DNA of 33,679 nt from assembly GCA_021781555.1 (NCBI GenBank), contig JAJXWQ010000038.1:1-33679 (forward strand), in the 5' to 3' direction. Below the pieces are notes generated by a model, which was given only the letters and a program-made list of their open reading frames with translations, did no database searches and was not told the origin of the DNA. This document shows, one piece after another, positions 1-33,679 of the stretch. This DNA comes from a bacterium. GTDB lineage: Bacteria; Cyanobacteriota; Sericytochromatia; S15B-MN24; VGJW01. Each line of letters opens with the position of its first letter. The first letter of the stretch is position 1. A program made the position numbers and the translations under genes.

Positions 1-52
1 TGGCCATCGGGAGAGCTTGGCTGCGCAGCAGCTTGCCCGCAGCCGGAGAGAG

Positions 53-80
53 TTCGAGGGAACCGGCGGGTTCCCTCGAG
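53..80. terminator. Strong hairpin beyond the 3' end of the SLH porin gene
   Basis: An 11-bp perfect inverted repeat (54-64 with 69-79) closes a 4-base GGCG loop, and 53/80 can add a G-T pair. It lies about 40 bases past the stop codon of the minus-strand porin gene, where a terminator is expected. Neither strand has a T-run after the stem, so it is not a textbook intrinsic terminator. A shorter palindrome (CCTCGCGAGG) follows near 93-102. Bases 1-120 hold no convincing gene. Confidence 0.5.
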
Positions 81-120
81 TCACAGCCCGAGCCTCGCGA
101 GGGAGGCCGCCCGCTTCAGA

Positions 121-2085
121 TCAGAATGCTACCGATGTCCCGACGATGAACTGCTCGTGGGTGATCGCTGCGGCCGACGGGCTGGTGGGATTCGGGTTCA
201 CGGTGCTGAAGAGGGCATTCCACTTGTAGGGGCTCGACGAGAACTTGCCCTGGTCGTACTCGACGAAGATCCGCGGAAGCTCGGGGAGCGGCTGGATCTC
301 GAGGATCGCCGACAACCCGGAGCCGAAGTTGGAATCCATGAGATCCCAGCCGCTCGTCTGGTAGGCGAGCGTGAGATCCGGGATGACCGAGAATCCCGGG
401 AACCTGAGGTACACGCCGGTCGAGGCCCAGTTGTAGGGCAGACCCGGGATGAGCTGGCTCCGGGGTTTGCCGCCCGAGCTGAGGCCCATCTGCGTGAACG
501 TGGGATCGGGCACCGCGTAACCGGCGATCGGAGCCAGGCCGACCTTGGCCGCGATCCCCGCACCCAGGCCGAGGCCCAGGAAGCTCGTCGTGGAGAGGAC
601 CGCGCTGGCTTCGTGGTAGTAGTTGGCGTCCGTCGCCGCCGCCAGGGCCGTCCGGTTGATCTCTGCGAAGCTGAGCGACAGGCCTCCCAGGTCGTTGCCA
701 ATGTCGATGGTGCCGCCGAGGCCCTTGCCGGCAGGGTGGCTGGCGTCCGAGAGCTGGCCCAGGGCCGAGTTGTCGGCGTGGGCTACGACCGAAGCCCGCA
801 AGAGCCCGAGGTCGATGCCGACCTTGGCCAGGCCATAGCCGTCGTTGAGCTGGGCGATCCGCGGGAAGGTATCGGGCAGGTTGAGGAGCTCCTCGCCGGT
901 CTCGGCCCCGGGGGTGCCGTCGTTGATGCCGGCTCCGAGTTCGACCGGACCGAGGGTGGCATCGACGGCCAGGGTGCCGGCGGAGCCATCGTTCAGGTCG
1001 GCTGCGCTGTCGGGATCGAGGAGATCCTGTACGACATTGACCCCCGGGTGATAGGGAGCGCGATCGGGCCCGGCGACCGAAACCGTCGGATTGTACAGGT
1101 CGATATGCCCGTTCTGCACGGGGGGCGTTCCGACGAATCCGTAGCCGCTTTCGCCCTGCGGCCAGACCGGACCCGTGGCAAAGTCGTTGGCGATGGCGCT
1201 GCCGACCGGCAAGATGTCGGAGAACCGCATCATGCCGGCATCGATCGTGACCGATGGCGGAGTCCACGAGAGGAAGGACTTGCGTATGTACAGGGGGGTG
1301 GCGTCGTCGCCCGGAATGGTGTTGGCGCCGCCATCCGAGGCCTGGTGCCCGTTGAAGAAATGCTGCACTCCGTCGTCGAGCATCATCAACTGGCCCGAGT
1401 AGGTGAGATCCGACGCCAGATCCGCGTTCAGCTTGAGATGGGTTGCGATGCGCAGGTTGTTTTGGCCGTAACGCGAGGCCGTGTAGGTCCGGAAGAACAT
1501 CGCCAGGCCCCCGCCGAGGCGAACGCGCTTTTCGAGGCTGATGAGGCGCTGGTCGAAGGTATCCTGCCGGGCTTCGATGGCCTGGAGTTCGTCCTTGAAA
1601 TCTTGCTGCAGGCGGGCGATGGTGTGCAGGTCTTCGGGACTCACGATCGGCCGGGCGGTGTTGGCTCCGGGGGCTGGCGGCGGGGGAAGGGTCTCGGTAG
1701 AAGGAGAAGACTCCGCGGTCAGCTGTTCGACCCGGTGCATCACCTTGTCGAGGACGACTGCCAGCTGGAAGCGTGTGACGTCCTGGTTACCGCGGAACGT
1801 ACCGTCCGGGAAGCCGCCCATGATGTGGTACTTCTCGACGAGCTTCTTGACGGCCCGGTAGGCCCAGCTGCTTGGCGACACGTCCGAGAACTCGCTCACC
1901 GGCGTGAAGGCCTGGCTCGGCGGGGTGGGGCTGGCCTGGGCTCCGGATGCTCCACCCGGCGTCGGGCCAGGTGCCGGGCTGGAAGGCCCGCTGGCATCCG
2001 CGGCCGCCCATGCGGGCCCGGCCATCGCCACGCCGAGGCTCAATGCCCCAAGAGCCAGACGAGCTGCGATCCGTTTCAACGTCAT
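121..2085 (-). CDS. SLH-domain, coiled-coil outer-membrane porin-like protein
   Basis: 654 residues. A signal peptide covers about 1-28 (hydrophobic run, then AWA-AAD). A Pro/Ala linker leads to one SLH domain at about 66-115 (FSDVSPSSWAYRAVKKL, then GGFPDGTFRG and TRFQ). A second Pro-rich linker precedes a predicted coiled coil (about 151-190), and the rest is Gly/Asp-rich and beta-barrel-like, ending in the aromatic C-terminus GTSVAF. SLH plus coiled coil plus barrel is the layout of cyanobacterial SomA/iron-uptake-type porins, in which SLH anchors the barrel to peptidoglycan-linked polymer. I infer an outer-membrane channel with unknown substrate. The ATG directly abuts a GAGG; a TTG two codons later would have better spacing from it. 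The gene diverges from ispA across 122 bases. Confidence 0.85.
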   Translation of the reverse strand: MTLKRIAARLALGALSLGVAMAGPAWAAADASGPSSPAPGPTPGGASGAQASPTPPSQAFTPVSEFSDVSPSSWAYRAVKKLVEKYHIMGGFPDGTFRGNQDVTRFQLAVVLDKVMHRVEQLTAESSPSTETLPPPPAPGANTARPIVSPEDLHTIARLQQDFKDELQAIEARQDTFDQRLISLEKRVRLGGGLAMFFRTYTASRYGQNNLRIATHLKLNADLASDLTYSGQLMMLDDGVQHFFNGHQASDGGANTIPGDDATPLYIRKSFLSWTPPSVTIDAGMMRFSDILPVGSAIANDFATGPVWPQGESGYGFVGTPPVQNGHIDLYNPTVSVAGPDRAPYHPGVNVVQDLLDPDSAADLNDGSAGTLAVDATLGPVELGAGINDGTPGAETGEELLNLPDTFPRIAQLNDGYGLAKVGIDLGLLRASVVAHADNSALGQLSDASHPAGKGLGGTIDIGNDLGGLSLSFAEINRTALAAATDANYYHEASAVLSTTSFLGLGLGAGIAAKVGLAPIAGYAVPDPTFTQMGLSSGGKPRSQLIPGLPYNWASTGVYLRFPGFSVIPDLTLAYQTSGWDLMDSNFGSGLSAILEIQPLPELPRIFVEYDQGKFSSSPYKWNALFSTVNPNPTSPSAAAITHEQFIVGTSVAF

Positions 2086-2190
2086 CCTCGGATTCTCGTG
2101 CCGGAGCGCTGTCGCCCCGTGGGCACTCCTGGACAGTTACAGCGTGCTCACGGTAGCACGGTCGACTTTGGAGCGGAAGACCTCGGCACC

Positions 2191-2199
2191 TGCTAACAT
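2191..2199 (+). promoter_or_regulatory. Extended -10 element just upstream of ispA
   Basis: TGCTAACAT fits an extended -10 (TG-n-TAACAT). It ends 8 bases before the ispA ATG at 2208, so transcription would start at or next to the start codon. No Shine-Dalgarno sequence precedes that ATG, which agrees with a leaderless mRNA. No good -35 is visible. Confidence 0.35.
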
Positions 2200-2207
2200 G
2201 CTCCGCC

Positions 2208-3086
2208 ATGCAAGCTACAACGTCTCCAGTCACCCAGTTTGCCGCCAGCTGGCTTCCCGAAATCGACCGCACCCTCGCGGAGGCCATCGGCAAGGGTGAG
2301 CCCACCGAACTCTACGACGCCATGCACTACGCCGCCCTGGGACCCGGCAAGCGGATGCGGCCGTTACTGGCCATCGCCTCGTGCCAGGCGGCAGGTGGCC
2401 CCCCCGAGGCGGCGCTCCCGATGGCCGCGGCGCTCGAGATGGTGCACGCCTTCAGCCTGGTTCACGACGATCTGCCTTGCATGGACGACGACGACATGCG
2501 CCGGGGGCGCCCGACCGTCCACAAGGCCTTCGGCGAGGCCGTCGCCTTGCTGGCCGGTGATGGCCTGATGGCTCAGGCCTGCGCCTATCTGGCCCGGTTC
2601 GACCAGCCGTGGGCCGCCCCGGCCGTGGCGGAGCTGGCGGGGTCCGTGGCCGACGGCATGATTCCCGGGCAGGTCCTCGACATGATCTGGGAGGGGCATC
2701 CCGACGAGGCCGACCTCGACCGTCTCCATGCGTTGAAGACCGGGCGGCTCATCGTCGCGGCTTGTCGGCTCGGAGGCCTGGCCGCAGGGGCGCCGCGTCC
2801 GGTGCTCGAGGCGCTGGCGCATTACGGTGCTCACGTCGGACTGGCCTTCCAGATCGCCGACGATATCCTCGATGCCCTGGAGCCCGGCGGCTCGGACGAG
2901 ATCAAGAACAAGGCCACCTATCCCGGCCGGTTCGGAATGGACGGCGCCCGGGACCTCGCTGCCAAGCAGATCCAGCTGGCCACTGCCGCGCTCTCGCGCA
3001 TCCCGGCTCCTCTCAAGGAGACCGATGGGGGCACGCTGGACGTCCTCGAGGCGATCGCTCGCTACGCCATCGATCGGGACCATTAG
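2208..3086 (+). CDS. ispA: Polyprenyl diphosphate synthase, FPP-synthase type
   Basis: 292 residues, normal length for a short-chain trans-prenyltransferase, which condenses IPP with allylic diphosphates in the cytoplasm. Visible motifs are GPGKRMRP (45-52), the first Asp-rich motif HDDLPCMDDDDMRRGRPT with Asp87/Asp88 and Asp93, and the second Asp-rich motif FQIADDILD near 213-221. The two-residue insertion in the first motif is the bacterial (type II) form. The residue five before that motif is Phe82; a bulky aromatic there usually limits the product to C15, so FPP is more likely than GGPP, though this is not certain. It heads a same-strand run with DUF212, tlyA and nadK. Confidence 0.92.
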   Translation: MQATTSPVTQFAASWLPEIDRTLAEAIGKGEPTELYDAMHYAALGPGKRMRPLLAIASCQAAGGPPEAALPMAAALEMVHAFSLVHDDLPCMDDDDMRRGRPTVHKAFGEAVALLAGDGLMAQACAYLARFDQPWAAPAVAELAGSVADGMIPGQVLDMIWEGHPDEADLDRLHALKTGRLIVAACRLGGLAAGAPRPVLEALAHYGAHVGLAFQIADDILDALEPGGSDEIKNKATYPGRFGMDGARDLAAKQIQLATAALSRIPAPLKETDGGTLDVLEAIARYAIDRDH

Positions 3087-3126
3087 GGGCTCGCAGGAAC
3101 CGGTGTACGAGGTAGCCACCTAGCCC

Positions 3127-3576
3127 ATGTCGGCCAGCTTACCGCACTTTCCCTTGATCGCCGGAGTCCTGGCCGGCTTCCTGGCGCAGGCCTTCAAGTT
3201 CCTGTGGAAGTTGACCGTCCATCGCCAGGTGGACTTCCAGACCCTCGTCACGACGGGCGGATTTCCGTCGTCGCATACCGCCCTGGTCGTGGGTCTGACG
3301 ACGGCGGTCGGCATCACCGAGGGCTGGGGATCGCGTCTTTTCGACGTCTCGTTGGTCTTCAGCTTCATCGTGATGTATGACGCCGCGGGTGTGCGCAGGG
3401 CGGCCGGCCGGCAGGCCAAGGTGCTCAACCAGATCGTGTCGGATCTTCAGCACAACCTGACGTTCTCGCTTCCCAAGCTGCAGGAGTTGCTGGGCCACAC
3501 GCCCCGCGAGGTCGTGGGAGGAGCCATTCTCGGGATCCTCGTGGCCTTTGGCTGCCACCACATCCTCTTGCCCTGA
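3127..3576 (+). CDS. Divergent PAP2-family (DUF212/YuiD) membrane protein
   Basis: 149 residues with several hydrophobic segments. The family signature is clear: GGFPSSHTALVVGLTTAVG (PSSH is the remnant of the PAP2 phosphatase motif) and MYDAAGVRRAAGRQA further on. The family is related to acid phosphatase/haloperoxidase enzymes acting on lipid diphosphates, but lacks the full catalytic set, and its reaction is not established. The gene starts 40 bases after ispA. Its place behind a polyprenyl synthase makes a role in prenyl-lipid handling attractive, but that is inference. Confidence 0.88.
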   Translation: MSASLPHFPLIAGVLAGFLAQAFKFLWKLTVHRQVDFQTLVTTGGFPSSHTALVVGLTTAVGITEGWGSRLFDVSLVFSFIVMYDAAGVRRAAGRQAKVLNQIVSDLQHNLTFSLPKLQELLGHTPREVVGGAILGILVAFGCHHILLP

Positions 3577-3611
3577 GCGAGCTGTCCAGGTCATAACCGG
3601 AGCCTGCGCGC

Positions 3612-4382
3612 ATGGCCAAAGAGAGGATCGATCAGCGGCTCGTCCGCGAGGGGCACTTCGAGTCCCGGGAAGCCGCCCAGCGAGCCATGATGGCCGGCCT
3701 CGTGCGGGCGGCGGGCCAGGTCGTGAGCAAGCCCGGCACCTTGATCGCCCCCGATGTCGAGCTGGCGGTCGTTGGACCGGTGCATCCCTACGTGTCGCGC
3801 GGGGGCCTCAAACTCGCGCACGCTCTCGAGGCCTGGCCGATCGCGGTTCCGGGACGGATTTGCCTCGACGTGGGGGCCTCGACCGGCGGCTTCACGGATG
3901 TTCTGCTCCGTCACGGAGCGGCCAGGGTCTACGCGATCGATGTAGGCTATGGCCAGCTCGCCTGGAAGCTGCGCCAGGATCCCCGCGTCGTGGTGCTGGA
4001 AAAGACCAACATTCGCCATCTTGCGCCTGAAAGGCTTTATGATGGTTGCGAGCCGGCGACGCTGGCCACGATCGATGTCTCGTTCATCGGCCTGGCCAAG
4101 GTCCTCCCGGCCATCAAGGATCTGCTGTCCTGGCGGGCGGAGCCAGGGGAAACGAATCGGAGTCCCGCGGACATCGTCGCCCTGGTCAAACCGCAATTCG
4201 AAGCCGGCCGTGACAAGGTCGGAAAGAAGGGGGTCGTGCGCGACCCAGCCGTTCGCGAGGAGGCAGTTCGCGACGTGTGTGAGGCGGCCGAAGCTCTGGG
4301 AATGACCGTCAAGGGCGTCGAGCGTTCCCCGATCGAGGGACCAGAAGGCAACGTGGAGTTCTTGTTGTGGCTAGCGGCCTGA
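3612..4382 (+). CDS. tlyA: TlyA-family rRNA 2'-O-methyltransferase
   Basis: 256 residues. An N-terminal S4 RNA-binding domain (about 4-60, starting ERIDQRLVREGHFESREAA) is followed by YVSRGGLKL and a FtsJ-like Rossmann methyltransferase domain with the SAM-binding motif CLDVGASTGGFTDVLL, then IDVGYGQLAWKL, TIDVSFIGL and LVKPQFE. Known members methylate 16S and/or 23S rRNA; the old name 'hemolysin' reflects early phenotypes. The ATG at 3612 gives the standard family start (GGAG lies 9 bases upstream). The 3' end overlaps nadK by 16 bases, so the two are probably translationally coupled. Confidence 0.93.
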   Translation: MAKERIDQRLVREGHFESREAAQRAMMAGLVRAAGQVVSKPGTLIAPDVELAVVGPVHPYVSRGGLKLAHALEAWPIAVPGRICLDVGASTGGFTDVLLRHGAARVYAIDVGYGQLAWKLRQDPRVVVLEKTNIRHLAPERLYDGCEPATLATIDVSFIGLAKVLPAIKDLLSWRAEPGETNRSPADIVALVKPQFEAGRDKVGKKGVVRDPAVREEAVRDVCEAAEALGMTVKGVERSPIEGPEGNVEFLLWLAA

Positions 4383-5212
4383 TCGGAGTCGTCTTCAACG
4401 AGCAGGATCCGGCGGCGATATCCCGGGCCGACGAACTGGTCATTCGCGACAAGCATATGGTCGTCGTCCCGTCGACGCAGACGTACCTGCCGCCCGTCGA
4501 TCTGTTGATCGTGCTGGGCGGGGACGGGACGTTCCTGCGGGGAGCGCGCCTCGTCGCTCCGTACGGGACGCCGATCCTCGGCGTCGACATGGGCACGCTC
4601 GGTTTCCTGGCCGAGATCCCGCCTCGCGACCTGGAAGGGGCGCTTGACCAGTTCGAACGCGGAGATTACCGCATCGAGGAGCGCACGATGGTGGCGATCG
4701 AAGCCCGGCGGGAGGGCAAGACCTTCGTCGAGGCCTATGGCTTGAACGAGGCGGTCGTGGGCAAGGGCCATTCGGGCCGGATGGTCGAGATCGCCGCGGA
4801 GGCGGACGGGCAGGCCATCGCCACCTACGCGGCCGATGGCTTCATCGTCTCGACCCCCACGGGTAGCACGGCCTACGCCCTGGCGGCCGGCGGCCCGGTC
4901 CTGGCCCCCGACCTGCCCGCTCTGGTGCTGGTCCCGATCTGCCCGCACTCGCTCACCGCCAGGCCGCTCATCGTTTCTGACCAGGCGATGGTGCGGATCC
5001 GGGTGAGGCCCCGCAGCGCCGAGGCGATCCTGGCCGTCGATGGCGTCACCACGGCCGCCCTCGAGGCTGGTGACGAGGTCGTGGTGACACGCGCCCCGTA
5101 CCCGGCACGTCTGGTGCGGCTCAAGCAGGATGAGTTCTTCCGGCGCCTGCGCACCAAGTTGCACTGGGGGGGGCGGGGCGCTCGTACGGCTTACGAGCCT
5201 TTCGATGCCTGA
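4367..5212 (+). CDS. nadK: NAD kinase
   Basis: 281 residues; phosphorylates NAD to NADP in the cytoplasm. Family motifs are LGGDGTFLRGARL (GGDGT at 51-55), GVDMGTLGFLAEI, DGFIVSTPTGSTAYALAAGG and ICPHSLTARPLIV. The start is GTG at 4367, inside the end of tlyA, with GGAG at 4355-4358 and 8 bases of spacing, which supports this start. tlyA-nadK adjacency is common in bacteria. Its stop codon lies in the left arm of the hairpin at 5211-5245. Confidence 0.95.
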   Translation: MASGLIGVVFNEQDPAAISRADELVIRDKHMVVVPSTQTYLPPVDLLIVLGGDGTFLRGARLVAPYGTPILGVDMGTLGFLAEIPPRDLEGALDQFERGDYRIEERTMVAIEARREGKTFVEAYGLNEAVVGKGHSGRMVEIAAEADGQAIATYAADGFIVSTPTGSTAYALAAGGPVLAPDLPALVLVPICPHSLTARPLIVSDQAMVRIRVRPRSAEAILAVDGVTTAALEAGDEVVVTRAPYPARLVRLKQDEFFRRLRTKLHWGGRGARTAYEPFDA

Positions 5213-5245
5213 GCGCGCCCCCGGGATCGACCCGGGAGCGCGCTC
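5211..5245. terminator. Bidirectional hairpin between convergent nadK and spoVS
   Basis: GAGCGCGC (5211-5218) pairs with GCGCGCTC (5238-5245). After one C/A mismatch, CCCGGG (5220-5225) pairs with CCCGGG (5231-5236) around a 5-base loop. This 14-bp stem sits between two converging stop codons and can serve both strands. No U-tract follows on either strand. Confidence 0.65.
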
Positions 5246-5258
5246 GGAAATCCCGGAA

Positions 5259-5549
5259 TCAGCGTGGCTCTACGATGAAGCGGATGGCCGTCCTTTCTTC
5301 ACCCTGGACCTCGATGTCCAGGAACGCCGGGACGGCGATGAGATCGATCCCGCCCGGAGCCACGTAACCGCGTGCGATACCGATGGCCTTGACCGTTTGG
5401 TTGACGGCTCCAGCTCCGATCGCCTGGACCTCGCACCTGCCGGTTTCGCGAATCATGCCCGCAATCGCTCCGGCGACCGATGCGGGGTTCGACTTGGATG
5501 CCACTTTCAGGAGCGTGGTTCCATGACGGGTCGCATTAGTGGTCAACAC
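5259..5549 (-). CDS. spoVS: SpoVS-family protein
   Basis: 96 residues, close to the usual length of about 86. The body matches the family almost end to end: LKVASKSNPASVAGAIAGM, QAIGAGAVNQTVKAI, AIARGYVAPGG and a closing ERTAIRFIVEPR. SpoVS acts in spore-coat and cortex stages in Bacillus, but the Alba-like fold is widespread in non-sporulating bacteria and probably binds nucleic acid. The start is GTG, preceded by a strong AGGAGGG about 7 bases upstream. It reads convergently to nadK and divergently from the DUF4127 gene. No sporulation genes are visible here, so a general regulatory role is more likely. Confidence 0.88.
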   Translation of the reverse strand: MLTTNATRHGTTLLKVASKSNPASVAGAIAGMIRETGRCEVQAIGAGAVNQTVKAIGIARGYVAPGGIDLIAVPAFLDIEVQGEERTAIRFIVEPR

Positions 5550-5674
5550 CGACGAACCCTCCTCGTCTGTTCGACGCCCTGGTTGGCGTCGGACGCGGTC
5601 TGTGCTACGGCGAGCATCGTAGGGAATTTGAGCCGAGCCGTCTTCGTGCTGACTGCCCAGAGGGCCAAGGCCAA

Positions 5675-7108
5675 ATGAACCGCCCCAAGCCCGCTACTCT
5701 CGCGGTCGTTCCGCTCGACGCAAGGCCCTGCACGCGCTCGTTTCCGGTCGCCATCGGAGAGATGGCGGGTGCGAACGTCCTCGTTCCCCCGCCGGATCTG
5801 CTGGGCGATCTGATCCGGCCGGGATCCTGTGACGACCTGATGTCGTGGCTGGAGGACACCGCCGGCCAGGTCGACGCTGCGGTGGTCGCGCTCGATACCC
5901 TGCTCTTCGGCGGACTCATACCCGCCCGCCGCAGCAGGCTCGATCTCGAGACCCTGGTGGGCCGGCTCGATCGGATCGCCCGACTGCCCGTCCGCCTCTA
6001 TGCGTTTGCCGTGACCATGCGGATTTCCGACTCGGATGTGGCCGAGGAGGAGATGCCTTACTGGGCCGAGTTCGGAAAGGCAATCTACCGGTGGAGCTTC
6101 CATGCCGATCGCCATGCCCAGCTGGGCGATCCGGCCGATGCCGAAATGGCCCGCCAGGCCCGGGCCACCCTTCCCGGGTCGGTCGTGGACGATTTTCTTT
6201 CACGCCGCCGCCGCCATCTGGCGGTCCACGAACACGAGCTCGCCCTGGCGCGGCGGGGAGCTTTCGAGGTGCTATGCCTGACCCAGGACGACACCTCGCC
6301 CTTTGGCTTCAACCAGGCCGAGAAGCGCCAGCTCGTGGCCAGCGCTCCGGCGAACGCCCTGATCTACCCGGGTGCGGATGAGGTGGCGACCTGCCTGGTG
6401 GGCCGCTGGATCAACGACCGCGAGGGACGCTCGCCTGCGTTTCGCCTCCAGGCTTTCCCGCCGACAGGCGCGAAGATCGTCGCGATGTACGAGGATCGTC
6501 CCCTGTCGGCCACCGTGGCCGGCCAGGTCCGCGCCGTGGGAGGCCGTCTGGTCGAGGGCGGGGCCGACCTCGACCTCCTCCTGAATGCTCCGGCCACCGG
6601 GCAGGGAGATCTCGCCTTGCAGGTGGGACTGGAGCGGGTGGATTCGCCTGAGCGCGATCTGGCCCCGCTGATCGAACGGCTGCGCAGAGGACCGCCCGCG
6701 GCCCTGGCGGACGTCGCCTTCGCCAACGGGGCCGATGTCCGCCTCTGGGAGCTCCTGGGGCCGCTCGACCTGTCCCGGTTGGCTGCCTATGCGGCCTGGA
6801 ACACGGCGGGCAACACCCTGGGCACGGTGGTTGCCATGGCGTCCGCCTACCTTTCGGGAAGCTTCGATCCGGCGCGCCACCGCGCCTTCATGCTGGATCG
6901 CCTGGCCGATGACTACCTGTATCAGGGAATCCTGCGCCGGACGATCCGGCAGGAAGACCGGACGCTGAACGCGGGCGAACTGGGCGACCGCCTGGCCGCC
7001 CTGTGGCGCGAGCGACTTGCCCACGTGCCGATCGCCGGCATCCGGGCGTCATTCCCGTGGAACCGGACGTTCGAGGCTGCCGTGGAGGTGGATCAGGGCT
7101 TTTCGTAG
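5675..7108 (+). CDS. DUF4127 family protein
   Basis: 477 residues, with no signal peptide or transmembrane segment evident. The N-terminus [17 protein letters not shown] followed by [29 protein letters not shown] and VTMRISDS is the conserved beginning of DUF4127 proteins. Later parts contain [19 protein letters not shown] and [18 protein letters not shown]. The family has no settled biochemical function that I know; conserved Asp, Asn and Arg clusters suggest an enzyme. The 3' end overlaps ndk on the opposite strand by 16 bases. A GAGGGCCAAGG stretch lies just upstream of the ATG. Confidence 0.82.
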
Positions 7109-7554
7109 ACGTGGGCGTCGGCGTCCCGGCTCCAGTCCACGAGTTCGCCCGCTGCGAAGAACAGCGCGAGTTCGCGCCGGGCGCTTTCGGGGGAATCGGA
7201 ACCGTGCACCATGTTGCGGCCGACGTCGATGGCCAGATCCCCGCGGATCGTGCCGGGGGCGGCATCCTTGGGATTGGTCTTGCCCATCATCGCCCGGGCC
7301 ATCTCGATGACATTATCACCTTCCCAGCACATGGCCACGATGGGGCCGCTGGTGAAGAAGCTGACGAGGCCGGCGAAGAAGCCCTTGCCTTCGTGCTCGC
7401 CGTAATGCCTGCGGGCGAGGTCGTCGGCGGGTTGCATGAGTTTCATGCCGACGAGCTTGAAGCCTTTGTTCTCGAAGCGCGACACGATCGCGCCCACGAG
7501 TCCGCGCTGCACGCCATCGGGCTTGACTGCGATGAAGGTCCGTTCTCTGGTCAT
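7093..7554 (-). CDS. ndk: Nucleoside diphosphate kinase
   Basis: 153 residues, the standard length. It transfers the gamma-phosphate between nucleoside tri- and diphosphates through a phospho-histidine. Motifs are [18 protein letters not shown] at the N-terminus and the active-site segment [17 protein letters not shown] with catalytic His117. The ATG at 7554 gives the family N-terminus; an open frame runs 30 codons further upstream but adds nonconserved sequence. The last 16 bases overlap the convergent DUF4127 gene. The 192 bases upstream (7555-7746) show no further gene or clear signal. Confidence 0.95.
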
Positions 7555-7746
7555 AACTTGGTCTACGACTCCTGATCGTTGCGAAAAAGGTTCCGTTCCA
7601 GGCCTGGCGGCGCGTGGCTCCGGCGCCCGCGACCATGCAACCATGGTAAGCAGGCCAGAGGCAAGGCCTCGACCGCCGGCGCGCTGGCCGAGATCCTGTG
7701 CCGTCTCAACCGGCCCGATTGCGTCGAAGCGGGAGCACCTCGGGAG

Positions 7747-8187
7747 TTACGAAACGTCCTGTTTGGGCGGCTTGTTGCGCCGCTCGAGCAGGCTGCGGGC
7801 CGCGGCGATCAAGGTTTTGCTGGACAGGGGTTTCTCCAGGCAGATCGTGGTCTGCGGGTCGATCAGGTGCTTGACCCGCTCGGCCGAGTCGGCGGTGACG
7901 AAGATGACCGGAATGTCGCGGGTCAAGAGGTCGGCGCGCATTGCCTCGACCAGCTGGTCACCGTCGATCTTGGGCAAGTTGATGTCCATCACCACCACAT
8001 CCGGCGGGGGGACGGCCAGCAGAGCCATCAGGGCTTCGTCACCCGTGCGGGCGACCTCGACATCGAAACCACCTCCAACCAGCCGATCCTGCATGAACTC
8101 GACGGTGTCAGGGTGATCCTCGACGAGCAGCAACCGCGGGCGAAAGGGCGAGACCTTACGAAACGGGGAAGATTCCAGCATTGGCAT
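7747..8187 (-). CDS. Single-domain response regulator (CheY-like receiver)
   Basis: 146 residues, essentially one receiver domain after about 17 extra N-terminal residues. The acidic pair is in LLLVEDHPDTVEF (Glu23, Asp24), the phospho-acceptor is Asp68 in VVVMDINLPKIDGDQLVEAM, and the conserved Lys lies in CLEKPLSSKTL. It has no output domain, so it probably passes phosphate on or acts by protein contact. It is the next gene after the XRE-domain protein on the same strand, but a long hairpin lies between them. No Shine-Dalgarno sequence precedes the ATG; a second Met lies two codons in. No partner kinase is adjacent. Confidence 0.88.
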   Translation of the reverse strand: MPMLESSPFRKVSPFRPRLLLVEDHPDTVEFMQDRLVGGGFDVEVARTGDEALMALLAVPPPDVVVMDINLPKIDGDQLVEAMRADLLTRDIPVIFVTADSAERVKHLIDPQTTICLEKPLSSKTLIAAARSLLERRNKPPKQDVS

Positions 8188-8256
8188 TCACAAAAAAGGA
8201 CCGGAAACAGGGATGCAGGCGCTCCAACTCGGGTCGAGCCGGCGCATGGAGTGCGA

Positions 8257-8290
8257 TCGAGGCGAGGCCCGTGACCGGGCCTCGCCTCGA
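8257..8290 (-). terminator. 15-bp perfect hairpin after the XRE-domain gene
   Basis: Bases 8257-8271 pair perfectly with 8276-8290 around a 4-base loop. The hairpin begins 10 bases past the stop codon of the XRE-type gene. It is the longest uninterrupted stem I found in the window. Despite that it has no T-run on the minus strand. Confidence 0.65.
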
Positions 8291-8300
8291 AGAAACGGGG

Positions 8301-9152
8301 CTAGCGAACCTTTAGAACGGTCTTGACGGCCTTGAATACGTCCGGCAGCTCCTCGGGCTGGATCTGGCCCATAAGTAGCAAGCGGAGATCCCGTTCATCG
8401 ACATCGGCCTCGGCTGCCATCCGACGGACATCGAGCCGGCGCTTGCCCATGGCCTGCAGGATCTTCTTGACCATCGGATCGAAGCGGTCGTCCTCGGGGA
8501 AGGCCTTGAGGAGGTCGTCTGACAGCTGGCTGGCGGTGGTATCGTCGGATTTGAGGTAGCCCCGCTCGACCATCATCTTGCTGACGAGCATGTTGAGGAA
8601 GACATGCTCGATCGCCTGCGGATTGCGCTCGGCCCAGTCCACGACCGGCGCCAGGTACTCTCCGAAGACCTCGGGCGGGACCTCGAGGGCGAAAGCGATC
8701 TTCTCGATGACCTCGGGATTGCGAGGGAATGGAACGTCGCCGCGCAGGATCTCATACATGTACGTCCGGCTGATGTCGACCTTGGTCGCGAACTCCTGGC
8801 GGTTGTAGCCGAGTTCCTGCATGCGATCCCACAACTTGCGCGTGGACTCGGGCAGGACCGCCACGAGCTGCTGGTACTCGGGGAACATCATCGGGTCGAT
8901 CTGCGCGACGTCGGCAAACCGCTCCAGGGTCTCGCGGACGGTCGGGAACTTGACCTTGCTGTTGAAAATGCGGGAGACGTACTCGTAGGAGAGCCCGGTT
9001 GCCTGGACGAACTGCTTGCGGCTCACTCCCGCGATCTCCAGGCTCCTCTTGAGGATGTCGATGGATGGGCTGCGCGGCCTGGTCGAAGACGGCAGGTCCG
9101 AACTGCTGCGGATGGGAAGACGAGCAAGCGTGCGACTTCGGGTCAGCGGCAT
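8301..9152 (-). CDS. Tandem XRE-type helix-turn-helix protein
   Basis: 283 residues, probably a cytoplasmic DNA-binding regulator. A basic, Ser/Arg-rich N-terminus (about 1-30) precedes a first XRE-like unit (about 32-92, with FVQATGLSYEYVSRIFNSK) and a second (about 107-167, with FATKVDISRTYMYEILRGD). After a helical segment, about 227-280 reads like a third, degenerate unit (VRRMAAEADVDERDLRLLLM). The ATG at 9152 is preceded by GGAG with 5-base spacing; a TTG eight codons upstream is the weaker choice. It has its own sigma70-like promoter. Target genes are unknown, and I do not recognise a named family beyond the HTH units. Confidence 0.75.
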   Translation of the reverse strand: MPLTRSRTLARLPIRSSSDLPSSTRPRSPSIDILKRSLEIAGVSRKQFVQATGLSYEYVSRIFNSKVKFPTVRETLERFADVAQIDPMMFPEYQQLVAVLPESTRKLWDRMQELGYNRQEFATKVDISRTYMYEILRGDVPFPRNPEVIEKIAFALEVPPEVFGEYLAPVVDWAERNPQAIEHVFLNMLVSKMMVERGYLKSDDTTASQLSDDLLKAFPEDDRFDPMVKKILQAMGKRRLDVRRMAAEADVDERDLRLLLMGQIQPEELPDVFKAVKTVLKVR

Positions 9153-9217
9153 TGGAGCTCCATTCTCTGGAAACAAGGGATGGTTCCCGACTCGCCCTGT
9201 CTCATCAGGGCTATCGG

Positions 9218-9247
9218 ATTATTGCAACGGAGGGGGCGACATGTCAA
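9218..9247 (-). promoter_or_regulatory. Sigma70-like promoter of the XRE-type gene
   Basis: On the minus strand, TTGACA (9247-9242, perfect -35) and AATAAT (9223-9218, five of six) are separated by 18 bases. The predicted start near 9211 gives a 5' leader of about 60 bases. The surrounding gene-free stretch 9153-9488 (336 bases) shows nothing else I can support. Confidence 0.7.
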
Positions 9248-9488
9248 GCGCAAAATCCGTGCAAGCATTGCCTGTCTCTAGGTGTCGTAGCTATGTCAGA
9301 AAGATGACGAAATCCTTACGTGAATTGGGTTTTGCCGGTCCCGCAAGCCCCGAGTCTCGTCCGCTGGGTCAGGTCTCGGATGGCCTCGCGGACGCCAGTG
9401 GCCCGACAATGCGACGCCAGGATCGTGGCAAGGTCAAGCGGAGCCGGGGGGAGATGCGGGTAACGAGCGCGCCCCCTCATTCGAAGCA

Positions 9489-9917
9489 TCAGTTGCTGGC
9501 CGGGCCGTTGGGTACGCCCGTGCGGAGCTTGGTCTCGAGCACGCGAACCCGGCGGCTGAATTCACGCATGAGCCGCAGGGAGAAGTCGGGCCGGGTGGCC
9601 ATGACCTGCCCGAAGTTGGCCTCGTCGAGGACGAGGCAGCTGGTATCCGTGATGGCCACGGCGCAGGTCGACCGGGGCTGGTGATCGAGAAGGGCCATCT
9701 CGCCGAAGTAGTCACCATCGCTCAGACGAGCGATCTCGCGGATATGGTGACCGATCATGACCTCGGCGTCTTCGCGCAGCCTCTTGGCGACGACCTGGTA
9801 CAGCAGGATCGAGCCCTTGATGATGATGAACATCTCCCTGCCGGCGTCGCCCTCCATGAAAAGGACGGTCCCGGCAGGGATCTCGCGCTGGTGGTTCTCT
9901 GCCTCGAAGGAAGACAT
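9489..9917 (-). CDS. Stand-alone cyclic nucleotide-binding domain protein
   Basis: 142 residues forming one CAP/CRP-type sensor domain without a helix-turn-helix. Visible are IPAGTVLFMEGDAGREMFII at the start of the beta roll and the phosphate-binding cassette DGDYFGEMALLDHQPRST, with the Gly-Glu and Arg that contact the cyclic nucleotide ribose and phosphate. A C-terminal amphipathic helix follows (LRLMREFSRRVRVLETKL). The ATG at 9917 has GGAG 8 bases upstream. It begins 24 bases after the response regulator gene ends, so the two very likely share a transcript. With no output domain, it may act on a partner protein. Confidence 0.85.
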   Translation of the reverse strand: MSSFEAENHQREIPAGTVLFMEGDAGREMFIIIKGSILLYQVVAKRLREDAEVMIGHHIREIARLSDGDYFGEMALLDHQPRSTCAVAITDTSCLVLDEANFGQVMATRPDFSLRLMREFSRRVRVLETKLRTGVPNGPASN

Positions 9918-9941
9918 CAAACGGGCTCCGGGCGCGATCGG

Positions 9942-10634
9942 CTAGGTGCCGAGCCGGTAGCCGAACCCGCGAACGGTCTGGATGAACTTGGGGTTGGACG
10001 GATCTTCCTCGATCTTCTCTCGCAGCCAGCGGATGTGGACGTCCACCGTCTTGGTATCCCCGTAGAAGTCGAGGCCCCAGACCTGCTCGAGCAGCTCCTC
10101 GCGGCTGAACACCCGCCCGGGCGAACCCATCAGCATGGCCAGGATCTTGAACTCCTTGGGCGAGAGCTCGACCTCCCGCTCACCGACCATCACGCGGTGC
10201 TCGGACAGATTGATGAGCAGGTCTCCGTGCTGGTAAACCTTGACCGACTTCTCGGCCTCGGCGGGCTTGCTGCGGCGCAGGAGGGCCTTGATGCGAGCCA
10301 CGAGCTCCCGCAGGCTGAAGGGCTTGATCAGATAATCGTCCGCGCCCACCTCGAGACCGATGACGCGATCGATTTCCTCGCCCTTGGCGGTGAGCATGAT
10401 GATGGGAACGTCGTTTTGCTCCCGGCGCAGCAAGCGGCAGACCTCGAGGCCCGAAAGCTTGGGCAGCATGAGGTCGAGGACGATCAAGTTGGGCTTGGTC
10501 AGCTGGACCTGCTGCAGGGCTTCTTGACCGTCGTGGGCCTTGACGACTTCGTAGCCTTCCTGCGCGAGGGCGTACTCGATGGACTCGACGATCATTTCCT
10601 CGTCATCCACGAGCAGGATTTTTTCGGCCACCAC
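9942..10634 (-). CDS. OmpR/PhoB-class response regulator (RpaB/WalR-like)
   Basis: 230 residues. The receiver domain (about 4-118) has Asp11/Asp12 or the neighbouring Glu, phospho-acceptor Asp54 in LIVLDLMLPKLSG, Thr82 and Lys104 in YLIKPFSLREL. The winged-helix DNA-binding domain (about 133-229) includes ELSPKEFKILAMLM, DTKTVDVHIRWLREKIE and FIQTVRGFGYRL. The overall sequence resembles cyanobacterial RpaB and firmicute WalR. Two consecutive GTG codons open the frame, behind AAGGAG; the second (10631) has the better spacing. It has a clear promoter and is followed by a cyclic-nucleotide-binding gene, with no histidine kinase alongside. Confidence 0.93.
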   Translation of the reverse strand: MVAEKILLVDDEEMIVESIEYALAQEGYEVVKAHDGQEALQQVQLTKPNLIVLDLMLPKLSGLEVCRLLRREQNDVPIIMLTAKGEEIDRVIGLEVGADDYLIKPFSLRELVARIKALLRRSKPAEAEKSVKVYQHGDLLINLSEHRVMVGEREVELSPKEFKILAMLMGSPGRVFSREELLEQVWGLDFYGDTKTVDVHIRWLREKIEEDPSNPKFIQTVRGFGYRLGT

Positions 10635-10683
10635 TCTCTCCTTCGACTTAGCCGCGAGCTGTCATTAATCCCAGTACCAGCGG

Positions 10684-10712
10684 ATTGTACCCCACACTCT
10701 GGTTTTTCTTAA
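10684..10712 (-). promoter_or_regulatory. Sigma70-like promoter of the response regulator operon
   Basis: On the minus strand, TTAAGA (10712-10707, four of six) and TACAAT (10689-10684, five of six) are 17 bases apart, in an AT-rich patch that stands out from the GC-rich surroundings. The predicted start near 10677 gives a leader of about 43 bases. Confidence 0.65.
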
Positions 10713-10737
10713 CCTTACCATTTAAAACCTTCTCTTT

Positions 10738-10753
10738 ATGCTTGCTTAAGCAT
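10738..10753. promoter_or_regulatory. AT-rich inverted repeat upstream of the -35
   Basis: ATGCTT-GCTT-AAGCAT is a perfect 6-bp inverted repeat, 25 bases upstream of the -35 of the response regulator promoter. It could be an operator or activator site. Nothing in the sequence shows which protein binds it. Confidence 0.3.
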
Positions 10754-10837
10754 GGGATCGTCCGAACATTCTCGTGCCCCGGTGCGCAGCGGAGCGAGCG
10801 CGCAGAGGAACAGGCCAAAGGCAAGGGCCTCTCGAAG

Positions 10838-10853
10838 CCCGCTTCGAAGCGGG
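10838..10853 (-). terminator. Palindromic hairpin right after the TamB-like gene
   Basis: CCCGCTTCGAAGCGGG is a perfect 16-base palindrome directly after the stop codon. It can form a 6-bp stem with a TCGA loop. A weaker AGGCC/GGCCT hairpin follows in the same direction. No T-run is present. Confidence 0.4.
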
Positions 10854-10854
10854 A

Positions 10855-13800
10855 TCAGAACCGCCCTTGCAGGTTGATCTGGACGGTCGTCACCACGGGC
10901 AGCTGGCTCTCGCTCTTGCCTGCGGCGGTGGGGAACTGCAACCTGATCCCGAGCGGGAACATCACGGGGCCAGGCAGCCCCATGCCGTCGTTGGTCGCAA
11001 ATACCGAGGACAGGGTCACCCCGAGCGGCATCGATAGCAGCTTGGGGGTGATCGGCAGATGGTAGTTGAGGCCCAGGCTATCCAGGTCGTAGTTATGAGA
11101 CCACTGCCGGAAGGTGTGCTGGTACGAGACGGTGAGCGGCAGGGCCGAGATCACCGGCCACCTCCCCACGACCGGCAAGTCGCGGAACTGGACCGTCTCG
11201 AGCGACAGGGCCAGGTCATAGCCGGCCAGGGGACCCTGCTGGACCGCCGAGACTCCCTCGGCCGTATTGCCGCTGCCCTGCGTCTGGAGCTCGGACACGT
11301 TGCTCACGACATTGACCGAGTAGTCCGAGAAGAACTGCGCCACCCAGGGGGGGACCAGGCTATCGAGGTAGCGCTTGACGAAGAAGTTGAAGACACCCGG
11401 CGCAAACGCCCGCGTCACCTCGTCCGGCTGGAAGCTGCTGGTGGCGCCGTTTTGTCCCGTGGCGCCACCCTGCCCCTCGGCGAAGCTGAAGAAGTCCTGG
11501 ATCAGGGTCGACTTGCCGAGCATCGATTCGATCTGGGCTTCGGTGTAGCCGGCGGGATCGCTGTCGAACTGGTAGAGCATGCTGTCGAGCGAGCCGGTGA
11601 TGGTGGCGATGATCTTCACCTGCCGGTCCTTGGAATCCGGGCCCTGGAGGCCTTCGGTGTCGGTCACGGTGCCATCGGCAACCACGTGGAGATGGGCGCT
11701 CTTGAGGATCTGGTTTCCATCGGTCGACGCAGACTGCGCCAGAGCGGCCCAGGGATCGCCCGGGTTGGCTGCCTGGGTCGTCGGCGCCGTGAACTCCACC
11801 GCTCCGCGCTCGACCCGGAACTCGTTCGTGTAGAGCGGCGTGATGGTGCCACCCGGGACGATCGTGATGGTGCCCCGAGGGTCGGGCTCGGCAAGCGTGC
11901 CGTTGACGATGAGATTGCCCGCGATGTTGATCTGCATGAGGTTGGGCTGGTAAACCCGCACCGTCTTGCGGAGGTTGAACACCAGCTGCTGGAGATCGAC
12001 CGGCACGTCGGACTCGCCCTGGCCCTGGGGAACCGGGAGGTTGATCTGCCCGTCCGACAGCGACACCATCCCGGAAAGTGCCGGCCGGTTGGCCCGCCCG
12101 CCGATGTGCAGAGCCGCCTCGGCGGAGCCGCTGTAGAGATGATTGGCGAGGTTGACCTGCACCTTACGCGCGGTCACCTGCAGGTCGCAGCGGCCCGGTT
12201 TGAACCCGTCGAGCGTGACGTAACCAGCCGCGTCCACCTGCCCTCCGCCCAGGCGCGCGCTCGAAGCGTCGACCTTGACGATGCCATCTCCGACCAGGAC
12301 CCGGGCGTCGACGTTCGTCAGCGGCTCGTCGAGGCCCGCCACGCCGAGCGTCGCGCCCTGCAGGGCGAGGCCGCCCGCCAGTCGCGGCTGGGCTTCGGTC
12401 CCGAGCACCCGGACCCGGAGCGATCCCTGGCCGCCCTTCCACGTGACGGCCTTGCCGGTCAGCACCGACATGATGCCGAGGCTATCGCCCTCGACGTCGA
12501 GGGAAAGATCGAGGTTCGCGTCCTCGGGCCGCAGTCCGAGCGGAACCTGGCCCGACAGGACGGCCTGCTTGCCATCCTTCTCGATCGCCAGCTGTCCGAT
12601 GTCGAGGACCCCGTCCTCGAGCGTGGCGTTCGCGGTCGCCTGGTCGAAAGCGAACGCATCGATGCTGCCCTGGTTCGCGCTGGCCGAGATCTGGAGACTG
12701 GGATCGGCCAGGCTGCCAGAGACCACGATCCGGCCGCCGGCCCGGCCCGTCAAGGCGAGCTGCTGCTCGGTCAGCCACGGATCCAGCCACGAGAGATCGA
12801 GACCCTGGGCGGTGGCCACGATCCGCTGCCCGCTCCCCAGTCCACCCTGGATCCGGACGGACCCGCCGGTGCCCAGAGCCACGTCGAACTGCCCCACGTC
12901 GAGGACCGATCCCCGGATATCGCCCGCGAGCACGGCCCGAGCGATGTCATGGCCATAGGCCCTGCCGTTGACCAGCATCATCCGGGCGGCGATCGCCGGA
13001 GCGCTCGCCCTGCCCGAGATCCGGATGTCGCCGTCGAGCCGGCCATCAAGCGCCTTCCAGAACGGGTAACGCGTGATCAGGAAGATGTCGGAGCCCTGCA
13101 GCGGCGGAAGGCGGTTGGCCGGATCTTGCCAGTGCTGGTAGATGGGCCAGAGGGCCAGCGGAAGGCGAGAGCTCACCGTGACGCCCTCTCGGCCGGGTAG
13201 CTCCGCGTACAGGGTCTGGTGGCCCGCGCCCGCAGGGGTCGACTTGCCCCCCAGCCACGGGCCCTCGAGCAGCGTCCGCCACGCCACCGCATCCAGGACG
13301 GACCGGAGATCGGCGCCGACCGTGCGGACGTGCAAGTCGTACGCGGGATCCGAACCGAACCCGACGCTGCCGTCGACGTCGACCTCCGAGTCGCCGGCAA
13401 GCAGGCGTGCGCCGGTGACCGAGAGCCTTCCGTTCGCCAGCGCGAACTGTCCCGAGCAGGCCCGGAGCATGATGGCGCGTGCGGCCTTGATGCGACTGGC
13501 CATCAGGGCGCCCGACAGCCCGAACTGACCGTGCTCGTAGTCGATCTGCCCGTCGATGATGGATGCGTGGCCCGACACGGCTCCCAGCGACGGGCTCGCC
13601 AGCGCGACCAGGGGCGCGATCCGCGCCAGGTCGGCATCGCGGATGTTGACATCGAGCTTGACATCAGGGGGGGGCAGGCGGCGATCAAAGGAGATCGGAC
13701 CGATGGTTCCGTGGCCCCGGATGGCGGCTCCGGCGCTGTGGCCCACGACCCGCGCGAGGGTGATGACGCCGTCTTTGAGCCCGAAGCGTCCCGAGACGTT

Positions 13801-15597
13801 CCTCACCGGTTGACCGTAGGCGCTGCCAGCGCGCGCGGTCAGGTTGCCGGCGATCTGCCAGGTGTCGGCGTCCGCGGCGTTGCCGGACAGGTCGAAGGAG
13901 CCAGAGGCCGTTCCCGTCACGGAGACGGGGAATCCCGCCCGCCGGATCCCCGCGAGATCGATGCCGGACGCGGCCACGTGCAGGGCCAGGTCTCCGCTGC
14001 CATCCAGCCCGCCGGAAGCCGACACCCGGCCCCCGCCCGGAAGCGACAGGGCGATCGCCGGCAGGCTCACGTTGCCCCGGAAGACCCGGAACACGACTCG
14101 GCCGCTCGCAATCGCCTGGTGGCCGAACGCCGCGTGGGCAAGGCGAGCGCGGCCCCGGACATCGATGTCGCTGATGGGCCCGGAAAGCGTGACCAGGCCG
14201 TCCGCTCGCCCGGCCAGCGGCAGGGGGTGCGTCAGCAGTGGGGTCGCCAGCCCGTGGACGCCGACATGGGAAAAATGGATGTCGCCGCCAACCCGGGGGG
14301 CGGCGTCGGTCGTGAACCAGAAGGATCCCGTGGCCACGCCACCCTGAACCCCGGCCACGATGTCGTCGACGGTCACCTTGGTCCCGCGCACCAGGACCTT
14401 GGCGGTGCCGGGGCCGAGGGTCTCCTTGAGGAAGACCGCGTGGCGGACACCGGCGTCGATCGCGATCTCCGGATTCAGGGCGTTGCCGGACACGTGGACC
14501 GTGGCGTGGCCCGAACCCGCCGGCCCGAAGGTTGCGAAGGCGGGCATGACGCCGGGCAGTGTCGCCAGATCCACCGCTGGAAGGCCGATGGCGAAGTCGA
14601 GTCGTGGGCTGGTTCCGGGTGAAGCCCCGGGCGGCGGAAGGTCGACCGAGCCGCTCGCGGTGAAGGCGTTGCCGAGAACATCTCCGGCCAGGCGTTCCAC
14701 GCGTACGCGGTGGCGATCGAATCCGATCGTGCCCCGGATGTTCTCGATCGGCGATACCACGTTCTCGTAGGCGAACGATACCCCGGAAAGGAAGAGCTTG
14801 CCCGCGATCGCCAGTGCCTGCGGCCGGTGCACGTCGTAGCTGGCCGAGGCGACCAGATCGGCCGTCCCCTTCGTGATGCCGAAGGTATCGTTCGCGAGTC
14901 CGTACCCGGTCCAGGTGGGCAGGTCGATGGCCGTGGCCTGGACCTGCGCCCGCCCCCTGCCCGTAGCCAGGTCGTGGGTGCCGGTGGCCGCGAGCGCGCA
15001 GTCGCCGTCGCGGGCCTGCGCCGTGTAGGAGAGCGCATGCCCGGTCCAGGTCACATCGGCCGAGACGTCGTCGAACCGCTGCTCGAAGGGTATCTTCTGG
15101 CTAGCGGTGGCCTGGAAGTCATCCTTCCAGAAGGCGATTCCATCGTGCACGATCACGCGGAGCGGCACCCGGCTGGAGGGCGGTTGCTGCGCCTTGGCGC
15201 TCGGAAAAGCGGGAAGATCGAGGTGCCCCCGGGCATCGCGGCGCAGGCGGAGGATCGGTCCGTCCACCTCGATGACGGTGGGGCTGCCCGTCATTCGCAA
15301 GATGCCGAGGGGCGAGTAACTGGCCTTGATGACCGGAATGTAAGCCAGCAACGATGCGTGTGGCGCCGCGGAGGCGTAGACCCGGACGTCTTTGGCTTCG
15401 AGCTCGTGCCACCAGAAGCCTCCCAGCGAGCCGATGCGGACATGGAGGCCCGTCGCCTGCTGGATGGCCTTCTGGGTAGACGCGATGACCCGCCCGTAGA
15501 GCAGATCGTAGTCGTGCCAGACATAGACCAGCGCTCCCACGATCGCGAGGAAGACGATCGCAAGGACGGCGTTCAGTAGATGCTCGAGGAACTTCAA
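10855..15597 (-). CDS. Very large TamB-domain (DUF490) envelope protein
   Basis: 1580 residues from the TTG at 15597. This start puts a single membrane anchor at the very N-terminus (LEHLLNAVLAIVFLAIVGAL), followed by GLHVRIGSLGG, as is typical of TamB/AsmA-like proteins. The frame is also open to a GTG at 15690 behind GGGGGAG, which would add 31 nonconserved residues. The body is long, repetitive beta sequence with recurring Gly-x-Gly and 'NPEIAIDA'/'DPSLQISA'-like turns, as expected of a hydrophobic-groove bridge. The C-terminal third carries the TamB signature (INIAGNLIVNGTLAEPDPRG, then GGTITPLYTNEFRVERG), and the protein ends in LQGRF. Family members span the periplasm and move lipid or assist barrel assembly. 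The outer-membrane partner is not in the window. Confidence 0.88.
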   Translation of the reverse strand: MKFLEHLLNAVLAIVFLAIVGALVYVWHDYDLLYGRVIASTQKAIQQATGLHVRIGSLGGFWWHELEAKDVRVYASAAPHASLLAYIPVIKASYSPLGILRMTGSPTVIEVDGPILRLRRDARGHLDLPAFPSAKAQQPPSSRVPLRVIVHDGIAFWKDDFQATASQKIPFEQRFDDVSADVTWTGHALSYTAQARDGDCALAATGTHDLATGRGRAQVQATAIDLPTWTGYGLANDTFGITKGTADLVASASYDVHRPQALAIAGKLFLSGVSFAYENVVSPIENIRGTIGFDRHRVRVERLAGDVLGNAFTASGSVDLPPPGASPGTSPRLDFAIGLPAVDLATLPGVMPAFATFGPAGSGHATVHVSGNALNPEIAIDAGVRHAVFLKETLGPGTAKVLVRGTKVTVDDIVAGVQGGVATGSFWFTTDAAPRVGGDIHFSHVGVHGLATPLLTHPLPLAGRADGLVTLSGPISDIDVRGRARLAHAAFGHQAIASGRVVFRVFRGNVSLPAIALSLPGGGRVSASGGLDGSGDLALHVAASGIDLAGIRRAGFPVSVTGTASGSFDLSGNAADADTWQIAGNLTARAGSAYGQPVRNVSGRFGLKDGVITLARVVGHSAGAAIRGHGTIGPISFDRRLPPPDVKLDVNIRDADLARIAPLVALASPSLGAVSGHASIIDGQIDYEHGQFGLSGALMASRIKAARAIMLRACSGQFALANGRLSVTGARLLAGDSEVDVDGSVGFGSDPAYDLHVRTVGADLRSVLDAVAWRTLLEGPWLGGKSTPAGAGHQTLYAELPGREGVTVSSRLPLALWPIYQHWQDPANRLPPLQGSDIFLITRYPFWKALDGRLDGDIRISGRASAPAIAARMMLVNGRAYGHDIARAVLAGDIRGSVLDVGQFDVALGTGGSVRIQGGLGSGQRIVATAQGLDLSWLDPWLTEQQLALTGRAGGRIVVSGSLADPSLQISASANQGSIDAFAFDQATANATLEDGVLDIGQLAIEKDGKQAVLSGQVPLGLRPEDANLDLSLDVEGDSLGIMSVLTGKAVTWKGGQGSLRVRVLGTEAQPRLAGGLALQGATLGVAGLDEPLTNVDARVLVGDGIVKVDASSARLGGGQVDAAGYVTLDGFKPGRCDLQVTARKVQVNLANHLYSGSAEAALHIGGRANRPALSGMVSLSDGQINLPVPQGQGESDVPVDLQQLVFNLRKTVRVYQPNLMQINIAGNLIVNGTLAEPDPRGTITIVPGGTITPLYTNEFRVERGAVEFTAPTTQAANPGDPWAALAQSASTDGNQILKSAHLHVVADGTVTDTEGLQGPDSKDRQVKIIATITGSLDSMLYQFDSDPAGYTEAQIESMLGKSTLIQDFFSFAEGQGGATGQNGATSSFQPDEVTRAFAPGVFNFFVKRYLDSLVPPWVAQFFSDYSVNVVSNVSELQTQGSGNTAEGVSAVQQGPLAGYDLALSLETVQFRDLPVVGRWPVISALPLTVSYQHTFRQWSHNYDLDSLGLNYHLPITPKLLSMPLGVTLSSVFATNDGMGLPGPVMFPLGIRLQFPTAAGKSESQLPVVTTVQINLQGRF

Positions 15598-15766
15598 CCG
15601 GCCGCCATGATAGCAAAGGCCCCGCCCTGTCGCCCCTGCCGGCGTCTTGCCGGCGGGTTCCGAGCGCGTGAGATGGTGCGGGGAATTCACCCGCTCCCCC
15701 GCCGTGTTCCGCCAGATCTTTTGTAGTATCGGCGGGCCCCGCTGGACTCCTCGGGCCCGAGCCGCT

Positions 15767-17101
15767 CTAGTCGCCCCGGACGGCGCGGTACGCGTTGACC
15801 AGGCCGTGGCCGAAGAACTCGTCGAATCCCAGCGGCGTCATCGGCGTGGTGGATTGCTCGATGCGCTTCTTGATCCAGGCGGCGGGCATGTGGGGGTAGG
15901 CGCTGGCCACGAGCGCGGCGACTCCGCTCACGAAGGGCGTGGCCATCGATGTGCCGGACAGGTAGCCGTAGCCGAGCCCGCCGCCCTCCTCGCTGGTGAG
16001 GGTGACGTTGTAGTCGGGCATCGTGCTGTAGATGCCGTCGCCCGGGGCACTGACCGAGATCCAGCCACCGTAGTTGGAGAAGCTGGCGATCGTGCCGTCC
16101 TCGCTCGTCGCTCCGACCGCGACGACGCCGGGGTAGGCCGCGGGGAAGTCCTGGATGTTCTCGCCGTCGTTGCCCATGGCCGCGACCACCAGGCAGCCTT
16201 TGGCCTGCACGTACGAGATGGCATCCTGTAGCGCCTGGCCGCCACCCGTGCCGCCGAGCGAGAGGTTGATGATGCGCGCCCCGGAATCGGCGGCGTAGAG
16301 CAATCCGGCCACGATGGTGCTGGTATCGCCCTGGCCGTTGGCGTCGAGGACCTTGACCGGCAGGATCTTGACGCCGGGGGCCACTCCGACCGTGCCGATG
16401 CCGTCGTTCATCGCCGCGGCGATGATGCCCGCGACGTGGGTTCCGTGGCCGTTGTCATCGATCGGGCCGTCGGTTCCCGGCACGAAGGACTTGCCCGGCA
16501 AGAGCTCCGAGGGGCGGCCCGGGGGGTTGAACTCGGGATGGTGGATGTCGATCCCGGTGTCGACCACCGCCACCACGACATTGGCCCCGGTGGTGTAGTT
16601 CCAGGCGTCATAGGCATCGATGGCCTTGAGACCCCACTGCTGGCCGATGGCGGGATCGTTGGGAACCAGGTCGGCCTTGAGGCGGTAGTCGGGCTCGGCG
16701 TAGTCGACGCCGGAGACTCCGGCAAGGCGCGCCATGGCCGCTTCGGGATCCATCCCGCCTGGCAGCGACAGCACGGTGAGGCCGAGGGCCGAGAACGAGT
16801 CCACGGCCTCGGCGCCGATGCTGGAAGCCACGCGCTGAGCGCTCGTCTGGCTGCCGAGCTTGACGATGAGGCGATTGGTGACCTCTTGCGAGCGCGCCGC
16901 GAGGCTCTGCTGGAGCATGGACTGCGGGCCGATGGCAAAAGGCACGCCCGACCCGGCTCCGCAACCCGCCAGGAGGCTGGAGATCACGCCAGCCATCACC
17001 GCGAGCCTGCCGCGCCAGGACCGTGCGAAGGGCCCCGAGGCACGGGCAACCCGCGAAGTCCGGGCTTCGGCCCGGAACAAACGGGGGGTGCGAATCGCCA
17101 T
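15767..17101 (-). CDS. Subtilisin-like (S8) serine protease, predicted lipoprotein
   Basis: 444 residues. The N-terminus is Arg-rich, then hydrophobic, and ends in a lipobox LLAGC (Cys47), which suggests a lipid-anchored envelope protein. A propeptide-like region (about 75-142, RLIVKLGSQTS to VDYAEPDYRL) precedes the catalytic domain with Asp181 (VVDTGID), His219 (NGHGTHVAGI), Asn311 (MGND) and Ser385 (LSGTSMATPFVSG). All catalytic residues are present. The ATG at 17101 has the long purine-rich AGGAGAGGAG just upstream; the frame stays open 93 codons further but is clearly noncoding. Substrate unknown. Confidence 0.93.
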   Translation of the reverse strand: MAIRTPRLFRAEARTSRVARASGPFARSWRGRLAVMAGVISSLLAGCGAGSGVPFAIGPQSMLQQSLAARSQEVTNRLIVKLGSQTSAQRVASSIGAEAVDSFSALGLTVLSLPGGMDPEAAMARLAGVSGVDYAEPDYRLKADLVPNDPAIGQQWGLKAIDAYDAWNYTTGANVVVAVVDTGIDIHHPEFNPPGRPSELLPGKSFVPGTDGPIDDNGHGTHVAGIIAAAMNDGIGTVGVAPGVKILPVKVLDANGQGDTSTIVAGLLYAADSGARIINLSLGGTGGGQALQDAISYVQAKGCLVVAAMGNDGENIQDFPAAYPGVVAVGATSEDGTIASFSNYGGWISVSAPGDGIYSTMPDYNVTLTSEEGGGLGYGYLSGTSMATPFVSGVAALVASAYPHMPAAWIKKRIEQSTTPMTPLGFDEFFGHGLVNAYRAVRGD

Positions 17102-17372
17102 CGGTTCTCCTCTCCTCGCTTTATCGCCAGGAACGGGTGAACGCTTGCCCAAGGCCTGGTTAAGGTTCCAGGCTTTCATGGTCAGTGTCGCACGTTGACT
17201 CCTGGCGATCGGCGCTCGACCATGAATTTGTGAAGATGCGGTCTCCACCGGCACCCCGAGCATCGGGTCCGGCATTTGCGGGAATGAGAAGGACGCGGGG
17301 GTGTTCCTGCGGTCGCCGGCTGCGGTTGATCCAGGATGGCGCCGCGAGGCCCTCCCGGTAGCGGGGTTCAGG

Positions 17373-17600
17373 ATGCCCAAGGACGACGACCTCGACGAGC
17401 TGTTCCACAGTCACCCCCGCCTGCGCAAGTATGCCGAGATGTTCGACGAGCAGAAGAGTCGCAACGTGTCTCGCCAGCAACGGGTGGCCTGGATCGCACT
17501 GGCGATCACGCTGGCGGTGCTGTGGTACTGGATGGCCCAGCGAACCGGCAGCTGGAATCCCCTGTCCTGGCAGCGGGTGCTCGGCCATGGGCATGGCTGA
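17373..17600 (+). CDS. Small single-helix membrane protein
   Basis: 75 residues. A charged cytoplasmic-like N-terminus (DDDLDELFHSHPRLRKYAEM) precedes one transmembrane helix at about 39-56 (VAWIALAITLAVLWYWMA) and a short polar tail rich in Trp, Gly and His. No family recognised. The amino-acid pattern, with an acidic N-terminus, positive residues before the helix and aromatic residues at the membrane border, looks like a real protein. The start is not marked by a strong ribosome-binding site. It diverges from the protease gene and precedes flagellin by 281 bases. Confidence 0.6.
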   Translation: MPKDDDLDELFHSHPRLRKYAEMFDEQKSRNVSRQQRVAWIALAITLAVLWYWMAQRTGSWNPLSWQRVLGHGHG

Positions 17601-17703
17601 GATTCGCGTGCGGTGCGCCTTTTCGGGTGTCCGGGGGTCGGCTCGACGGGGCCTCGGGCGGCGACCGGTTCCCGTTCTGGTTTAGGCGATCGAGCTTCCG
17701 TGG

Positions 17704-17709
17704 AATAAT
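17704..17709 (+). promoter_or_regulatory. Possible -10 box of the flagellin gene
   Basis: AATAAT matches five of six -10 positions in an otherwise GC-rich stretch, with TTTAGG 17 bases upstream as a weak -35. If used, it gives a leader of about 165 bases that includes the hairpins at 17730-17744 and 17780-17859. No convincing flagellar sigma28 promoter was found. Confidence 0.3.
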
Positions 17710-17779
17710 ACAAGGGAGTCTCCGGGCGGCCTCGGGCACCGAGGTTCCGGCAGCCGTCCATGGGATTCATCGGTAAGGG

Positions 17780-17861
17780 GGCCAGGGTCGCGGATCCTGG
17801 CGATCGACCGGCCACAAAGACCGTTCCGGCTAAGGATGAGCCAGGGCAGCGGTTTGCCCGA
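17780..17861 (+). promoter_or_regulatory. Structured 5' leader of flagellin, possible riboswitch
   Basis: GGCC-AG-GGTCG (17780-17790) pairs with CGACC-GGCC (17805-17813), a 9-bp stem with a 2-base bulge. Then come ACAAAG (17814-17819), a GGCT/AGCC stem (17828-17831 with 17839-17842) and GGGCA/TGCCC (17844-17848 with 17855-17859), ending 7 bases before the Shine-Dalgarno. The order CAAAG, CTAAGG, a short stem and GGCAGCGGTTTGCCCGA resembles the 3' half of the class I cyclic-di-GMP (GEMM-I) aptamer. The 5' strand of its P1 helix is not convincing, so this is a candidate only. Confidence 0.3.
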
Positions 17862-17881
17862 TCTCCAAGGAGGGCTTGCAC

Positions 17882-18682
17882 ATGCTCAGCATCAACACGG
17901 GGCCTCAGTCCCAGCGGGTCGAGGACTCGCTGTACACCTGGGAAAGTCGGATGGCCAAGGCCACCCTGGAGCTTTCCTCTGGCTCGAGCATCAACTCTGC
18001 GGCCGACAATCCCGCCGGACTCGCGGTGGAGCTGCAGCTGCTCGGCCAGGCCACGGGTGACAGCCAGTCCATCGAGAACTCCCAGGACGGGATCAGCATG
18101 CTCCAGACCGCCGACGGCGGCCTGAGTCAGACGCAGGATCTGTTGCAGCAGGCGCGCCAGCTTCAGGTGCAATCTCTGAACGGCACGCTGACCGCGTCGG
18201 ACCAGCAGGCGATCAATGATCAGCTCCAGCAGATCAACCAGCAGATCGATCAGATCTCGGGCAACACGCAGTACAACACCCGGAACCTGCTCGATGGCAC
18301 GGCCAGCAACATCAGCCTGCAGACCGGCGCCAACCCCGGTCAGACGACGACCTTGAGCCTGGCGAATGCCAGCTCTGCCGGCCTGGGCGTCAGCGGCATG
18401 ACGGCCAATTCGGCCACGACCCTGACCTCCATCGATGCGGCGATCAACCAGGTGAGTTCGCAAAGGGCCACCCTCGGCGCCAGCATCAACGGCTTGTCGG
18501 CGACGGTGAATGTCCAGCAGGCGGCGGTCATCAACATGTCCGCATCCAAGGCGGCCATCGGCGACACCGACATGGCCAGCGCCGCCTCGGCGCTGGTGCA
18601 GAGCCAGATCCAGTCCAGCTCCGGGATCGCGATGTTGACTCAGGCCAGCAACCTGAACTCCGGTCTGGTCAAGTTGCTGTAG
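17882..18682 (+). CDS. Flagellin
   Basis: 266 residues, a short flagellin made of the conserved D0/D1 parts with a small variable centre. The N-terminus (MLSINTGPQSQRVEDSL, LSSGSSINSAADNPAGLAV) and C-terminus (ASALVQSQIQSSSGIAMLTQ to the final LVKLL) are the coiled-coil halves that build the filament core. The ATG at 17882 lies 7 bases after AAGGAGGG; an in-frame TTG at 17876 is too close to that site. No flagellar chaperone, cap or export gene is adjacent, so the rest of the flagellar regulon must be elsewhere. The usual Arg of LSSGxRINSA is Ser here. Expression may be controlled by the structured leader upstream. Confidence 0.92.
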   Translation: MLSINTGPQSQRVEDSLYTWESRMAKATLELSSGSSINSAADNPAGLAVELQLLGQATGDSQSIENSQDGISMLQTADGGLSQTQDLLQQARQLQVQSLNGTLTASDQQAINDQLQQINQQIDQISGNTQYNTRNLLDGTASNISLQTGANPGQTTTLSLANASSAGLGVSGMTANSATTLTSIDAAINQVSSQRATLGASINGLSATVNVQQAAVINMSASKAAIGDTDMASAASALVQSQIQSSSGIAMLTQASNLNSGLVKLL

Positions 18683-18729
18683 GCTCCGGCCCACGACGGG
18701 TCCCTGTGCGCGGTCGCGTTGCCGCGCAA

Positions 18730-18753
18730 CCGGGGCCCGTTTGGACTCCCCGG
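18730..18753. terminator. Hairpin between flagellin and tRNA-Thr
   Basis: CCGGGG (18730-18735) pairs with CCCCGG (18748-18753) around a 12-base loop, between the convergent flagellin and tRNA genes. It could end transcription from either side. The stem is modest and lacks a T-run. Confidence 0.35.
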
Positions 18754-18784
18754 GCTCGATCGTGTCCTGGCGAGGCCGCTTCAG

Positions 18785-18856
18785 AGCCGAGGATGGGATT
18801 TGAACCCACAACCTGCTGATTACGAATCAGCTGCTCTACCGTTGAGCTACCTCGGC
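18785..18856 (-). tRNA. tRNA-Thr (anticodon CGT)
   Basis: The minus strand folds into a full cloverleaf. A 7-bp acceptor GCCGAGG/CCTCGGC, D-stem GCTC/GAGC, anticodon stem GCTGA/TCAGC with loop TTCGTAA (anticodon CGT, reading ACG), and a T-arm with TTCAAAT loop are present. The discriminator base is T. The CCA end is not encoded. Confidence 0.96.
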
Positions 18857-18866
18857 ACAGGGACCG

Positions 18867-18896
18867 AGTCTAGCATGCCCGTGGACTGGCTGTCGA
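18867..18896 (-). promoter_or_regulatory. Promoter of tRNA-Thr
   Basis: On the minus strand, TCGACA (18896-18891, five of six) and an extended -10 TGC-TAGACT (-10 at 18872-18867, four of six) have an 18-base spacer. The predicted start is only a few bases before the mature tRNA, giving a very short leader. Confidence 0.6.
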
Positions 18897-18912
18897 CCGG
18901 AATTGAGGCAGG

Positions 18913-18930
18913 CCCCCGAGCGCACGGGGG
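18913..18930 (-). terminator. Hairpin downstream of the LOG-family gene
   Basis: CCCCCG (18913-18918) and CGGGGG (18925-18930) form a perfect 6-bp stem with a 6-base loop, 36 bases past the stop of the minus-strand LOG gene and upstream of the tRNA promoter. It fits a terminator that insulates the tRNA. No T-run. Confidence 0.45.
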
Positions 18931-18966
18931 AAGACCCCGGGCGGGGGGATCCTGCGGTCGGGTTGG

Positions 18967-19548
18967 TCAGGTTTGCTGGAGGTCGACCCACTTCTGCACC
19001 GTCGGCGGTCTGAATGCCGCGAGGCCGGAGAGGAGGGCCTCGCGGGAATCGGCAACGACGACCATCTCGCGGAATCGCTCCTGCAGGAAGCCCTGGTCGA
19101 CCATGTGGTCGATCATGCCGGCCAGCGGCCGGTAGTAGCCCGCGACGTCGTACAGGCCGTAGGGCTTCTCGTGCAGGCCGAGCAGGCCCCAGGTCCAGAC
19201 CTCGAAGAATTCCTCGAGCGTGCCGATGCCGCCCGGCAGGGCGATGAAGGCATCGGCGTGCGCCGCCATGAGGGCCTTGCGCTCGTGCATGGTCTCGACC
19301 ACGCGCAGGTCGGTCAGGCCGGTGTGGCCTACCTCACGGTCCCAGAGGGAGCGCGGTATGACCCCCAGGGCACGCCCGCCCCCCGCGAGCACCGCGTCGG
19401 CGAGGATCCCCATGAGCCCGACCCTGCCGCCCCCGTAGACGAGCTGGATATCTCGTTCGGCCAGGTACTGTCCGAGATCCCGGGCCGCTTCGGCATAGCG
19501 GGGATCCACACCGGGGCTCGACCCGCAGAACACACAGACGCTCTTCAT
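18967..19548 (-). CDS. LOG-family (TIGR00730) nucleotide phosphoribohydrolase
   Basis: 193 residues, normal length. Rossmann-fold 'lysine decarboxylase-like' protein; characterised members release the base from cytokinin or purine nucleoside 5'-monophosphates. Motifs are [10 protein letters not shown] at the N-terminus, [10 protein letters not shown] (38-47), MHERK with Arg90 and Lys91, and the signature PGGIGTLEE (105-113). The ATG at 19548 gives the family N-terminus; the frame stays open 78 codons upstream but lacks conserved sequence. It diverges from the GNAT gene across 154 bases. TACCCT lies 6 bases before the ATG and no Shine-Dalgarno is present. Likely role is nucleotide salvage or cleanup. 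Confidence 0.92.
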
Positions 19549-19554
19549 GGCACG

Positions 19555-19560
19555 AGGGTA
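19555..19560 (-). promoter_or_regulatory. TANNNT -10-like box before the LOG gene
   Basis: TACCCT (minus strand) ends 6 bases before the ATG, with no Shine-Dalgarno sequence between. This is the arrangement of leaderless genes in lineages that use them. No -35 is evident. Confidence 0.3.
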
Positions 19561-19689
19561 CCAGGCCTGCGGGGTGGACGGGTGCGTGAAGGACCCGCAT
19601 TCGATCCGTCGTGATCTGCAAAGGCCGCTGCGCCCCGCGAGGACTTGGCCCAAGGAACGGGTGTCTGGCGAATCTCGGGCCTTTCGGGG

Positions 19690-19695
19690 TACGCT
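19690..19695 (+). promoter_or_regulatory. TANNNT -10-like box before the GNAT gene
   Basis: TACGCT ends 7 bases before the ATG at 19703. It lies within TCGGGGTACGCTCT (19684-19697), nearly identical to a sequence in the same position before the LuxE-like gene (22300-22313). No Shine-Dalgarno precedes the start. Confidence 0.4.
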
Positions 19696-19702
19696 CTTCG
19701 TG

Positions 19703-20878
19703 ATGAATGCCCAGACCCTGATCCTCCCGGACGGGCGGCAGGCGCTGATGCGCCGGGCCACCCCCGAAGATGCCGAGGGCATCTTCCTGCTCTACCAGGC
19801 GGTGTACGAGGGAACCTACACCCTTCCCATCGTCAACTTGCGTGAGGAGCGGCGGGCGGCGCTGTCCGATCCCGGCACCCTGTGGCTGGTGGACGAGATC
19901 GACGGCCGGATCGTGGGCTCGGTGATCTTCTCGGTGGATGGCGCGATCCGGTGCGGAAAGGTCTTTGCCGCAGCGGTGGTTCCCGAATGCCGGCGCGGCG
20001 AGCTCATGTTCGAGACGCTCCGGGCGGGCATCGACCACCTGCTGTACCAGGACGGCTCGGTGGATGTCATCTACGCGACGACGCGCACGCAGAGCGTGGC
20101 GCCGAGCCGCCTGCTGCGCAAGCTCGGATTCGTCAGCATGGGGATTTTCCCGAACGTCCACCGGCTCATCGATTACGAGACCCATGGCCTGATGGCCATC
20201 TTTCATCCGGCTGCCTGGGAGAAACGTTCCCGGCCGCCCGTCTTGATCCCCGAGGTCAACGGGTTCTACGAGATCGTCCGCGACACCTTCGGTCTCGAGC
20301 CCGCACAGATCGAGGCCGTCACGGATCGCCTCAAGCTCCACGTGACCAGGGGTGACGAAGCCCGCCATGAATACGAGCGGTTGCGCGCTGCCGGGGAGCT
20401 CGTCTGGTACTTCTTTCCCTTCCACCGCCCCAACTTGATGTTCTCGACGGAAAGCGGCTCGGTGCAGGCTTTCCTCAACCGCGAGGGCAAGGATGGCCAC
20501 GGCGTCGTGGTCGGCCTGAAGATCGACCGCGAGTCGGTCGCCCACCTCGAGCACGTGCTGGAGGTCGTCTTCGATACGGCCTGTACGCTGGGCATCGAGT
20601 ATCTCGAGATCCTGGTCGACGCCTACTCGCCCAAGCACCAGCGCGCAGCTCTGACGGCCGGCTATCTGCCCTGCGGCTACTTCCCCTCCTTCGAGCTCCA
20701 GCCGGATGGCCAGCGCCGGGACTACCTGATCCTGGCCAAGACGATGGCTCCGCTCAACTTCTCGAACGTGCAGATGACGCCGCGCGACCGCAAGTTCCTC
20801 GACGTTTATCTGCTCAATACCGAGTTTCGCAATCTGGTGGTGCAGATGAGCGGAACCGGCAGCCACGGCGAGGACTGA
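19703..20878 (+). CDS. Two-domain GNAT-type N-acyltransferase
   Basis: 391 residues. The first GNAT-like unit covers about 10-165: [16 protein letters not shown] at the N-terminus, [10 protein letters not shown], then [17 protein letters not shown] in the acetyl-CoA-binding strand/helix position, and [17 protein letters not shown]. The second half, about 200-365, resembles another GNAT fold ([45 protein letters not shown]). Acyl donor and acceptor cannot be read from sequence. It is the first gene of the lux-like cluster, ending 53 bases before the ligase, so it may load or cap the pathway's substrate. The ATG at 19703 is chosen because upstream sequence is noncoding in character. Confidence 0.78.
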
Positions 20879-20931
20879 ATGAGTTGCCCGCGCAACGCAG
20901 CGGCCTTGGCCTGCAGGCGGGGGAGGCTCTA

Positions 20932-22215
20932 GTGAGTTCACCGACCCTCGAGCGTGTCCTGAAGCGCGCCTGGAACGCTCCCTTCTGGCGGGAGCGGCTG
21001 GCGGCCGCGGGGTACTCGGTGGAGCTCGAGGCCGGAGCGCAGGAGGCCGTCCTGGGTCGATTGCACCCGCTGGCCAAGGACGATCTGCTGGCGAATGCCC
21101 CGCCCCGCAGCGACGCCATGCTGACCGGTCCGCTCGAGGCCGCCTACGTCTTCCGGACCGGCGGCACCACCGGAGAACCAAAGTTTTCGGTCTTCGCGTC
21201 GGCAGAGTTCCAGGCCATGGTCGGGGGCTTCGTCACGGCTTACCGGGCAGCGGGCCTCGATCCCGGCGATCGCGTAGCCAACGTGTTCACGGTCGGCAGC
21301 CTGTATGCGAGCTTCGTCTTCGTCAACCGGTGCCTCGAGGAGATCGGCGTCGTCAACCTGCCTTACACCATGAGCGCACCACCGGACCTGGTCGCGAGCC
21401 AGTGGGACCTGTTCGGACTGAGTGCCGTGATGGGGTTCCCGTCGCACCTCATGAAGGTCGTGCGGGCGATCGGGCCCGGCAGGGTCGAGAAGGTATTCTT
21501 CGCCGGCGAGCACCTGCACGACGAGGACCGCCGCATCCTGACCGAGGACTTCGGCGTCGGCCTGATCGCCTCGGGCGGTTACGGGGCTGTCGACACCGGC
21601 CTCATGGGCTTCCAGTGCCAGGCCTGCGCGGGCTCGGTGCACCATGTCCTCACCGATCACGCCCGGCTCGACATCGTCGACACCGAGACCCTGGAGCCGG
21701 TCCGTGACGGCGAGGTCGGTCAGGTGCTGGTGACGTGCCTCGATCGCCTCCTGATGCCGGTCATCCGGTACGACATCGGAGATCGCGCCCGTTGGATTCC
21801 GGGGCCGTGCCCCTGCGGTCGCCCCGAGCCACGGTTCGAGCTTCTTGGGCGTGGCGGAGACACGCTCCGCATCGGATACGCCAACGTGGCTCACGACGAG
21901 ATCGTGCGTTCGCTCGGGACCGCGGCCGCCGCCGTGCAGCTCGTCAAGGAGCGGATCGACGGCAAGGATCTTCTCCGGATCCGGTTCGAGCCGCGCTGGC
22001 CCGGTCCCGCGGGGGCCCTGACGTCCACCCCGGGCGATCCGGTACCCGTCGAACAGCTGCTGTCCCGGATCACCGAGGCCAAGCCCGATCTGGCCCGGAT
22101 GGCTGCCAGCGGCCAGATCGCTCCGATCGTCGTCGAGGCCGTCTCGCCGGGCGATCTCCCCCGGTCGCAGCTCACGGGCAAGCAGATCAAGGTGGAGGAT
22201 CGCTCGCTCCGGTAG
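20932..22215 (+). CDS. PaaK-like adenylate-forming ligase
   Basis: 427 residues from GTG 20932, which has GGGAGG 5 bases upstream; an in-frame TTG at 20884 lacks one. Family features are the P-loop-like VFRTGGTTGEPKFSVF, the FAGEHLHDEDRRIL segment, GGYGAVDTGLMGFQC in the adenylate-binding region, VIRYDIGDRARWI, then CPCGRPEPRFELLGR. Phenylacetate-CoA ligases and relatives activate a carboxylic acid as acyl-AMP and pass it to a thiol. The Cys pair in CPCG recurs in the fused ligase domain and in the LuxE-like protein. It is clearly paralogous to the C-terminal half of the fusion protein at 23539. The substrate is unknown. Confidence 0.82.
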   Translation: MSSPTLERVLKRAWNAPFWRERLAAAGYSVELEAGAQEAVLGRLHPLAKDDLLANAPPRSDAMLTGPLEAAYVFRTGGTTGEPKFSVFASAEFQAMVGGFVTAYRAAGLDPGDRVANVFTVGSLYASFVFVNRCLEEIGVVNLPYTMSAPPDLVASQWDLFGLSAVMGFPSHLMKVVRAIGPGRVEKVFFAGEHLHDEDRRILTEDFGVGLIASGGYGAVDTGLMGFQCQACAGSVHHVLTDHARLDIVDTETLEPVRDGEVGQVLVTCLDRLLMPVIRYDIGDRARWIPGPCPCGRPEPRFELLGRGGDTLRIGYANVAHDEIVRSLGTAAAAVQLVKERIDGKDLLRIRFEPRWPGPAGALTSTPGDPVPVEQLLSRITEAKPDLARMAASGQIAPIVVEAVSPGDLPRSQLTGKQIKVEDRSLR

Positions 22216-22305
22216 GGCCCCGGCGCTGGTCCGGCCACCCACCGACACGGGTTCCGGGGCGTCGCCCAACGTGGGCCAGGGTGGTCAGAGCGGCCTGCCT
22301 CGGGG

Positions 22306-22311
22306 TACGTT
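22306..22311 (+). promoter_or_regulatory. TANNNT -10-like box before the LuxE-like gene
   Basis: TACGTT ends 6 bases before the ATG at 22318, inside TCGGGGTACGTTCT (22300-22313). The copy before the GNAT gene differs at one base. No Shine-Dalgarno sequence is present, so a second, internal leaderless transcript is possible. Confidence 0.4.
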
Positions 22312-22317
22312 CTAGCC

Positions 22318-23466
22318 ATGCTCGAACGCTCCGCGACGGACCGCCTTCTTGCGCTGGTGGACGCCTTCGACGTCTCCCCCGCGGCCGAGGCGCTTTTCGG
22401 TGAGGCCATCCGGGATGCGGCGCGCTGGCACCACGAGCACAGCGCGGTGTACCGGGGGCTCTGCGAGCTGGCCGGCTTCGATCCGGCCGCCTCGGCCAGC
22501 CTGGCCGAGATCCCCTGGGTCTTCGTCAATGCCTTCAAGTTTCACGAGCTTCTGTCCGTGGCGCCCGAGGACGTTGCCCTGACGCTGACGAGCAGCGGGA
22601 CCGGCGGGCAGAAGAGCCGTATCTTCTTCGACCGGATCTCGCTCGAGCGTGCGCTTGCGATGGTCGCGCGCGTGTTTGACTCGATGGGGCTGGTGAACCG
22701 GGAGGAAGAGGTCAACTACCTGCTGTTCGCCTACGATCCCCAGGAGGCTCGCAATGTCGGGACCGCCTACACCGATGACAACCTCACGAGCTTCACCCGC
22801 AAGCGCTCGGTCTACCACGCGCTGCGCTGGGATGCCGATCGGGGCGAGTTCACGTTCCGGGTCGAAGAGGCTTACGAACGGCTGCTCGCCTTCGCGGCCG
22901 AAGGCTACCCGGTGCGGATCTTCGGCTTTCCGGCTTTCCTGCACAAGCTGGTCCGCTTCCACCGCGGCCTGGGGGCCGAGCCACTGGCGCTGGGACGGCG
23001 CAGCTTCGTGCATACGGGCGGCGGCTGGAAGAAGTCGGAGCACGAGGCCATCGACAAGGCCCAGTTGCGGGCCGAGGTCGAGGAGGCCTTCGGGATCCCG
23101 GTCGCCAACATCCGGGATGGTTACGGCCTGGTCGAGCATTCGGTCCCGTATATCGAATGCGAGCACCACCGCTTCCACGTGAGCGCCTATGCCAGGGCGA
23201 TCGTACGCGATGTCCGGACGCTCGCTCCTCTGCCCGATGGCGAGGTGGGCTTCCTCGAACTCCTGACCCCGTACATCCGCTCCATGCCGGCCCATGCGCT
23301 TCTCACCAGCGATCTGGCCGAGCTGGGCCACGGCTGCCCTTGTGGGCGCGAGGCGGCCTGGATTGCCATCATGGGCCGGGCGGGTACCCAGAAGAACAAG
23401 GGCTGTGCCATCGCGGCCGTCGAATCGCTTCTCGGTGACGAGCGCGCCGCCGGCCGCGTCCGGTGA
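22318..23466 (+). CDS. LuxE-like acyl-protein synthetase
   Basis: 382 residues, about the length of LuxE (near 370). LuxE activates a fatty acid as acyl-AMP, accepts the acyl group on a cysteine near its C-terminus and hands it to the reductase LuxC. Here the adenylation loop is LTLTSSGTGGQKSRIFFDR, followed by FVHTGGGWKKSEHEAI and DGYGLVEHSVPYIECEHH. The C-terminal GTQKNKGCAIAAVE places Cys363 almost exactly where LuxE carries its acyl-cysteine (Cys364 in Photobacterium). CPCG occurs shortly before. The gene precedes the LuxC-like fusion by 72 bases, matching a LuxE-LuxC working pair. No luciferase genes are present. Confidence 0.87.
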   Translation: MLERSATDRLLALVDAFDVSPAAEALFGEAIRDAARWHHEHSAVYRGLCELAGFDPAASASLAEIPWVFVNAFKFHELLSVAPEDVALTLTSSGTGGQKSRIFFDRISLERALAMVARVFDSMGLVNREEEVNYLLFAYDPQEARNVGTAYTDDNLTSFTRKRSVYHALRWDADRGEFTFRVEEAYERLLAFAAEGYPVRIFGFPAFLHKLVRFHRGLGAEPLALGRRSFVHTGGGWKKSEHEAIDKAQLRAEVEEAFGIPVANIRDGYGLVEHSVPYIECEHHRFHVSAYARAIVRDVRTLAPLPDGEVGFLELLTPYIRSMPAHALLTSDLAELGHGCPCGREAAWIAIMGRAGTQKNKGCAIAAVESLLGDERAAGRVR

Positions 23467-23538
23467 GGGCGGCGCCGTCGCCGCGGCGGCAGCACTGGCA
23501 TTTTTGCCCCGGCGGGGCTGACGACGAAAGAGCTTGAG

Positions 23539-26292
23539 ATGAACCGGCAGTACGTTTTTGGCGAGTTCCGCGACGGCGAACTTACCGACCCGGACGTCCG
23601 TGAGATCCTCGCCGTCGCGGGTCAAAAGGTGCCGCAGATGCGGGCAGTGCCGGTGGCAGACATCGTCGACCTGCTCGATCGGGTCTCGCGGCGGTGGGCG
23701 GATCCCGCGGATCGCTTCCGGCTCCTGGCGCAGGAGTTGTTGCCCGAGCAGACCGGCTTCTCGCCTGCCATGGTCCGACGCGACCTGGCGGGCTTTGCGA
23801 CGGCGTTGTCGCGGACCTTCTCCCGCAAGAAGATCGCGGCGGAACTCGGTACGGCCGAGGCCCTGGATGGCTGGATTCGACAGGGCCGGATCCAGCCCCC
23901 GGATCCAGGTTCGCCTGACGAGCCCGGTGCGCGGAGCGGGCGCGGTCCGCTCGTGAGGGCGCTCTCGCGCGGAGTGGTACTCCACGTGGCAGCCGGCAAC
24001 GTGGGGTCGATCGGCGCCCTGTCGCTGGCAGAGGGCCTCTTGACCAAGAACGTGAACATCCTCAAGGCAGCCAGCCGCGCCCCGGCCTTCTCCTTGCTCT
24101 TCGCGGAGTCCCTGCGGGAGACCGACGCCGTCGGGACGGTCTCGGGCTGCGTCTCGGTCCTGGTCTGGTCGGGACGGGCCGCCGCGCACCACGAGCTGTT
24201 CAAGCACCATGCCGACGCCATCGTGGTGTGGGGCGGCGAGACCGCGGTCCGGGAGTACCGAGACGGCCTGGGTCTGCAGGCGCAGCTGATCGAATGGGGG
24301 CCCAAGGTCTCGGCCGGGATCGTGGCCCGCGGGGCCGATCTGGCCGAGGCCGCCAAGGCTGCTGCGGCCGACGTCTCGATGTGGGATCAAAACGCCTGCT
24401 CGTCGGCCCAGGTGATCTATGTCGAGGGCGAGGACCGGGTCGACGAGTTCGCCCGTCGGCTGGAAGTCGAACTGGCCGCGTTTGCGGAGAGGATTCCCGT
24501 CGGCGAACTGGGCCTCCAGGAGGCGGCCGAGATCACCAAGACCCGCGAGCTGGCCAAGATCGACGTGGCGCTGGGACGAGCCACTCTGCGCCTTCCCCCC
24601 CAGACCCTCGACTGGACCTTGATCGTGGAGAAAGACCCGACCTTCAAGCTCTCGCCGCTGTTCCGCACGGTATACGTAAAGGCGGTTGCGGATCTGGCGG
24701 ATTGCGCCCGGCACCTGGCCCCTTACCGCGCTTCGCTGCAGACCATCGGGCTGGCGGCGCCGACCGATCGCCTCCTCGAGCTCGCCGATTTCCTGTGCGC
24801 GGCCGGCGCGACCCGGATCGTCGAGATGGGCGCATCGAGCGGCGGCTACCCCGGCGAGCCCCACGACGGAACCCAGGCGCTGCAGCGCCTGGTCAAGTGG
24901 GTCAACCTGGACACGCCCGAGCTGGCCTTGCGCCGGGATCCCGTCGAGTACCTCTCCCTCCGGGCCCTGCGCGATGCCGACGTCGCCCGGCTCAAGGAGG
25001 TTTACCGACGGGCGCGGCATCTGTCGGGCTTCTATCGCGATCGCCTGCCCGACCTGGGGTCCGGCGGCGCACTCGACCTGGCCGACACGGCCGGGTTCTT
25101 GTCTCGCTGGGCCGAGCTGCCGACGCTTACCAAGGCCGAGATCCAGGCGCAGGTTCCGCCGAGCGGAGATGGGCTCGTCTGCGGCGAAGAGGTCCCCATG
25201 CTGACGCTACGGAGTGGCGGTTCGAGCGGCAAGCCCGCGCTATCGCTGATCAGCGCCGCGGACTTCGAGGCGGACATGGAGGCTGGAGCCCGTGGCGCCT
25301 GGGCCGCCGGGCTGCGTCCCGGCGACCAGGTCGCCAACCTGTTCTACGCCGGCAACTTGTACGGATCCTTCATCAGCATCCAGAGCATCCTCGAGCGCGT
25401 CGGCTGCCAGACCTATCCCCTTGCGACGAACGCACCGATGGAAGATATCCTCGAGGTCCTCCAGGCCTTCGGGGTCACGGTCCTGGCGGGCCTCCCCAGC
25501 TTCCTGCAGACCGTGTTCGACGCGATCGCCAGGGAGCCCGGCAAGTACCGGGTCAAGAAGGTTTTCTACACCGGCGAGCATCTCTACAAGGCCGAGCGTG
25601 AGCGGATCCGCATGGCGCTCGGCCTCGACACGATCGCCTCGATCGGCTACGGCACGGTCGATGCGGGACCGCTGGCCTATCAGTGCGAGCACTCGGCAGG
25701 CTCGATCCATCATGTCCTTTCGGGACACGTCTGGATGGACATCCTGGATCGCCAGAGCCTGCGTCCGGTCGATCCAGGCGAGATCGGCGAGATCGTCGTC
25801 ACGAGCCTCACCCCGCGTCTGGTGCCCCTGGTGCGCTACCGGATCGGCGACCTGGGTCGCGTCGTCCTGGAGCCGTGCGCGTGCGGCCGGCGTTCGCCGC
25901 GCATCGAGCTGCTGGGCCGCGCCGACGACGGGGTGATCGTTGGAGGTCTGTTCCTGGCCTTCGCGTCCTTCCAGACCGTGGTCGAGCGTTTTGGCACCTA
26001 TGCGGCGACGCCCCAGCTCGAGCTCTCCCAGATCGACGGTCGCGACCACCTGGTGGTCCGGATCGAGAGTGCGGGCGCCACGGCGATCCGGACCCTGGCC
26101 GACGAGTCCCCGGGCGCCGTGCGTTCGACTTTGATGGCCGAGATCCCTGAGCTTCAGCGGGTCTTGTCAGCGGGCATGCTCGAGGGCTTCGACGTGGCGG
26201 CCGTGGCCCCCGGCGGCCTCCAGCGCCTGGGTCGCTCGGGCAAGATTCTCCACGTGGTCGACCGCCGGCGCTCCACCGGCCAGCTGGTGTAG
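23539..26292 (+). CDS. Fusion of LuxC-like acyl-CoA reductase and PaaK-like ligase
   Basis: 917 residues in one frame. Residues about 1-460 are an acyl-CoA reductase of the LuxC family: GVVLHVAAGNVGSIGALSL, the cofactor-region KAASRAPAF, the catalytic Cys287 in WDQNACSSAQVIYVEG, and the C-terminal EPHDGTQALQRLVKWVNLD. Residues about 480-917 are a complete adenylating ligase: LTLRSGGSSGKPALSL, FYTGEHLYKAERERIRMAL, GYGTVDAGPLAYQCEHSAG, LVRYRIGDLGRVV and CACGRRSPRIELLGR. LuxC reduces an enzyme-bound acyl group to an aldehyde with NADPH. The fused ligase could supply its own acyl-AMP or act after reduction. The long uninterrupted frame argues against an artefact. Confidence 0.87.
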   Translation: MNRQYVFGEFRDGELTDPDVREILAVAGQKVPQMRAVPVADIVDLLDRVSRRWADPADRFRLLAQELLPEQTGFSPAMVRRDLAGFATALSRTFSRKKIAAELGTAEALDGWIRQGRIQPPDPGSPDEPGARSGRGPLVRALSRGVVLHVAAGNVGSIGALSLAEGLLTKNVNILKAASRAPAFSLLFAESLRETDAVGTVSGCVSVLVWSGRAAAHHELFKHHADAIVVWGGETAVREYRDGLGLQAQLIEWGPKVSAGIVARGADLAEAAKAAAADVSMWDQNACSSAQVIYVEGEDRVDEFARRLEVELAAFAERIPVGELGLQEAAEITKTRELAKIDVALGRATLRLPPQTLDWTLIVEKDPTFKLSPLFRTVYVKAVADLADCARHLAPYRASLQTIGLAAPTDRLLELADFLCAAGATRIVEMGASSGGYPGEPHDGTQALQRLVKWVNLDTPELALRRDPVEYLSLRALRDADVARLKEVYRRARHLSGFYRDRLPDLGSGGALDLADTAGFLSRWAELPTLTKAEIQAQVPPSGDGLVCGEEVPMLTLRSGGSSGKPALSLISAADFEADMEAGARGAWAAGLRPGDQVANLFYAGNLYGSFISIQSILERVGCQTYPLATNAPMEDILEVLQAFGVTVLAGLPSFLQTVFDAIAREPGKYRVKKVFYTGEHLYKAERERIRMALGLDTIASIGYGTVDAGPLAYQCEHSAGSIHHVLSGHVWMDILDRQSLRPVDPGEIGEIVVTSLTPRLVPLVRYRIGDLGRVVLEPCACGRRSPRIELLGRADDGVIVGGLFLAFASFQTVVERFGTYAATPQLELSQIDGRDHLVVRIESAGATAIRTLADESPGAVRSTLMAEIPELQRVLSAGMLEGFDVAAVAPGGLQRLGRSGKILHVVDRRRSTGQLV

Positions 26293-26366
26293 GGGGATCC
26301 CGCGTTGCAGGGTGCGGGCCAAGAGGTCGCCACGGCCGGTTCGAATCGGATAGAGGCGAGGATCCC

Positions 26367-27719
26367 GTGGCGCCGGTAGCCGCCGCGGCGCGGCCGGATG
26401 AGCAAGAAGGACTCCGCCACAACCGGGCGTTTTTGTGGCTATGGAGCGGGCAGGCTGCCTCGCAGCTCGGCGATCGCATTCACCAGGTTGCCGTGCTCTG
26501 GTGGGCCGTGCGGCTCCACGGTCTGGCCTCGGATGCGAGCTGGGTGATGATCGCGACCACCCTCCCCCTGGTCCTCTTCTCGCCACTGACCGGGGCGCTA
26601 GCGGATCGCTTCGACCGGCGCCGGCTCATGCTCGCATGTGACCTGGGCCGGGCCGGGATCGTCGCCGGGCTCTTTTACCTGGCCGGGTCCGGCGCCTTGA
26701 ACCTGCCCTGGCTTCTGGGCCTGTCGCTGGCGCTGGCGACGCTGTCCAGCATCTTCAGCCCGGCAGCCCTGGCGATCGTGCCGGACGTCGTGAGCGAGGC
26801 AGATCTGGTGAGGGCGGGCTCGCTGCAGGAGCTGGCCATGCAGGGAGCGGGCCTGACAGGGCCTCCGCTGGGCGGTCTCCTGGTGGCGGCGATCGGAACC
26901 AAGGCTGCGTTCGGAGCCAATGCCGCCTCGTTCTTGCTCTCGGCTGCGGCCCTGTGGGTCGTGGGCCGGGTCTCGAGACCCGGCAGCCGCGCCCTGGCCG
27001 CCATCGAAGCCCGGACCGTCCCGGCCGGACCGCCCGGGAGCCTGGCCAGCGACAGTGCCCCTGGCGGCTGGGGCGAGCGACGGCTCGCCGATCTTCGCAC
27101 GGGCCTTTCGGCCGCTTTCGAGCGGCCGACGATCGGTCTGCTGCTGGCGGCCTTCGGCCTGGTCAATTTCTTCCTGGCCCCGGTCATCATCCTGCTGCCC
27201 AAGCTGGCCCGTCAGCTCGACGTGGGATCCCGGGGCCTCGGCGCCTTCGAGGGAGCCCTGGCCCTGGGCATGCTGGTCGCGTCCGGGGCGATCGCCCTGC
27301 GGCGCCCTGCGCCGCCCGTGGAAGCTGCGGAGGTGATCGACCGCAGGCAAAGACATCGAGCCGCGCTCAGCCTGGTCCTGATCGGGGGCTTCGTGCTGGC
27401 GATTGCGGCCTGGCCGGCCTTCCGAACGACCCTGATCTTCCTTGCGGCGCTCGGGGCGGCGCTCGGCACGCTGAACGTCCTGGTCGTGGCCTACTTCCAG
27501 CAAAGCGTTCCCCCCGATCGCCTGGGCCGGTTCATGGGATTGCTGACGGCAGTCATCTTTGCTTCTCAGCCGCTCGGATTCGCAGCCTCGGGACGACTTG
27601 CCGACGCTACCTCCGTGTCGACGGTATTGTTTCTGGGGGGAGGGGGGATCGTGCTCGTGGGCGTGCTGCTGCTTGCCGCCTGGCCAATCCTCTGGGGGAG
27701 GGCGTTTCGGCCGCATTGA
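26367..27719 (+). CDS. MFS exporter
   Basis: 450 residues, with about 12 predicted hydrophobic segments. Motif A of the major facilitator superfamily is visible after helix 2 (GALADRFDRRRLMLA), and ALAIVPDVV, then SLQELAMQGAGLTGPPLGG, fit the EntS/MFS_3 exporter type. A central Arg-rich loop joins the halves. The GTG at 26367 has GAGG 5 bases upstream. It starts 74 bases after the LuxC-ligase fusion in the same direction, so it is the likely exporter of the cluster's product, although general drug efflux is also possible. Confidence 0.9.
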   Translation: MAPVAAAARPDEQEGLRHNRAFLWLWSGQAASQLGDRIHQVAVLWWAVRLHGLASDASWVMIATTLPLVLFSPLTGALADRFDRRRLMLACDLGRAGIVAGLFYLAGSGALNLPWLLGLSLALATLSSIFSPAALAIVPDVVSEADLVRAGSLQELAMQGAGLTGPPLGGLLVAAIGTKAAFGANAASFLLSAAALWVVGRVSRPGSRALAAIEARTVPAGPPGSLASDSAPGGWGERRLADLRTGLSAAFERPTIGLLLAAFGLVNFFLAPVIILLPKLARQLDVGSRGLGAFEGALALGMLVASGAIALRRPAPPVEAAEVIDRRQRHRAALSLVLIGGFVLAIAAWPAFRTTLIFLAALGAALGTLNVLVVAYFQQSVPPDRLGRFMGLLTAVIFASQPLGFAASGRLADATSVSTVLFLGGGGIVLVGVLLLAAWPILWGRAFRPH

Positions 27720-27771
27720 CCCAGCGCGGCGCAAATTATGGCAGCTCGCCGCCTGCTTGCCAGGACGGCCA

Positions 27772-27780
27772 TGTTAAAAT
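27772..27780 (+). promoter_or_regulatory. Extended -10 upstream of the histidine kinase
   Basis: TGT-TAAAAT is an extended -10 (five of six in the hexamer) in a short AT-rich patch. The predicted start near 27787 gives a leader of about 130 bases containing a 7-bp hairpin (27825-27831 with 27845-27851) and a short ORF. No properly spaced -35. Confidence 0.45.
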
Positions 27781-27818
27781 TTTCACGAGGGAAGGGAACT
27801 AGGCTGCTCCCGGTTTGA

Positions 27819-27923
27819 ATGGATCGGGCCCGAGGAGTCAAACGGGGCCCGGTTGTGCGGCGTGGTGGCCGCGCGGAGGGACCCGTTCAAGGTGCGGACG
27901 ATCTAGGCACGGCGTCGTCGTGA
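27819..27923 (+). CDS. Possible 34-residue leader ORF coupled to the kinase
   Basis: An ATG frame of 34 codons starts MDRARGVKRGP and ends SS, with its TGA overlapping the GTG start of the kinase (GTGA). The kinase GTG has no Shine-Dalgarno of its own, so coupling would explain its translation. The peptide is Gly/Arg-rich without a recognised motif, and its own start also lacks a clear ribosome-binding site. A 7-bp hairpin lies within it. Confidence 0.3.
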   Translation: MDRARGVKRGPVVRRGGRAEGPVQGADDLGTASS

Positions 27924-30091
27924 AATTCTCGGGTTTGCAGGCTCGCCTGCTGGTGGTGCTCGGGATCTTCTTGCTGCTCCTGGCGGGGATCTTCGGCTGG
28001 GAGAGCAAGCGGATGTACGGCGGTGCCTGGAAACGCCAGGCGCAGGCCCTGCAGCTAGAGGCCAACCAGGGTGCGCGGCTCCTGGATTACTGGCTGGCTG
28101 AGCGCACGCGGGCACTCCAGGCCGTCGCGGCCGTGCCCTGGGGGGTGGGAGAACCCCCGGTCGATCGGTTGCATCTGCTTCGGGCCGAACGTGCACTTCC
28201 CGACGCCGTGGCGGTGGAGCTGCGTGGACGGGACGGCGCACTCGTGATGTACGGGGGGCATGCCATGGTGGCGTCGCCGCGCTTCCTCCGCTGGATCCGG
28301 CACGTCCAGGATGGCGATTTACCAACCGTGGCGAACCTCGTCACCCGTCAAGGCGACCAGATCCTCTGCGTCTATCCGATCCGGGCGGCGGGCGGGAGCC
28401 GGGGCGGGATCCTCCTGGCTTATTTCGAGGCTCGCGATCTGGCCGGTCCCTTCACCGACCTGCCGGTCGAGAACCGCCTCGTGGCGGTCCTCGATAGCCA
28501 CCACCAGTACGTGTACGCGTCGCGGAGCGAGCTTGCCGTGGGGGCGATCGCCAACCCGTCCGTGCGGCGCTTCTTGGCGGATAGAAGCCCCCCGCGAATT
28601 TTCCGCTGGGCGGGTAATTCGTGGCTGGTCGCACAGGATCCGAGCCAGCTCTCGGGCCTCGACGTCCTGGTCGGCGAGCCGGTCGACGAAGCGTTCAGCC
28701 AGGTGAGGGACACGATCGCCCACCTGTGGGGCGTGTTCGGGGCGATCTGCGTCATGGTCGGCATTCTCGGTCTCTGGGTGGACCGGGCGATCGTGCGTCC
28801 GGTCACCCGGATCACCCGCACGGCCAAGCAGGTCGCCGCCGGCGACTTGGAGGCGCGCGCCGGGCCGACGGGCGCCGGGGAGGTCGGCGATCTGGCCACG
28901 GCCTTCGACGAGATGACCCAGCAACTCGGCCAGTCGGTGCGCAACCGGGAGATCTTCTGGCAGAACGCTCCGATGGCGGTCCTCCGCGTGGACGCGAAGG
29001 GGTTGCTGGTCGAGTCCAACCCGTCCGGGCGGGCAGCGCTCGAGCGCCTGGCTCCCTGCGTGCTGGACCGGCAATGCGCGATCACGACGCTGGGTCCCCT
29101 CAAGCGGGCGATCGACGAGGCGGCACAGCTCAACGGCGCGTGGTCGGGCCGCCTCCAGATCGGAGAAGGGGACGCGGAGTCGTTCTGGGAGTGCCTGATC
29201 TACCCGGTCTCCCCGGGCCACGTCCCCTTCGTGATGGTCATCCAGCTGCTCGAGGTCACCGAGCAGGTGAAGCGGCAACGGATCCTCGAGAAGGAAGTCG
29301 AGAACAAGACCGCAGATCTGCTTGCCGCCTTGGTCGAGCTCAAGGCCCTGGATCGCGCCAAGACCGAGTTCTTGTCGCTCATCAGCCACGAGCTCAGGAC
29401 GCCGCTCAACATCATCACGGGCTATGCGGGGATGCTGTCGGAAGGGGCTTTCGAGGAGCTGACTCCCGACGGCAAGGGGGCGATCGGGCACATCCTGGGG
29501 GCCGGGGAGCGCTTGCAGGCCCTCGTGAACGATTTGCTCGACGTGGCCCGGCTCGAGGCCGGCGCGCTGGAGCTGCGCACCGAATCTCTCGACTACCTGG
29601 CGCTGTTGCGGGACGTGCTGTACGAGCGATCGAACCGCGCCGAGAGTCAGGGCATCACCATCGAGACGTCGCTCACGGAGCCGCTCCCGCCGGTCTTGGG
29701 AGATCCCCACCGCACCGCCCAGGTCCTGGAAAACCTGATCTCCAACGCCGTGAAGTTCTCGATGCGCGGCGATCGGGTGACGATCCGGATCTTTCCGGCA
29801 GGCGCGAATGTCGTGACCGAGGTCGTCGACACCGGGCCGGGCATTCCGGAGGATGCCATACCCAAGCTCTTCAGCCGCTTCTTCCAGGTCGACATGAGCG
29901 CGACGCGCCTGCATGGCGGAACCGGTCTGGGCTTGACGATCGTCAAGGGCCTGGTCGAGGCCATGGGCGGTCAGGTCGGGTGCCGGAGCAAGCCAAGCCA
30001 GGGCTCGGTATTCTGGTTCACGCTGCCTTCGGCCGGGGAGGTCGCGGCGGGGGTCGAGTGCCGGAAACCAGGCGAAGAACCGGTCGGGTGA
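27920..30091 (+). CDS. Membrane sensor histidine kinase (HAMP-PAS-HisKA-HATPase)
   Basis: 723 residues from GTG 27920; an in-frame TTG at 27815 would add 35 residues that do not look conserved. Transmembrane helix 1 (about 8-26) and helix 2 (about 265-288) enclose an extracytoplasmic sensor of about 240 residues. Then follow HAMP (about 289-337), a PAS-like domain (about 345-450), a coiled linker, HisKA with the phospho-accepting His490 in SLISHELRTPLNIITGYAG, and the ATPase domain with N-box VLENLISNAVKFS, DTGPGIP, FSRFFQVD and GGTGLGLTIVKGL. All catalytic motifs are intact. No response regulator is adjacent; the next gene is a phosphatase 37 bases on. Signal unknown. Confidence 0.94.
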   Translation: MKFSGLQARLLVVLGIFLLLLAGIFGWESKRMYGGAWKRQAQALQLEANQGARLLDYWLAERTRALQAVAAVPWGVGEPPVDRLHLLRAERALPDAVAVELRGRDGALVMYGGHAMVASPRFLRWIRHVQDGDLPTVANLVTRQGDQILCVYPIRAAGGSRGGILLAYFEARDLAGPFTDLPVENRLVAVLDSHHQYVYASRSELAVGAIANPSVRRFLADRSPPRIFRWAGNSWLVAQDPSQLSGLDVLVGEPVDEAFSQVRDTIAHLWGVFGAICVMVGILGLWVDRAIVRPVTRITRTAKQVAAGDLEARAGPTGAGEVGDLATAFDEMTQQLGQSVRNREIFWQNAPMAVLRVDAKGLLVESNPSGRAALERLAPCVLDRQCAITTLGPLKRAIDEAAQLNGAWSGRLQIGEGDAESFWECLIYPVSPGHVPFVMVIQLLEVTEQVKRQRILEKEVENKTADLLAALVELKALDRAKTEFLSLISHELRTPLNIITGYAGMLSEGAFEELTPDGKGAIGHILGAGERLQALVNDLLDVARLEAGALELRTESLDYLALLRDVLYERSNRAESQGITIETSLTEPLPPVLGDPHRTAQVLENLISNAVKFSMRGDRVTIRIFPAGANVVTEVVDTGPGIPEDAIPKLFSRFFQVDMSATRLHGGTGLGLTIVKGLVEAMGGQVGCRSKPSQGSVFWFTLPSAGEVAAGVECRKPGEEPVG

Positions 30092-30116
30092 TCCTGCTCG
30101 TTGCCAGCCAAACGGC

Positions 30117-30122
30117 GATAAT
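30117..30122 (+). promoter_or_regulatory. -10-like box before the phosphatase gene
   Basis: GATAAT matches five of six -10 positions and ends 6 bases before the ATG at 30129. No Shine-Dalgarno separates them, so a leaderless transcript is possible in addition to read-through from the kinase gene. Confidence 0.35.
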
Positions 30123-30128
30123 GACCTG

Positions 30129-30620
30129 ATGGATTACGATTGGATCACCGCGGCCATCGCGCTGGGCGCGGCGCTGGATAAGCGATCCGACGCCGACGAG
30201 CTGGTGGCCCAGGGCGTCACACACGTGGTCAACATGTGCGTCGGGCAGGCCGACGACGCCTACTTCGCCCGGCACCAGGGCGTCCACCTGGTGAGCTTTG
30301 GCCTGGCCGACGGGGAGAACGCGGGGGATCTCGGCTACGAGCGCCTGAAGGAGGCCATCTCGTATATCGCGAACGTCCTGGCGGGGGACCCCGGCGCCAA
30401 GGTCTATCTTCACTGTGCCGCAGGAATTTCCCGATCGCCGGCGGTCATGTGCGGGGTGCTGATGCGCACGGACCAGATCTCGCTGACGGATGCTCTGGAT
30501 CGGGTCAGACGGGCCCGGCCGATCGTCAATCCGCACCCGGCCCATCTGGTCGCGCTGTTACGCCTGGCGCGGGGCGATCAGAACGCCACGCCAGCCTGGA
30601 CGAACGGCCCCCAGGTGTAG
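30129..30620 (+). CDS. Dual-specificity-type protein phosphatase
   Basis: 163 residues. The cysteine phosphatase signature HCAAGISRSPAV gives catalytic Cys96 and Arg102 in the CX5R loop, and Asp61 (GLADGEN) sits where the general acid is expected. It is predicted to be cytoplasmic. Such enzymes remove phosphate from Tyr and Ser/Thr, and some act on other phosphoesters. It follows the histidine kinase by 37 bases in the same direction, so the two may act in one signalling unit. The 3' end overlaps the convergent beta-barrel-like gene by 43 bases. Confidence 0.88.
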   Translation: MDYDWITAAIALGAALDKRSDADELVAQGVTHVVNMCVGQADDAYFARHQGVHLVSFGLADGENAGDLGYERLKEAISYIANVLAGDPGAKVYLHCAAGISRSPAVMCGVLMRTDQISLTDALDRVRRARPIVNPHPAHLVALLRLARGDQNATPAWTNGPQV

Positions 30621-31705
30621 CTGAAGCGCGCGAGCGACTGTGCATCCGTGACGGCCGTTTGACCCACGGCCGTGCTCGAGACCAGGCTCTGCAGGTTGAA
30701 GAGGCTCAACAGCTTGCCCGGATCGCTGGCAAAGAGCAGGGACTCGGCACGGACTCCGGCCTCGAGTTCGATTCCGTCGAGCTTGAGCGCGAGACTCGCC
30801 TTGCCCTCTTCGGGGGCGGCGATGTCCTTGGTCGTGGATCCTCCGCCGGTGACCGGTCCGCCGCCGAGGCCGAGGCGGGCCCGTGCCGTGACGGGACCGA
30901 GCCCCGCCTGGAGGTTGTAGAAGAGCATCACCACGTTGGCGGACGGGTTGGTCAGGTTGGGGTCGGGCAGGGCCGACCAGGTCAGGTTGCGGTAGCCCAC
31001 CGAGATCCCGAACAGGCTGGCATACAGGCCGAGCGTGCGCGTGGGCAGGACGTCGCTCACCGCCGTGGCCGTTCCGGACGACCCGGAGCCCCAATCTGCC
31101 TGGGTCTGGGCGCCGAGCGTCTCGAGGGTCGGGCTCGAGTTGCCACCGAGGAATTCGAAGTCGATTCCGAACTTGGGAGCGAGTACCGGGATACCGAGGT
31201 CGAGCACGGCTCGCCCTCCGAACCGGCCGGCGTTGCGGGTCTCCGAGCCCATCGCGGGTGAGGAGAGATTGGGCTGGGCCGCACCGGCGATCGATGGCCC
31301 CACCGGGAAAGCGGGAAAGTAGGTGGTAGCCTGACCGAAGCGCGGCCCGATGACTGCCTCGAGTGACAGCAAAGGCGGCAGCTCCGGCGGCCAGTGGATA
31401 TGGAAGCCCCCCCGGGATGGCTGGTTCCCGCTGGCCTGTGACGCGGGTGGGCTCGCCCACAGGGTGGACCCGGTCGCGGGCATCGCGAAGGTCTCTGGCA
31501 TGGAGGGAGAAGCCTTTGCGGTCACGAGCGGGAGGGGCGGCAGGCCGGAGCCGGAGGCCGGCGCAGACACGACGGCGGGCGGGGGAGTGACGGCGGGCGG
31601 GGCAGGAACGGCAATCACGTCTGGTATCTCCTTCGCTGCGATGCCTGCGAGATCGGGTCTTGAATCCGCCAGGGCAAGAAAGAGCTGCCACTGGCGCCCG
31701 ACCAT
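30578..31705 (-). CDS. Unrecognised beta-barrel-like envelope protein
   Basis: 375 residues from the ATG at 31705; a TTG at 31786 would add 27. The N-terminal quarter is Pro/Ala-rich and low in complexity (IAVPAPPAVTPPPAVVSAP). The remainder has alternating hydrophobic/Gly-rich strands and ends SYTWGPFVQAGVAF, an aromatic C-terminus like that of outer-membrane barrels and of the SLH porin at the left of the window. No convincing signal peptide is seen with either start, so the true start, or a sequencing frameshift near it, is in doubt. I do not recognise a family. Its final 43 bases overlap the convergent phosphatase gene. Confidence 0.6.
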   Translation of the reverse strand: MVGRQWQLFLALADSRPDLAGIAAKEIPDVIAVPAPPAVTPPPAVVSAPASGSGLPPLPLVTAKASPSMPETFAMPATGSTLWASPPASQASGNQPSRGGFHIHWPPELPPLLSLEAVIGPRFGQATTYFPAFPVGPSIAGAAQPNLSSPAMGSETRNAGRFGGRAVLDLGIPVLAPKFGIDFEFLGGNSSPTLETLGAQTQADWGSGSSGTATAVSDVLPTRTLGLYASLFGISVGYRNLTWSALPDPNLTNPSANVVMLFYNLQAGLGPVTARARLGLGGGPVTGGGSTTKDIAAPEEGKASLALKLDGIELEAGVRAESLLFASDPGKLLSLFNLQSLVSSTAVGQTAVTDAQSLARFSYTWGPFVQAGVAF

Positions 31706-31843
31706 GCCGGATGGGTGCAGCCCGAGCGCGCGCTCGTTCTTGCAGGACGCATCCTGACTGTTATCCGTTCCGCCCTGCTTCGTCAACCGTGCGCCCGTGC
31801 CGGACCCCGGCCTGGCTTCTCGCGGCCATCCCCACCCGTGCCG

Positions 31844-31859
31844 GGCGCCGCCAGGCGCC
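31844..31859 (-). terminator. Hairpin after the Ala/Lys-rich protein gene
   Basis: GGCGCC-GCCA-GGCGCC is a perfect 6-bp stem with a 4-base loop, directly after the stop codon at 31863. It overlaps the palindrome CCAGGCGCCTGG. It probably separates the two minus-strand genes. No T-run. Confidence 0.4.
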
Positions 31860-31862
31860 TGG

Positions 31863-33341
31863 CTACTTCAAGGCCGCATCCAGGGTGTTGACGGCGCTGG
31901 CAAAATCCCGGCGCTTGATGTAGACCTCCACCTTCGGAATATCGCCCGCCAGCAGGGAGGCGCGGCGAATCGTCGGATCGACGAGCAAGGCCGCCGTCCG
32001 GGCCATCGCCGAGGCGAGCTGCGCCATCTTGACGGTGTCCTTGTCCTTGCGGGCCTTCTCCCACTGGCCGCATTGGTCGGCGAGCTGGCTGGCGCGGGCC
32101 ATCAGCGGGCTGTTGAAGACCGCGCACTGCTTGGCCAGGGTGGTGCCCATGCGGCCGACGAGATCCACCTTCTGGGCCCGGAAGGCATCGAGGAGCTGAC
32201 GGCTGCCCTTGGTCAATTCCACGGCCTTGGCCAGGGCCGGATCGCCCATGACTCCCGCAGCGGTCGCGACCATCTTGGCAAGCTCGACGGCGAAGAGGTA
32301 CTGGCCTGCGAGCAGGGACTGGTTGAGCTGGAGCACCTGCTTGTCGATGACGACCCATTTTTCCAGGGCGGACTGCGCCGCCAGCGCCTGGTCGCCGGAG
32401 GATTCCGCGATCGCCGCCGAACCCCGTACGAGCGCAAGGAGGGCCGCATCCCGGGCGACCCCGTCGGCCAGGGCGGCCAGGCCCAGGAAGTCCTTCTTGG
32501 CCAGGGTCTTGAGCAAGGCGTCCCCGACCTTCGCCAGGCCGTCGGCGCGCTCGGCGACCGTGGCCGCGAACTCGGTCAGTCGGCCCTCGAGATCCTGGCC
32601 CAGAGCCAGGGCGTCGGATGATTTCTTGCCCTTGGTCGCCTTCTCGAGGAAGGGGGACAGCGCGAGGATCTCCTCGGCCTTGGTCACCAGCGGATCGCCG
32701 AGGAAGGCGGCCTCGACGGCGAGCGTCGCCGCGGCCAGGGCTGCGCCCTGGTAGCTGGCCTCGGCGATGGATGCCTTGAGCTGCGCGCCGGCCGGGCCGA
32801 GGTAGACGAGCTTGTCGGAAGCGGCTTTCTTGAGCTGACTGGCCGGCGAGAGGGTCTCCTCGAGCTTGAGCCTGAGCGCGATGACGTCGCCGCGTTCGAT
32901 GGCCGGCCGCAGCTCCGCGAGGATCTTGCCCTCGGCTTGCTTGCCGGACCTGTCCTTGGCGACCTTGAAGACGCCCGTTCGCTTGCGCGGGGTGGCAGCG
33001 TCGGTCGGGGGAACCGGCGGCGGGTCCGTGGCAAGGGGCGCCTGGGCCGCGGCGTCCTCCGGAGGAGTCGCTGCGGGCCCCAGCTCCGCGGTGGCGCCCT
33101 CCGGACTGGTCGGATCGACGGCCTCGGACACGAGGGGACGCGCCCCGCCAGGGCGTGGCGCGGGCGATCCGGCCGGGCGTCGCCGCGCCGGATCGGGCCC
33201 AGCCGGGCGCCCCTTGCTCGCTCCGGCGGGTGTGTCTCGAACTAGCTTTCGTCGGTGACGGAAGGCGTTCTTGGTCTTGCGGCCGCGTTTCTTCTTGGTG
33301 CCGCCAGTCACCAGACCCCGGAAAAAGTCGATCAGGCCCAA
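31863..33341 (-). CDS. Unrecognised Ala/Lys-rich helical protein
   Basis: 492 residues from the TTG at 33341, which has GAGGG 5 bases upstream; a TTG at 33365 is the alternative. The first 20 residues (LIDFFRGLVTGG) precede a very basic patch (KKKRGRKTKN, HRRKL) and a disordered Pro/Ala/Gly linker to about residue 125. From about 130 onward the protein is almost entirely alpha-helical and Ala/Leu/Lys-rich, with repeating 30-40 residue helix pairs (for example KVGDALLKTLAKKDFLGLAAL), reminiscent of TPR-like or other helical-repeat scaffolds. No signal peptide or enzyme motif. The basic N-terminus suggests nucleic-acid or membrane contact. Function unknown. Confidence 0.7.
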   Translation of the reverse strand: MGLIDFFRGLVTGGTKKKRGRKTKNAFRHRRKLVRDTPAGASKGRPAGPDPARRRPAGSPAPRPGGARPLVSEAVDPTSPEGATAELGPAATPPEDAAAQAPLATDPPPVPPTDAATPRKRTGVFKVAKDRSGKQAEGKILAELRPAIERGDVIALRLKLEETLSPASQLKKAASDKLVYLGPAGAQLKASIAEASYQGAALAAATLAVEAAFLGDPLVTKAEEILALSPFLEKATKGKKSSDALALGQDLEGRLTEFAATVAERADGLAKVGDALLKTLAKKDFLGLAALADGVARDAALLALVRGSAAIAESSGDQALAAQSALEKWVVIDKQVLQLNQSLLAGQYLFAVELAKMVATAAGVMGDPALAKAVELTKGSRQLLDAFRAQKVDLVGRMGTTLAKQCAVFNSPLMARASQLADQCGQWEKARKDKDTVKMAQLASAMARTAALLVDPTIRRASLLAGDIPKVEVYIKRRDFASAVNTLDAALK

Positions 33342-33370
33342 AGTATCCCTCGGCGCTTCGGTCAACCCCG

Positions 33371-33376
33371 GTTATA
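33371..33376 (-). promoter_or_regulatory. -10-like box before the Ala/Lys-rich protein gene
   Basis: TATAAC (minus strand) matches five of six -10 positions. A start near 33364 would give a leader of about 23 bases containing the GAGGG ribosome-binding site of the TTG at 33341. No good -35 is visible. Confidence 0.35.
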
Positions 33377-33437
33377 CCCCGCGGGACCGTCAGCTATCCC
33401 GTTCGGTCGATCCGCCGGTACCGCGCCAGAAAAGGAC

Positions 33438-33679
33438 CTACTGGATCGGAAGCTCCGGCGTGAAGATATTGGTGGGCGCCGCGGTGCCCTTGACGTCCGG
33501 CAGGTAGACGACGGTCGATCCGTCCTCGCGGTCGACCGAGAACCCGGCCTGCAGGGCCTGCCGGTACACCGGCATGTAGTAGTACATCGGATCGTCGGGG
33601 GTCTCGTCGATCATCTCGAACTTGGCGTTGAGATTGAGCGTGTCGTTGATGAGGATGTTTGCCCCCGACAGCAACATGA
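33438..33679 (-). CDS. 3' end of an unrecognised gene, cut by the window edge
   Basis: About 80 C-terminal residues are visible, ending FTPELPIQ before a TAG. The sequence (NILINDTLNLNAKFEMID, PMYYYMPVYRQALQAG, GSTVVYLPDV) alternates polar and hydrophobic residues like extracellular beta structure, but I cannot assign a family. An ATG lies at 33677, two bases from the edge, and I take it to be internal because no upstream sequence is available to support a start. Same strand as the Ala/Lys-rich gene, 96 bases upstream of it. Confidence 0.5.
   Translation of the reverse strand, partial: MLLSGANILINDTLNLNAKFEMIDETPDDPMYYYMPVYRQALQAGFSVDREDGSTVVYLPDVKGTAAPTNIFTPELPIQ

Follow-up and report, generated by a model that had tools for sequence, protein, structure and literature searches.

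We identified five adjacent genes in a genome of Candidatus Sericytochromatia (Cyanobacteriota) that probably form a dedicated small-molecule biosynthesis cluster, working without NRPS, PKS or carrier proteins and including a LuxE/LuxC step from carboxylate to aldehyde (probability roughly 0.6). To our knowledge, LuxE and LuxC are known almost exclusively from light emission. The window (the whole 33,679-nt stretch of DNA analyzed) carried all five open reading frames on the plus strand at 19703–27719, in the order GNAT, LigA, LuxE, LuxC::LigB and MFS, which confirmed the gene set, place and strand given in the initial annotation. The features discussed below are as follows:

17876–18682, flagellin gene just upstream of the cluster (Pfam annotation)
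19703–20878, plus strand, gene 1, predicted tandem-GNAT acyltransferase (391 aa, ATG start; Pfam Acetyltransf_1)
20884–22215, plus strand, LigA, stand-alone PaaK-like AMP-forming acyl ligase (443 aa, TTG start, start uncertain)
22318–23466, plus strand, LuxE-like acyl-protein synthetase (382 aa; Pfam LuxE)
23404–23406, plus strand, putative acyl-accepting Cys363 of LuxE, placed by alignment
23539–26292, plus strand, LuxC::LigB, fusion of an acyl-thioester reductase and a PaaK-like ligase (917 aa)
23644–24900, plus strand, LuxC reductase domain of the fusion (nucleophile Cys287 at 24397–24399)
24943–26268, plus strand, LigB ligase domain of the fusion (P-loop RSGGSSGK, RIGD, C-terminal Lys902)
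26367–27719, plus strand, MFS exporter of the H+ antiporter/EntS-like family (450 aa; MFS_1, MFS_3)
27815–30091, plus strand, histidine kinase just 3' of the cluster, membership doubtful (HAMP-HisKA-HATPase_c)

Gene content and protein families

The five genes were separated by gaps of 5, 102, 72 and 74 nt, and their G+C pattern was codon-like, with third-position values of 0.82–0.87. A scan for promoters and terminators gave no signal above chance. The mechanical reading frame of the GNAT gene opens further upstream, at 19547. The genome encodes only one LuxC and one LuxE.

The LuxE protein scored over the Pfam LuxE cut-off (157.1 vs. 24.9 bits, 7.8e-46), and the LuxC domain (aa 36–454) did so for Pfam LuxC (290.4 vs. 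21 bits, 2.7e-86). The solved LuxC-LuxE structure 7xc6 matched both over their whole length, including the catalytic cysteines (chain E with LuxE, 2.1e-41; chain A with LuxC, 5.5e-59 in a profile comparison). LuxE C363 was conserved throughout the 10 lineages aligned; the nucleophile C287 of LuxC was likewise kept in the aligned lineages, along with the ligase motifs. The acid-reduction pair is thus intact in its catalytic residues. Both proteins fell far under the equivalog cut-offs (LuxC NF052251, 162.2 vs. 750 bits; LuxE NF052244, 119.3 vs. 550 bits), and LuxA and LuxB were missing, which sets the cluster apart from a lux bioluminescence operon. The absence of luciferase, noted initially for the cluster, held genome-wide: a PF00296 search across all 3.8 Mb of the genome gave no match but did detect luciferase-family proteins in 10 of 14 control genomes. 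The annotated proteins flanking the cluster included no recognizable luxD or carrier-protein gene product.

LigB (aa ~469–910) and LigA matched Pfam AMP-binding at 3.7e-9 and 3.4e-11, respectively, and both retain the AMP-ligase motifs. PaaK structures, 4r1l among them, matched LigB at 5.5e-58 in profile comparisons, and LigA was conserved in eight Sericytochromatia; its best NCBIfam matches, DVU1553_fam_AMP and PaaK, were all under cut-off. Against the PaaK equivalogs TIGR02155 and NF041878 (cut-offs 646.3 and 700 bits), LigA reached 52.9 and 73.4 bits and LigB 101.4 and 136.1 bits. On these scores, the two are best described as PaaK-like ligases and not as PaaK. The fusion also differs from a carboxylic acid reductase (CAR), which joins adenylation, carrier and SDR-type reductase parts in one protein; LuxC::LigB instead begins with a LuxC-type reductase, and neither Pfam nor NCBIfam recognized a carrier domain in it.

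The acyltransferase matched Pfam Acetyltransf_1 at aa 47–143 (2.6e-5) and belongs to a family with no named equivalog. Its AlphaFold model (mean pLDDT 76.5) contained two successive GNAT-like alpha/beta units, and Foldseek returned full-length alignments, including the tandem GNATs 9en3, 9emp and 7q3a. The model therefore predicts a tandem-GNAT protein with two consecutive GNAT folds per chain. Whole-chain TM scores against the tandem GNATs were low (0.33–0.39), so the packing of the domains may differ. In the aligned rows, the canonical CoA-binding motif R/Q-x-x-G-x-G/A was replaced by a degenerate R-x-x-[E/D/N/A]-[L/I/M]-x, in which the first Arg is invariant and Gly gives way to E/D/N/A and others; consequently, another donor, or none, is possible. 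GNAT orthologues span at least five phyla, and a search of viral contigs for relatives returned none. The MFS gene matched MFS_1 (1.3e-30) and MFS_3, with TIGR00900 and EntS under cut-off.

Distribution and gene order

Five genes in the same order were found in six Candidatus Sericytochromatia genomes: that of the window (G000), G001, where the cluster runs over two contigs, G002, G006, G007 and G009. The cluster was split in G008 and G010, and G005 carried LuxE-LuxC::LigB with merely a distantly related GNAT. Outside the class, the core GNAT-LuxE-LuxC::LigB occurred together in Elusimicrobiota, Armatimonadota, Wallbacteria, Muiribacteriota and one deltaproteobacterium. It was linked in 18 of the 19 Elusimicrobiota genomes with the GNAT, where an NHL/TPR protein, a lipoprotein and succinate dehydrogenase genes formed conserved chromosomal surroundings seen in that phylum only. 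Among the 23 Armatimonadota genomes with the GNAT, at least GNAT and LuxE were linked in 15; the other eight had no LuxE anywhere in the genome, which shows that the GNAT can occur independently of the reductase.

All five families recurred in other orders: LigA-MFS-GNAT-LuxE-LuxC::LigB on Streptomyces plasmids, where they are annotated, LigA-X-LuxE-LuxC::LigB-MFS-GNAT in the elusimicrobiotal genome G153 and MFS-GNAT-LuxE-LuxC::LigB-LigA in the armatimonadotal genome G264. Cluster-linked MFS homologues were found in Sericytochromatia, Wallbacteria, Elusimicrobiota, Armatimonadota and Streptomyces. On Salmonella IncF plasmids, an MdfA-like MFS fragment adjoined a four-gene stretch of 5.8 kb that includes LuxE, LuxC::ligase and a ligase; a GNAT, a superfamily relative only, was annotated in one of the two plasmids. 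This version was absent from the E. coli genomes searched.

The expectation that the five families would co-occur in the order of the window thus held for six Sericytochromatia, and the fixed order was confined to them. The idea hinged on the families being neighbors in related genomes, which they are, and in this respect it survived. The conserved unit is GNAT-LuxE-LuxC::LigB, with LigA and MFS gained, lost or relocated. Gene-tree distances among the four core parts correlated (r 0.905–0.945), part of which is shared species history. Linkage in many phyla argues against chance clustering, and the recurrence of the same families side by side in six or more bacterial phyla, as well as on plasmids, points to a real, shared pathway. 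Such a conserved, re-ordered and partly plasmid-borne set would imply one or more common aldehyde natural products, seemingly undescribed.

Proposed pathway and alternative readings

We infer the substrates, the order of steps, the aldehyde formation and the product class of the following scheme. LigA and LigB would activate carboxylic acids with ATP, and the tandem GNAT would use an activated acyl group to acylate an amine, plausibly that of an amino acid. LuxE would adenylate a carboxylate and then hold it as a Cys363 thioester, from which the acyl group would pass to Cys287 of LuxC for NAD(P)H-dependent reduction to an aldehyde. LigB may feed LuxC, and the MFS protein would export the product. 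An N-acyl aminoaldehyde is our favored guess for that product, and a tentative one. The solved tandem GNAT 9emp, a histidine acetyltransferase with N-myristoyl histidine, acylates an amino acid, and the pairing of a CoA ligase with an N-acyltransferase has a precedent in PclA/PenDE (PMC12568646). Weighing against the scheme are the Armatimonadota that keep the GNAT but lack LuxE, the distant GNAT of G005, the degenerate CoA-binding motif, the split clusters of G008 and G010 and the loose kinship of the Salmonella GNAT. The initially proposed route of acid activation, reduction and export fits the co-inherited unit, the intact LuxE/LuxC pair, two ligases, GNAT and exporter; its possible condensation step found no support, as no condensing enzyme was recognized.

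In an unlikely alternative, the cluster would serve fatty-aldehyde metabolism and provide lipid, wax or hydrocarbon synthesis with long-chain aldehydes, much as LuxCDE makes tetradecanal. In its favor, the closest characterized LuxE/LuxC proteins use long-chain fatty acids. This reading leaves the GNAT, two PaaK-like ligases and the exporter unexplained, and the low equivalog scores also weigh against it. An alkane route was rejected, the genome having no match to aldehyde decarbonylase (PF11266). Wax synthase (PF03007) had no match in the genome, but the control was likewise silent.

We consider a leupeptin-type peptide aldehyde pathway quite unlikely. In Gammaproteobacteria, peptide aldehydes are the products of leupABCD, a cluster that comprises four genes over 5.8 kb and has a transporter (PMC8283571, PMC11480411). 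The Salmonella version equals it in gene number and size, a likeness possibly due to chance. Allowing up to three mismatches, the published leupA and leupB primer sites were all missing from the Salmonella cluster, and the leupA start deduced from the primer, MKIAIHN, differs from the Salmonella LuxE start.

It is improbable that the LuxE/LuxC aldehyde or acyl group decorates a sugar on flagellin or a surface glycan, despite the flagellin gene just upstream and the LuxE and LuxC reported from flagellin glycosylation islands of Aeromonas (PMC7874193), Enterobacteriaceae (PMC4875605) and Dickeya (PMC7575072). Flagellin adjoins the cluster within the same genus only (G001), so this role is not favored, and the link was rejected beyond genus level. 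In the islands, LuxC works alongside ACP and FabG genes. Among the Pfam-annotated neighbors of the cluster, we recognized no gene for a glycosyltransferase, nucleotide-sugar synthesis, ACP or FabG. Neither the conserved flagellin linkage nor the sugar and glycosyltransferase genes beside LuxE/LuxC that mark such islands were seen. The plasmid copies in non-flagellated Streptomyces also argue against it.

A cell–cell signal made by GNAT/LuxE/LuxC and sensed by the adjacent histidine kinase is highly improbable. Such a kinase gene comes directly after the cluster in the window, G001, G009 (where it shares 8 nt with the MFS gene) and Wallbacteria L041 (~30 nt 3' of GNAT), but none was found next to it in G002, G006 or G007. 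The sensor domains also vary from one kinase to another (HAMP, GAF, PAS plus receiver), so these are probably different genes. The kinase was dropped as a cluster partner on account of this inconsistent adjacency.

Returning to the dedicated biosynthesis cluster, we raise as a tentative extension that it represents a new, partly plasmid-borne class marked by tandem GNAT, LuxE and the LuxC::PaaK-ligase fusion. Such a class may make N-acyl aminoaldehydes without NRPS or carrier proteins in phyla as far apart as those of Candidatus Sericytochromatia, Elusimicrobiota and the hosts of the Streptomyces and Salmonella plasmids; it may have been missed for want of a recognized biosynthetic signature. 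The annotated Streptomyces copies make the pathway directly testable, and the fusion is a usable genome-mining marker.

Comparison with known systems

Literature searches for the gene combination returned only flagellin-island, lux and unrelated papers. LuxE and LuxC outside lux operons are already known from the flagellin islands, so of the initial suggestion that no pathway with this gene set had been described, what remains is that the combination looks new. The islands of Aeromonas group II, Enterobacteriaceae and Dickeya resemble the cluster in placing LuxE beside LuxC and an AMP ligase without a lux operon. Their gene sets also include ACP, FabG, sugar and glycosyltransferase functions, and their excerpted descriptions report no fusion or tandem GNAT; the cluster has no adjoining glycan genes. 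The mel2 locus of Mycobacterium marinum (PMC1793995), in the portion of the report available, likewise has a LuxC-like reductase in a lux-like set. Unlike the cluster, it includes the luciferase-like MelF and is without a clear LuxE, and that portion mentions no GNAT or PaaK-like ligase.

By its description, leupABCD is similar in being a small four-gene cluster with a transporter that yields aldehydes, and differs in its leupA start from the LuxE relatives of the cluster. The livipeptin cluster, on Streptomyces lividans plasmid SLP3, encodes a predicted N-acyltransferase, and its product is an N-acylated peptide aldehyde (PMC10548850); it shares a plasmid location with some copies of our cluster, but relies on a C-minus NRPS and an L/F-transferase in place of LuxE/LuxC. 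The LuxC-LuxE-LuxD fatty acid reductase (7xc6) shares the acyl-Cys synthetase and thioester reductase with both catalytic cysteines. Compared with the luminous set, the cluster has no luciferase and no adjoining luxD, its LuxC carries a fused PaaK-like ligase, and a GNAT, a second ligase and an MFS protein are added.

Genomic setting of the gene cluster

The five same-strand genes predicted in the initial annotation were confirmed as open reading frames and by Pfam and NCBIfam matches. They lie on contig C50 of a 3.8 Mb genome (98.7% complete), with the following features at and upstream of the cluster:

within 17876-18856, flagellin gene and tRNA-Thr(CGT), the tRNA on the minus strand
18967-19551, minus strand, LOG-family gene, divergent from the cluster and setting its upstream border
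19703-27719, plus strand, five-gene cluster: GNAT, PaaK-like ligase (LigA), LuxE, a fusion of LuxC with another PaaK-like ligase (LigB; hereafter the fusion) and MFS transporter

The small intergenic gaps (5-102 nt) and coding-type G+C pattern are compatible with one operon. A scan for promoter- or terminator-like signals at the cluster gave no excess. The flagellin and LOG-family genes were kept beside the cluster only in G001, a genome of the same genus, and a flagellin link was rejected as a genus-level neighbourhood. Elsewhere in the window (11059-15579), three long plus-strand ORFs starting at 11059, 13219 and 14710, none with a Pfam match, lie opposite a minus-strand ORF of 1611 aa.

Conservation across genomes and plasmids

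In a search of 98 relatives, 10 genomes other than the window's own had a full or partial match to the fusion, and all 10 belong to the same class; MAGs labelled 'Candidatus Sericytochromatia bacterium' and 'Cyanobacteria bacterium' are among the named records with matches. The order GNAT-LigA-LuxE-fusion-MFS was common to the window's genome, G001 (over two contigs), G002, G006, G007 and G009. Cluster parts occurred in two pieces in G008 and G010, and G005 had only LuxE and the fusion, adjoining a different GNAT. Full-length GNAT was present in 8 of 18 genomes of the class, all eight of which also had the fusion.

A single scan of genome contigs located the fusion in MAGs of Armatimonadota, Wallbacteria, Elusimicrobiota, Muiribacteriota and Deltaproteobacteria, while the Nitrospiria match was an unfused LuxE-LuxC only. 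The GNAT occurred in 19 of 150 Elusimicrobiota genomes, mostly immediately 5' of LuxE and the fusion, and clustered with LuxE in 18 (in the exception, G193, LuxE lies ~16 kb away). Both G153 (Elusimicrobiota) and G264 (Armatimonadota) contained all five families, yet in other orders. At G153 (locus L094, 2623-4176), a 517-aa protein matching nothing in Pfam or NCBIfam sits between LigA and LuxE. A gene for a lipoprotein-like protein (241-346 aa) lies near the GNAT or diverges from it at 15 Elusimicrobiota loci, such as L043 (6838-7563); the one member scanned had no Pfam match.

Among 149 Armatimonadota genomes, 23 had the GNAT, with LuxE adjoining in 15 and absent from the entire genome in the remaining eight; the GNAT family can therefore pair with a partner other than LuxE. 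A candidate is the protein encoded downstream in three LuxE-less genomes (L126, 4018-6262; L128, 9139-10933; L130, 9372-11130), whose gene overlaps the GNAT by 8 nt and whose product has no Pfam match. The phylum of the deltaproteobacterial carrier had the GNAT in only 1 of 195 genomes, which suggests sporadic transfer. Pairwise distances in the GNAT, LuxE, LuxC and LigB trees correlated at 0.905-0.945, partly owing to common species history.

The most telling result is the plasmid copies. Streptomyces sp. NBC_00158 carries overlapping or abutting genes annotated as phenylacetate-CoA ligase family protein, MFS transporter, GNAT, acyl-protein synthase and acyl-CoA reductase, the last being the fusion (853 aa); S. 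cattleyicolor pSCAT and Streptomyces BHT-5-2 share this arrangement. Two Salmonella enterica IncF plasmids encode an MdfA-like MFS fragment, LuxE, the LuxC-ligase fusion and a ligase, surrounded by recombinase and toxin-antitoxin genes, with GNAT annotated in one of the two. The fragment preceding LuxE is 121 aa long (L097, 8149-8514; L113, 6149-6514), and the exporter there looks truncated. Persistence of the set despite varying gene order argues for a common function rather than a frozen neighbourhood.

Unfused pairs were also observed on plasmids. In Streptomyces europaeiscabiei (L099, NZ_CP109155.1, 886-9344), a DUF692/MNIO iron enzyme and an MBL-fold hydrolase are directly followed by LuxE and unfused LuxC, with a YcaO protein nearby; this looks like a ribosomal-peptide pathway in which the peptide carboxyl end may be reduced. 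On a Chloroflexota plasmid (L101, 7986-10387), the pair adjoins a RecD-like helicase near a DUF4062 protein, and no other pathway genes were found around it.

Enzymes, proposed pathway and known systems

Profile comparison matched LuxE (2.1e-41) and the fusion (5.5e-59) lengthwise to the solved LuxC-LuxE structure 7xc6, and LigB to PaaK (5.5e-58). The lineages aligned conserve the acyl-accepting C363 of LuxE and the C287 nucleophile of LuxC, and LigB keeps its P-loop, GD and C-terminal Lys in them. Positions near catalytic residues were relaxed in places; for example, the LuxC GNV motif reads AN in Salmonella and GNA in Streptomyces. The first gene encodes a tandem GNAT: it was modelled as two successive GNAT-like units (AlphaFold, pLDDT 76.5, pTM 0.67), and Foldseek aligned its whole chain to tandem GNATs, one of them a histidine acetyltransferase whose solved structure contains N-myristoyl histidine. 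In the cluster's GNAT the CoA motif usual for such enzymes is degenerate, and the protein matched no named NCBIfam family.

We infer the whole mechanism from these protein families. The ligases would form acyl-AMP or acyl-CoA, the GNAT could N-acylate an amine, LuxE and LuxC would generate an aldehyde by reducing a carboxylate, and the MFS protein would export the product. Exporters beside the GNAT-LuxE-fusion core vary, from MFS in the window's cluster to HlyD and AcrB-type proteins in Muiribacteriota. The reported lack of luciferase holds genome-wide, and the window's genome also lacks an aldehyde decarbonylase. The core of the earlier interpretation, a dedicated and conserved pathway, was strengthened, and its details were narrowed.

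In published descriptions (PMC7874193, PMC4875605, PMC7575072), LuxE/LuxC sets of flagellin glycosylation islands are accompanied by ACP, FabG and glycan genes, whereas none of these was recognised among the annotated genes around the window's cluster. Precedents are PclA/PenDE for the ligase-acyltransferase pair (PMC12568646) and livipeptin for a plasmid-borne pathway (PMC10548850).
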